Shown here piece by piece: positions 1-64,000 of a DNA stretch of 64,000 bases. Position numbers and translations under genes: made by a program. This DNA comes from Apteryx mantelli (taxonomy: Eukaryota > Chordata > Aves > Apterygiformes > Apterygidae). Under the pieces are notes generated by a model, which was not told where the DNA came from, searched no databases, and saw only the letters and a list, made by a program, of their open reading frames with translations. Each line of letters begins with the position of its first letter. The stretch's first letter is position 1. The stretch is taken from the NCBI RefSeq assembly GCF_036417845.1, contig NC_089980.1, forward strand, positions 41,042,501 through 41,106,500, in the 5' to 3' direction.

Positions 1-2744
1 ACCCACTTCCCCAAAGTCTCTTGGTGCAGAGTTTCTCCCTTCTGGGCTTGTGGTATCAGTACGACCAGGTTCTGAAATTCTTTTTACCTTAGGCCAAGTC
101 CTTTCTGAACAGTACACCTTGTTCTGAAAACTTGCTGCCCAATGAAGAAATATAACTACAGGCACAAACAAAAAAGAACAATGGAAAGCTGAAGAATAAA
201 CTCAGGACAGGGGAAAAAACACAAGGGGAGCACAAAAGAACAAACAACGTAAGAAGAGAACATATTCCCAAAGAACCTAGGAAGAAAAGAGAAAGGAACA
301 GCGGGGGGTGAGGTGGGGTGAGGAACAACTCAAGGAAACGTTCTGCTTTGCTGTGCTCATTTCTGCAAACAGATAACAGTAGAATGCTAAGATGTCAAAC
401 TGCTCTCTTCTCTGTCAGACACATACTTGGAAAATGCATTTCTGATTTAAATGCTGACAATTATGCAGGAATCGTGTAGCAGAAGAATCTCTTTAAACCC
501 AGCAAGTGGTTGGTACCAGCTCTGTTTAGGACCAATTTTTAAAATATTCAAAAAAATTTAAAAAGTACCAAAGGCCACAGTTCCCAGGGCTGTGAAGTAC
601 CAAATATTATATGGTTGCAAAAAATGCAACTTCTGAGAATTAGAAGTCAGGAAGGTATTGATATTTATCACTTCAGACCATTAGATTTGTCTAGCTAATT
701 TTCTTATAAATAGCATTTTGGATGCAAGTCATTCTCTCCATATACAATTCTACGTAATGACGTCTCCTTGCTTCCACAGATGTAAGACTGTTAGTGTGCT
801 GAAAGTATATATTCCTTCCTTTCCAACCCTTGAACACATCGCCTTTCTTTTCAGGTCACAGGACTGTGATTTTTTTCCAGGATTTGCTAACATCTTTCTT
901 GAGCTGAACTAAAGAGCAAATCAAGATGCACAGAATCCTGACTGCAGCCCTTCCACTCCTCACATATCGACATACACACGTTAAACTCAGGAACCATTCT
1001 ATGCCCTATCTATTAGAAAAGCAAGGTTCAAAACATCTGTCATAAGTCCTACCCACAAACAACATGAAGCCCCAAGATGCACCTCTGTTGCACTCCTCAG
1101 TTGAAAGAGCATGAAAGGTAAACAAGAGGAAGATTAGGAGGTTATTGTATAGCCTCTCTCTAATCATAAAAGCAGAGGCGCACTTCCCCTGCACAGAGCA
1201 CTTTGGATATTATAGTTGAGCCACACATGACTGCCCTGTAGGACAAAACCTACCTTTGCTGCCATTTTAGAACCCAAGTGTTTTTTCACACCACTCTCTG
1301 CTTACCTGTGAAACAAACACGTGTGCAGGGGGGCACAGAAGGATGCAGATAGACTCAAAGACTGCAATTGCCTCATTTATATTAAAACATTTTAGATAGG
1401 TGCAATATCTTGTTAAGTCACTTTAAGATATAGGGTGGTAGCAGAAATCAAACACAGGTCAGTAAAACATCACTTACTTAGATTTGCTCTTGGCCACTGT
1501 TTTTTGCAGCATGAAGAGGAGGAAAAAAAAGAAACAGTTATCATCTTATCTTGTTTCCTGTACATACAGCATATAAAGATTAGAGTTTTCTACTGCCTGC
1601 CTTTGCAGTAGCCCCTGATAGATTGTGCAAAAAGATTTACTATCACAAAAGAAAATTCTCTTGTCCTTGTACTTCCAGTTGCCTGCTCACTCTTTCATCA
1701 TACTGCCTTTAAAAGTGTCTGTGCAAATGCAGCGTCTAGCACAACAGATTTTACTTGTTGCAGCCTCTGGACATTTTCAATATAAAGCTGCAACACTGAA
1801 CATGAATACACTATAGTTTCACAGTCACTTAAAGCAGATATGATCCATATTGCATATTCTCATTCTCCCCTATTGCTTATGCCCAGCTCTGCTCTGGTTC
1901 TTCCCGTTGCGCCAACACAAGGGTTTGCTTAACCATACAGTGAACCAGATCAGGGAGCTGATCTCAGATGAAATTAACCTTCTGGCCAGGTTAGTTTCAA
2001 CTTTCACCAGTCCCCTGATCTGGCCCATCATATATCAAGAAACAGGCAAAAAAAATTTTTTTCCTTTTTCTATCAACTAGGTCTAGGTAAAGCAATCATA
2101 AATCTACAGCATAAATGTTATAAAAAAAAAAAATTGGTCATCTATATTCTGTCCATACAAAAGTCTGGTCTGGCTAGCATTAGCCTCCATGCAATCTCCT
2201 CTTGTACGGATCCTTCACCACACACCAAACTTACCCAAATACTGTGACGGTCATGATCCTTGCCCCATATTCTCTCTCCAGTTACCCTGCCTCCCCCCTG
2301 TTGACTGTTTTTCCATTTGACCAAGAGCTTCTTAACCTCACTTGTAAGGGCTCTCAAGTTCTGCTTCCCTCTATTTTCTCACCTCAGCCCATTATCACAA
2401 TGATCTAGCATTCTGCCAACACCACTAGTCATAAACATTTTTACCTACTTCTCCCATCAACGTTGCTATTCCTTCCCTATACAAAAAAACCCCCACAACT
2501 CTCTGAAAACAGACCCTTCTCTTCTTTAAATCCCTCTTCAAGACTTTTATGAGAATAGAGATAAACTGTGGTTGGTTTGGAGGACAGCAAGGAACAGCTA
2601 ATTTTATTTACTCAGGGGCAAAAGATAACCTGCTGATATGTGCAACCTAAAGGAGCAGACAGCACATCCAGTTATTTTTTTGGTATGGTGCTTTGCCAAG
2701 TTTCCTTCCCCTGCCTAAAGGCGGACGGTGGCTCTCCAGGGTTA
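1..2744. other. AT-rich non-coding sequence left of CpG island 1
   Basis: There is no recognisable gene or young repeat here. The open frames are short, lie on both strands and resemble no family I know. The sequence has frequent A and T runs, for example around 2049-2063 and 2121-2133. If the leftward transcript proposed from CpG island 1 is real, this stretch would be its first intron or contain its second exon, but I could not pick an exon with convincing splice sites. The part near 2480-2555 vaguely resembles old LINE 3' sequence, which I could not confirm. Confidence 0.6.
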
Positions 2745-2944
2745 TTGCCGTGTCTCGGGCACGTCCCCTGCAGAGCGGGCACTACTCCTCCCTGCGGCCT
2801 GGGCTGCCCCGACCCCCACCTCACAACGCACCCAACCGCCATCATGGCATGCCGCGGCGCCGCCCCGCCCCACCCCACCCGCGCCTCGCGCCTCGCGCCT
2901 CCAGACACCCCCTCCCCCCGGCACGCGGCCGCTTGGCGCGCGCG

Positions 2945-2963
2945 GCACACTGGGAGATGTAGT
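2945..2963 (-). promoter_or_regulatory. ZNF143/Staf-type promoter element
   Basis: Read on the minus strand this site is ACTACATCTCCCAGTGTGC. It fits the well-known ACTACAnnTCCCAnnnTGC element bound by ZNF143 (Staf) at many vertebrate TATA-less promoters. It is inside CpG island 1, about 160-180 bases downstream (leftward) of the proposed minus-strand splice donor at 3115-3120. Such elements usually lie within about 200 bases of a transcription start. They are common at bidirectional promoters and at snRNA-type genes. The match is seen directly; binding is inferred. Confidence 0.75.
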
Positions 2964-3120
2964 CCTGGCGCGCGACCCTCGGGGAAGGAAAGGCCGCGCC
3001 GCCGCCGCCGCCGCATGGGCCCACGCCCGCCTCTGACATCACCACCGCGCCTCCCCCAGGCACCGGCAGCAGCCGCCGGCCGCGCCGCCGGCACGCCCAG
3101 CTCTTCCCGGCGCCACTTAC

Positions 3121-3245
3121 AAGCCGCCACCGTTAGAAACATAACGCCGCTCCCCGCACGGACGGCCACGCGAGTCCCCTCCCCCTCCCTAACTGCGGAG
3201 ACACGACCGCATCCGGGATCACGGGCACAAGCGCTTCCGGGGCGC
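3121..3245 (-). other. Possible first exon of a leftward gene (5' UTR plus a few codons)
   Basis: On the minus strand the sequence ends at a strong donor, GCTT|GTAAGTGG, with the intron beginning at 3120. An ATG at 3142-3140 opens a frame reading MFLTVAA before the donor, leaving a phase-1 split codon. An ETS-like CCGGAAG core lies at the presumed start side, near 3234-3240, and the region is CpG-rich. The right edge of the exon is a guess. The ATG context is weak, with no purine at -3, so the exon may be wholly untranslated. I do not recognise the gene, and the rest would lie to the left, mostly outside the window. Confidence 0.3.
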
Positions 3246-3544
3246 GAGGGGGGTTAGGGGCGGGGTGCGGCCGTTGCTTTCCCGAGCGGCCGCGGCAGCG
3301 CGCGGCGGTTGGGGCGTGGCCGGCCGCAGCGAGGGGGCTGCTGTGGAGGCGGGGCGAGACGGGGCGGGGCGCGCGGCCTTTAACGGCTGGGCTGCTGGGC
3401 CGCGTGCGGCTGCGGGGCGTGGTGTGCTCGGCGCGTGGTGTGCTCGGCGCTGTACACCCCCCTCCCCCCCCTCCGGTCTGTCAAAGGCACTTCAGCTGCG
3501 AAGAGACAAAATAGGGAAATGGAGATTTCTGAAGGGTTCATAGA

Positions 3545-5120
3545 GCGTGTAGGCCTGCAAGAGAACAGTTTGATCTAGCCTGCAGTTGTGCAGTGTTTAT
3601 GTGAGCTAAGTTTTCACTAAAAAAGTCAACAAAAATAAACTTGGGCTGTTGTAGTTTGTGGTGGAAATGTTTTGGATATGAGTCTAGGATCTCCAACGGA
3701 CTAAAGGAAAGAATGCGGTGTTTATTTATTTAACTATCATGAAGCTGATGTTATGACATCATCGGCCTAATTCAGGACCCTTCAGTGTTGGGGTTGGTTC
3801 GGAAGCGTGCGAGGCGTGGGTCCTGCAGCCCCGGAGCCGCTTGCGAGAACCAGCCCTGTGCGAGGGCACTGTGTCCAGGTGTAGCAGCCTAACAACTGCC
3901 GCCTGAGAGAGGATGCTCCTGCACACCGCATGTGGCCGGAGAGCTGCCTTCTGCTCCATGGCATGTGTATCCTTAGGCATACCTGTTAACCTTCATTTGT
4001 CTTTGTTTCCTTTCTTAAAAAGCAGGAATACTGCTATGTCCTTGAAGTCCCTGAGGCATTAGGCAATTATACCTATTAGTATTTATGAGATCCTGTGCAA
4101 AAGCAATGGGCAAGGGGAGGGAAGCACTAAAACAAGTTTTGATGTTCCTCTGACCAGTCAGATAGTGAACTGTAAATCAAGAATTTATTATCCTTTAAAG
4201 AATACACAATAGATCCATCCTTACATCTTCTCCCTCTCCTTCCAATTAGATAAACTGCTAATGAAGGAATTCAAGTCCTTGAATATTTAACAATTTGTAT
4301 GGCAATAAAAATGTCAACTTGACATATTTAGATGGAAAGCAAGACTTAGAATATATAATAACATGCAGTTAATTTGATGTCATATGGTATGAAAACAAAT
4401 GGTTGACCCTATAAAAGATGGGAGCAACATGTCAACTCAAGGAAAGCAGTCTTGTTTGTGTCAAGTGTTCACTTGATATGTTGTTCCTTGTTTCAATTCA
4501 ATTATTTCCAAATACTTCCTCTTAATGATACAAACATTTCAATCTTTTACTATTCGGCCTTGAAAAATATAAATCTAGTAGTTACATAATCTGCCCATGA
4601 ATATCAGAGTGAGAACTTGAAAACATTCAGGATGATAAAGTGTTAGTGCTGTAAGACTTCTTTTCTTTGATCTGTATTATTGCCTCAGTAAGAGCACAGA
4701 CTGAAATGGAATGGATTTGCCAACCTTCTGGCTTTACTGCCAGGAATATAAATCAACATTAAAGATGATTTTTAAATTAAATAGCAAGTTAAACATTTGT
4801 ACAAACACATCATCAAATAGAGGTTATACTGCCTCTTTTTAAACCTCTTGCCTGCTGGCAAAAATAAAACTGCTCCAGTGACATTTTCTCTGCTCTGCTG
4901 TGACAAGGGCCGCATAAATATAGACACCGTGGATTAGAATAGACTTCAGCAATCTTCAACTTCCTTTCTTACAGCTTTTTCTGTAGACAGATTTCCATAG
5001 CTATGGGTGAAAAACAGGGAGTTTAAAACTGATATATATGGCAGGATGGTGACAGTATAGCGCATGCTGATGGCAGTAGTCATAGCCAACCCTGGGGATA
5101 AGAAGTGCTGGTTAGAGGAA
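3545..5120. other. Non-coding sequence right of CpG island 1
   Basis: The sequence becomes AT-rich after the island, with many stop codons in all frames. I see no coding exon, RNA gene or recent transposon. If a rightward transcript starts in CpG island 1, this would be its intron. Confidence 0.55.
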
Positions 5121-5121
5121 A

Positions 5122-5215
5122 GGAGAGGGAGTCAGGACTTCTGACCCCAACTCTGATACAGATTTGCTGTGTAGGCTAGGATAAGTCATGTACTTTGAGA
5201 TCCCTGATGGCATGT
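5122..5215 (+). repeat. MIR-like SINE relic
   Basis: The order of blocks follows the MIR core in sense orientation. A GGAGTCAGGACTTCTGA block is followed by ACTCTGATACAGATTTGCTGTGTAG and then a diverged version of the GTGACCTTGGGCAAGTCA stretch. MIR elements are ancient tRNA-derived SINEs present in amniotes and heavily eroded in birds. The limits are approximate, and the identity rests on block order, not high similarity. Confidence 0.6.
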
Positions 5216-8200
5216 GCAAGCAAATGCAAATTTTTCCTTCAACTTTGCCTAGAGAAAGCAAGAAGTGTGATGAACTGTAGTGCCAGCCTAGATAATTCTG
5301 ATGCTTACTAAAAAGAGAAGTCACTCATGTCTCCAGCAGAGAAGCTGCTGGTGCCAAAATGATCAGTGTCACTCAGAATCAAACATGGCTTTTTTTTTTC
5401 CATCTAGAAAAGCAACAAATTACCACGTTATAATCTGACTGATTCTTCCCATTTTTATGCTGCTTTACAGTCTGTGCTGAAGCCTCTTTTACCTTCAGGA
5501 AGTGAGGAGATTGCTACTTTGCCAGGAAAGTGTGGTCATGTTGCTGGCACACACTGGGCAGGCAAAGGACTTGTATCCAAGATTGGCAGGGATGATGCTT
5601 CTTCATGTGCACATGACAGTTCAAGCAAGTCATCACTTGAAAAACTCATAGGAAAGGAGAGAGGGGCAGCAGACTAAATGTTTGCAAGGTAAATATCAGC
5701 TTGGCACTGTATTTTGTACATGAGTGACTGTCAATTAAAGCACACAAAACCAATAGTGGAAACAAGAGAATAACACCCTAAACCCTGGGAAAAGCTCCAC
5801 CAGTCCTTCCTGATTTCCCACAAAAAAACAGGCAAATAGCTAACTAAGCCAAAAAATGCCCTCAGTTCAGTGGACATAGTTTTAAAACAACCAGGCTATT
5901 TTATCTTCTTGCTTTCCATCTCTCAGCTTGTTACAACTTAGCAGGGTTCTTGCTCTCAACAGTGCTAAACAAACACTCACGGGCACTATTGTGCAAATCA
6001 CTGATCCCAGATAACAAATGGATTTTTACATTCTTTCTGCGTATCTGAATCCATTATCCTAAGAGGGCCCAGAAGAAGGTGGGCATTAACTTAATACAGC
6101 TCTGAAAGAGGAACTATCCAGGCCAGGAGATTAGGAATGACAGAAAGAGCCTTATGAATTACTAAATCACTTTGAGCCAGTGACCAAATCCATTTCAGCT
6201 GCTGGCTATTTGGTGGCCTGTTTGAAGTGAGCTGGTGATGGCTTTTAGCCCAATTCCTAAAGGTGTCTGTGTCAAAATATCTATTTATTTGCTGGCAGCC
6301 TTGATAGAGAAGCCAGAAGATCCGTGGGCTTGGACCCAAATCAGCCCCCCAGATCAGATGTGGAGCACTCTGGCATGGCAGGTCAGGGCACGGTTCCATC
6401 TTCACAGTTTTACCTGTTCCCTGCTTATTCTCTTTAGAGCACTGGTCTCAGAATCTCTTCCTGGAGCTCTTTTCCCCAGTATTGACATCATTCATATGTA
6501 AGGGGGGAAGAACAAAGACAGCACGCGCCTGTTTTCTTGTGTGATTTTTCTATACCCATTTCCCAATCCCAACGTCCAAAGTAACAACATCCTTTCAAAC
6601 CGCCCCCTCTTGAAATGCCACAGTAGTCAAACAGCTGCAAATCAAAACACCTTGTAAACAAGTGACTGAAATCCCGTGGGATGCCCGAGGGCTTGGGCAC
6701 GTCTCAGAGTGATTATAGTTCCTGCTATACAAATTGGAGTCCATGTAGCAGGGTTCGTGCCAACTCCGAGCTCTTGCTTTTTATTTTTAGTCCTGTTTGT
6801 CGAGGGGTTCTCATGATAAAAGGAATGACATGCGGTATCAGTGATACACAGATAAAATTAGATAGCAGCCGGAAGTGATCATACGACTAATCCTCCCCAC
6901 TAAGACTTTTTCCACAGGATTTGAGATCTTGTGGGCCTCAAGGACAGCTTTTCTCTGGGTGAATTCCACTTCTCATCAGCAGGCAGCTGAAAAATTGAAC
7001 TCACGTGGGGCATATGTGGTGAGTCTAATGCAAAGAAGCGACTGTCATTGTCATTGCTTATGCCAACAACTGGGACCATCTGGGACACTAAAGACAACAT
7101 TGTCTGGATGTGTACAGCTGATTGAAGGCTGTTCTCAGCAAGTCTCTAAGCCTTGTTCCCTCCTCAGGCCAACAGAACGCAAGGCTGTTACCTTCTGTGC
7201 ATGGTGTACTGTACACAGAGCAGCCTAGTCGTCAGCAGAGCTCAGTCCTGAGACTTTTTAGTCCCCCAGACATAAGCCACCCACACCAGTGCTGAAGACA
7301 TTCTTTCTTTCTTTGGAAGAAGAGTCTGCCAATAGGGAAGAAAGGGTGGAAAGTACATTAGATTACATCTCTAAAGCAGATCTATCAGGAGAACAGGATT
7401 GGTTGTCATTTGTTTTGACTTTTTTTCTGCTAATGTTTGGATTGCTTTTGTTTTTCCTACACTGTAAAATGGGAAAATACAAGTGGTTAACTGATCAGCA
7501 AACCTTTTCTATTGCTTAGAAACATACGGCATTCAAACAGGCAGCAAAGTTTACTTAGTGCACCATGAAACGAAGATGAGATTGGTTGCAATGTAGCACA
7601 AAGGCATTTAGAAGAGCAGCTGTGACATGATGGCAAAGAAAGAGTGCGTCAAAAACAAAGCTGTGAACCCACAAGGCCAGAGAGCTTACAATTACACTTA
7701 AACAGAATATGTTAAGGCAAAGGGAGAGGATAATTATGTAATGTGAAAATGGTATGGCACAGATAAGGAATGGAATTTTTTGTTCCTGTAGCTTACTGAA
7801 GGAAAATGGCTCCAGTGCCTGGACATGGTCCATTTTGTGCCAAAAACCTATTGCAGAATGAAATGGTGTATCACTCCCATCACTTTGGGCAAGTGAGGTA
7901 TCTTCAGTCCTAAGCCAGAGGGACCATCTCTAAGGGAGAAGAAAACAGATTTAAGTGTGGCAAGTGGATGTGGTTCTGCCCATTTTTTAAATTTCAGAAG
8001 TAGAAATATTTTCTTCTAGAGAACTAGAGGAAGAATAAAGGCTTTAGCCTTCTACATCCCTAAACACTTTCTACTTGGAAGGAGGTCATAGAGTTCAAAG
8101 CTGCTTCTCAAATGCTGCTGTGTAGTATTGCCTTGATGTCATGCATCATTATAAACAAGTTATTATTTATTTCAGTGTTTTGGGAGAATGGACTGGAACA

Positions 8201-11200
8201 ATACAGCCACAGCAGTTCCCTGCCTTATCCCAGCAGGCTCTTAGTGAGCTACTCATGAGCTGTACCTGGCCAAAAGATGGCTGTCTGTCATTCCGTGTCT
8301 GGTACTAGTGCACATCTCTGGGCAATTTGGAGTAGAAATTTTGATGGATTTTTATGAAGGATGGAGGGCTGGGAAGGAGGAGACGAAACTGAATGTGCAA
8401 TGCCATGTTGTTTGATGGCTGCTTGGTGTGAGAACCCTGGGCTGAGAAGCCCCGAAGGCTGCTTTCCTGCAAGCACTGAATGCATCATCACTCCTTTCTC
8501 TATGCGTCTGATTCTGAAGCCAGTCAGTCATTTACACCTGATGGAATAACCGAAAAACAAAATTAAGCAGGACAGTGCTCCATTCACTTCTGTCTGTTTA
8601 GCTCAGATTTGAGCTAGATCTGGGATCAATATTTTAAAAAATAGTAATCATTGTAAAGGAACAAGTGCTAGAAATGAGGTGCAGCAAGGGCATATGTAAA
8701 AATCGGTTTGAAGCCATGGGCTCTTGCATAACTGTCTCTAGCTAATTGCCTAAACATTTTTATTTGCTGTAGTCTCCCTAGACCTATTTTACCTAACAAC
8801 ATACAAATAATTTGAAAGTCCTGATGACGCACTATGAGTATGATATGACCTTTGCATAGTCTCTGCCAAAAGATTGTCTTTCCTCTTTCTATTTCATAAG
8901 CACTGTCCATCTGGCCTTGCCCTGCCACGTTCCCAGATATGAAGAAATATCCTCCCTCCTGTAGAGAGGAGGCAGCCCATTAGGTTAAAAAGAGAAGCAT
9001 TAAGGAAATATATTCATAGATGGCCTGTTACAGGGGATTCACTGATCACTGAAAGTATATGTACACTCCAGTCACTTTTTAGCCCACGTTAAACTCTTTG
9101 GCACTGTCAGACTACTTGACCAGATAATTTAAAACTAGCTTAAGCTCATCTGCACTTGGGTTCCTCACGCCTCTGGTAAATAGCCAAATTTTAGCCTGGC
9201 TGGAAATATTCCTTGCCTGACAAAGAACAAACTATTTCTCCACATCATTAGATGGATCAAAATCCTTTTCAGCTGCCCACAAAGCGTAGCTAGACTGAAT
9301 CACATGTTTTTTCCAAAAGCTATCCTATCCAAAGGAACCAGAAAAAACTGCCTTCCTTTTTTTTTTTTATTTAACTCTGACAAGATGAGCTCTAATCTCA
9401 CTATTATAGGAAAAACTACTCTTCCAAACCAGGAAGATCAATAAGGGACTAGATGTTACTCCCTAAACATAACAGATCCAGTAAATTCAGTCCAGTTCTT
9501 TAAGGGTGCCTTGCTATCTAGTCTGACCTCATTAAATGTCCAAAGGATAGAGCTGGCTAGGAATCATGATGAAGATCTGGTCTATAGCACCTGATCTTAG
9601 AAGAATTATTGTCCAAACATTTTGCCTGCTCACACAACCCAGTCTATACTCCAGATGGAGTAGGAGAAGACTGGGGTGATATTCCCAGCCCTGCCTTGCA
9701 CTAGCTTCTGATGACCTAGTTCTGGGTAACTAACGAGATCCAGATCTCACTGCTTGCCTGGTACAAAAATACTCTTGCATCATTCTTGAAATCATGATGC
9801 TCCCATTGAAGAGCCCACATACTCTGGTATTTAGCTGTCTTTAGTGACCTCATGCTCATATGCAAAATGATGATCTGTGATCTGGGCACTTCATGCTAGC
9901 AGTAAAACAGAAGGGCTTACTGGAGAGGGACTATTGGTAGGTTTGTATTTAAAGTGTCTTCAGAGTCAAATCAATTCCCCCTCCCCCCCCCCTTTTTTGA
10001 GCTGCTGAACAACCAGAGGCAATCATTGCACTTCTCTGTTTCCAGTTTCAGCTTTTCACTTCTTCTAGGCGGGAACCGTCTTCTACACTGTATTTGTACA
10101 GCAGCTAGTTTTGTAGGGTCCCACTCCATCAGCTCCTCTGCACCAATATTTTGGTGTTGGTGAGCCTCCATTTTCAGGACTTTCTGCAGGACACCTTCCC
10201 AGCTGGCCTCCTATCTATAAAAACCTGTGGGTGAAATGCAGGCAAATGCATTCAAGTTAGACATACATCTGACACCAAGTGCATCTGGCAACTGCTCCAG
10301 CACTGCAGAGGACAGCCCGAGGATTTCTAGTTATTTATAATTCAGCATCAGATTGGACCCAGTTGCTTCTGGTTAGAAATCTTTTTGCAATAACAAACTA
10401 AGATTACATGAAGAGCTTAAAAAAGAGTTTCACCCCTCCAGGGCTAAATTACTTCCACTTATATACAACTGTCATATCTTTAAAGGGCAAACCCAGAAAG
10501 CTAAAACTGAAAAATATAACTCTACAACTGAGACTATCTGCCTGCCCTCTCTAGGCAATCAGTCTCATATCTGTAAGGTCCTTCATAGCAAGGAACCAAA
10601 ATTCAAGCTAAGTGGATGGAAGATTTATGTACAAAGTAGGAAACAACAGCTTGGGAGGAGGTGTATTCAAATGCTAGAGCCAGTTACAAAGACAAACCTC
10701 AAACACCATACGACTGCTTTTGCATAGCATCTCACTCATGTCTGGTAAAATCACTCCGTGCTCACCCAGACTTTGCAAACTACTAGTCACCAACTGAGAA
10801 AGGCATGATGACGTACATGTTATGGTAGCACCCGGCACTGGCAAACAATCCACTTTCATATGTAGCTCCAGGATCCATTCCATACATTTTATAACTGATG
10901 TATTTTACATTAAATGGGGGAATGAAAACCCTATATACCAACTTATCTGTCTTGCAGGAGGTCTCATGCTGATCAACTCACCTTTAATGAATTTAATCAG
11001 TAGAGGAGTCATGGAGGAACATGAAGAGATCATACTTTCTCTACACTTTTTGTGAATATTCCCAATCATATGATGAGAGAGCAGTCATGCTTCACATAGT
11101 GGCTGTGTTCAGCCCTGATTATTTACCTGGGTTAATAATTGAAGTACTTAACCCTAGGGGCAAATGGATTTCCCTGAAGAATACAGAAACTGTGGAGGGG

Positions 11201-14200
11201 GAGAGCTCAACATGAAATGTCAGGATGTGGAGCTGCTTACAGCCCTTTATTCAAAAAATTTCCTATGTAAAATATTTTACTGTCCTCATAAGCCTGGAGG
11301 ATCCAGGCTTTATTATCAATTTTCCTCTTACTCTCTTTTCAGTAATGGCACAGAGAAAAGTGGGAGGGGAGAAAGGAGAGATGAGAAAAAGAGTGAAGAT
11401 TTTTTACTTCTTCTAATCTGGTATTTATATAGAAAAGTTTGGGTTTCAGGTTTTCATCCAAAAAAGGAAAATTTCCATATTTTTTCTAATTACATCTATG
11501 TGAAATATCCTCTGTTGGGGTTTTTTTGGTAGTTTCTTTTTTCTCCTTTTTCTATGAAGTCAGGACCCAGTACTGCATTGTGTTCACAGAGCAGCACACT
11601 GAGACCAGTGACTAACCAGTACCTTGACAAGAAACCTAGCCCATTCTTCAGCCACAATAATATCTTACATCTCCAGCAGTCATAAATGCTTGGGTGGCTT
11701 CCCCCAGGACAGGGCTCTGCATGGTCCCTCCCAGGAATGATATGCGAACAAACTTTCAGAGCAAATAGCTGAAAGGTCTCCTTCACTGAGAGAGGACAAA
11801 TCACTGCCCACACGTGTGTCTGCAGTTTGCTTCCCTCTTCCCATTAAATCTCCTGATGCTTGACATGACTAACCTCATGGACTATCAGACTCTCCATAAG
11901 AGCCTGAGATGATCCTTTGGAGTGCACGCTCCTGCAATGCTCCTGTGACCGAATTCTGACTTACTTCTACTGCCAAAGAGTCTTCAGAGGTCCTGATTTT
12001 GGCCCTGCCTGAAAACACGCAGGTACAGCAGTGGCGAGTTCAGTTTACAAGGAGCTGCATGGTTCCTTGGTCAAACACTCTCAACTGTGAGTGGAAATAA
12101 AGAGCAGCAGCAGGTTGGTCAGTGGTCCTTCCCAAGGCCACAGACTGTACAGACACTACACTTTAATTGACTGCATAGGGAGCTAGGTTTTTGCAGCTGT
12201 GTGAACAGAAGATGATCTGCATTGCCTCTATTCCATAATAAGTACTGTAGTTGTTGTGTGATGTAGAGTGATAGCTAGGTCTGCTTTGCAAAGAGGGGCT
12301 GTGAGGTAGAAAGAGTAAATGATGTATCCAAGGGCTTTGGTGATATGAGAGTCGGAGGAAAGTTTAGAAATTAGACATTCATGTCTCCCCACTGCCTATG
12401 TTCATACCACTTGCAGCTGTACCCCCTTCAATAAAACCCAAAGATTTAGAGCGAGTGAATTGCTTCAGGCCTCCTAGGTTCATTCAGTCAGATGCAATTT
12501 ATCATTAAACCTTTTAAAGCTAATCTGCCAGTTGCCAGTCTTGGCTTCATTTCTCATTCAAAGAACTGCTGAACAGAAAGGTCAAGCAGTGTGAAATATA
12601 ACAATAAGCAAAGGCCATTTTATTGATTCTGATATTTTCCTCAAGAAAGGGAACAGCTCGCAATCAGCGATGCAACCCGGGATGGGCAGGGTGCGTAATC
12701 CTCCTTGCCCTGCTGCAATCTCAGGTTACCAGAGAGGATGGGCAGCTGCCTGCTCCAGCGTGCTCATTGTCATTGCTTCCTGTGAGGTTGACTCCCTTCC
12801 AGAAGGAGCCTGTAACTCATTAGCAGATAGGCAGAAATTAGGTAGGAGTGGCTGAGGTTCTTGAGTGAAACTATTAATTTTCCAATAGGACTGTGGCCTT
12901 CCAGAAGACATAGGCAGTGGAACAGCGCACATACACAGACCATCTTCCACTGCATATGCACTGAATCCTTTGCATGCAGGACTCTGGCCACTTTGGAACT
13001 GTGTATGACTGACTCATATGCAAGGCTCAGAGATGGCACTGGGTAATGCTGCATCTCCCCAGACTTTCTCTCCCACAGGAAACAACACCCCTTCCCAGTT
13101 AGGCTGAATGGAATAGTCCTAGCGATGACTTGGTACCAGCAGCTGAACTGTTTTTAAAATCCTGACTAAAATTCCCCAAATGAAATGGTAACCACCAAGG
13201 CCTGGATAATCAGATGCATGGCTTTCTTCCAAGCTCATAGGCATCCTTGAGAGTTTTCCCATTGATTTCAGTGAGTTTGGAATTCAGAGTTTAATGGAGA
13301 GAGCTGCCACTAAAACAAGGCATAACGAGGTTGGGCTGAGGGCCTAACCTCATCCATTCAACCTAGGTACTTAAAGCTTCACTAACCACTATAGTCAACT
13401 GGGGGGATAGGCCCATCCAGAGAGAAGATAAAGTCCCCATCTCTTTCTGTTAGGTATAGGTTGGTATGGGACCTACAGTTTAGGTCTCTTAGCTAAGTGC
13501 CTTATGTTGGATGGTCTTTCTGTGCGATCTCAGGCAGTTCATTTTCTCTGTACCTCTTGGCAGCTCTAAGACAGGGCCAGTTACATTTCCCTGCTTATAC
13601 CTCCTGGCAGCTCTACGATAAGGACTGTTATATCTCGCTCTATATAAAGAAGTTGTAGGTCTTTAAAAGGAAGCCTCATAGAAGTACAAGGAATTATTAT
13701 ACATACTTCAACAAAGGGAACCCGCTGCCAAAGGAATCCGCACACACAGACTTCTGTCTTCACCAGTCCCTCTCTTCTCTCCCAGTACAACCACATTACC
13801 CCATCTGACTGTCAGTTCTTGAGCATCCTAACCATTGTTCATTCATATTTATTTCAGCTCCAGCTAGTGTTCAGTCTAGAGGCTAAGAGCTTTCTGCAAG
13901 ATTGGTTTCAAGTAGATATGCAAAGAAAGGCAGCTGAGCAGTGGGCCTATTTCCCTTCTAGCAGCTTTTGTTATGATTTTAGATGTGAAATCCACTGATG
14001 GTGTGGAGACTGAATTGATTTTCTGAACTGCCTTGTTCACTGATATGAAAACCTCCTCCCTTATAATGAATCAGACTGAACCCTTATGATATTATCCCAT
14101 GACCCAAAGAGTGGCTTTGCATTTGGCCTCAAGAGGAGTGGCATTTTTTTAGCTACATGGAGCTGGGAATGTTTGAGGCAGTGACTCTCTTTATTCAGAG

Positions 14201-15160
14201 AGTGATACACAGTAATGACTGGAGGAACTTTTCATTTCCCTGTGAATTACCAGATCAAGCAGCCTTGTCTAATCCCTCCTTCAGCCTTCAAAGTTGGGAC
14301 GCTTTTATGTTTTTTAATTCTATGCCAAAATCTATTTTTAAAGTTGTTACAGCAATCGCTGCCAGATGTGAGGAGGCAAGTGCCTTCCCCCACTTTTTGT
14401 CCAAAAGAAAGAAGTGAGTGGAATCACTCAGGCATAGACTGAATCTCCCAGATGAGATCCTAAAGCACTGTGCAGTCAGTAGTGAATTAAACCTCACAAA
14501 CCCTCCTGAGTTAGTACTAAGTTCTTTTCACTGATGGAAAGCAAAGAGATGGACAGAGCAAGGGACAGAGAATCTGCAAAGAGGATTTTGGTGTTGTGAG
14601 GAACAAAGAGAGTGAAGGAGGTGTATCTGGCACATCTGACTAAGTGATTTACTAAAGGTGATGTTAGCACTGTCAGTCTTTCCACTGATCTCAGCTGGGC
14701 CTCAGGTGTTCTGATCTCCAGTCCATCTCTTTCACCTCAGTTATTGCAGACTTCAATATCAGAGCTTGCTGAATAACATTCATGACTGGTATATTGGTAT
14801 ATTCAGCACCTAACTTCCGCTCCCAGTTGTTGAGCAACTTGCTCATTGATTCGGAGATTACAAAGCTAGAAGGAGCCAGTGTCATCATTAGTCCGAGCTC
14901 CTGCATACCATAGGCTGCAGGATTACACTGAATTGCTTTTTCTTGGAATTACAGAGAAGCTTTCAGGGGAAAATCTCCTTTTTTTAAAAATATTGCTAGT
15001 GAATGGAGAAATCCACCATCTTACATAAACTGGTTAATTACTCTCACTTCTAAAAAATCACGTTCTTTTCTAGTCATGATTTGTCCAATTTCAGTTCCCT
15101 ATCATGGTTTTATTTATTTGTATGCCAGTTTAAACAGCTTTTCATTATCAAATCTCTGGT
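5216..15160. other. Long non-coding stretch
   Basis: About 10 kb of moderately AT-rich sequence without a frame that looks like a conserved exon. Small features include a C-rich run near 9979-9991 and scattered A/T runs. Open frames of 60-150 codons here lie on both strands and share nothing with known families. A piece at about 13258-13290 carries CCATTGATTTCAGTGAG, which resembles an old amniote repeat also seen at 34.7 kb. Confidence 0.5.
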
Positions 15161-15164
15161 TTTA

Positions 15165-15365
15165 TATAGGCTTTGAGAGACAGTGATCAAGTCAACCCTT
15201 CACCTGATCTTTGTTCAAATAGATTGAGCTCCTGGAGTCTTTCACTGTAGGGCATGTTTTCCAATCCTTTAATCAGCCCAGCATCTCTTCTCTGTACTTT
15301 TTCCGATGTGTTATCATCATTCAGGAATTATTCACAAATAACCTTTTCATTAATCAGGCCATTCT
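15165..15365 (-). mobile_element. Old CR1 LINE fragment
   Basis: The order of motifs is that of an antisense CR1 3' region. CAAGTCAACCCTTCACC is followed by TTGAGCTCCTGGAGTCTTTCACTG, a GGGCATGTTTTCCAATCCTTTAATCA block, and TCTTCTCTGTACTTTTTCC. Read on the minus strand this is the segment just after the end of the reverse-transcriptase frame in CR1. It is much more diverged than the copies at 18.9-20.5 kb, so it is an older insertion. The boundaries are approximate. Confidence 0.7.
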
Positions 15366-15680
15366 TCAGATGGTTGAATAATATATGCCTGATGAATTTA
15401 CAGTAACTTTCCTATCGGTTGGTTATTTTGTTTGTGAATTGTTAAAGTGAACAGCTGCAGATGTTTCTCCTACAGCCTCACTGGCCATAGGAGATGTTTT
15501 CATATGTTGTTAGTCCTTCTTCTGGACAAGCCAGTATGCCATCTGCCATCGATCCCAGCTGAGCCACAATGAAATACCAACATGCCAACATACAAAAATG
15601 TTCTTGTGTCCCAGGATGGAAAGGGACATAAAAAGCAGCCACTCTTGTGTTAACTCAGCCCTTCTCCTTGTTTCCTACAG

Positions 15681-15788
15681 ATTGCCAGAATCATTTGGTA
15701 TGGAAGAAATTCTGAGAGAGCTTACCTTATTATGTGTCAACCATACAAACAAGTCGTAGTGCCTCACTGGGGAAATCCTGAAAAAGGA
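15681..15788 (+). other. Candidate cryptic or unannotated exon (36 codons)
   Basis: A good acceptor with a pyrimidine tract (CTTCTCCTTGTTTCCTACAG) ends at 15680, and a GGA|GTATGT donor follows 15788. The 108 bases between are open in frame 0 with no split codons, beginning IARIIWYGRNSERAYLIM. The frame continues open past the donor to a stop near 15880. I recognise no family, there is no neighbouring exon that clearly pairs with it, and a 36-codon open stretch is not rare by chance. It could be a real exon of a gene I cannot identify, an lncRNA exon or coincidence. Confidence 0.2.
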
Positions 15789-18364
15789 GTATGTTTATCA
15801 CCACAAGAAGCTTCTTACAGGGCTACTTCAGCTAATGCTTTTTACTGTATCTACTGCTTCCTAACCTATCACTCCCAGTGATTTGTCTTAATTACCAGTC
15901 TCTGTGGTTATTGAGTGACACAGTGGGATATTTGTGAGCAAACAGAAGGTTGGTGTGACTGCTGGGCAAAGAGTCAACAGCATAGAAGGTTCTCTGCTCA
16001 TGAGAATGTCTTCAGTCATTCTCATCTGCAACTGAAGGAGTTAGATGCCCACAAGAAATCTGTATCTGTACATACCTATACAAATTTTAGCTCAGTTGAG
16101 TATCAAAGTTGCTTCTTAACTGCAAATTAACCTCACTCCCTTCCCCTTGGTGGCAATGTTTTGCTGTCATTTGCTGCAGTGAAACAGGCGGTGGAAGTTC
16201 CCCTTTGGCTTTTCGTTAGAAAGCCACTTGTCCAATTTCACGTTCTAGACTTCAGCTGAACTCTCCTTTCTTGCTAAAGCATGTTTCCATTGAATGCACA
16301 GCTTGGTGAAGAAATATCCCCTTCCCTATCCTGCCACTTCTCCTGACCCTATTTAAACCAGACAGGTAGTTGTGGTTGGTTTTGCTCTTGGTCTCTTCGA
16401 AGCCATTGAGGTAATACAGCCTGAACTCTCTTCCCAGCTACGTGACACTCAAAACTCTTCCCCTGCCCCTCCAAGGGAAAATCAGAATAATGGGAAAGTT
16501 CAGACTTGCATCCTTGGGTTTCACTCTCTGCGGTTTTGGGCCCTTGGAAGCAGCTCTCAGTGCCACCAGTATGGAAGAAAAGAGCTATTTTCTGCTACTT
16601 TCAGCTAGAAGTTCAGAAAACCATAGCCACTTCCAGGCTCTGGATTGCTTGATCCAGAGTCAAAGGCAACCTCCTTTGTTCCACAGACTTTTTAATTTTG
16701 GTTCAACAGACACAAGTGCTCCCCTGTGTGCTTTCCCTCTCCTTTTCACCCCGCCCCCCCATCACTCCCCAGCCTGTTGCCTGGGAGTCTACAATCTTAT
16801 CATCTCTGCAGGAGAAGATGTGTGTGAACTTCTGCTTCACAGGTCACCAAGACAATGCTGGAGCAAAGGAAGTGGGCAGGCAGAGCCTAGGTGATTTGAC
16901 CCTAAATGTTAAGACAATGGGCTTTCCTGCCATTGTTTCCTGTCAATCTGCCTCACTGCTGGAGCTTATGCGCACTCTGTCCTGGAGGCTAAAAATGCCT
17001 GAGAGCGAAGGGGAAGGGCCATTTCAGACATCTGGGGCCAAAGAAGAGGCAATTTGTTAAACATGTGTAGCCACAAATGAAGCTTTGAGGGAAGGGACTA
17101 CAAATAGCAAACTATTTCCAGATGTTCAAAGTCAATTCAAACATGCCACCTACTGGCCCTGATCTTGGAGACTTGGTAGCAATGGGACAGATGGCACTGA
17201 AGAATCAGCGAAAATGAGCTTCCACACACCCTAAAGACTTCTTGTAAAATATGGTCCCCCTCTCACCTTTTTTGGTCTCTGGACTTTACCCTCAACCCTA
17301 CTCTGCAGAAGGCTTTCATATAGCCAAAAGCTAAAGAAAGCAAGGCAGAGGGCATGCAGGATTTCCCCAGAATCATTCTGCAGAAACAAAACATGTCAGA
17401 GCAACAAAAGCACACACTTCTGAACGTGAAAGTCTGGATTCTGTCTCCCACTGCTGCCAGCACATGCTCATGTGATGCAAGTAGGATGCATTTTTAAATG
17501 TGTCCCCTAGTCTGGGATTCTCCAGCTTTAGAAATAATGGCCTGTGGTTAAGAGGTGCTGAGAACCCTTCACAGTCATTAGCTTCCAAATGGTTAGTGCT
17601 CAGTGCTTCAGAAGCTCTTCATGTCTCAGCTTCTGGGCCTCTGAGGTAGCAGTGGGAGAGATGATGACAGAGAGGAAGGTGGGTCATTTGCCCTGGCTAT
17701 CATGTTTTTTTTGAAGGTGGAGAAGTCTGTGACTCATTTATGAATCCCAAGATAGTGTAAGTCACCACTAGGGAACCTGAAGCCCTTAGGAACCTTGTGT
17801 GCTCTGGATCTCATTGAACTGAAGAAGACACAATTGAGGGGCACATCTGAAATACTGCCATGAACCTCCCTGTGCCTCAGAGCATTTTCAGCTTGCTGAT
17901 TTGAAATACTACCTGTGCAGTTCATAGACAAACAAAATCAAAAGAAAAGTGAAATTAGTCTAACACCAAGGCTGGTAGATATTCTTTCATACTTAAGTGC
18001 CACCAAGGGCAAAACAATGCTATTACAAAAATAGCTGCTCTTTGTTTGAATCCCTCCCAACATTTGGGGTACTTCACTTTGGTCATTCATGTTCTGTTTC
18101 TCCCCTAAAGCTCTGCCACAGGGTTTTGGGCAGGAGTTCAAGTACCTGGCAGCTGGAACCATGCCCCTACTAAACCACCTAAAGACTGACATTCCAGGCC
18201 TCCCCTCATGGAGAAGAGCCTTGGTCTCCTAACTGAGCTTCAGCATCCTGAGTACAAAGCCTGTCAGATTTCATTGTTAACGAGTGAGGAAATAAATTTG
18301 CTCTAATTATTCTACGAAGAGCTTAGATGGAATTTTACAGGGAAGGAGCTTTGTCTACAGATTG
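15789..18364. other. Non-coding stretch
   Basis: I see no repeat or RNA gene here. The longest frame, at 16442-16894 plus, overlaps other open frames and has no domain, splice context or composition suggesting a protein. Confidence 0.5.
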
Positions 18365-18535
18365 CAAGAGCAGCCTGGGAGCCAGTACTCCCAGATTATA
18401 TTTCTGGTTCTGCACCTAATTCACTGAGTGACCCTGAGTAAACCTTAGATCTTGGTTTCCCAATCTGTAAAAAGGGGTAACGATATTGAACTGTCTGACA
18501 TAAATGTTTTGAGGCTTAATTAACAGCACTGAAGA
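18365..18535 (+). repeat. MIR-like SINE relic
   Basis: This is one of the clearest MIR copies in the window. GGGAGCCAGTACTCCCAGATT is followed by TCACTGAGTGACCCTGAGTAAAC, GGTTTCCCAATCTGTAAAAA and GGGGTAACGATATTGAACTG. That order is the MIR sense order: the tRNA-derived part, then GTGACCTTGGGCAAG, then CAGTTTCCTCATCTGTAAAATGGGG. The element predates the bird lineage. Confidence 0.8.
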
Positions 18536-18908
18536 AATCTGAGTTCTCAAATGGAAGATGCTGTAGTAATAATCAAAGAAATATTTCTAGCAGCCTTTGG
18601 TGTTTGGCATTCTTATTCTTTTTCATGTGTGGATGACACAGGCCCTCAATGAGAGAGAACACAGCTTTCAATCTACTAACTGGTGACTGGACATTAAGGA
18701 AAACTGGTCTGTAATTGGGTGATAAACTCACTGAACTTTCATTCCTTCTCAGCCTGTGAAGAACAGGCAGACAGACTTTGGCTCAACTATTTGTTAGTCT
18801 AAAATATTCAAGTAATTATTTTATGCAAACAAATCTTTGTATACAAATTGCAAACTATTCACCGTGACATTTTTTGGAGTAGTTTCTACATGGACAGAGT
18901 GATTAGTG

Positions 18909-19210
18909 AATCACAGAATCACAGCGTGGTTGAGGTCGGAAGGGAGCTTTAGAGATTATCTAGTCCAACCCCACTGCTCAAGCAGGGTCACCTAGAAGAG
19001 GTTGCCCAGGCAACTTTTGAATATCTCCAAGGATAGAGATTCCACAACTTCTCTGGGCAACCTGTTCCAGTGCTCAGTCACCCTCACAGTAAAAAAGTTT
19101 TTCCTTAGACAGAATTTCCTGTGTTTCAATTTGTGCCCATTGCCTCTCATCCTGTCACTGGGCACCACTGAAGAGTCTGTCCCCCTGTCCCTCTTTACAC
19201 CCTCTGCTCA
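18909..19210 (-). mobile_element. CR1 LINE, 5'-truncated copy
   Basis: The left edge reads TCACAGAATCACAG, the reverse complement of the typical avian CR1 3' end. It is followed by GGTTGAGGTCGGAAGGGAGC and TAGTCCAACCCC, then the antisense of the terminal part of the second ORF and the 3' UTR (CCCATTGCCTCTCATCCTGTC near 19138). CR1 elements integrate by target-primed reverse transcription and are usually truncated at the 5' end, as here. The copy reads leftward and is moderately diverged. It is among the best evidence that this is bird DNA. Confidence 0.92.
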
Positions 19211-19935
19211 CATCAACTCACATGGTATTATGTCTGCTCCTTAAGTGGATAACTTTCTGGCAACCAAAGACCTTTCAAGATCATATGATCTCAGATCATT
19301 CAGGTTGGAAAGGAGATCAGGGGGAATCTCAGGAGGTCTTTAGTCCAACCTCCTGCCCAAAGCAGGAGGAGCTCAGCTATAAGACCAGACCAGGTTACTC
19401 AGGGCTTTATCCAACTGGGTCTTGAAAACTTCCAAGGATGGAAACTGCACAACTTCCTTGGGCAACCCGCTCCCCTGCATGACTATCCTCATGGAGAAAA
19501 AGGTTTTCCTTATATCCTGAGCCTGAACCTTTCTTGTTTCACCTTATGTCCATTGTCTCTCATCCTCCCACCATGTAGCACTGTGAAGACCCTGGCTCCA
19601 TCTTCTCGATAACCTCCTCATAGGTACTGGGAGGCTCCTATTAGCCCCCCACCAAAGCCATGTCTTCTCCAGGCTGAACAAGCCCAGCTCCCTCAGCTTC
19701 TCATTGCAGGGCAAGTACTCCAGCGCACAGCCATCTTGCTGGCCTCTGCTGAACTCGCTCCAGTTTATCGATGTCTTTCGACTGGAAGGCCCAAAACTGG
19801 ATGCAGTATTCTAGATGTGGTCTAATGAATGCTTAGGAAAGGGGGTAATCACATCTCTCAGCTTCCTGGCTATGCTCCTGGTGACACAGCCCTGGATACT
19901 GTTGGCCTCCCTTGCTGCCAGGGCACACCGCTGGC

Positions 19936-20226
19936 TCATGCCCAGCTTGCTGTCTGCCAACACCTGCAGGTCCTTTCCTGCAGAGCTGCTCCCCAGCCCA
20001 TTAGGCCCCAGCCTGTATCATTGCAGGGGCTCTTCCTTCCCAAGCGCAGGACTTTGCAGTTGTCCTTGCTGAATTTCATAAGGTTCCTGTCAGCCCATTC
20101 CTCTATCCCATCTAGGTCCCTCTGAATGGTGGTCCTGCACTCAAGCAAATCAACTGCCCCTCCCAATTCGATGTTATCTACAAACCTGATGAGCAAGCAT
20201 TCAGTTGCCTCTTCCAGACCATTCAT
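19936..20226 (-). pseudogene. CR1 reverse transcriptase remnant, C-terminal part
   Basis: The minus-strand frame contains ELGGAVDLLECRTTIQRDLD and EEWADRNLMKFSKDNCKVL, the conserved stretch after the catalytic motif of CR1 reverse transcriptase. The active-site segment that is normally FADD reads FVDN, so one catalytic aspartate is lost. The frame breaks downstream, and the upstream part continues in another frame. The family copies its own RNA at the target site; this copy cannot be active. Confidence 0.88.
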
Positions 20227-20420
20227 AAAGATGTTAAAACAGGACAGGTCCCAAGATAGACCCCTGCAGTACTCCTGTTCTTAGCAGCCTCCAGGTAGAG
20301 TATGACACACCAACCACTACTTTCTAAGCCTGACCATCTAAAACAGTTTTTTACCCATCTGGTAGTCCATCCATCCAAACCATCATGTCCTAACTTAGAT
20401 ACAAGAATATTGTGGGAGAC
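20223..20420 (-). pseudogene. CR1 reverse transcriptase remnant, middle part, other frame
   Basis: The frame just upstream on the minus strand reads SHNILVSKLGHDGLDGWTTR and WVKNCFRWSGLESSGWCVI. These are the CR1 segments preceding the catalytic motif. Next comes a degraded GVYLGTCPVL, which in intact elements is GVPQGSVLGPVL. The change of frame between this piece and the downstream remnant shows an indel. Confidence 0.85.
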
Positions 20421-20462
20421 TGTCAAAAGCCTTGCTGAAGTCATGGTAAAATGGCTGCCAAG

Positions 20463-23400
20463 AAATTGCAGTATGAATATTTGTGTTAATAGTTACATAT
20501 ATTGTATTTACATGTTTGTGCGTGTGTTTGTGTGTATGCACACACTCTTTTTAGGGAGACTTGTGAACCACTGTGGACTCACAATCTAAGAGCCAGTCAG
20601 TGTGGTAGTGATGTGAATTTGAGAGTACAGTATCTAGAACATCTACTCAGTTGTTTTCCACTTTATGGTTTCCATTTTACCTTTGACGAGGATTTTTTAA
20701 AGCAACTGTCTTTGTCCTTACATCCAGCTCCAGCTCATGAGTCAAACAGAACCTCTGGATTTGACTGATTGAGCTATTTCTATCCATAAGTCATTCTCTG
20801 AAGATTTTCCCTCTTCTAACTTCAAAAGGAATTCTAATCTTTTTAACCTCTGCTTTCCCCACTAAATATCAAACATATGGTCCACAGGAGATATGGACCA
20901 CCAACAAATCAGGAAAGCTCATAGACTTAGCTGAAAGAATGGATCTGAGTGAGCCACTCCAGTAGAACAGCATTGGCTCCATGCCTGGCCTGCATAGGCT
21001 TGTCAACATAAGCAGTATGGATCCCTGGTACCATCCGCTCTGTGTATATCTAGGCTTAAAAACTAAACAAGAACTCCAGCTTCAGTAATCATGTACTTGC
21101 TACTGACGCCATGCTCTGTCCTGTGCCTGTTGTCCCATCTCCTGTTGTTTGGAGAAGCTGATCAGAGAGAGGTTTTCCCCAGCAATTAAGAGGTGGGAAG
21201 GTGGAAAAAGAAGTTGGGTGTGCTCCCCATCATGTCTCCTTCTTCTGGCTGGCAACATTATTGTTCTGATGAAGTCAAGGATATGCTCTTAGAGCTGCTG
21301 GGTGCAGAACAGGGCCAGACATGAAAGAAGCAGTGTTTTGGCCATTTTTTAATGGGGTTGGGGAGCTCACTCTCTCAAAGCCTTGAGCCACTCAAGAAGG
21401 ATGGTGCCTGAAGGATCTGCTCTGCTGCAAAACTGGAGTCATTCCTCCCAGTCCCTGAGTGGGTGCTACTCAACTCTGGTACAGCCACACTCAAGACTAT
21501 GGTTCATAATGGGCAACACAATACAGACCTGCGGTGCTCTGAGGTAGGCACTGAATTGTAACTAGCTGGACAGTAGAGGCTTTTTGAAAGTCTGCTCCTT
21601 CATTCATCAGGGAACTCCCATCCAGATGCTGACTGTGGCTCAAAACAATTATACACAAAAGCTGGTGCCAGAGCAGCCAGAACTGGTGCTATAAGGCAGG
21701 CCTCATCCCTCTTTACACCACACAAGTTTCCCAAACCCCATGCCTGGGGATTTCTTCTACTTTTCCCTCCTTGGACAACATTGGGTATGTAATGACACCC
21801 AGCCAGATAACTACAGGAAATAGTTTTTTTCAGACTAGCCTGTCAGCTTGCACTTGAAGACCAGTATTGGCCAGTGTGCTAGAGATGCACTTGCCTAGGA
21901 GTCAAGCAGTGCTACAGTGATGAAATAAAGCAAGTGAAAATTATCACACACCAACAATGCAGAGGTTGATACTGGCATCTGACATAGCCAGTGCAGCTTG
22001 GGTGAGCTGATGGCTGTGTGTTGTTTCTAGTTGATCGTCCACTCAAAATGCACGAAGGACCTTTATAAACATGTGGCTACCCCCCCCCCCCCCGCCCCAA
22101 CAGCAACTGTCATGATAATTACTGTTTCCATTTGCCAAGAGTTGCAGTAACTAGCCTAAGGGCATCCCTTGAGTTGTGTCAGAGCCCTGTGTTCTGACTC
22201 CTGGACCCCTGAATTTTCCGTGCAATTAGAAAGACGGCAATCCTTCCTTTACCACTTCCATGACACAGCACTCAGTGACAATCAGGCAATTACCTGAGTG
22301 GCTTAATGAACCCTCTGAAGCCCTGGGGAGAATGACTGAACTTACTGGTGGATTTTCCCATCTTGTTTTCTGGCAGACAGAAAAGACAATCTCTCGTAAG
22401 GATCTTAGCTGTAAATACAGCAATAGCAGCCTATTTGGGTGGGAGGAGAGGCGATTTCATTGTACAGCCTTCCTACCCATGCAAGGATGTATCTGCATTA
22501 AGCATTCACTGTCTTGAACTGGCTGACCTGTATGTACTCTCTTTTCCTTCCAGGACGGCATCTGCACCACTAGGTTTCAGTGTCAAAGATGCTATTTTGC
22601 AAACAACTGATGATGTTTCCCACATTCAGGGAAGGGTCCTGATCTTTTTGTGCTGGAGACTGTGAATGGTGTCCTTGCTCCTGCTGTGACGTGAGTGTGG
22701 TGTGCCTGTTGGACATAGTGCAATGATGGTCAGGAAATCCTGGGAAGCCAGAGGTGTTTATGGCATGCCGTAGATACTGGAAGGTTTTGCCTGAAATATG
22801 TGGCCAACAGGAGGGAGTCAGAACCCCCTTTGCCCTCGCTATCTAAAGAATGTCTGCTCCCATAGCCCAGCCTGTGTTGCCATGGAGACACGGTCTGCCC
22901 TGATGGCCCTTGAATTCTGATCATTTCAGTGAAAATAATTTGAAGCAATCAGCAGAGACACGGGGCTTGCAGTTACACATACATCCGCACAAATACACAT
23001 GCTCCTGCAACCATCTTCTTTGTGCCATGATTTCTATGAGCAAGCAGGCAAGCTTGCTTGTAAAACACAGCAGCATGTCAGCCAGCAGGGATGGTTACAA
23101 ACATGGCTTTCCCCAGCTCAGATTAGCAAGACTTCCTCCTGCTGCTTGGAACAATGTGTTGTTACCACAACACAACATCAAGTTGAATAAGAAAGCCAAG
23201 TTATATCCACCCAACCTTTAAAACTTTCACCTTCCCTTCACCAATAGACTTTTCTTGTCAGGTTCAAATTATTTGCCTCTGAGTGCTGGAAGAAAATGTT
23301 TCTCTGTTTGCCTTGTATTTATTTGCTGCCCATCAGAAGGTAGTTCTGGTAAGCAAACATCAGGGGGTTCAAGAAAATGACATTGGCCTGCACTAAAATG

Positions 23401-24580
23401 AAGGCTCTTTTCATAGAGAGTTGAGTGCTGGTGGTATTTATTTTGTACAACTCCATTGCAGCTCTGCTTCCTGGGCTGATCTGGACTGCATGCTCTAATT
23501 TCAGTTTTTAGTGGACAGAGAGCCAAATCGCAAAGCCAGAGGCAGCATTGCCCAGCCTCAGTGGAGAGGCCGGCTGAGTCACCTCCATGCATCTCAGCTC
23601 ATAGGTGAGGGACACTGGGAGGGCAGCAGGACAGGTATTCGATGCTTGCTCTAATACTGTTCTTGCGGGACTCTGCTACATATTTGCAAGTGAGACAGTG
23701 GATAGGTGTTGTAGAGAACTTCAGTCTCCCGGTCTGTCAAGCTCGAAAGTTTCTCCAGCTTTCAATTTTGTCTAGAGTTTTTCTCTTAAGACTCCCCCCT
23801 TCTTCAAACAGAGCCTCAACTCTGGCTGGGTCCCAGAGATAGATACCAAATGGCGCTTTTTTTCCCTTTCTTTTGCTCTTTCTTCCTTCTCGTGAAGCTG
23901 GCAGACTCTCCAAACACACATCCAACCAACGCACAGTGCATTCGAAAACAGGCCATCTGGCTGAGCACTCCTTGAGAATGAGAAGACAAGAAAAACAACC
24001 CTCTTGGAGCTGGCAGCCGAAAGGCAGGCAGCCCGTACGTGGACTTGATCTTGTGGTGCAATCCAAGAGCCATCCAATCCAAGGGCATTGCAAAAAAGCT
24101 CTTTCCTAATGAGCAGAATACGGCTGTCTCCAGAAGCAGCTCCAAGTCAACAATTTGAGTGGGATGCTGTAACTCTCCTCGCTGCACATGTGCTCATTAA
24201 TTAAAGCCACTTTGGAAGATGCCCCTGACACCCCCGCTGGGACTGCCAGCCTAGCCTCCCCGAAATCCTGCTTGCTGCTTTGCAGCCCCCTGCTGGGCAG
24301 GGAACTGCAGCTCCCCAAGGGAAGGACAGGGCCATCCAGCATCCAGCTCTTAGCCACAAAACGGACCCATTGCTTTGCTGATGAACAGCTGCACAGGAAG
24401 AATAGCAGTGGAAGGAGGTTGCAGTCCATCTGCTTTGATGTCATTTTTTTTCCCCTCTGAGTTTGGTAACATCCAGAGTGCTCCAGGCATATAACCACTC
24501 TGGGCAAGTTGGTAAGTGACAGGAACGGAAGTGAGCTGAGCAACCCAATATTTTGATTCTTAGCTATTTCTCTGGTGCTT
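20463..24580. other. Non-coding stretch
   Basis: No supported gene is present. A TG-rich short tract lies at about 20515-20545. A C14 tract at 22080-22093, followed by GCCCC, interrupts otherwise ordinary sequence. A MIR-like piece follows it. Several overlapping open frames at 23.7-24.5 kb on both strands look accidental. Confidence 0.5.
22104..22212 (-). repeat. Probable MIR-like SINE relic
   Basis: In the antisense MIR order there is a GATAATTACTGTTTCCATTT block, then AACTAGCCTAAGGGCAT, equivalent to AACTTGCCCAAGGTCAC. TCAGAGCCCTGTGTTCTGAC follows, equivalent to the GCAGAGCCGGGATTCGAAC part. Divergence is high, and the limits are approximate. Confidence 0.55.
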
Positions 24581-24584
24581 ACGG

Positions 24585-24985
24585 GTTAGGTTCACAAAAT
24601 CAGGAAGGCTGTGGCTGAGGTGACTGTAGAACTGTTAGTAGCCAAATCTCTCAGTAATAGAACTAGGGGGCACTCAATGAAACTCATAGAAGATTGGTTT
24701 AAAACCGATTAAAGAAAGTACCTCTTACACAGTGGGTAGTGAACTTCTGGAAGTTGTTGGCCCAGCAGGTTGCAGAGGCAGAAAGTATCAGCAGGCTCAA
24801 AATGGGATTAGACAATTTCAGGCAACAGCTCTGTGAATGGATACCAAAGGGAACTGGCAGGGATGTACAGTCTAACATCCTCAATCTAACAACAGTGAAT
24901 ACTGAGGAAATACAAGGGGAACAGACGAGGAAAGTGCCAGGCTTGTGCGCTCTCTTTGAATAGTCTCTCCTCCTGCCCCTGCTGG
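24585..24985 (+). mobile_element. Ancient CR1 LINE 3' fragment
   Basis: The sense-strand order matches the region after the CR1 reverse transcriptase. AGTAATAGAACTAGGGGGCA is followed by AACTCATAGAAGATT, CTTACACAGTGGGTAGTGAAC, CTGGAAGTTGTTGGCCCAGC and GGGATTAGACAATTTC. In less eroded CR1 copies this is the passage encoding or following TRNARLWNSLPXEV-like residues, with the phrase 'TTCACACAGCGCGTGGTTAAC'. The copy is far more diverged than those at 18.9-20.5 kb and lies in the opposite orientation. Confidence 0.7.
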
Positions 24986-25532
24986 GAGCAGAGCACTAGT
25001 CTGGGGGGATCATTGCTCTGGCCCAGAAGGGTTGTTCTGAGTTCTTGTTGTGGGACTCAGCCCCTGTGCCAGCGTGATATGAAGGTAATATAAATAGGTC
25101 ATTGCCCCCTTAAGTTACCAGAAGGAAGCTAGAATCTGATTTTCTTCAGGAAGTTTCATTTGTGGAATATGTTTCCATGAATGTTAACAGTCACATGCCC
25201 TGGCTTAATCTGTTTGGTCTCCCAGTCCTCCTAATAAGGCCAATGGGAATAAAAAATGTAACTATTTTAAGACAGATCTTGATTAGTTGTAAGATACAGC
25301 AGAGGAGTAGATTCAGTAACCACTCTGCTGTTGTTTTGAAAACTTCTACTAGTTTGCAGCCTAAGTTTATTTATGACCAGTTTATACCCATTTTTAAATC
25401 TTTCCATTTTTAAACTCTAACCTGCTATTAGCCACATTTACTAAAAGTTTTAGGGCATAATTCCTCCCCTACAAATATGTGTGTTCTGTTACGCTAACAA
25501 TGTCCCTTTCATTTTTTATTTTTAACTTACAG

Positions 25533-25673
25533 GAAAGCAAAATAATATGCAAAGACAAGATGAAACAGATGTTTGAGGTCTACATTACAATTCAGACAGA
25601 ATCAGCTGAAGACATCAGAACAAAATGCTTGCAAGTGTTCCTGTGCTATCAGTTACTCAAGGGATAGTTACAG
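25533..25673 (+). other. Candidate exon, probably non-coding
   Basis: A long T-rich pyrimidine tract and TTACAG precede 25533, and a CAG|GTAATA donor follows 25673. The 141-base segment has one open frame that stops at 25665-25667, reading ESKIICKDKMKQMFEVYITI and so on, with no known domain. The splice sites are good, but nothing nearby pairs with it clearly. It could be an lncRNA exon or a decoy. Confidence 0.2.
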
Positions 25674-26266
25674 GTAATACACATTTCAGTACATATTGTT
25701 TCCCTTATAGCCTTTGATGTGATCTCATGAAATGTAGATTCTTTTTAGGAATGTGTTCAGAGCTTGAAGGCAAGTCAGCTGGAGCTTTGGGAGCCTGCCA
25801 CCTCCTGAGACCAGATTCCAAACTTGCTTGATCTATTTGTGTGAATGTGACTGTTGACAAATACAGAACATCAAGATTTATCTCAAAGTTGTGCTGTATG
25901 AGCATCATTTGTGCTTTATAATCCAATAAAAGATTTACGTTTCTCAATTAGGTTTTCTTCAGGTCAGTTCCAAGATTAGATGTAGTGAATGTCCAAACTA
26001 ACCCCAGTGAAAAGGATGCCAGTTGGAACACTTTTCTAGTGAAAATATGGATTTTGAGAGAACAAATATTTTCATAGTAAGTGTCTTCTTTCCTCAAAAT
26101 GTAACCCCCTCTCATAAATCCAAAAGCCTTAAAAGCAAATGAAATTTGATTGTTGGTAGTTTGGGGATTATACCTCTCCCTTTCCCCCAGCATTTTCCAA
26201 TGGAAAATATTCAGGGTTTGGGTTTTCAGTCCTTTGCTGAAATGTCAACATTTTCCAAAGGGTGAA

Positions 26267-26407
26267 GGAGGAGAAGAGAAGAGAAGAGAAGAGAAGAGAA
26301 GAGAAGAGAAGAGAAGAGAAGAGAAGAGAAGAGAAGAGAAGAGAAGAGAGGAGAGAAAAAAAAAGAAAAGAAAAAAGAAAAGAAAAGAGAAAAGAAAAGG
26401 AAAAAAA
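26267..26407. repeat. Purine microsatellite (GAGAA)n with degenerate A/G tail
   Basis: From about 26271 to 26350 the sequence is nearly perfect repeats of AAGAG, about sixteen units. A decayed A-rich purine tract then runs to 26407. One strand is all purine. The long lysine/arginine/glutamate frame on plus and the serine/leucine/phenylalanine frame on minus are only translations of the repeat. The length probably varies between individuals. Confidence 0.97.
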
Positions 26408-29400
26408 CATGTTCTGACCAGCTCCAGTCAGAGCCAAATGGCTCAATCCTGGATTTGGTCAGGGAAATATGCTGGAGGGGAGAAAATGGGAGTGTCTTGG
26501 TTCCAAGCACAGCCTGGCTGGGCTGAGGACTGCGTATCACAATCCATTTGTATGAATCATTCCAGTCGACATTTTGCCAGGGGAGCGTGTGTAGTGGCTT
26601 TTAAGCACTTCAGGTCAATATGTTACTTGCAAACTCTGCCTTGCTGTTGCTCCAGCCACTTCGGCTCTCTGCGCGCATGTGGGATGCACGCAGGTACACT
26701 CTGTTCAAGTTCAAATCTTCCAGTATTTCCATGACGTCTCCAACTCACACAGACAACAGTAACACCTGGCACCTATCCAGACCTGAGAATTCATCTCTCC
26801 CCATTCATAAAGTGCACGTACCTTTAAGCATACGTGATTGTCTGGATCCTCTGCCATGGTGACGCTGTCCTGCGTTCTGGTATGATTGGAATTTAGCCTT
26901 CGAAAGCCACAGCCAGCTATGGAAGGGCTGGCCCTACATAGTGAGGAACGCTGGGGTAGAGCCGACATAAAAGTTATTAACTAACTTATACATGCACATG
27001 CATGCACCACTTGCTTCTGGTGGAAAAGGAGTGGCTTCGTTCACCCTACACACAGCTGATCCCCAGCTGCCACTTCAGCCTCTGGGAAACTGCCCCAGCA
27101 CTTGGGTAGCTTCAAATCTGATGAATACAAGGGCCGTCTTTGCTTCTGCCTCTCCCGAGTTGTATCCCACAGCTGCAGTGGGGAATCTGGTATTTGGATG
27201 TATACCCAGAACAGGTCTTTGTCCCCCTCTAGTGACTTGACTGCAAAAGAAGTTTGCTGAGAGCTACTCCCTCCAAACAAGATGGTCATTATTTTAGGTC
27301 AGAGTGTTGAATGGTTTCCTGTTGGCCAACTGGACATGAAGGCATCACTGGCAGGCCATATATTTATATGCACTCAGATTTTATCCATTATCAGTGTAAA
27401 CAATAATTAGAAGCTTGACTTTCTGCTCTAGTAGAAGGCAATCACGTGACTTTGCTCCCATGAAGGAAGGCAATCACAGACATCAGGTGACATCCTGGTT
27501 TTAGTTATGTAGGGGACCTAGTCAGGTCCAACGTTACCAGTGCAAAAGCACATGCACCCGGGCTCTTGTAACCAAACACTTGCTGAGTCACAGCCCAGTC
27601 ACCCATACACTTAGCAAGTCGCGTCAGCCATCTGTCACCAACACATCCTCCTCACCGCTCTGTGACTCCACGGGGAAAACAACAGGAGGCAGATTATGTT
27701 CGGCTGAAAAGCCAGGCTCTCATGCATCTTGGCTCTAAATAACCCCTGGCTTGCCTTCTAACCAGTGGCAAAGCCTTTGGCTCCTGTTAGTTTGGCCCTT
27801 TGTCAGTGAAGAAAGTGACATTCAGGTTCAAACGCTGAATGCTTTGGCTGACTAATGACTGACTCCAAACAAAGCAAGACTCAGGCAAGACATGGATATT
27901 ATTGTGCAAAATGTCCTTACTATAAGGCAAAGTCGCAGGCTGCTCATCTACACTGGCTTCCACACTGGCGTTCTCCTTAAATCAGAGTGCTTAAAAAATA
28001 GCACTGAAATACAGTGCCCTATTTTCTAAGGCCTTGTCCCATCTCCTGTGTTAGCTAAAGGGTCCAAGAGCAGGGATCCTGTTGTGTCTCCTGTCCTAAT
28101 TACCCTCTCATGCTTCCTCTGGGTTCAGCTGTGTCCTAGGAGTGCAGTCCTGCTAGGGCACTTGTGAGGGCACAGCCCCAAGAGAAGGGATAGTTTCTTG
28201 CCATGTTCCTGCATTACTGACCACGTGAAGTACTGCCTGAGTAGGTGAGCCAAGTGGGGGTTGTGTAAGCAGCTCAGGGGGCTTGTGTAGCATTACTTCA
28301 CACAGAATTTCACAAACTTAGACCCCTCAACTGCTTACCACAGCCTTTGTGGCCTGGGCTCCCGGGTCTTCTTCCTCATGTGTTTGAAAGTCTGTTTTTC
28401 CAATTAGCTCCCCTCAGGGACAAATGACCCCCACCAGCAATCTGACCATCACACTTTATTCTAAGGCGAAGAAAGAGTGTGGAGTGGATGTAGTCTTTTT
28501 TGTTCTGAAGAAAAAAAGTGAACTCAATGCCAGGCACAGATCCCAGGCTGTATAGTTCAAATCACACTCAGAGCACATAATTCCCATTTGTGTTTGTGTG
28601 CACATAGGGCAAGGGTGGGGGCTGGAGGGGGGGTGAATAGAAGAATGTAATTGTCATAATTGAATCCAAAACTACTTCTTGGAAGAAAAAAATAGGCCGA
28701 CACAAAACAGCATGTTCAGTTATAAATACCACATGAAAGAGCCGTATTATGTTCTACTTGGTAACTGACATCTAACTTTAACGTCCTCAGCTGCCCACTA
28801 CTGGGCAAAGGCCTTTCCAGTGCTCCCCCTCCGACGCAAACAAAAGCCCCCAGCCACACTACAGCACAGATACCAATTTCTGAGGCCACAGTGAAATTCC
28901 ACATAGAAAGTTCATTATGGGCAGCGGATGCAGCCTGGTAGCTGGAGGGGCACGAAGCAGATAGATAGACATCTGGGATTCGCTGTGCTCCCAGCTGCAC
29001 TGGGGAGAACTCACGCAAATCTCTCACAAAGCAATAAAAAGTTGGCATGTGCCATGTGAGCTGCAGCTGTGTTTTTTCCCCCCCCAGATTTCCCCTCACA
29101 GGCCAGCTTATTCACAGAAGGACAGTCCTTGCTGGCACCATAGCTACTTGTTTCTCATTGACAACGGTGCTCACTAAGTTGGAAGCAATAGCAGCCAAAT
29201 AGTGGTGGTATTAGGGCACTTTGTGCCCTTCCCTTCTCCTCCCAGTCTTTTAGCTGGAATGAGTCATTTTGTGTAAAGGAAGCACAGTCATCCAGGCTTA
29301 GATCCTCAGAGGGACTTATATATTTAACTATGGATGACGGTGTTAAGCCCAAACTGCACCCGGGAACACCAGAGACCAGATAACTGACTCAGTATTTCTT

Positions 29401-30350
29401 CTCTCCCCTGTGGGATTCACCTGGCAGAATCCTCCTTCCTGGCAGTGGCACCAGGAAATGATGAGGAAATGTCCTCAAAAAAGCCCCCATAGTGGGGCGG
29501 TTTGGAGTCCTGTCCTAACGAGAGGTTTTGCAAATCATCTGCTGGAGTCATTGCAAGAGGATATCACAGAATAACTGCCTTCTGCTCAAAGAATATGTTT
29601 TTTAGCTTCACACTAACCTTTATTTTTCATGGGGCTGGGTGACATTATTAGCACCAGTGCTTACTGCTGAAGTGAAGCATCTTTGTTGTAGCGTGGGTGG
29701 GAGATGGGTTACAGTCAATATGGAGCAGATCTAGAGAATGGCTTCTGTTATTTACTTTTTTTCTGTTCTTGTAGGACGTGTGACACTGTTTAAAAAGATC
29801 TGCTCAGTAGAATCCAATTAAAATCTGACTTGTCACCCAGGCACCCTTGGGAGATTTTGCTTGCTTCAGCTGTGCTGAGCACACTGCTATTTCATCAGTC
29901 CAGCATGAGCCTGCTCCAAACGGATGGTCAAAAACAAGGCACCAGGCTTAGGGAAGAACAATGCAGTGAAAATACTTGTTTTGCTGAGATGTCCAAATCA
30001 AAACGTTCCTGAGAATGGTGGAGATGCATCATCTATATCTCTCATTTCCCTTTAGTGCCCATCCAAGCAGAGGGAGAGCAGTGAGGAGGCCCTCAGCGGG
30101 GAGCTGGGACACAGCCACGGCCTCTTGCCCCACCCCACCGAGCCGCCTTCTAGCTCAGCGCAGGCTGAGAGTGAGCGTTTGTAAAAAAAAGCTCGCCGCA
30201 AACCAGCATACAGGGAAGTCTGTCAGCAGAAAGCGAGCAAGTAGCAAAAATCCCCCTCAGCAGTACGCGGCTGGTGACCCGGTCAAGCCGAGCCGGGGCT
30301 GCCCCCGCTAACGGCAACAGGCCGCAGCAGTTGAACCGTCACCAACATCC
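26408..30350. other. Non-coding stretch left of the tRNA-Sec gene
   Basis: About 4 kb without a convincing exon or young repeat. Open frames on both strands are below 130 codons and lack domain signatures. CpG content starts to rise after about 30,080. Confidence 0.5.
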
Positions 30351-30358
30351 GCGCTGAC

Positions 30359-30362
30359 AAAA
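30359..30362 (-). terminator. RNA polymerase III terminator of tRNA-Sec
   Basis: On the minus strand a TTTT run begins 15 bases after the end of the mature tRNA sequence. A run of four or more T on the non-template strand is the normal Pol III stop. The short 3' trailer would be removed by RNase Z before CCA addition. Confidence 0.85.
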
Positions 30363-30376
30363 GCTACAAACCGCTC

Positions 30377-30463
30377 CGCCCGAAAGGTGGAATTGAACCA
30401 CTCTGTCGCTAGACAGCTACAGGTTTGAAGCCTGCACCCCAGACCACTGAGGGTCATCCGGGC
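30377..30463 (-). tRNA. tRNA-Sec (UCA), selenocysteine tRNA
   Basis: The minus strand reads GCCCGGATGACCCTCAGTGG at its start and ends TTCAATTCCACCTTTCGGGC plus the discriminator G. It is 87 bases long, the usual size for vertebrate tRNA-Sec, and nearly identical to the mammalian gene as I remember it, with C instead of T at position 11. The anticodon TCA (plus-strand 30426-30428) lies in CTTCAAACC. The long variable arm and B-box-like GGTTCAATTCC (30389-30399) are intact. The RNA is charged with serine and phosphorylated by PSTK. SEPSECS converts the product to selenocysteine, which EEFSEC delivers to UGA codons of mRNAs with a SECIS element. I see no defect that would make this a pseudogene, and the complete upstream promoter supports function. 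The vertebrate gene is usually single-copy. Confidence 0.98.
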
Positions 30464-30485
30464 AATTAGAACTCCGGCCTCCAGC

Positions 30486-30495
30486 GCTATATAAA
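30486..30495 (-). promoter_or_regulatory. TATA box of the tRNA-Sec gene
   Basis: TTTATATAGC on the minus strand covers positions -32 to -23 relative to the first tRNA base at 30463. Vertebrate tRNA-Sec uses an external, U6-like promoter in which TATA at this position specifies RNA polymerase III through TBP and BRF2. Confidence 0.9.
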
Positions 30496-30507
30496 CCCCC
30501 GGAGTTG

Positions 30508-30530
30508 CTAAACCCAAAGCTTATGGCGAC
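30508..30530 (-). promoter_or_regulatory. Proximal sequence element (PSE) of tRNA-Sec
   Basis: The minus strand contains TCGCCATAAGCTTTGGG, which fits the YYACCNTAA-type core of the vertebrate PSE with one mismatch. It spans about -67 to -45. The spacing to the TATA box and to the start is as in U6 and mammalian tRNA-Sec genes. The PSE recruits SNAPc. Confidence 0.85.
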
Positions 30531-30679
30531 CAGCGTTGGTGGTGCCGCGCGCTTACTTTCTGCCTTCGACCGCAAATGGACACCCCCCCCCCCCCCGGGG
30601 ACCGCCGGGGCGGTGTCGCCCACGGGGCGGGAGGGGTCCTGCCGCTGCCGCCGCCTGGCCAGAAGCGCCCGCGCGCCGT

Positions 30680-30687
30680 ATGCAAAT
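30680..30687 (-). promoter_or_regulatory. Octamer in the distal sequence element of tRNA-Sec
   Basis: A perfect ATTTGCAT octamer (plus strand ATGCAAAT) lies 217-224 bases upstream of the tRNA start, where the distal sequence element of snRNA-type Pol III genes is found. It binds POU2F1 (Oct-1). A GATTGGC (inverted CCAAT) follows at about 30699-30705. I did not find a clear ZNF143 site beside it, although that element is common in distal elements. The same octamer could also serve a divergent Pol II promoter in CpG island 2. Confidence 0.8.
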
Positions 30688-31455
30688 ATGAGGGCGGTGA
30701 TTGGCTGCCGCCCCTCCCCGCGGGGAGCCGAGGCGGAAGGTGCCGGCGGCGGGCTGAGGCGGGGGGCGGCCCCGGGGGCTCCGGGAAAGGGCCGTGCCGT
30801 GCCGCTGGCGGCGCCCCTGGCCCGGGGCGGCGGGTGACTCACGGCCCTTCCCAGAAGGAGCGGGGCCGTGCCAGCAGGGCTGCCTGCGTGCGTGTCCGCC
30901 GCCGGCAGCCGCCCCCCGCCCGCGCCGCCCTTCCCGGATCTCCGGGGTCCCTTACAACATCGGCCGCGGCGGCTTGTGCAACGGGCCGGGGGCGCCCCGC
31001 CGCCGCGGGCGAGGCCTGTGCCCGGGCCCCGCGGGCGGGGGGACCCCGCTCTGCCCCGGTAACGGGGCCGGGGGCCGGCGCGGGCCTGCGCTCCCCGAAG
31101 CGCCGCGGCGGCGGCGGCCCCCTGCCGCCGGGCCGGGCCGGGCCGGGCGCGGCTCCCGGCGCGCTGGTCCCCTGGCGCCTGGCGGCGGAGGAGCTGTCCC
31201 GGGCGGGCCTTCCTCCCTCCGTCGGCGTCTCGTGAAACGCCAGGGAAGCGGGGGCTGCTCGTCCGTGTGCGCGGCGCCCCGCCGACGGAGCTGGTCTCGG
31301 CCTCGGCCTCGGCCTGGGTCCGTGCCCGCGTCCGGCCGGGAAGGTTTCACCGGCTTGGGCTGAAACGGGAGGCCGGCTCTGCGTGGCCAGGCTTGGCCGG
31401 GGGGGTCCCTCCTCGAGTACTCAGCCAGTCGGGCAGCGCTCGGGGTACGTTATGA

Positions 31456-34400
31456 GCGTCTCGGGTGTGCGAGAGCCCCCGGCTCATTCTTAGTGGGGGG
31501 CTGAAAGCGTCCTCGGCTGTTGAGCGAAGGACGGGAAGGAAAGGAGTGAGCTCGTTACCAGTCCCGAAGCGGGACTGCCACAGTCAGGTCGGGCAGTCTG
31601 GTGAGTACCGACTGCGTGTGGGATTGGAAAACAGTCGGCTTTTGGGAGCATGCGAGCGTGGAAGCAGTTTACCTGGCAGCAGAGGCAGGGAGCCGAGTGC
31701 CGCGCCTGGGCTGCCCATCGGATCTGGGGCAGATCTGCGTTACCTCCCCCTGCGCCCGTCTCCCGCGCGTGCTCTAGCACCATTGCCTCAACTCAGGCCT
31801 CTAGGCGCTGCGCTGGCATAACTAAACATTTGGGCTGGATCCACGGTGTGACCGCTCATTTTCTGTGGTCATTTACCCCAAGACAGAACACAAGGCAGTG
31901 CAGAATCAGGCTCTTTGTCTACTATCCAGCACATGTAGTGTTGCTGTGACGCTTCTCTGTATTTCTCTTACTCAGACCTGCTTCCCACATACATTAGTTG
32001 CCAGAGTACAGGTCCACATTTTCTCTATCAGTGGGGCTGCCCAGTTACTTAAGAGCATATAAATATGACACACAGTATTTATCAGAGGAGAACAGAGCAA
32101 TAGCTCATTTTGAGAAGTATCTTTTTTTTCTTTTTTTTTAGTGGCTAATGCCAGATACTTTGGAGGAAGACATGAGTCTCCCATGAGATACCTTGCAGAA
32201 CAATAATATCCTCTGGGAGGAAATTCCTTCCTGACCCCCAGCTGAGTATCAACTTATGCCCTGAAGTATGAGGATTGAAAACACTTGTAATTTTATCCTA
32301 GCGAGTGTAACTATGGAGGCTATTTTCATAAATGTCTAAACCCTTAAAAAAATTACTAAGTTATTTGCCTCGAGAGATTTCTCTGAAGTGGAGCCATTTC
32401 TGCAAATGCATGTGGTTTCCAGTGATTTTTAATTAGATGATTCTTTTTGGTGTAAGCAACAAATAAAACCATAGGCCTATTCCCCCCTCTTGCTTGCCTC
32501 AGGGAAGTTCAGACTTAAAACTGGTAGTCAGTGCAATAACACCAGGGTAAAACTGGTACAGAACAGTACTGGCACCTCAGCCTGAAGTTGGAGCAGTTTT
32601 GTGGATGTCAGCAAAACAAAGCAAACAATATATGGTGGGGCAGTATTGTTCCCACTCACATCCAAGCAACTCTGTTGGACACACAGCTTTGCTTTCAGTA
32701 CATTGGTTTAAGCCATGAATTACCCTCTTGGAACTTAACCAGCACTGGTATCATCTGGCCCACTGACTTCCAGACACATGCACAAGTGTATCTGAGGACT
32801 TATTGTTTGTAGTGAACAATTTCTTTAGCAACTTAAATGTGATTTTTAAAATGCATTTTTAACTCTTCAACCCAGAAGTAGGGTTTTTACCAGAAAGAGC
32901 TAGTTGGAATGCTGCTCCTGTTCCTTGCTAATATCTGACAGGAATCTTTCTTCTCTTCTCTGTTTTTTAGAGGGCGTGTCCCCCCTGTACATTACTGTCT
33001 CTTTACCTGATCCTTATGCCAGTAGCAGGTGGCATAATATAGCAAATTTCTTTTGACATAAAAATGCACAGGGTGAGGAACTGGGGGTGTGTGTGGGAGG
33101 AGGTACAAGGAAATTAGTCATGGGGAGGAAGAGGTTAGCACGGGGGTTTGAGGAAATCAGGTGGCCGCAGCAATCCCTCAGTCTTCCAACCAACCCTGTC
33201 CTGATGTCTTCTGGGAGAAACACGTCAGCTCAAAGATATGTTCCTTTCAGCCCAATGGCATGTGACCTTGCTGACGGATTCAAGCTGAACAAGAATGGCT
33301 GCCAGGAGTTGGAGGAGAAATTCCTAGCTCGTGTATTTCTTTTTTTAAGTCTCGGCTTTAAAAACTCTTTCACTTTCTCTTTGCTTTCCTCTCTAGCATC
33401 TACCTTTTCTGGATTGTTTCCACTGCAAAGAATCACTTCAGGGGAAGGCATGCTTCTTAGTGCGAAAATATCACACTCATCTCTCTCTTGTGGTCCCTCA
33501 GTTTTTTAAGCAGATGCATCTATCTTTCTTGTCTGCTGATCAGTCTCCCTGTGCCTTCCAGAAAAAAAAAACTATGCCAATTATTCAAGTCCAAATGAAA
33601 AATAATGGCCGGGCAAAATACTCCAGCCAACTAACCAAAGGATCCATTGGAAAGGCCAGGTCCTAACACTGCTTAATTTGCAGTAAAGGGACATGCTGAG
33701 ATAAAGAAGGCAGCAGTTTTTAAAGATCAAGCAGTAGAGGAATGTGCAAGAAGAGGGACAGGCAAAAATACAGGAAATGATGCTGGACCTCAAAGTTGAT
33801 GGGAAAGTGGTAGCAAAGAAATTTTGAGAATTTTCTCCTTGACCGGATGCCAGTCTGTCTAGGTTCAGACCTACTTACAGAACGGAAGTTGTGTTAGCCA
33901 CTAACTTCCCCAGCAGTGGTTGAAAATGACATTTCCAAGACCTCTGTGCATCTGTTTTTTAAAGGCCTTTGCTACCTCTGACCCGTGAGGGGCTGGTGAT
34001 GGGTTGCTGCCCCTGCCAGAAGCTGGTGGATTACCTGGCAGAGGTGCTGGTCTCCTCCTGTGCGCAGGGGAGAGCAGGTAGCTCCAGGAAATAGTTAGTG
34101 CAGTACCTCTGAGGGTGCCAGTTTGTCTCAGCTGCTGCTCAATGTGTTTATGAGCTCCCAGGCACTGATAAGGAATCAGTGGGTTGTCTGCTGTCTGCAG
34201 GTAAGATTCATCTCAGCTCCAGCCCTAACTAACAATACCGAATGTGTGACTGGGATATGAGAACCAGGCTGATGCATATGACAACTAAAGCCCCAGACTG
34301 TTATCAGGGGCTCATGATTTACAACTAGATTTATAAGACTACTAAAAATGCAAACAGATACATACTGAGACTTTCAAAAGCATGTAAGTTAACAGACCTG

Positions 34401-34600
34401 TTGTTATCAAAGGCTCCTCAGCACCTAATTTTCCTTTAGACATTTTTTTGGAAATCCTTTAAACAGCTTCATCTTTAGACCAAGTGTCTTTGAAAATCTT
34501 ACTCTTTGCCATTAAAAATACAGAATAAATTCAGTTTATTGGTTTAATAATGGAAAAAATCCCTATTTCCTTGGTAGTGCTCTTAATTAAAGCATTTCTC
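31456..34600. other. Non-coding stretch right of CpG island 2
   Basis: Composition falls back to AT-rich by about 31.85 kb. I see no coding exon. If a Pol II transcript begins in CpG island 2, this is likely its intron. Confidence 0.5.
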
Positions 34601-34795
34601 AGTGTCTTTGGACCTGATTTTCTACCTTATGCATACAACTACACTATGCCAAATGGATGCAAAGCGCTGCCAATTTAGGTTTGATTCAATGCCCATTCAA
34701 GTTAATGGAAATCCTCCCACGGAAATCAATGGGATTTGGTTCAGGCCCCAAAGTCAATGGGGAATTCTGATTTGGCAGTGTTTTACACCTAGGCT
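34600..34795. repeat. Ancient amniote interspersed repeat, class uncertain
   Basis: The stretch has the phrases GCCCATTCAAGTTAATGGAA, GAAATCAATGGGATTTGGTT and CAGGCCCCAAAGTCAATGGG. This kind of alternating CCATTGA/TCAATGGG wording occurs in many old repeat copies in birds, turtles and crocodilians. It contains partial inverted symmetry, consistent with a non-autonomous DNA transposon. I cannot name the family without a library search. Confidence 0.45.
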
Positions 34796-37700
34796 GCACA
34801 ACTATAAGCAAATATTCAAGGTACAAAGCCTTGAAGAATTTGGGGTTTTGTAAGTGGCTTCTGGGGCAACCCATAGCCTAGGGTATTTAAACAATTTGTA
34901 ATTCCTGAAACTGTCCACCAAGGAAGGCTTAAAACAGATCAGTCAGAACTTTTCCCATTAGTTTTTTTAAACACTCTTACCTCTTTTGCTCTCAAGAGCA
35001 AAAATATGCTCTTGATTTTTTTTCCCACAGCCTGACAACATGTAAGCATCTTCAGCACTTTGTTCTTATTTCTTTTAACTACCAGGACCTGATTTGTATC
35101 AGGAAAGATAAGCCTCGATCCCTACTGTATTAATAAATAATTATTTGTTGTAAGGTGGGGGATGAGAAGGGCTGTTATTCTTAGCAGCAGCAGCAGCAAT
35201 GAAATTTCAGCAGCTGATGACGTCAGTGCTAAAATGTCAGCGTGAAACAGACTGGAACAAATTAAGAGGGTAGTGTCGTCACTGTGAGGGCCACGCTGCC
35301 CTCTGGAGGGACTGTGGTTGGATACTGCAGATGCAGTTCAGGAGATCGGGGACAGAGGCTTGTGTGAGCTTCTCAGAAGCATTCAAAAAAGCAACAACAA
35401 TAATCTCCGTCTCAGAAAGGTCAAAGAAGGTGCTGTTTGAACATCCCCGCCCACTTCATGGCGTGAGCTAACAGTGAGGGAAGGGCTGTGTCTACAAACC
35501 AGATTCCAGGAACTAGTACAGAAACAACAAAAAAAAGTCAAATTGCCCATCTTCTAGTCACTTAACAAGCTGGGCTAAATCCATCTCTGATGTCACTCCT
35601 GTGACTCAAATCAAGGAGGAATTTGGCCTGGGATGCCTTTTGTCATGATGCGTTTATTAAGTGAAGGTCATGTGCTTGGAGTAGAGGTGATCCTGAAGCA
35701 TTTTATTACTTAATTTACTGAGCTATTGCATTTGAAGAATGTCTTCAGGCTATCCAAAAATGCTGAAGTCAAGGTGCATAAAGCTTTAATCAAATAGGGT
35801 AAAATTCCAGAACAAATGCATTCATGCTTGTTCTCGAAGAGTCCCTTTTTGCACATTTCTTGGCTAGTCTTAGAAGGTGGTGTTGTACCCACCCTGCCCC
35901 AGTGCAGGGCATGGACACTGGCTGCGAGGTGGTGTCTTGGGGTCCCCTGGAGGCCTGCATCTCCCTGGTTCTGCAGAGAAATTGCTGAGTCTGCAGGGGT
36001 TGTTGGGCTGTGGGACATGCTCTGGTCTGAGGGGGTTGTGACCATCCTGCCCTCTTTCATGAAGATCTGCACAGTTTTTCTGTAGAAATATGGAAAAGGC
36101 TTAGATTCACTGGATCACTCTTTCTAGAAAAGTAGCATTGGTAACAAAACTACTCTGTGTTGTTTCACTTCTTTATAGAACTGCTGTTGTAGTGTCTGTG
36201 GAGATGATGTAGTTACAGCAGACAGAGGAAAATACATTCAGACGTGCTTATCTATCAATCATACCAGCTGTTTCTGGCATGTGGCAACTGGCTGACCACA
36301 GTAAGGAAAAGAGGATGTAATCAGTTAGCAAAAGCACTCCTTTCTTAGCAAGGACGATAAGGATTACTGGCAAACTCACAGAGAGTTACGGGAATAGAGG
36401 AATTGGTGTACTGAAGTCACTTCCTACTACCCGGGAGCCCCTGTGCTCTGAGCATTGTGTTTGCTTTCCTATTATGGATCTAGGGGTTTGTCTGCATTGG
36501 TTCGGACTTGTAAGAGCACTGACCCTGTCTCGGCAGACACAAAACTCTCTCAGAGATTGCTGTAGTCTTTTATTGAGTTTTGTGGGGAGGATCCAGGCTG
36601 ACTGTGAGCAGTGAGAGTGATTCTTTGCCACATCTCTACACCAGCAAAACACCTTGCTGCAGAAATATTTGCAAAGAAAAGCGTAACTTAATCAATTGAG
36701 GGAAGAGGTGCATGCCAACAGAAACACTCTTTTGCCAATATAAACTGCACTGCCACTAGAGCGGTTGGCTGGTGAGTATCAGCAATGCCTCTCTTTTGTC
36801 AACGTGGGCCACGGCTTCACTGATTAGGTGTTGTACCAGCAGGCAGGATAGGAGGTTCTCAGCCAATGAGATCACTCAAGGCTTTGCACCTCCGTGTGAG
36901 GGGAGCCCCAGATCCCTCATCTCAAGAGGAAGCAGCACCCATTTCAGCTGCACCTGTATCAACAAAGAATTTATATGAGCTGGATGCGAGATCCTGAATG
37001 CATAGCTGGTTGCTGACGCAGTCCTTTGATGGGAAAGTTGTGTGCTGCGTTGTACATGGTCGACATAGGTCTCACCATGTGGCGATGCCTAGGGAGTATC
37101 TGATGTCTTGTCAGGGGTCTTGTCATGTAGCTTTGAGAGTGCTCCCACTCTAGCCCTGCATGCAACTAATTGCAGTCTAGCACTGAGGGTAGGAGAATGC
37201 TGCTAGAACAAGGCCTCCTTACCAGGAGGGCTGGAGAGGCTTGAGAAGGATGAGGCAGATCGGGTGCCATAAAGAGCGTGTTGTTCTGCAGTCAGCATCT
37301 GAGCTCTAGGTATGTGATCAGTAAAAGCAGGAAAGGCAAAGGTTTAATGCTACCTGTGCTGCATCTTGCTTAGTCCAGATTTACTAGAGCTTTGGCGATA
37401 CAGGAATTAAATGTCCACATAAGGAAAAAAGACTTCTACTTTTTGCTAGCTTTTTTTTCTTTTTCTTGCTGTGAAACTAGTCCCTAATCTGAATCACTGA
37501 CAGAGAGTCAGTGGAGACAGAATGATTTTTTTCTGGATGCATTTGTAAATATCTGTCTACATTTCTAAGACTTACCACCGTAGGATATCCAAGATGATCT
37601 GTGATTTCTGCAATTTCATCTGAGAGAGCAAGTGAGTGATTCCATGTGGTAGAGACATACAGCTCATGACTCACAGCCCTGAGTCACAGCATTGGGACAC

Positions 37701-38059
37701 TTCAGCATTCAGAAACACTAGTAGTGACAGAAATCAGTATGATGAGCAAGCAGCTGTTACTCATTCTCAGCTGGACACTGTAAGCATGTTTGTACCAGTC
37801 AGTATGGCTCTGGCTCTTCTCTGTCTCCTCTTGCAGACCTGCAGTCATCTGGATAGCATGGTGACATAGCTCACTTAACATTTGCCTCTGGGCAAGAGAT
37901 GATCAAGTCTAGTCTCTGGTTCCCAGACTGTCCTGCTTGACTCTGTTAGTCTCAGCATAGAGCTATCATGGTAATTTTCACTTTAGATTACTTCTTTCTT
38001 TCATCTCTGGAGATCAGCTCACTTTACAAACATGAATGCATTGATCTGTCACATGGGGT
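34796..38059. other. Non-coding stretch with minor relics
   Basis: No gene is supported. A (CAG)n-like AGCAGCAGCAGCAGC lies near 35186-35200. At about 35571-35632 a piece beginning GGGCTAAATCC and ending GGAATTTGGCCTGGG has imperfect inverted ends and may be another copy of an old palindromic repeat. Confidence 0.45.
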
Positions 38060-38212
38060 TAGAAAGTACCTGTACCCTATTTTATAGCTGGGGGAACTGA
38101 GGCACAAAGCATATAGGTAACTTGCTTTTTGTGACAAAGGAGATTGGCAGCAGGGCCAGGAAGAGAACCAGAAGTCTTCAATACCTCACTTAATCTTTAA
38201 CCACTGAATCGT
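38060..38212 (-). repeat. MIR SINE relic
   Basis: This is a clear antisense MIR. GGGGGAACTGAGGCACAAAG is followed by AGGTAACTTGC, GGCAGCAGGGCCAGGAAGAG and then TCTTTAACCACTGAATCGTA. These correspond to the MIR blocks GAAACTGAGGCACAGAG, TAACTTGCCC, GGCAGAGCCGGGATTCG and TTAACCACTATACT in the right order. Confidence 0.85.
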
Positions 38213-39007
38213 ATGCTCCATTCCATCCATCTTTTCCTCATGAGGTGGCAGCTTTGATAAAAACAAGAGCCCAGGAAATCACCCTGTTTATTCTATCTTG
38301 GCCTCTTAATGCCTGTGAAACTTTCTTTTTTAATTGAATTCTTTTCATGACCATCATCTTTGGTGCGGGAAATGATTCCAAAGGACAAAGACTTCGTTGT
38401 GTGTGTGCACGTGTGTGTGTGGTCGGGAGGGAGGAAGAATAAAAAATCCATTTCCAGATGGTTGAAAGGATGCATAGCACTTTGCTATTGGCAAAAACAA
38501 CCTCTTTCATTTTCAGGATATGTAAGTCGCAGAATTGCAGCTGGAAAAAAAAAAGGCAGAAAGAGAAGCAGGGAGATAAAAATAAGAATTACTAATGAAA
38601 ATTAACCCAGTTGATTTTTGAAAATCCAAATGCTTCATTTTTATTTAAACAGGGGTAAAATGTGCTTGCTGAAGATGATCTTTGTAGAGCAGGTTCAAAT
38701 ATGTATCATATCATTTTCTTGTTAGCTTCTTTGCTTTCCATTCCCAACTCTAGCCTCACAGGAAATTCAGTCCCTGGCAAGCTTCAGCTCCAGACAGGAA
38801 ACATTCTGAGGAATTTCTTCCATACAGGTACTATATTTGCTTGGAGGGATAACATGGTGGAGATATTTACCACAGCTGGATTTAACTAGCAGGATATTAT
38901 ACATGTTGATTGAGTTGCTGGGCGTGATCTCTGTCTGCAGTCACCAGCATGCCATGTTTAAACAAATCATACTGCTCTGCCTGCCTGTGGGAAGATATGC
39001 ATCAGAT
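38213..39007. other. Non-coding stretch
   Basis: I see only a short TG-rich tract (about 38397-38422) and A-rich runs. No exon is supported. Confidence 0.5.
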
Positions 39008-39101
39008 CTGGGCCTGATTCTCCTTCCTCTCACAGCTGCACGTCCCAATTTATGTCAAAGATATTCACTGATGTAAGACAGTATCAGAGAATCAGGTCTA
39101 T
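39008..39101. mobile_element. Short palindromic MITE-like ancient element
   Basis: The element opens with GGGCCTGATTCTCC at 39010 and closes with GAGAATCAGGTCT at 39087-39099. These are inverted copies with an 11-base exact core (CCTGATTCTC and its complement, with one flanking mismatch). Between them are CCAATTTATGTCAAAG and CACTGATGTAAGACAG. Such short elements ending in GGGCCTGATTCTC are scattered in reptile and bird genomes and look like remains of non-autonomous DNA transposons. The family name is not certain. Confidence 0.6.
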
Positions 39102-39540
39102 GCAGCATGTTTTTATCACTTGACAAATTTGGTCTTATGCTATTTGCATGCACCTAAGCAGATATTTTGATAGGAGGACTGACTGGGAAGGAGTGCAGGC
39201 TTAGGCCTTTTGTTCACAGATGAAGAAGGCCCTGCTCTTGCCTTTGCTCTCTGAGGGGACCAAATATTGAGAGGAGTGAGCTGTAGCACCACACTGCCTT
39301 TCAGATGAGTTAGAGGTACTGAGTGTGACCTGGTGACACACTACCTTCCTGCAGCCTTTGGTATTTTCCTGTCACTTTGGACATTTTTCCTCCTTTCTCT
39401 GCAAGTTCAGAGCAGGCCTATTCTGCTCATTAGTTCTGAGGAGATCACAGCAGTCTTAGGCAGCTAAAAAACAAGTACCAGATCTCAGTTGGCTGCTTTT
39501 CGGGGTAACTTAAGAATCATCAAAGAACAGGTGGACTGGG

Positions 39541-39581
39541 TATTTCTCTTGGGTAGTTCCTTAATGTACCCAAGAGAAATA
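39541..39581. repeat. Perfect inverted repeat (15-bp arms, 11-bp loop)
   Basis: TATTTCTCTTGGGTA (39541-39555) is followed after eleven bases by its exact reverse complement (39567-39581). A second, weaker pair, TATTCCTT (39579-39586) and AAGGAATA (39603-39610), follows directly. This could form a hairpin in DNA or RNA. I see no wider precursor structure that would make it an obvious microRNA. Confidence 0.9.
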
Positions 39582-39689
39582 TTCCTTCCGAAGAATATTT
39601 GGTAAGGAATATTCCTTTCATACAAAAAAACGTGAGCACCTCCCCCCATTCTTTAATACAGTTCTCAGGATACAGGATATGTAGAAGAA

Positions 39690-39816
39690 AGATTCATGAG
39701 CCTGTATCATTGTCTCCCAAGAGAAATGTGAGGGATTAAGTATATGGCTGGGAACAATCCTGTGCTGGCAGGGAAATGGACTGTATGACCTGTCTCAAAG
39801 ATCTATGATTCACTGC
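39690..39816 (+). mobile_element. Old CR1 3' end
   Basis: The stretch ends with ATGGACTGTATGACCTGTCT and CAAAGATCTATGATTCACTG. This is the sense 3' end of CR1-type elements ('GGACTAGATGACCTC ... TCTATGATTCTATGA'). The part before it is too eroded to follow far. Confidence 0.6.
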
Positions 39817-41845
39817 AAATACACAGAGTGTGCATGAAAATGTGTAGTAACATGCACTGGTACCTTGCCTGCTATTACAGTGCAGCCTCCAGCCAGAGAC
39901 AACCCGACCACGTTTACAGGTGTGCTCTGGGAACGGGATTTTTCTGTGGGGAGCAATGAAAGACAGAAGAATGCCTTCAAAGCCTTAAAGGTCTCTGTTC
40001 CACCCTGCCAAGCCATAGAAATGTAACTGCGTGCGCAGCGCTGAAGCATGGATATTTTTTTTTTGTTTCTGGGGCAGGAAGTGCAAGTGCAGATCCTCCC
40101 ACTTAATGCTATGGGGGGAAGAAAACATTCACAGACTCCCCTGCAGTGTTAGTGAAAATACAGCTCTGGCCTTTAGTGCCCTTTGTTACATAAACACAAG
40201 TAGTGTAGACATATTAATCACCCTGCCATTGAGGGAGGAACAGAGCAGCAACCTCAAATGCCACCCACTCCCCATTCTCGCTCCCATTCGATGTTGCTAT
40301 TTTAAGCCACACATTATTTCCTGCTGTGATTTTATTTTTTTTACCCAGCTTCTAATTCTGGCTCTGAGGTAAGCTGTGACATACGTATCCCTCCTCTCCC
40401 CCTCCCCGCCCTCCTCCTCCCCCTGCACCCACGTCCTCTTTATTGCTGCCTTTTAGAAATTCTCTCTCCATGTCTTGTAGGCAGCCAGGTCCCAAAGGTT
40501 AGGTATTGACCGGCTGTAACAAAAGCAAAAGGACTGATCTTCCTGCTTTTGGACTTAAGGGCAAATGGTATCGGGGCCACAGTTTGCAGGACAGACTGCT
40601 TTAAAAGCACTGTTCCCCTGGGTCCCCATCCCCAGAGAGCTTAGGCCCTCAGAGAGGATAGTCTTGCTAGGAAGAGAAGGCTGCTGCTCAGCAGCTAGCG
40701 ATGGGTCACGGCCATGGCCAGTGTACTTCTCCGATGAAAGATGGTATTACACCAGAGCCGTGTGCTTTGCAGCACAGAAGAGAGAGGACAGAGTTCAGCT
40801 ACTGTCTGAGGGGTTTCTCTCCTGAGCCTGCTTCTACAGCGATGGTGAGCAGGTTTCTAGCCCCCAAGTCAAGCTGACTTGTGTCACCACACAGGGCAGG
40901 CAACTGCCTCATTTTGCCTCTGCCAGTTAGCAGTCTGTGTCTGTCCTGTTCTGCTGTGCACATGTGTCTCCTGTGGCTAAGAGCTGCAACCAGGTCAGCC
41001 CTGAGGAAGCTTGTAACTGTGTCAGTCTAGGGCAGAAGTACGGAGTCTGCAATCCCAGGAAGGGCCCAGTGCAACCAGGCAGAGGTGGCTCTATTCCTTA
41101 TGCGTGTGCACTGTGATAAGAGCTCTGCTGAGGTAAGTTTGAGCCCTAAGAGGAAATGTGAGGCCTGCTTCTGCACCATAATTGAGGAACATTACAAGTT
41201 TATCCTCTTTGACACCCACTTTCCCCTGTCCTCCCTGCCAAGCAACCTGTCCTGAAAGTCTCTGCCTGGATGCGCAGTGCTGCAGACACATCCCTGCTAG
41301 AATAACAGTGCAGGCTGGGCGGCAGGCAGGCTGCTGGCAAAACCTGGGGCCTTGCTTCCAAATCGCAGAGGACAGAGAAGTCTGGGCTGCCCTCAGCTAA
41401 CCCTGGTGTATACATTTCACACAAACAATCTCACGCCTTTCCCTTCCTGTGAGTTGCTTTCAGAGCTGCTGCACGTGGCCTTTGTCAGCCTGGTATTAGC
41501 AATAGCTGTAGGAAATCCCAGGCTGGGCGTCTACGTGTTCTTCATCCTCCCCTTCCCCAGATAAGGATTCCTGTTATGCCCTTGCTGAGGTTCCCGGAGA
41601 GGGGGAGAAGTAGAGAGAGCGAAAGCAAGAAGGCCTTTGCCAAGTGGTTTAATGTTAGTCACAGCTGCTGGAAGTCTTTGCTGTGCTCTTACCAGGACCG
41701 TTATTTTTATTTTCACAGCTTGGTTTCCATGTCAGTCCCTAGAGAAGGCTGGGGATTCACATCTCTTCCCAACAGCGGCTACACGCTAGCTTTGTACATT
41801 TGCACAGTTTGTCATTTGTTTTGAAGTAGCAAGGAAAGCACTCAA
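39817..41845. other. Non-coding stretch
   Basis: No gene is supported. A C/T-rich tract (CCCTCCCC units) lies at about 40390-40435. Open frames are short and unrecognised. Confidence 0.5.
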
Positions 41846-41849
41846 GCCT

Positions 41850-41935
41850 GCAGTGCTAGGCAACAGTCCTATCTTAGGCCAGATCCTGGCCCTCAAATCC
41901 TTGCCTGCAAAGAGCTTACAGTTGAATCAAGCATC
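41850..41935. repeat. Possible L3/CR1-like ancient LINE relic
   Basis: The phrase GCAGTGCTAGGCAACAG, followed by GCCTGCAAAGAGCTTACAGT, resembles the old LINE 3' region reading 'GTGCTAGGCACTGTACA ... CCCAAAGAGCTTACAATCT'. Only two short blocks match. Confidence 0.4.
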
Positions 41936-44900
41936 CAACTTTCCAGTGGAAGGAAGGGAGGGGAAAGATCCAGACTCACAAAATGGAGTGATCACACCAG
42001 AATAAAATGACTGTTTTTCCAGCATATTGTGTCCCCATGTGCAGCTATTTTAAAAGTTCTTGCAGAATAACTTATCCCACAACAGCAATGCTGGAGAATT
42101 TCCCCTTGGAGACAAGTCCTCAGAAAGGATTCTAGTAAATTGTCTTCACAGAAAATCACCCTGCTCTCGATGTCACACCCAGTGCTGTTCAGTAGGAACC
42201 AGTCAGCAGCTGACTGGCGTTTGGTGTCCTGGGGGTAACGCGTTTGATGAGGACAGCTCTCCAAGGACTGATGCCTACACGACAGCCACCACTGCCATCC
42301 TCTCTGGCACCAACTCTTGGCACCTTGTTGGTGGTCTGTGCAGAGGAGTGAAATGCTGACTGGGCAGGAAGACTCAGGAATGGAGAAGAACAGTCTACGC
42401 TGAATGTTGCCTACTTGCTGGGACCATCCACCAGAGGCCAACACTGGTATCAGCTCTGGTGGTCACTGGAAAAATAGCAGTGCTGGGAAAGAGCCTGAGA
42501 TCTACAGATAAAATGGCTGTGGGGTGACAGTAACTGAGGGAAACTGGTACAGTATGCCATATTTGTCATGGCGTTCGAGGCATGTGATAAATAACCCAGC
42601 TTAGAGTTTGGTCAGACAATTGGACTGAATATTGAAAAAAAAAATTTTTTTTAAGAGCCAGATAGATCTTCAATACCCACAGTTAGGCATCTGGAAATGG
42701 CACAAGATGGTGGAGACTGCATGGCCTGTGGACTTGCTGATACTGTCCACACAGCCCCAAAGTCTTTCTTTCCTTGCACATCCTGACTTCTATGATTAGT
42801 CTTGCTTTATGCGCTCTGCACAGTGGCAACCAGATACAGAGTGGCCCAGCACATGTGGGGCAGATTTGGTGGGAGCACTGATTCAGTGAAGAGCTCCCTT
42901 GCAGCCAGCCTGAAATTGTTCTTTGTCCTGGCAGCTCTGCCATGCCTCATCTAGGTCAAGAGACGTGGCTCAGAAAGACATTCCCTGTGAGCTCTGATTA
43001 GATCTGCTCCTCCCAGGGCCCTTCAGCTGGGCTTGCTCCTTTTTCTCATTCCACACAAGGTTTTAAAAGACTGTGTTTGTAAACACCAGTCTCCAACTCG
43101 CTGCCTCCAGGGCTCTGGGCAGAAGGCCAGGGAGGTATCTAAGAGACGGCAGACAGTTTTAAGAGGCTGCGGCGTCCCATCGCTGCTTTGGAGAGGGCAC
43201 GCCTTGCAGTTAATAACCATGGTGGCGGGAGTCACCTACAGCACCAGCAGGTCTCAGCACTATTTCCTGGCTCCCTGAGGCTGAGCTTGGGCTTTACTGA
43301 AATGACCTCCTCACATGCCAAGGTAAATTCTGGGTCTCTCAAGCTAGCTCTGCTGGAATTAGTGGGGAGCTAAGCTGTGCTGCCTCAAATGTATGTCTGA
43401 GGTCAGTGCTCTGAGACAATAAACAATACAGTGGACATGTGTTTGCATTTGACACAGTGCTGGTTAAATATTCACTCCCTTCCATCTCTCCTTCCTGCAG
43501 ATCACTTCAGAGAGCCTGGTCACATTCATGGACTTGGGCACTCTTGACCTAGTGGGGAGACAAGGGCCTGCTGTGGGATAGCACCTGGTCACTGAACACA
43601 AGCCAGCGTAACTGGCAGTCTGAGGTGCCTTTTGAAGAGGGTCTGCCCAAACCTCCCATTTGAAGAGCCTCCCAGGCTCCCTTTGCCTTAATCCTTTTGA
43701 AAATTGATTAATAAATGCCACTGTTTGGAGCAGTGACAGAGCCTGACCACTGAGGCAAGGTTAGAGCCGGGTGGGAGTCAGAGCTGGGCCCCTCTCTTCC
43801 ACCAGCTGAAATGTGACTGTACAGCATTTTGTGGGTGAGAGAGATCTTCGCCCAAACACAAGCCTGAACCTGTCTGTATGTCCAGAATTGCTTCTATCCA
43901 CATATTTACCAGCAGACACATTCAGGCACAGATTTAGTTAGAGCTGTAAAGCTCCTGGGAAGGAGGGGGCCTGATGTGCTTCACAAGGTCTAGGCAGAGA
44001 TGGGAGCATCTAACAGCCTGAGTGCACATGCAGGTTTGGGGCTGAGCTATGGCTGGGAAGCGGCCAGCAGTCTGGACAGGCAGCGTGCGCACCATTGGGT
44101 CAGCCTGCCTATACCTGAGCTCATGCTTCACTGTACAGATGCCACCTTTGTGCTCTGCATCCTGAAGACCCAGAGCAGCAATGGCTTTTGTTTCCCTTGA
44201 GAATAACTCAGCAGGCCTAGGGCTCCCACAGTTTCACACCTTGCGTGACAATTTGCACCTGGGTCACGCATTACACCCCTGCGCAAAGGACTTCACAGAG
44301 TGCCTGGCAGTGGGGAATCAGGCCAGGCTGGTGGGGCTGAGAGAGAAAAAGAAAAGTCGTGGCTCCTTTAAGGGAGGAAGCAGGCAGAACTGCGAGGGAA
44401 GGGAGCACTGGAAGCTGTGTTTTTCTCTCAGCGCCTCAGGGGCTGGTTACTAAATTTGGTTACTGGGCTTAAATAATGCAGCGTGGCAGAGCCCAGGTTT
44501 GAACATTGTCATATCCACATAATCCTCTCCTAGGTGGCTGAGATCTCTTGTTCTCTGCTGCCGCTATCTGTGCAAGAGTTTGAATGTGATGTCAAACATC
44601 ATCTTAAATAATTATAACTAGCAGAGAAGAGCCAAAGCTGCAAAGTCTCATCTATTCCAGTGTGCTCTGTCTATCTATGTAATTTTTAAGGTGCCAAGCA
44701 CCAAAGCCTCCAAGCACCGTCTAATCTGGATCTGAGCTCCCTTGGTGCTCATGGAGGCTTGAATCCTAGTGTTTCATGTAAGCCCATCTCTAATTAGCAA
44801 GCATAGGGACAGAACTGCATAACGTGGGCAAATAAGCCTCCTATTGCTGTCGAGGTCTTCATGATCTACTGACTAAAAGTCCAGTGGCTGAAGGAGTCAC

Positions 44901-45854
44901 ATCATGGTCAGTCCTGGTCCATGAAGTATTGGATCCTCTTTCCATTACCACAGAGAAGGCCGGCTCTGGGGCAAGGAGAGAGAAGGCTCTTTGCCATTCT
45001 TGGCTGTGGATCCAAGCCTCCCCGTGCAGAGACAAGGAAGAAGCAAATGATAGGAACCAGTGACCCAACTTTGTTCCATGTAGGAGAAGGGGGAGGGAAT
45101 GATGTGCCCAGCTGTCCTCTTCGCTCACCTATTGCCCCATACTTTCTGCAGACTTTGGGAGGCAGATTAAAACCTGCTGGATTACCACTCACTGCTGGCG
45201 CAATGGTGAAGGGACTCACTGTACTAAAGCTACTCATCTGGAGTGAAATCGGATTAGACCTTTCCTTCATTGCCAGGGAAACAGCATTTGCCTCTTTCTA
45301 ACAAGAACCTGCCAGGTTCAGACAGTGCCACAGTATTGCAATTACTTCCCCTCCATCAAGTTGCACTTAGGAGACTGCCCACAGTCTTCCTGATTTGACA
45401 TGACACTTGACAGCAGGTTTTCATGGCAGAGGATACTCAGTAGTTACTAGGAGAGAGCCTTTCCAAATACTGTTTACAAACATCACATTTCTGTTCTTAC
45501 AAGCGTGCAGGTCCTTTACCCACTCCCCCATTGATCAGGCCTATCCACCATCCCCCGCAACTGCTGGAGTATTTTTAGTGACATTGAATAAATACATGTT
45601 AAATCTTTCTCCATTAGTGACATGTCAGAAATTAAAGTGGCATCAGCTGTAAAGCCTGCAGCTAAGCCAGCTTCTTCTAGGGCATTTGCACATGGTTGCC
45701 CAAGAGGCTAGGAACAATGGTACCAGAATTGCTTTTTCTTCAATCCATCCATATTCTCTGCACACCCTTTCCGCTCCTCTTCCCCCATAAATACCACTGC
45801 CACCTTCTCCTGTTATTTATGCACCAACCTATCCCCAAACCTCCCCAACTTTAT
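41936..45854. other. Non-coding stretch
   Basis: No exon or RNA gene is evident. An A10/T8 palindromic run lies at 42635-42652. Frames of up to 150 codons (for example 41992-42444 minus) lack any known domain and lie among overlapping alternatives. Confidence 0.5.
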
Positions 45855-45855
45855 G

Positions 45856-46030
45856 TTTGGAAAGAATCTCTGGGTCACAAAGTTTGATCCTCTCCAATCA
45901 CAGGCATCATGTCACAGAACTCCTGTTAGGTATTTCTCAAGCCCCACCTTAAAAGCAGTTGGAATTTTTTTGGCCCTCATTATGCCCACTGGATAGCAAT
46001 TCCAAAACTTCTCCAGTAGCTAGGACTTAG
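45856..46030 (-). mobile_element. Old CR1 LINE 3' fragment
   Basis: In antisense order there is TTTGATCCTCTCCAATCACA, then CTCAAGCCCCACCTTAAAAG, then GGATAGCAATTCCAAAACTT. This is the course of the CR1 3' UTR read on the minus strand (the 'TAGTCCAACC ... TTGAAAAC ... GGGCAATCTGTTCCA' order). Divergence is strong. Confidence 0.5.
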
Positions 46031-46470
46031 CAGGTAGGAACTTAACCGTATCCATAACTAAACCTTCCATCCATACCCACAACTGTCTTCATCTTCTTCC
46101 ACACAATCTCCAATCTTGTAAGCTGCCTCCTCAACTAACCTTTATCTCTGACCCTAAGCCATCCCCACTTTCTCAGTCATGCCACTTTAGTTCAAGCTCC
46201 ATCTTCTCAGACATCCTGCCTCTCCCCCACTGCTTGTCTCACTTCACTTTTCCCCTGCCACATGCTCCCCCCCCACCTCGTGTTCCCTTCTCCTGACTAC
46301 CCTCCATCCCTTTCTTTCCCTATCCCCCTCTTCAGGCTACCCCATCTCTTCAATCTCTTCCTCAGTCAGAGATGGGCATCTGTACAATCTCTGATGGTTC
46401 AGACAAACATTTATTTCTCCTTGAGTTGCCTAGGGCAGGAGCTTGCTCTCCTTTGATGCTCCTCCTTCAG

Positions 46471-46672
46471 GTACCTGGTATGGATCAGCTTGGCATCCAG
46501 AGCTGGAAGAAAAGTCTGTGCAGTGCTCACAGCCTGTGCAGCTTAAAATCGACTCAGAAATGGTGTCACAAAGGAGCATGTGGATAATGGATGAGGTGAA
46601 GCTTGAGGTAGAAGATGCTGAAATACTACAGCTATTGGCGAAGACAAAATATTTATAGCTGTGACCTGCAGG
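46471..46672 (+). other. Candidate exon, coding status unclear
   Basis: A CTCCTTTGATGCTCCTCCTTCAG acceptor ends at 46470, and a CAGG|GTGAGT donor follows 46672. One frame is open from the acceptor to a stop near 46657. It includes the acidic stretch DEVKLEVEDAEILQLLAKTK, which could be amphipathic helix. I recognise no family. The splice sites are good, so a real (perhaps non-coding terminal) exon is possible. Confidence 0.2.
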
Positions 46673-49600
46673 GTGAGTGATTGTGTAGAGTAGGGAAAAG
46701 CTGCCATTAAGGAAGAGGGAAATTGCAAAACAAACATCCCCTTTGGATATTTACTAGCACACCCAAAAGATTAACATTGATTATATCTCTCTATTAAGAA
46801 GCAAGATACTGAGCTGCTTTAATTAACTAGGTGGGTTCTCCATCCTCAATTACCTCTTCACAAGTATCAGGTGAGACATCAGGGCTGGTATTCCCAATGG
46901 CATAAAGTTAGGCTCTTCTGGTTAGCAGACTAATCCTGAGGCCCTGCTCTTCAAAGGTATTTAGATTTCAGACAGCTGACATTATTTAGATACTTAAATC
47001 TTTTAAAGCTCTGAGTCTTAGGAGCTAAGAGGGTGGCTGGGAACTTCTGGACTGTCTGGTTCAAGTCTAGTTTATGTCAGTCCTGATGGATAAATGTTAC
47101 TGTTAGATGGCTGCATGATGTCAAATCTTTCTTTAAGGCTAGGTCATTCTATAGTTGCCTGATGTAGCTTTTTAAAATTTATTTTTATTTTTTTTGCCAT
47201 TTGCTTTGGAGAAGTGGGTGTTAACTAATGTCAGACTCCAGATAATGGTTTTGACAGACCTGTGTGGAGTTCAGATTGTTTTATAGCTGTTAATTCACTT
47301 AGATGTGCCAGCCTGCTGCTTGATGGGTAAGCGTTTTGTTTCACTTGGGGGGAATGGGACACAGGGAGAGTTGGTGCCTTTCCCAGACTTGCACAATAGC
47401 AGGCTCAAAATTAGGCCCTGTGCAATTCCAATTACTTTGAGTTGCAAGCATTAACTGCTGGGCTGCCCACTTTTTATTGTAGCAATGGAATGAGGCATGG
47501 AGAGCAAACTGGCTGTCCTGGTTTGGATATGACGGAGATGCTGTCAGATTTTAGCAGTTCAGTGGCCTTTTCTTAACAGTGCTCAAAGTCACAGCTTTCC
47601 CAACAGTTGGCAATAGGTAGGGTTTGTGCACAGGTAAGGACTCCTGTCTCATTGTGCAGGAAGTCTATAGTGAGGGGAGCAAGAAGAAGAGGTTGCAGAG
47701 AACTAATCTTTATCCACTAACCTCCTGCTTAATGACCTGCCTGGATTATTCTATTGAACTCAGACCTTTCCTCCAGGTCAAAGGCTCCTCAGAAGGAAGG
47801 GAGATAACTCAATAATGGAACAGGCTCCTTCCCCAGACTTGCAACCAGGCCTTTATTAATGACGGGATCCTTCCCTCCCTCCCAGTTCAGCACCTTTAAT
47901 CTCTGGAGTTAAGCCAAGCTCCTCAGATCTAGGAAAGCAAGTCACCCTTTGGTGAATCTTTGAGAGAGAAGAAAATGCAGCTCTGGTACTCAGGCTCTTC
48001 CTGTCGCTCCAGACCAAATGAGTTCTGCCATCAACCTGGCAAGCCAGTCTGTAGTGGGGAGCCAGGCTGTGTTCTTTCTGCCTTGTACAACTCATTTAAA
48101 AACAGTGGACAGTTTGATTGGAGACTCGAAGCAGGATGGGACCGGATTGCACCCCAGCTACCTGGAGGCAATAAAGTGCCTGAAATGCTCTCAGCTCTTC
48201 ACCCATTTCCTGGGTTGCTGTTCTTCTCCCAACCATCAGAGTGTGGTGTCAGAAATCTCCAACCAGTCCAGTGCTCCATAGCTTATGCAGACACTGGGGC
48301 AGTCAGCACTGACAGGCCTGCTCTTATACCAAGAGTGCAAACTCCTACAGAAATCTGAGATTTTTCTCAGAAAAGGAAGAGCCTTGAGGCTCTGGCAGTG
48401 CACCAGTGATGCCAAAACTGGAGTAGGATTTACTTAAGAAGGGTGCGTGGGGCTGTGAGGATGACTTCTTGTAGAAAAGAGTTTTAGATGGAGCTAGAGG
48501 CTTTGAGTCCACCTAGGTCACACCCACATCTTGCTGGGCTGTGTTACACTGCATATGCTATGCTGCTGGAGTGCAGAGGGCTCTGAACTGTGGGGCCAGA
48601 CCTGGGTAAGATAAAGGCTATGCAAAAGGATGTCAAGATATTCCTGTGTGTATATCTTTGCTGGAATTAGGGAGAGAAGGAGGGCTTCCTAACTGCCTTT
48701 CCAGTTTGTACCACTACAGCATTGTACCACTGCTGGCTTGTTGTGTGCTCTTATGGTTGTGAAGGTGCAAGGCAGCTGGCTAGTGTCACTTAATGATTCT
48801 CATGCATTATGTCAGTGGGGGACTGCTGGCATTTGACCTGCCATAGAAAAGCAGTCAAAAGAGCACCTGAGCTTTGATTAAAACCCTATGGCTTATGCCC
48901 TCAGAATGGCCAGAAAAGCAAGCCTTTAAGACATTGTTCCAGCAGGTTTTGTACCTGGGTAGGTCTGATGGACTCTACCCACCACACTACCTTTGCCTGT
49001 TCTTTTACCTCCACTGGGGGAGGAAGCAAGCAGATGTGCCTTAAGGATTCAGGTAAGGATGCTGGGGAAAGCTGTTGTGAGGGTAAGACTTTTAATTGAC
49101 TGAGTAACTAGAGCAATGAGAGTTGGCATGAACAGAGGTGCCTAAAGCCTTTTCATTATATAGTAAAAGCACCTAGTGTCTTTGCTCCCCAGGGAAGTGC
49201 TCAGAGATAGTTGTCAGTCTGGCTGGCCCCTGCCCTTTAATCTGAATGTGCCCACACGGGCCAGGGGCTTTATTTTTGTGTTATGCGTTGTTTTCTTCCC
49301 ACTCACTTGTGCTTTCCTCTCAGATGCCTGTGGCTGCTTTTGATGATTCTTTCTCCTCCTTTGGCCTCTCTGTTGGGCAAACTTTGCGGTTTGACACCTT
49401 TCCTTGCTCCTTTTCCTATGCCTTTGAAGGTACAAGAAGGCTCCTTGTTGTTTCTGTATGAATTTCACTTTTGCTATGGCTGTGTATGATGCGCTAGGAA
49501 AATAATGCACTAGTCCTTTTGCGGCCTATTCAGCAGTAAATTCAATGTCTAACAAGTAATGTTCAGCAAAAAAATTCAAGGCATAATGTTCTTTTGTTTT

Positions 49601-50960
49601 TGTTTTTTTTTAAAAGGCTGTTTGTATTTCATACTTCTCAACGCCATAAAGACACAGACATTTGGCATTTCCTTCATGATAAAGCTATCGGCCATATTTA
49701 TTTTGTACTCTGTTCTTAGGTGACACATTTTATCTGACAATTTCCAAGAACCTTGTCAATGCTATTTAATTAAATAAATCTCACATCGCTCCTGTGCAAC
49801 AGGCATTTTCCTCCATTTTTGCAGCTTGGGGAGCCAAGGCATTTAAAAGAAAATCGACTTTTGCAGAACCACAGAATAAACCAGCCTCAAGAAATAGAAC
49901 AAGATCTTCAGAGTCCTGATTTATTACCTTCATTGTCTTAATGGCATGTTCTCCACCTCTAGTTAGTCAGCATTTTGATTTTTTTTTTTCCATTGGGCCA
50001 TCATCATTTAAAAAAAAAAAAATCCACTTGTCATCTTAACCATATAATTAAAATGCTTGCCTATAGGAGTGACTTTCATCAGAATGCTCCAACCCTTAAA
50101 GGTGGATAAGATGCTGCCGTATTAGAAATAACAAGCCTAAGAGGAGATTAAGAAATGTGATCGAGGACTTGGAAAATGAAAGATCACCATGTAACCCAGA
50201 AGCTTTGATTCTTGTTGTCTTGTTCTGAATCTTAGACCACAACGTTTCCTCAGCTATTTCTTCCTGCAGTTTCCTAAGGTTTGCAAGAAGGAGATGATAC
50301 TCTCTAGGCAATCTGCATACCTGCTGGCTGGTCTATAAGAAACAATAGAAATGACAATTTGCAACTGGAGTGGATTTCATATAGCCCAGGTTGGTCAGCT
50401 GTGGTGGTGTCCTGGAGTTTGGAGAACACTGATTCATCTAACTTTCCTCTAGCAGCTAATGCTGTCAAAACAGGTATTGCCCTTTTCAATAGGGGAGATG
50501 AAGCAGCTGCAAGTGGCAAAGTAGAAGTCAAATGACTCTGTACTGAGCATTAGGTCTAAGGCCTAGAAAAAGCCCTTTCTGCCACAGGTGGCCTGAAGAC
50601 ACTGGTATTAGCGCTGCTGTTTTTCCAGGAACCCAGCAGGATTTGGTGGGTGGAGGAAGGGGAAGGAACTTGGCCAGCCATGACAATGGGAAAATCTTGG
50701 CAGGGGCTTGCACAGTCTTGCGGCTTGCCTTGATGTCCCAACTTTTACAAGATGAGATTGCGCCAAAGTGAGGGATGCTTAGAAAGGCATACGTGAAGGA
50801 AACAGGGAACCATGAATCCTGGCTCCATGCGGGTGGCTGAGGCCTTGGGGTAAGAAGAAGGCTGAGACCATGCTGCCCTCAACAAGCTCTACACCACTGT
50901 ACGACTGCAGTGACAGGAGGTCCTGAGACACTCCTCCATCAAGTGATAGGGGCTGAGTTG
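46673..50960. other. Non-coding stretch with a possible MIR relic
   Basis: At about 47335-47472, minus orientation, blocks GGGACACAGGGAGAGTTGG, CTTTCCCAGACTTGCACA and GCATTAACTGCTGGGC follow the MIR antisense order weakly. The rest has no supported gene. 49.56-49.87 kb is AT-rich with TTAATTAAATAAAT. Confidence 0.45.
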
Positions 50961-50965
50961 TTTTC

Positions 50966-51062
50966 GGGGGGGGGGGGGGGGCACACTTAAAATGGTCACC
51001 AGGGCTGTGTGAGTGAGCACCAGCCCCCTTGAGGTGGATTTTTTTTTTGGGGGGGGGGGGGG
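50966..51062 (+). repeat. Two long poly-G tracts before CpG island 3
   Basis: A G16 run occupies 50966-50981. A T10 run (51039-51048) joined to a G14 run (51049-51062) lies about 70 bases further on. They directly precede CpG island 3. Long G runs can form quadruplexes and are hard to sequence, so the stated lengths may be imprecise. Confidence 0.9.
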
Positions 51063-51069
51063 AGGGAAT

Positions 51070-51470
51070 GGTTCCTAGCAGCGAGGGCTGGGGACCCCAG
51101 CGGACGCATCAGTGACACGGGGCAGCTGCCTTTGCCCCTGGGTGCCGCAGTGCCTCACTAGGGCAGAGCCCCGCTCCCCGCCCTGCTGGGCCGTCGCTGC
51201 GCCCCCCCCGCCGCCGAGCCAAGCCGGTCGCTCCCAGCGGAGGCGCTGGCTGCAGCGCGGGGGGAAGGCGGGGCCCGTCCGGCCGTTAGAGCCGTTGGGG
51301 CGCCGCGGCGCCAGGCGCGGGCGGCCGTTGGTGCGCGCGCCGCTGCTGCCCCCTGCCGGGCGCGGGCCGGAGCCGCCGCTGCGAAGAGCCCCGCTGAGGG
51401 CAGGGGCCCGCTGGGAGGGCGGGAGACCCCCCGCCCCGGGACTGCTGTTACGGGTAAGAAGGAGACAGAG
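51070..51470 (+). promoter_or_regulatory. CpG island 3 with probable untranslated first exon
   Basis: This is a compact CG-dense block with GC boxes and no TATA box. It ends in GTTACGG|GTAAGAA, a strong plus-strand donor with the exon ending at 51453. The transcript start would lie somewhere in 51.1-51.3 kb. The proline/arginine-rich frame through the island (51112-51498) is a GC artefact, and no ATG in good context is coupled to the donor. It may be an upstream alternative promoter of the gene whose coding first exon is at 63.3 kb. Confidence 0.65.
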
Positions 51471-54400
51471 GCTCCCTAGGGAGAAGGGGGGGTTCTGAGA
51501 GAGGAAAGATGTCGCCCTGCCTGAGTTAACAAGCGAGCAAGGCCTCCCCCACCCATTCTCAGAGAGCTGCTGCCGGAGTGAGCTGCGCTCTCCTTGCTGA
51601 CCCCCGAATCTCTGGTACCTTCCTTGCTGCTTGGCAGGGAATGGGTTTGCTGAGCCCTGGCTGCAGATTTGTAGATGCTTTCAGCTAGAGTGCTATGCTT
51701 GCCTGCGCACGTGTATGACTCTGTCCTTAGAGCAGCTCCAGCAATGCTGTCTAGGAGTAGGTCATTTCCTTTTGACTCAGTTGCATCAGTCACAGAGTAT
51801 ATCTGCTCTAGTTTTAAGCTCAGGCCTTCAGCTGTCATGTGTTCTCCCACTCATGTGGGCTATGGGCAGATTTACGTGTGCACCTGGAGACAAGTCTTGG
51901 GCCTTTGCTTGGGGCCTCTTAGCATCCAACAGGCATTAACTACAGTCTGTGTGGGGGCTGTTCACAGCCTTCTCAGTTGCTATTACATATTCCCTGCTGA
52001 CTTAAAGGTGTCATCGTGACTCATATTGGCCAGGCAAACCAGCTTCGTGGTCTCTCTGAGCAGGCTTTCCGAACTCTGCCTGCCTTGGTAGCAGGAAGGT
52101 ACATCGCACAGAGCTGCAGACCTCCCTAAGTGTCCCAGCCATTGCACACCATGTGGAGTCAGGTCTTAAGGCACCTGGGTTTTTAGCTCACTGCTGACTC
52201 AGATGCTTATGGTTACAGTGGAAACACAGCTTAATCTAGCTATTGTCCAATCTGTTTAATGGCCATCCCACGCACCTAGAGGAGACAAGATGTGTGCAGT
52301 ACATGGCTTTGTATGGGCATGTACGCATCTGGGTTTTCTTCTTCCTTTACAACATGGGTTTTTGACTTTCTAGCCCAGGTCCTTTCCTTTAAAAAGGCAA
52401 GGGCAGCTACTGCTCATATTCCATCTCTGAAGCAAGATTATTGGATGGCAACAGGGTGCTATTTCTCCACAGAAGAATAGAAGTGGTCTGAAGGTGAGAC
52501 CTGGAGATAAATTCCCTATGTCTCCACTTTAACTTGCCTGGGGTAGCTTTAAAGAAAGCCATTCATTGTTGCCAGGAGGAACTTAGTGTACTCTCTAATT
52601 TAGAACACACTCAGGGTCCTAAATGTGCTATAGGAATCGGCTTGCAGTTGCTGTGTCAATCCCATCATCCCAGTGTGCCCCGTTTGCCTTTGCAAAATGA
52701 CATTATGTGGCTAATGACAGACAGACAGGACAGAACAATGACTTTCTTTGAACAGTTGCAGTGTTGTTTACCATGAGGAGCAGGTAGAGCTTGTAGTTCA
52801 AGCCTTTCTTGCAGGCAAGGTGGACACGAGATGCTCAGTCACAGGAAAGCCCTGGTCTTCATACTGTTCCTGGGATCTGCCAGCTCATGTACAGCATAGA
52901 TGCAAGACAGTTTTGGTGGTTCACAGCAAATCTCAGAAGCAAAGGCCCTGTCCAGACAAACACCCCCAAGCATGGAGGAATACACATTCCAGTTTGTTTA
53001 TGAGTGTGAAAATTGCCCTCAAATGTTTCAGTTATTCAGAATAAAATGCCAGTGTCTGAAAAGATAGAAATTGAAAGATAAAGTGGAAGGAAGGAAGATG
53101 CTTCAAAGTCAGAACTGCTGATTAGCTAGTCAACCAGTAACTTTAACACTATCCCCCACACTTTTGCCAACATTCTTCCTACGCAAACCAAACTTGCTAC
53201 TTTTAAGTATACTGTATAAGTGTATACTATACTACATAGGTGTATATATAGATAGTATGGAAGCATGTATACATAGGCACTACATGTGTATATAAATACT
53301 GTATGTTTAGGATCTGGATTTTGGGGCTGCATCTATATCAGCAAATTAAGTGGTGCCAGAGAATGTTCTGAGGCACTAGAACTCCATTGTGTATTAAATT
53401 TAATAGCTGATTCCTGTTAACTTACTCTTGCCATGGTTTTGGCCTGTGCCAGTTAATGCTTTTTCAAACACTTCCCAGGCATGGCTGAGGGAGTTAGCGT
53501 GGGCCAGGGGCCATTCCCAATAAGCTGTTTGGATCCAGCTGCCTTGTTTGGAGGATAAATGAGTTTAACGGTATGGGTGCAAGCCATCCTGTGCCCGGGG
53601 CCTCAGTGCCAGAGAACAGTCCTGGGCACGTTTAATTTACTGGTATAGGCATAGTCTAGGAGCCCAAGGGATTAGGCAGAGTTTTAAGGGTTGCGTGCCT
53701 GGACTTAGATACTTGATTTCTCCCAAGTCCAAATTTATTGGATGACTTTTGTTTTTTAATGGACATGAGCCTTGATCCTTTAACTCTTCTATCACCTTAG
53801 CTAAAAAGCCTTGTCTGTGATAATGACCCTTTAGTGTTCCAAAATAACAGGTACCCTGCAGAAGGCCAAATGGGTTGTAATTACACAGTTGTTATCACTG
53901 CCAGCATGATGGTTGCATATACCAACAGTGAACTTTGTTTAGCATTTTTAAAACATTTTTTAGGGAGCAAGGCATGCGAAACATAAGAGAAACAATAAAA
54001 TCATACAAAGCAGGGTAATTTTTCAAAGACTGGGCAATTTTCTTCAGACTTTGTAGAAAATAGCTTCCTTTGCCTTTGAGTCAAACCTGGAAATTTTAAA
54101 ATTAAGATAACTTTGCTAGATGAAATCATAGAGGGACTGATTAGATCTTGCAAAGGAACATCACTGCAAGTACATTCAGTTATACTGATTCTTGTGGCAC
54201 AGCATCTTGGGAATGATGCTACTGAGTTTTCACTAAGCAAAAGTACTTGAGATTTTCGCTTTTGTATATCTTTTGGAAAATGGCACAGACAGATGTCTGA
54301 CTGATAGCAGCACACCTATGTTTATATGGAGGAACATAACTTTCTGTATTAGGGGTGCTAATTACAATGCTCTAAGTCACATACTTTTCCTGAACCATAT

Positions 54401-54820
54401 ATCTGGTCTAATCATAGCTCTTTCTTGTAACCCTGCCTGTTATCCTCTTATCCTGATTCTCTTTGTGGCTTGAGCGTCGTTTCTATCAATATAACCACCA
54501 CATTAGCATCAAAATACCTAGGCCAGGGCTGAGAGATGAACATTGACATAATGAATATCTCTTGTACCCTATGTGACTCTGCCTGTTCGGGATTGCCACT
54601 GTGCTATGCAATATGTGACCTGAGTATCCACATCCCAACCACAGCCAAATCAATGTGTGGGGGAGTGCTGGGGCAGCTCTGATACTGCAGTGCTGATATA
54701 GTGTGACAGCAGCAAACAACTGAGCAGAAGTGTATTGAAGACCATTTATTTACAGATATGGCCAGTGTCTGCCATATATACAACGAATTTGGCTGGATCC
54801 TCAGAAATCCTTCTTCACTT
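51471..54820. other. Non-coding stretch, probably intronic
   Basis: I see no recognised repeat or exon. An AT-rich tract rich in TATA-like repeats lies at about 53205-53305. Confidence 0.5.
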
Positions 54821-54824
54821 TTAC

Positions 54825-54843
54825 GGGGGGGGGGGGGGGGGGG
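54825..54843 (+). repeat. Poly-G tract (G19)
   Basis: Nineteen G in a row are followed by AGGGAAGGGAAGGGCTGGGG, so the full stretch is a strong quadruplex candidate. The flanking sequence is ordinary. Confidence 0.92.
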
Positions 54844-57800
54844 AGGGAAGGGAAGGGCTGGGGAGTGACTGAGATTAATGTCTCATCATTTGGACTGAAC
54901 CTCTCTTCCCCATTTTTCTCACAATTTGCTACACAGCTACAGAGGTCTCCTGGAGACTGAATCACATGCCCCTGCTACATGCACTTCATGATATGTGAGC
55001 TGGTTAATTTGGGGACAGATGCTATGTATCTGGGCCCATTACCCATCTAGAAGGAAGCCAGAAAACAGCTGATTAGATCTAGCTGTGAAAGAGGAAAGGT
55101 TTTCCAAAGACAAGCTCCAGGAAATTACTCTTTTATACCTCCAGGAATGCTGGCTGTGGTGTGGAAGCTAAGATGGAAAGAATTTTTCTGCATTGCCTCA
55201 TTCTAATGCAATCAGGTTGTGCAGGCCATACTTTTGTTCTGCTTTGAGCAGAAGACTGGTGGCAGGGTGTTACTAGTGTCAGACTTTACTACCCATCCCT
55301 CAGACTTTCAGACCAGGAGAGGTCATCCTAGGATTGGACCTGCCTCTGAATCCCACCCTCTCACTCTGGCCTTTCCTAGCGTCCTTGGGTTTAAGCACTG
55401 ACAAGGGAGTGTACAGAACCTGGGATTTCCTCCCTGGCTAGCTGTGTGAGACACACTGACACCTCTGGCTAATTCAAGTGTGACTTTCTGCTAGATGCTG
55501 CACACGTGCTTGTTGACCTGAAGCAGCTCATTGCTGCTGTGTAGCAGTTCCAGATCCTGCCCTCAGCTGATATGGAAGAACACAGAAGCAGGTCTGGGAA
55601 AACCCAAGAAACAGCCAAAACCCTCCAGCCTGCTCTCCCTTCTCCTGGCAGCTCTGGGTTGCAAGGTGATCTGGTACCGAGGCAAAGAGGTGGTCTCTTG
55701 TGCCCTCTGGGGACGGCTGGTGTATAGTACAGGCATAAGCATCAGAAACAATTTGTAGCTCTTCACACGGTTTTTCTTAGCCAGCCGGTCCATAGGTGGG
55801 GTTTATAGGACAGCAGCCCCATGGTTAATGTAGCTGTCACATCTGCATTGATCAGCCAAATCCTGCCTCTGTTCTGACAGCACTGCTTGGCTGGAAAATC
55901 TTCCTCTAGACACACAGAGACATAAGGGAGGGCTGTGTAATCAGACTTCCATAAAAAACATCCCACTCCCACCCTTTATCTGCCCTTTGTCTTAGCTTGT
56001 ATTCTCTTGTCCTCCTTTTCTACCATTTTTAGTGGTAACGTGCCTGCATGCAGAGCTCACTCTTTCTGATCCCAAACTTTCCTCCTTCCCAAGGCCACTT
56101 TCATCCTTGTTTATACAGCCTTGCTGCGTGGAGAACTGTTCTAACTAAGATTTTCAGTGGATAGCTTGCAAATAATTGCCCTTAGTTGTGGGAAACTGAT
56201 AAAGGTTTCAGCATTTGGCCTTGGCCTCTAGAGGAGCTTGGGGAACATACAGGTGCAATTTGCATTCACAGGGTTCAGAAAGCAGAGGGTAAGTGCCATG
56301 TGTGCTTTATTCTCGTCACAACATCTTCTAAGGTTAAGGGCCCTCTCCCTCCTTGGCCCTTAGTGATCTGAGCTTTTGAGGCAGAAGCTTCTGAAGACAG
56401 TTTGTCTTGCTCTGTAGTTAAGAGTACCTTCAAAGTGCAGTTTTACTGGATGCTGGGACCCCTTCTGTTGGCTTCTGACTGGTTTATGGCCAAATCCTGG
56501 GTCATTAGAGTACTTTTCATTTCTATGCTTATTTTAAGAGCTGTATATATTACTTCCAAGTCTTTCTCTGAGGATTCTGCTGTACTGGCACTCCCACAGA
56601 GGCCTCAGCCAGGGCTCCTGTTCCTCTCCTCAGCCTCCCTGCCATGCTGGGAGCAGCTCAGTAGTACCAGTTTGCACAGTGACCTCAGTAGACCCAGAAC
56701 TGTCTTTCCCCACTGATGAACTGGTGCTTGGCAGCAGCTGGAGAAGGAGTGTAGGCTAATGGGAAGTCCTAACAGCTCTGTGAAACCTTGCAAGTGCCTG
56801 GCTGGTGTTTTTGATTATCTGATGGCAATTTGAGCTGGCCCAGCCAGGGTGCAGTGCAGGCGCAGCTTGGCTCTTGCTCTCCTTACCCATACACTGCGTT
56901 CACACCAGGAGTGGACTGCAAGGTAGCAAGTTCAAGCTTGCCTCCTCCTTGCTTTTTCTCCAAGGGATGGATTTTTTTCCCCAGTGATACTAACCTGGCT
57001 CCTTTTTCATTTTCCTTTAAGCCCTGAAATGGTTCACAACTAGAAACAGGCTCTAGATAGGATGCCGTAACTAGAGGAATTGAGAAACCTCTTTGGTGTT
57101 GAAAGCTGTGTCTTATTCATAGACGTGGGATGAGCCCAGAGGCTGTCTGGGCAGCCAGGAAGTTCCAGGAAGGAATTTCCCCCCCATTAAACTAGCAACC
57201 TTCATAATATTTTCTCTCTTCCTCTGTAGAGGCCGAGTGTGCTCATTTCCTAGCACTTTTGCTTGAGAAATTTCCTGCTTTCACAGGAACCTAGGCTCTT
57301 TCTCTCTAGAGCTGCCCTTCTAAGCAGTGTAGTTTGACATTTCTTGTCTTTTGTCTGAAAGACCTTAAGTCTGAGGCAGCAGATGAGTTGGTTGGCCCTC
57401 TCTGTGGGGGGTGGGATGTATAGAGTGGCTGTTTCGTGCCTCCTTGGACTGACTGCTCCCCACTAGCTACAGGGCAGGGCTCAGAACCACTGCAGGGACT
57501 ATTACCATGAAGGTGTTTGAAAAGGAAGAGACATTAGTGAGTTGCAGTGAATGAATTTGGGGAAAAAAGGTCAGAGATCCTTTAGCCAGATGAGATGATT
57601 CCTCTCCTTCAGGGGCTAAAAGGAAGAAGCTATTAAAAGCAGGAGAACTCTTCAATTTCCTTTGTCTGTATTTCTGAGGAGCCTACACGTGGCTAACACA
57701 CTGAGAACGAGGGAGAGCAGGATTACTATTACAGCCTACACCATGTTTCTCTAGGTGGTGCTGCAAACATTTGCTCCTGTGCAAACAGGCCTAGAAGAGG

Positions 57801-59487
57801 ACCCACAACACCCCACTTGGTAGTGGGCTGCACAGACAGCACATACAGGACTAGCTTGGAGAGCATTTGTGTGCACTGCAACTTCATTCTTGCAGCAGGG
57901 TCAAGGGGAAATTTACTGTTTGTTCTGCAGAGGACTCAGAATGGCTAGTGTTAGGCCAGACATTGCACAAAGGCAAAGTCGGAGATGATCCCTTCTGGAC
58001 GAGCCTACAGGCAAAGCAATTCATACACAGGGAGGAGAAATTACCTGTGGTACCATAAATGATCAATGGCAAGATCAGGAATAGAGCTCAGTGCCCTTTG
58101 CCATGCTGAACACATGCTGTAGCTGCCTTTCTTCTGCCAGTCACACTGTTCTGGGAACCATTCTCATTATTTTCGTGAACTGTCTACCTACAGGCACTGG
58201 GCTGTGGCTCAGACAGCTGGTGGATGGATCTGCACAGTAGCACAGCTCAAGGAGTGCCTGATTTTGATCTGCATCTCTCTCCAAGTGATTTCTAGGCTCA
58301 GCTTTCATCCTCCTTCTGCCTTGCCGTTCTCTCTTAACATTGCACTTGGCAAACCTTAGGAATGTTCTCCCCATGCCCGGCATTGACTGTCACTCTGATG
58401 TCCATCCTGGACATTCACCCGGTTCAGATCATACCCCAGAGGGGGTGGAAGTTTTTTTTCCAGCTCCTCATCCTTCAGTCTCCCTTGGTGTAATGAGGGA
58501 AGATGCCCAGTAGATGGCACTTGAACCTCTTGCCCAGAATGTTTCTGGCCTTTAGCTCTGGGATGTTCAGACCAGAGTTTGCACAGATGGAGCAGTTACG
58601 GCATACGGCAGGATGTGGTGAAGAGAGGCAAAAGACTAGTTTGGTGTGTGAGATGGGCTGAGCAAATCCGCAGGTGATTTCCAAGGGTGAAAACAGCATC
58701 TCTGCTCTTACGAGAAGACTTGGCCAGGCCTGCCTAATGGGGCTTTCTGCACCTACACACACTCCTGTTCTTGCATCTCACAGTGTCAGTGGTACACCCA
58801 GGGGAGGATAAGCTGCAGAGGGTATTAGACTGTCCCCCAGGCACAATGGGAGACAGAACTCAAAAGATATGTGCCTTAAACGAACCCTAGCTGCATTGTC
58901 TTCGCCCCCTGCCCATCTCCCCTATCATACTGTTTGACCAGGACTCCCAGAGAGGAGCCTCTCTGAGGGAAAAGATGTGGCACACAAAGAACTAAAGCAG
59001 TTCTCTGGGGGTGCCTTACCCGTGACAGTAACAGGCAGCAACATGTGGGTATTGTGGAAGTGAGCCGGGATCCTGGCTTAGCTCATAGCATCTTGCCCTC
59101 TTTGTCATTGCAATGCCATGTGTGCTTGCATGGATAGCTTCCCATTTGCCTCCCCTTTACTCCTCCCCCAGCTGTGAGGAATTTAAACAGGTCTTGGAGC
59201 AATGCTGAAGCAGGTGTATGGGCTTACCATAAATGTTCAGCAATGCATTTTTCATGTTTTTATCATATGACCTGAGGAAACTTGGCCCCTTTGTCTGATT
59301 TTGAGATTTGGATTTGGTTTGAACCCACTATTCAGATCAAAACTCCAGGGGTGAGAAACCCACAGGAACCAAAACCAAAGCAAAGAGATCACATGAGATG
59401 CTTGGGAAGTGAAACCACTGAATTTTGCATAGCTCCACCAGTGTGATCTAGTAACAGGCTAGGTTACAGTCTGGGGTAGTCTGGGAG
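54844..59487. other. Non-coding stretch
   Basis: No exon, RNA gene or clear repeat is supported. Frames are short and unrecognised. Confidence 0.5.
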
Positions 59488-59640
59488 CATGCAGCTAAGA
59501 GCCAGGAGATATAACTTCTATTCTTGCATCTTCCACAGCTTTCCTCTGTGACATTCAGAAAGTCAAGTAATCTTCCCCTGTCTTAGTTTTCCTCTTTGGG
59601 GATAATACTACTACTTAGCACTGGAAAATATTTTACTATC
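59488..59640 (+). repeat. MIR SINE relic
   Basis: In sense order: GAGCCAGGAGATATAACTTC, then CTCTGTGACATTCAGAAAGTC, then CCTGTCTTAGTTTTCCTC, then GGGGATAATACTACTAC. These match the MIR blocks GAGCCAGACTGCC, TGTGACCTTGGGCAAGT, CTGTGCCTCAGTTTCCTCATC and GGGGATAATAATAGTACC. Confidence 0.8.
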
Positions 59641-61410
59641 CTTGGGTGGAAGTCACTCTGATAATATTCTGCAACCCATATGCATGCTGAGAAGCAACAT
59701 CTCCAGACCTCTTGGAGAGCTTCCTTTCCAGTATACAGCCATGCAGCATCATGACCTATCACATACTGGGAACTCATCTAGCATGTCAGGTCTCATCCTG
59801 GAGGCAGGGATCACATAGGAACACATATGGGGAAGATGTGAGACAGTAGGTTGCAGCCTTGCTTTCTGCAAGGGCTTTCTAAGCTATAGGGCTCTGCTAA
59901 GTTGCCTGTCTCTGGTTGCAGCACTGTGTTGCCATGTCTCTCTCACTTGGAAAAGATGCAGGATGCTGTGGATCAATGGAGAGCTTGTGAACTGTCAGTC
60001 AGCGGCTCCTGACATTGTGGGTGTGGAGCAAGAGAGAGGCCATGGTACTTTACCAGTGCAAGGGTGTGCAAGGCTAGTTAGACAGTCTGTGAGTTTATAC
60101 TGAGCCTGCCTGGCTAAGCAAGTGGAGCTGAGAAATGCTTGTGGCCACTCAACATGTGAAAACACTGGGAGCAAGTGTGTATAACGTGACCTGAGAAAGA
60201 ACTGTTTGTACCGGAACTTGGTTTTCCTGGCTATTCTAATTATATGAAATACAAAGCAGGAAAGAACTTGTTGCTCTGCAGGTATCTGCTGCAAAATATG
60301 GAGGCAAAGGTTGTTGAAGCAGAGTTAATACAAGAAATTACAGTGTTAGTTTCTCTCATATCATAGGTGCTATGACAAAGCATCACTGGCATTTGCTTTT
60401 GCCACTTGTCATTAGTGCCATTGGCCCAGGAACAGGTTAAGCAGCCTAGCACTGAACCCGCCAGGCTAGGGTCACTGCTGTTGTTTTGCACATTGGTGAG
60501 GCTGCATGAGTTCATGTAGAGGCTCTGAGGTGTTTGCTGGTGGGATGGCAGGTTCTGCCATTCTCTGCTCCAGGGAGCTCTTCAGCTTCTCATCTGTCCT
60601 GGGACAAGCAACTGTGCCCTGGAATGTGCCTATTCCAGCCCTTGAACACAGAGAGCTCAAATATGGGAAAGCAATCATACCCGGTAGTTAAAGCTGACTG
60701 TGGTTTATGGGTCATATATTACAGACCATTACAGAGAAAGCAAATGGCTCCAGTGCCTGAATAAAGAAATCAAAATATGAATCACCTTAAGTGACATTCA
60801 CCAGGATAAAAAATTGGTAAGAGATTCTCACTTGTCAAGTTTTGGAGTGTACCTTGATTATCAGTGAGGGGTCAGGAGTAATTCTTGCCTAACATGAGAT
60901 ATATGATTGCCTATCTATATGGAGGCTTTATGCTTTCATCTGGCATTTTGTTCTCCTTTCTTAGAGGCAGGATGCTAGACTAGCTAGGCAAGTGATCTGA
61001 TATTATACACTATTACCTGTTTTGCTGTATTCATGCAATAATGAAACCAGAAGTATCTAGAACAATGTATGGTGACTGAGAGTCATAAGATTGGAGGATG
61101 ATTTCAATTTGGTATGAACTGCGGGAGAAAATGGGTTGAGAATTAAGTCCATAGTGTGAATACAGAATACACTCAGTGAATATGGTTTAACAGATGTGTT
61201 AGTCTACTTCTGCTGCCATCTTCTAAGAATACACTGTTAGAAAGGCAAAAAGGTTGTTTTCTGGCTTGGATTCTGTGCCTGTTGTAGTCCTTCAAGAAAA
61301 ATACTTTGCTAACTGGAGCTGAACTGAGCCTCCTTCCTCGGAAACTAAGATGTTCTTTTCCTTTTCCACAGCCAGCAGTTTATCAGTGCTTTTTCCTTAT
61401 CTCATTACAG
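59641..61410. other. Non-coding stretch
   Basis: No gene is supported. It ends at the acceptor of the candidate exon that follows. Confidence 0.5.
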
Positions 61411-61562
61411 GCGTGCTGGCTGAGAAGAGAGAATTGATATGTTAAACAGCCTGTGCTTCTTTGGAATTTGTACACAAGCTGAGACCTCCTCGATGTTTCA
61501 GAACTTTTCCCAAAGGAAAGTTAGGATGAAAGGCCCTGTTGGCCCCAAGGGACAGGTAATAG
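61411..61562 (+). other. Candidate exon upstream of CpG island 4
   Basis: A good acceptor (TGCTTTTTCCTTATCTCATTACAG) ends at 61410. Two donors are possible: CAG|GTAATA after 61555 and ATAG|GTAAGA after 61562; the second is closer to consensus. An ATG at 61439 opens a frame reading MLNSLCFFGICTQAETSS and ending GPVGPKGQ at the first donor, in phase 0. I do not recognise the peptide. The orientation agrees with islands 3 and 4, so it may be an internal or alternative 5' exon of the same gene. Confidence 0.3.
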
Positions 61563-62560
61563 GTAAGAGGAGCCATTTACCTAGATGCTGAAATCTTCTC
61601 TCTAGCATGTAGTTGGTAGTGGCTAAAAGCCCTTTGTTATTACTGCTGGATAGTGCCTCTGTGAAGTGAGTTCGTGGCTTCCTGTGAGTTCAAAGTGGCT
61701 GGGAGTGCATCAGTTAATTCCTGATAACTTTCTTGACTGTTTTGCCAGGGTGGTGCTGGAGAATCGGCCATAGAAATGGAGCACCTTGCTCTTGCCTTAA
61801 GAAGCAATTGCTGCAGATATGTAGGGCAGTTGGTACAGTTACAGTAGCTGGTGCTGTGCCATCCTGGCTCTGCACTTGTTTGCTGTGAGAAAAAGCAGAG
61901 GTGCCAGCTTCCCTGCTTCTGTAGGCCTTTTATAAGTTGTTTGGGTGGCTTGAGGGACTCCACATAGGATACAGATTTGCTTTGCTGTAGATCACTGCTC
62001 TGAATCAGGGGATGGAATGGGTAGATCATGGCACCTATTCTGTTACCCTTTTGGTGTGAGCAGGCTGCAAGCAAGGATGCAGTACAGCATAGGCAGACAT
62101 CTGTACTACATCCTGAGCAGAGCCCATTCAGGTCAGGGACCCAGGAAGTGTCACCAGGAAGAACTCCCAGCCGTACCACAGTAGGCCTGTTCAAACCCGT
62201 GCTCCACTGGTGCAGTGCTACACACCACATTACCAACCCTTACAGCACCCTCATACCCTTACTCTGTGAGGAGTATTCCTGGGGCTGGGCTCGCATCACC
62301 CCACTCGTCCAACTCTCCATCCAGGATGGAGCTGCTGCTCTCCAGTGTGAAAACCAGGCTTCCCCAGCGTGCCTGCGGAGAGCCATGGAGCAGAAAGGGC
62401 CTCCCGGCTCTCCTGAGACCGTAGCCTGTGGTTGCCGTAAGGCATCACAGCTAGCCCCCCGCCGCGGCACGGGGCCCTGCACAGAAGAGCAGGGGCAACT
62501 CTAGCAGAGCACAACTTGACCATGTCACTTCCCAGCGCAGACAGCTGAAGCAAGCGCTTA
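61563..62560. other. Non-coding stretch left of CpG island 4
   Basis: The longest frame in the AT/GC-mixed part is on minus (61640-62236, 198 codons). It has no domain, signal peptide or splice-supported continuation. Overlapping plus frames reach 158 codons. I treat these as chance frames, but note the minus one as the longest non-repeat, non-island frame in the window. Confidence 0.4.
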
Positions 62561-62561
62561 C

Positions 62562-62905
62562 CGCTGCCGCCTGGGGACGGCAGCCCCCGGGCCCCCCGAG
62601 CACCGGGGCGGGCGCGGGGGGCGGCGCGGGGGCGGTGGGGCCCCTTTAAGCGGAGGCCCTGCCCCCTGGGCTTGACACGGCCCGCCCCGGCCGGCCAATG
62701 GGCGCCGCGGCTGCCGCGCTGTTTGTTACAAGTTTCCCGTTGCGGGCAGAGGCGCAGAGCGGCCGCGGTGCGCGGGGTGCCCGGGGCGGCGGCGGCGGCC
62801 CGACGCGCACCGGGGCGGGATGCCTGCTGGGGCAGCGCGCACCGGCGGCCGCAGCGGCGGGGGGCGCGTTAGACCGCTGCTATGAGCAGAGCCCAGGGCC
62901 TCGGC
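62562..62905 (+). promoter_or_regulatory. CpG island 4, promoter of a rightward gene
   Basis: A dense CG block carries several GC boxes, a CCCCTTTAAG motif at 62641-62650 and a CCAAT box at 62695-62699. The transcription start is probably within 62.72-62.80 kb. The sequence downstream is a long untranslated leader with several upstream ORFs, leading to a short coding exon that ends at a consensus donor. The CCAAT plus GC-box layout is typical of a regulated CpG-island promoter. Confidence 0.8.
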
Positions 62906-62942
62906 TAAAGAGCTTTGCCGTCTCAGTAAACACCCCACACCA

Positions 62943-62996
62943 AATGTCCCCTCGGAGCACCCTGCCAGCTGTTACCTCCGTTCTTTCTGAAGCATA
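62943..62996 (+). CDS. Upstream ORF in the 5' leader
   Basis: ATG at 62943 opens a frame of 17 codons (MSPRSTLPAVTSVLSEA) ending in TAA at 62994-62996. It lies between the promoter and the main start. A smaller one (MSRAQGLG) occupies 62882-62908. If the leader is as long as it seems, these would lower translation of the main frame. They are not expected to encode conserved proteins. Confidence 0.35.
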
Positions 62997-63059
62997 ACGA
63001 GGGAAAAAAAAAGCAAGGGAAGTTTTATATTTATATTTTTTAGGCATTTAAAAAAGATT

Positions 63060-63076
63060 CCCCCCCCCCCCCCCCC
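63060..63076 (+). repeat. Poly-C tract (C17) in the 5' leader
   Basis: Seventeen C in a row follow AAAAAAGATT. The tract lies within the proposed 5' UTR, so in RNA it could bind poly(C)-binding proteins (PCBP/hnRNP K). The length is uncertain because such runs are often misread. Confidence 0.9.
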
Positions 63077-63183
63077 GCACGCTGAGGGCTGTGAGATAGA
63101 GTGCGGTGGGGGAGGAAAGAGAGGGGCAGAGCTGAAACCGGGCCGTCCGGAGCGTTGCCCCCCTGTGTACCTGGGGGTGCTGA

Positions 63184-63291
63184 ATGCAAGCTCTGCGGAG
63201 CTCCTCCAAGCATAGCAGCAGCAGCTCGGCAGATGTAGATGTGTGTGTATGCTTAACCCTTTCTTGGCTCTTTGGATTTATACCATGCTGA
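63184..63291 (+). CDS. Overlapping upstream ORF (35 codons)
   Basis: The ATG at 63184 starts a frame with a serine run (HSSSSS near codon 10). It ends at TGA 63289-63291, five bases into the proposed main coding sequence, out of frame. An overlapping upstream ORF blocks simple reinitiation, so it would restrain use of the start at 63285 unless ribosomes scan past it. A minimal ATG-TAG at 63233-63238 and a five-codon ORF at 63239-63256 lie between. Confidence 0.35.
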   Translation: MQALRSSSKHSSSSSADVDVCVCLTLSWLFGFIPC

Positions 63292-63353
63292 AGATCCTCA
63301 CCAAAAAGCTCAGGAACCAGAGTTTGAATGAAATTCAACCTTTCCAGCTAAAG
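63285..63353 (+). CDS. Probable first coding exon (23 codons), gene not identified
   Basis: The ATG has A at -3 and reads MLKILTKKLRNQ... to QLK, ending exactly at AAG|GTAAGAA, a consensus donor, in phase 0. An in-frame ATG at 63249 would add MLNPFLALWIYT, but its context is weaker. The peptide is basic and leucine-rich, as in short alternative N-termini of signalling or membrane-associated proteins. The position about 0.5 kb after a CpG-island promoter supports a real first exon. The rest of the gene must lie to the right, outside the window. I do not recognise the protein. Confidence 0.5.
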
Positions 63354-64000
63354 GTAAGAACACCCAGTTTGGTCTTGGATGTTTTTTGTACCCTTCAGGT
63401 AATTAATAATAGGGATAATAAAAGCTATTAACTTTCAGTTTTTATTATGCTGGGCCAGTTCTTCTCATCCAGTGTGTTTAGTAGGAACTGGCCTAGACTA
63501 TATTCTGGTTACTAAAGTCTTGTTCCTTTGCATTCAGAGTTACCCTGCACAATTCAGTGGTAACACGGAGGGGTGAATAAAGGCATATGTGTCTGAATTT
63601 TTTAGTCTAGAAATATTTATTTTAAGAAAGTTTACATTTAGCTACATAGGCATATGCCTGTATATCTAGTTATCTGTGTCTGTGTGTAATCTGTAGTCCC
63701 TAAAGACCTCAGCAGGCTAGAACTGCACTGTGCTAGGCACTGTACACAAACAATTTGCCTTAAATGCCTTTCTGTTTGTTATTTACATTTCTCTCTCTTT
63801 TGGTTCTGAAGGCCGGGATTTCAGCTGAAGTTTGCAGTCTGGCTCACTACATTGACCTGTGGCTTTTCTAACTTTCCCTAGGTCCTTGTATAGTTTTTAA
63901 AAGGCATGCTAAGATCACAAATTCAGGATAAGGAATATCCAAGCCCTTCCTGCCAAATACAAGGAGGAATTTCTGAACTGTATGCAATGGGATAAAAATG
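63354..64000 (+). other. Start of the first intron, with a possible L3-like relic
   Basis: From the donor at 63354 to the window edge the sequence is AT-rich and has no further exon. At about 63683-63760 the phrase ACTGTGCTAGGCACTGTACA resembles the old L3/CR1-like LINE 3' region also suspected at 41.85 kb. Confidence 0.5.

Follow-up and report, generated by a model that had tools for sequence, protein, structure and literature searches.

A selenocysteine tRNA gene near the margin of a CpG island and its predicted type 3 Pol III promoter

The window, i.e. the whole stretch of 64 kb of DNA analysed here, has a G+C content of 0.463 and carries on its minus strand a gene for selenocysteine tRNA (tRNA-Sec) situated near the low edge of a CpG island. 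The gene is preceded by a TATA box, a predicted PSE and an exact octamer. Promoter positions are numbered with 30463 as +1, all elements being referred to the strand of the tRNA. The features are as follows:

30359-30362, minus strand: TTTT, the likely Pol III terminator, 15-18 bases past the last tRNA base (present in the sequence, its function proposed)
30377-30463, minus strand: tRNA-Sec (UCA) with a length of 87 bases, discriminator G included (ARAGORN, Rfam and folding)
30488-30495, minus strand, -32 to -25: TATA box TTTATATA (sequence and motif scan)
30508-30530, minus strand, about -67 to -45: predicted PSE, with limits as in the earlier note (scan and spacing of the three elements)
30583-30596, minus strand: 14 consecutive G (C on the plus strand) between the distal and the proximal elements
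30656-30673, plus strand, -210 to -193: degenerate SPH/ZNF143-like stretch, reversed, matching the consensus at 14 of 18 positions
30680-30687, minus strand, -224 to -217: exact octamer ATTTGCAT in the position of the distal sequence element (scan and spacing of the three elements)
30700-30704, minus strand, -241 to -237: CCAAT motif, located 12 bases past the octamer and likewise present in 123 of 300 shuffles
about 30201-31800, no strand: CpG island with a G+C content of 0.59-0.885 and a CpG observed/expected ratio of 0.74-0.99 in steps of 200 bases (composition)

When run over the whole window, ARAGORN returned a single tRNA, a tRNA-SeC at 30377-30463 on the minus strand with the anticodon TCA (UCA) at position 36. 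An 87-base tRNA-Sec on this strand had been claimed in the earlier note and is borne out, also by the covariance-model comparison that had been proposed as a check and in which a low score would have spoken against the gene: Rfam family RF01852 matches 30378-30463 with 80.3 bits at a gathering score of 47 (E 6.3e-15, model positions 1-91, untruncated). It is the only Rfam family that reaches its gathering score. A search with relaxed thresholds added two further families that stay far under what they require (26.2 bits with a cut-off of 50 and 20.3 bits with a cut-off of 65). According to the Rfam alignment the molecule is built from a 9-pair acceptor stem, a 4-pair T stem, a 6-pair D stem and a long variable arm. 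Eight of the nine acceptor pairs are standard, one G-U among them, and the remaining one is a U-U that is also unpaired in the free fold. The last base, number 87, is the G discriminator (G73), which is deemed essential in a survey of tRNA-Sec genes (PMC5330540). The strand folds with an energy of -37.5 kcal/mol (z -3.10), a value equalled or bettered by 3 of 200 shuffles. An exact-pattern scan with the 60-base 3' part of the gene gave no match in viral contigs and none in prokaryote genome contigs, as is expected when a vertebrate gene is compared with such collections.

Past the 3' end of the tRNA, the TTTT at 30362-30359 on the minus strand agrees with the terminator claimed before as far as the sequence goes, and it likely acts as such. 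It is preceded by a shorter TTT at 30370-30368. A TTTT is a minimal terminator and is counted against a functional gene. Upstream, the motifs were judged against 300 dinucleotide shuffles of the 420 bases preceding tRNA-Sec. A TATA box had been claimed at -32 to -23 and is indeed present, with TTTATATA occupying -32 to -25; TATAWA arises in 8 of the 300 shuffles. The PSE, placed at about -67 to -45 by the earlier note, holds up in its 5' half. The core TCGCCATAA at 30521-30529 (-66 to -58) agrees with the pattern TYACCRTAA at eight of nine positions, one being a mismatch, and an equally good core is found in 14 of 300 shuffles. The 3' half is degenerate, and the canonical appearance is thus limited to the 5' half. 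In the U6-1 structure, SNAP190 contacts a CC-N-T spacing and SNAP50 a C-G pair within the PSE (PMC9652321). When the predicted PSE is aligned by eye on these contacts, the CC-N-T spacing is preserved, shifted one base upstream, and the C-G pair contacted by SNAP50 is represented by A-T.

A perfect octamer had been announced at -217, and the exact ATTTGCAT lies at -224 to -217. It appears in just 1 of the 300 shuffles; the 64-kb window contains four exact octamers on both strands taken together. With both strands considered, the window contains the combination of octamer, PSE and TATA box at this spacing just once, at the tRNA-Sec locus, and none of 40 windows shuffled in blocks of 200 bases contains it; the spacing limits were chosen after the locus had been viewed. 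Pairs of PSE and TATA box lacking an octamer are not rare: the 40 shuffled windows yield 32 of them and the real window one. What distinguishes the locus is the octamer together with the tRNA body, not PSE plus TATA. These observations support a type 3 Pol III layout at canonical spacing. The description of the promoter as intact goes too far in view of the weak 3' half of the PSE and the degenerate SPH/ZNF143 site. Two other scans are mentioned for completeness. A motif of unknown function has been reported for type 3 promoters (PMC3499247); a version with one mismatch resides at -271 but was discarded, as 69 of 300 shuffles contain an equal one. A scan for bacterial-type promoters and terminators detected nothing promoter-like and a single terminator-like site, located on the opposite strand.

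The SPH/ZNF143 (Staf) site calls for separate treatment. A match as good as the SPH-like stretch is found somewhere in the 420 bases in 269 of 300 shuffles, i.e. it is no better than chance when the whole promoter is considered, whereas a match of this quality no more than 3 bases away from the expected place has a probability of about 0.03 in this orientation and 0.04 in either. Within 1 kb of the start, a consensus scan revealed no good ZNF143 site, the best one having three mismatches and lying downstream of the gene. The SBS2 site given in PMC7154149 reaches at best 13 of 25 identities in the 400 bases upstream of tRNA-Sec, which is ordinary for the window. Slid across the window, SBS2 is matched best by ACTACATCTCCCAGTGTGCCGCGCG at 2939-2963 on the minus strand (19 of 25, the second best site having 16). 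The GC-rich surroundings of this site possibly represent the promoter of a gene on the minus strand that continues beyond the left end. Under the degenerate 18-base ZNF143 consensus it shows three mismatches and is outranked by three other sites with one or two, so that SBS2 and consensus scans must both be regarded as rough. As the known ZNF143 sites of U6 and tRNA-Sec have no more than 47% in common (PMC7154149), a weak match is no proof of absence.

Weakness of the site would matter, because mice that lack the ZNF143 site lose about 60-80% of the transcript in the majority of tissues tested, heart and testes excepted (PMC3459062). The literature is divided on the part played by the octamer. 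According to a review, activation of tRNA-Sec needs a ZNF143-DNA complex and that of U6 a complex of ZNF143, DNA and Oct-1 (PMC7154149). Another paper groups the Xenopus tRNA-Sec gene with promoters whose octamer and SPH are mutually dependent (PMC2235858), and the two sources are thus in conflict on the role of the octamer in tRNA-Sec activation. With the octamer perfect and the ZNF143 site decayed, one might speculate that the distal element has switched from ZNF143 (Staf) to Oct-1 control in this lineage. We consider such a switch quite improbable; if it were true, the supply of selenoproteins would track Oct-1 rather than ZNF143, unlike in the textbook tRNA-Sec gene. The weak ZNF143 site, provided that it is real and lineage-wide, is the only point that is worth a second look.

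The remainder of the window was searched for neighbouring genes. Pfam scans were run on 36 stop-masked translations (both strands in three frames each) covering 1-30000, 32000-52000 and about 54000-64000, i.e. all but some 4 kb at about 30001-31999 and 52001-53997; no positive control was included. In 34 of the 36 translations no family appeared at E 0.05. The matches in the other two stayed below the cut-offs (16.4 of 25 and 15.6 of 26.5 bits) and were set aside, as they fall on a GAGAA tandem repeat of 25 copies at 26271-26396 that gives rise to spurious hits of this kind. No domain above the cut-off, be it bZIP or reticulon as expected for FOSB and RTN2 or any other, was thus found in the 36 translations; given the missing positive control, this speaks only weakly against FOSB and RTN2 as neighbours. 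Ranking the open frames of the window by codon usage revealed no clear exon, and a PDB sequence search with one minus-strand frame of 50001-64000 found nothing. Broken fragments of a reverse transcriptase, recognized by translation, are spread over three frames at 19200-20800 on the minus strand and are presumably CR1-like; a protein search with one of them yielded no candidate. Dispersed repeat pairs of at least 45 bases, sought in the window with exact 14-base seeds, were not listed. Taken together with the G+C content of 0.463, the CR1-like fragments and the lack of listed repeat pairs point to a probable bird or reptile genome. Apart from the G run in the promoter (30583-30596), runs of 14-19 G or C are present at 22080-22093, 50966-50981, 51049-51062, 54825-54843 and 63060-63076. 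Some of these six runs reside in or near GC-rich stretches, and G/C runs are places where short-read assemblies may break.

The CpG island reaches about 1.1 kb past the octamer on the side away from the tRNA gene, and its far side could hold a divergent Pol II start. The octamer, possibly together with CCAAT, might then serve a plus-strand Pol II promoter of the island and leave the tRNA gene with PSE and TATA box. Such an arrangement would fit the extension of the island and the CCAAT motif 12 bases past the octamer, and also a splice-donor-like CTG-GTGAGTACC that we read by eye at about 31600. No coding exon was recognized on the far side of the island. The octamer is, however, at most 2 bases away from the place that it takes in the chicken 7SK promoter (-222 to -215; PMC2235858), and the combination of octamer, PSE and TATA box recurs neither elsewhere in the window nor in the shuffles. 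We therefore regard it as unlikely that the octamer belongs to a Pol II promoter instead of the tRNA gene. This proposal bears on nothing but the octamer and does not conflict with a functioning tRNA gene, and it is possible that the octamer is shared by both. Further downstream of the island, the stretch 32141-32260 follows a long pyrimidine tract and AG, as read by eye. We take it to resemble the tail of an old CR1-type repeat, possibly an exonised one.

A second alternative is that the locus represents a silent duplicate or pseudogene which retains the tRNA body and the promoter, with the working tRNA-Sec gene residing elsewhere in the genome. Human, rabbit and Chinese hamster are known to have tRNA-Sec pseudogenes, and in nine vertebrate assemblies the sole or the top match is a copy without G73 (PMC5330540). 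The copy described here, in contrast, has the G discriminator, scores 80.3 bits and limits its non-standard pairs in the model alignment to the one U-U. Furthermore, it carries its own upstream promoter motifs, whereas a copy that arose by retrotransposition, as described for human copy 2, would presumably be without them. A silent copy is therefore very improbable. A chance match or a tRNA-derived SINE is hardly worth considering and is refuted within the window by the full-model E value for RF01852, the absence of any other ARAGORN tRNA and the lack of listed dispersed repeat pairs.

The best explanation, to which we assign a probability of about 0.93, is that the locus is a complete tRNA-Sec gene, likely of a vertebrate, which is preceded by a predicted type 3 Pol III promoter and is likely transcribed and functional. 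Its position in a CpG island speaks for this reading as well. Judging from other vertebrates, POU2F1 (Oct-1) on the octamer would help SNAPc onto the PSE, and TBP together with BRF2 would occupy the TATA box. Transcription by Pol III would begin with the first tRNA base and end at the TTTT at 30362-30359 or close to it. Help by ZNF143 via the degenerate site beside the octamer is conceivable. The product would be charged with serine, converted to the selenocysteine form and read UGA in selenoprotein mRNAs. Both the gene, expected in every vertebrate, and the layout of its promoter are known, and as such the locus is ordinary.

In the survey of tRNA-Sec genes already cited, the real gene is taken as missing from assemblies that contain only copies without G73 (PMC5330540). 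Should the present locus come from a bird genome, it bears on the tRNA-Sec gap reported for those assemblies. Eight of the nine assemblies with G73-less copies are from birds. A CpG island with up to 0.885 G+C in combination with a run of 14 G is probably the kind of region that goes missing from short-read assemblies. Since a working tRNA-Sec gene is required for every selenoprotein, a clean locus is useful for annotation.

When compared with human TRNAU1 and mouse Trsp, the locus shares the UCA anticodon, the G discriminator, the TATA box, a predicted PSE, the distal octamer and the Pol III promoter located upstream of the gene (PMC3459062; PMC3499247; PMC5330540). The tRNA sequence differs from that of the human gene at a single base: position 11, located where the acceptor stem joins the D stem, is C here and T in human. 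Differences concern the SPH/ZNF143 site, which is degenerate here unlike in the vertebrate tRNA-Sec genes of human (TRNAU1) and mouse (Trsp), and the neighbourhood. The human gene is situated between FOSB and RTN2 (PMC5330540), a synteny that the scans, run without a positive control, did not reveal in the parts of the window that they covered. At human TRNAU1, ChIP-seq revealed peaks for SNAPc, BRF2 and POLR3D as well as binding of POU2F1 and ZNF143 (PMC3499247). The Xenopus tRNA-Sec gene, which is activated by Staf, has TATA box, predicted PSE and distal element in common with the locus, whereas a perfect octamer is combined with a weak ZNF143 site here. In mouse Trsp, the TATA box lies at about -30, the PSE at about -70 and the distal sequence element, an activator region with SPH motif and octamer, at about -200 (PMC3459062). 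The chicken 7SK promoter features TATA at -31/-25, PSE at -67/-46, OCT at -222/-215 and SPH at -210/-192 (PMC2235858). Octamer and TATA box of the tRNA-Sec locus agree with these positions to within 1-2 bases, the PSE core falls inside the printed PSE limits, and the SPH-like stretch starts at -210 like the chicken SPH. As differences from chicken 7SK and vertebrate U6, the SPH-like stretch reaches only 14 of 18 matches to the consensus, and the RNA product is a different one. As its positions lie close to those described for chicken 7SK and mouse Trsp, the promoter architecture of the locus is that of the textbook.
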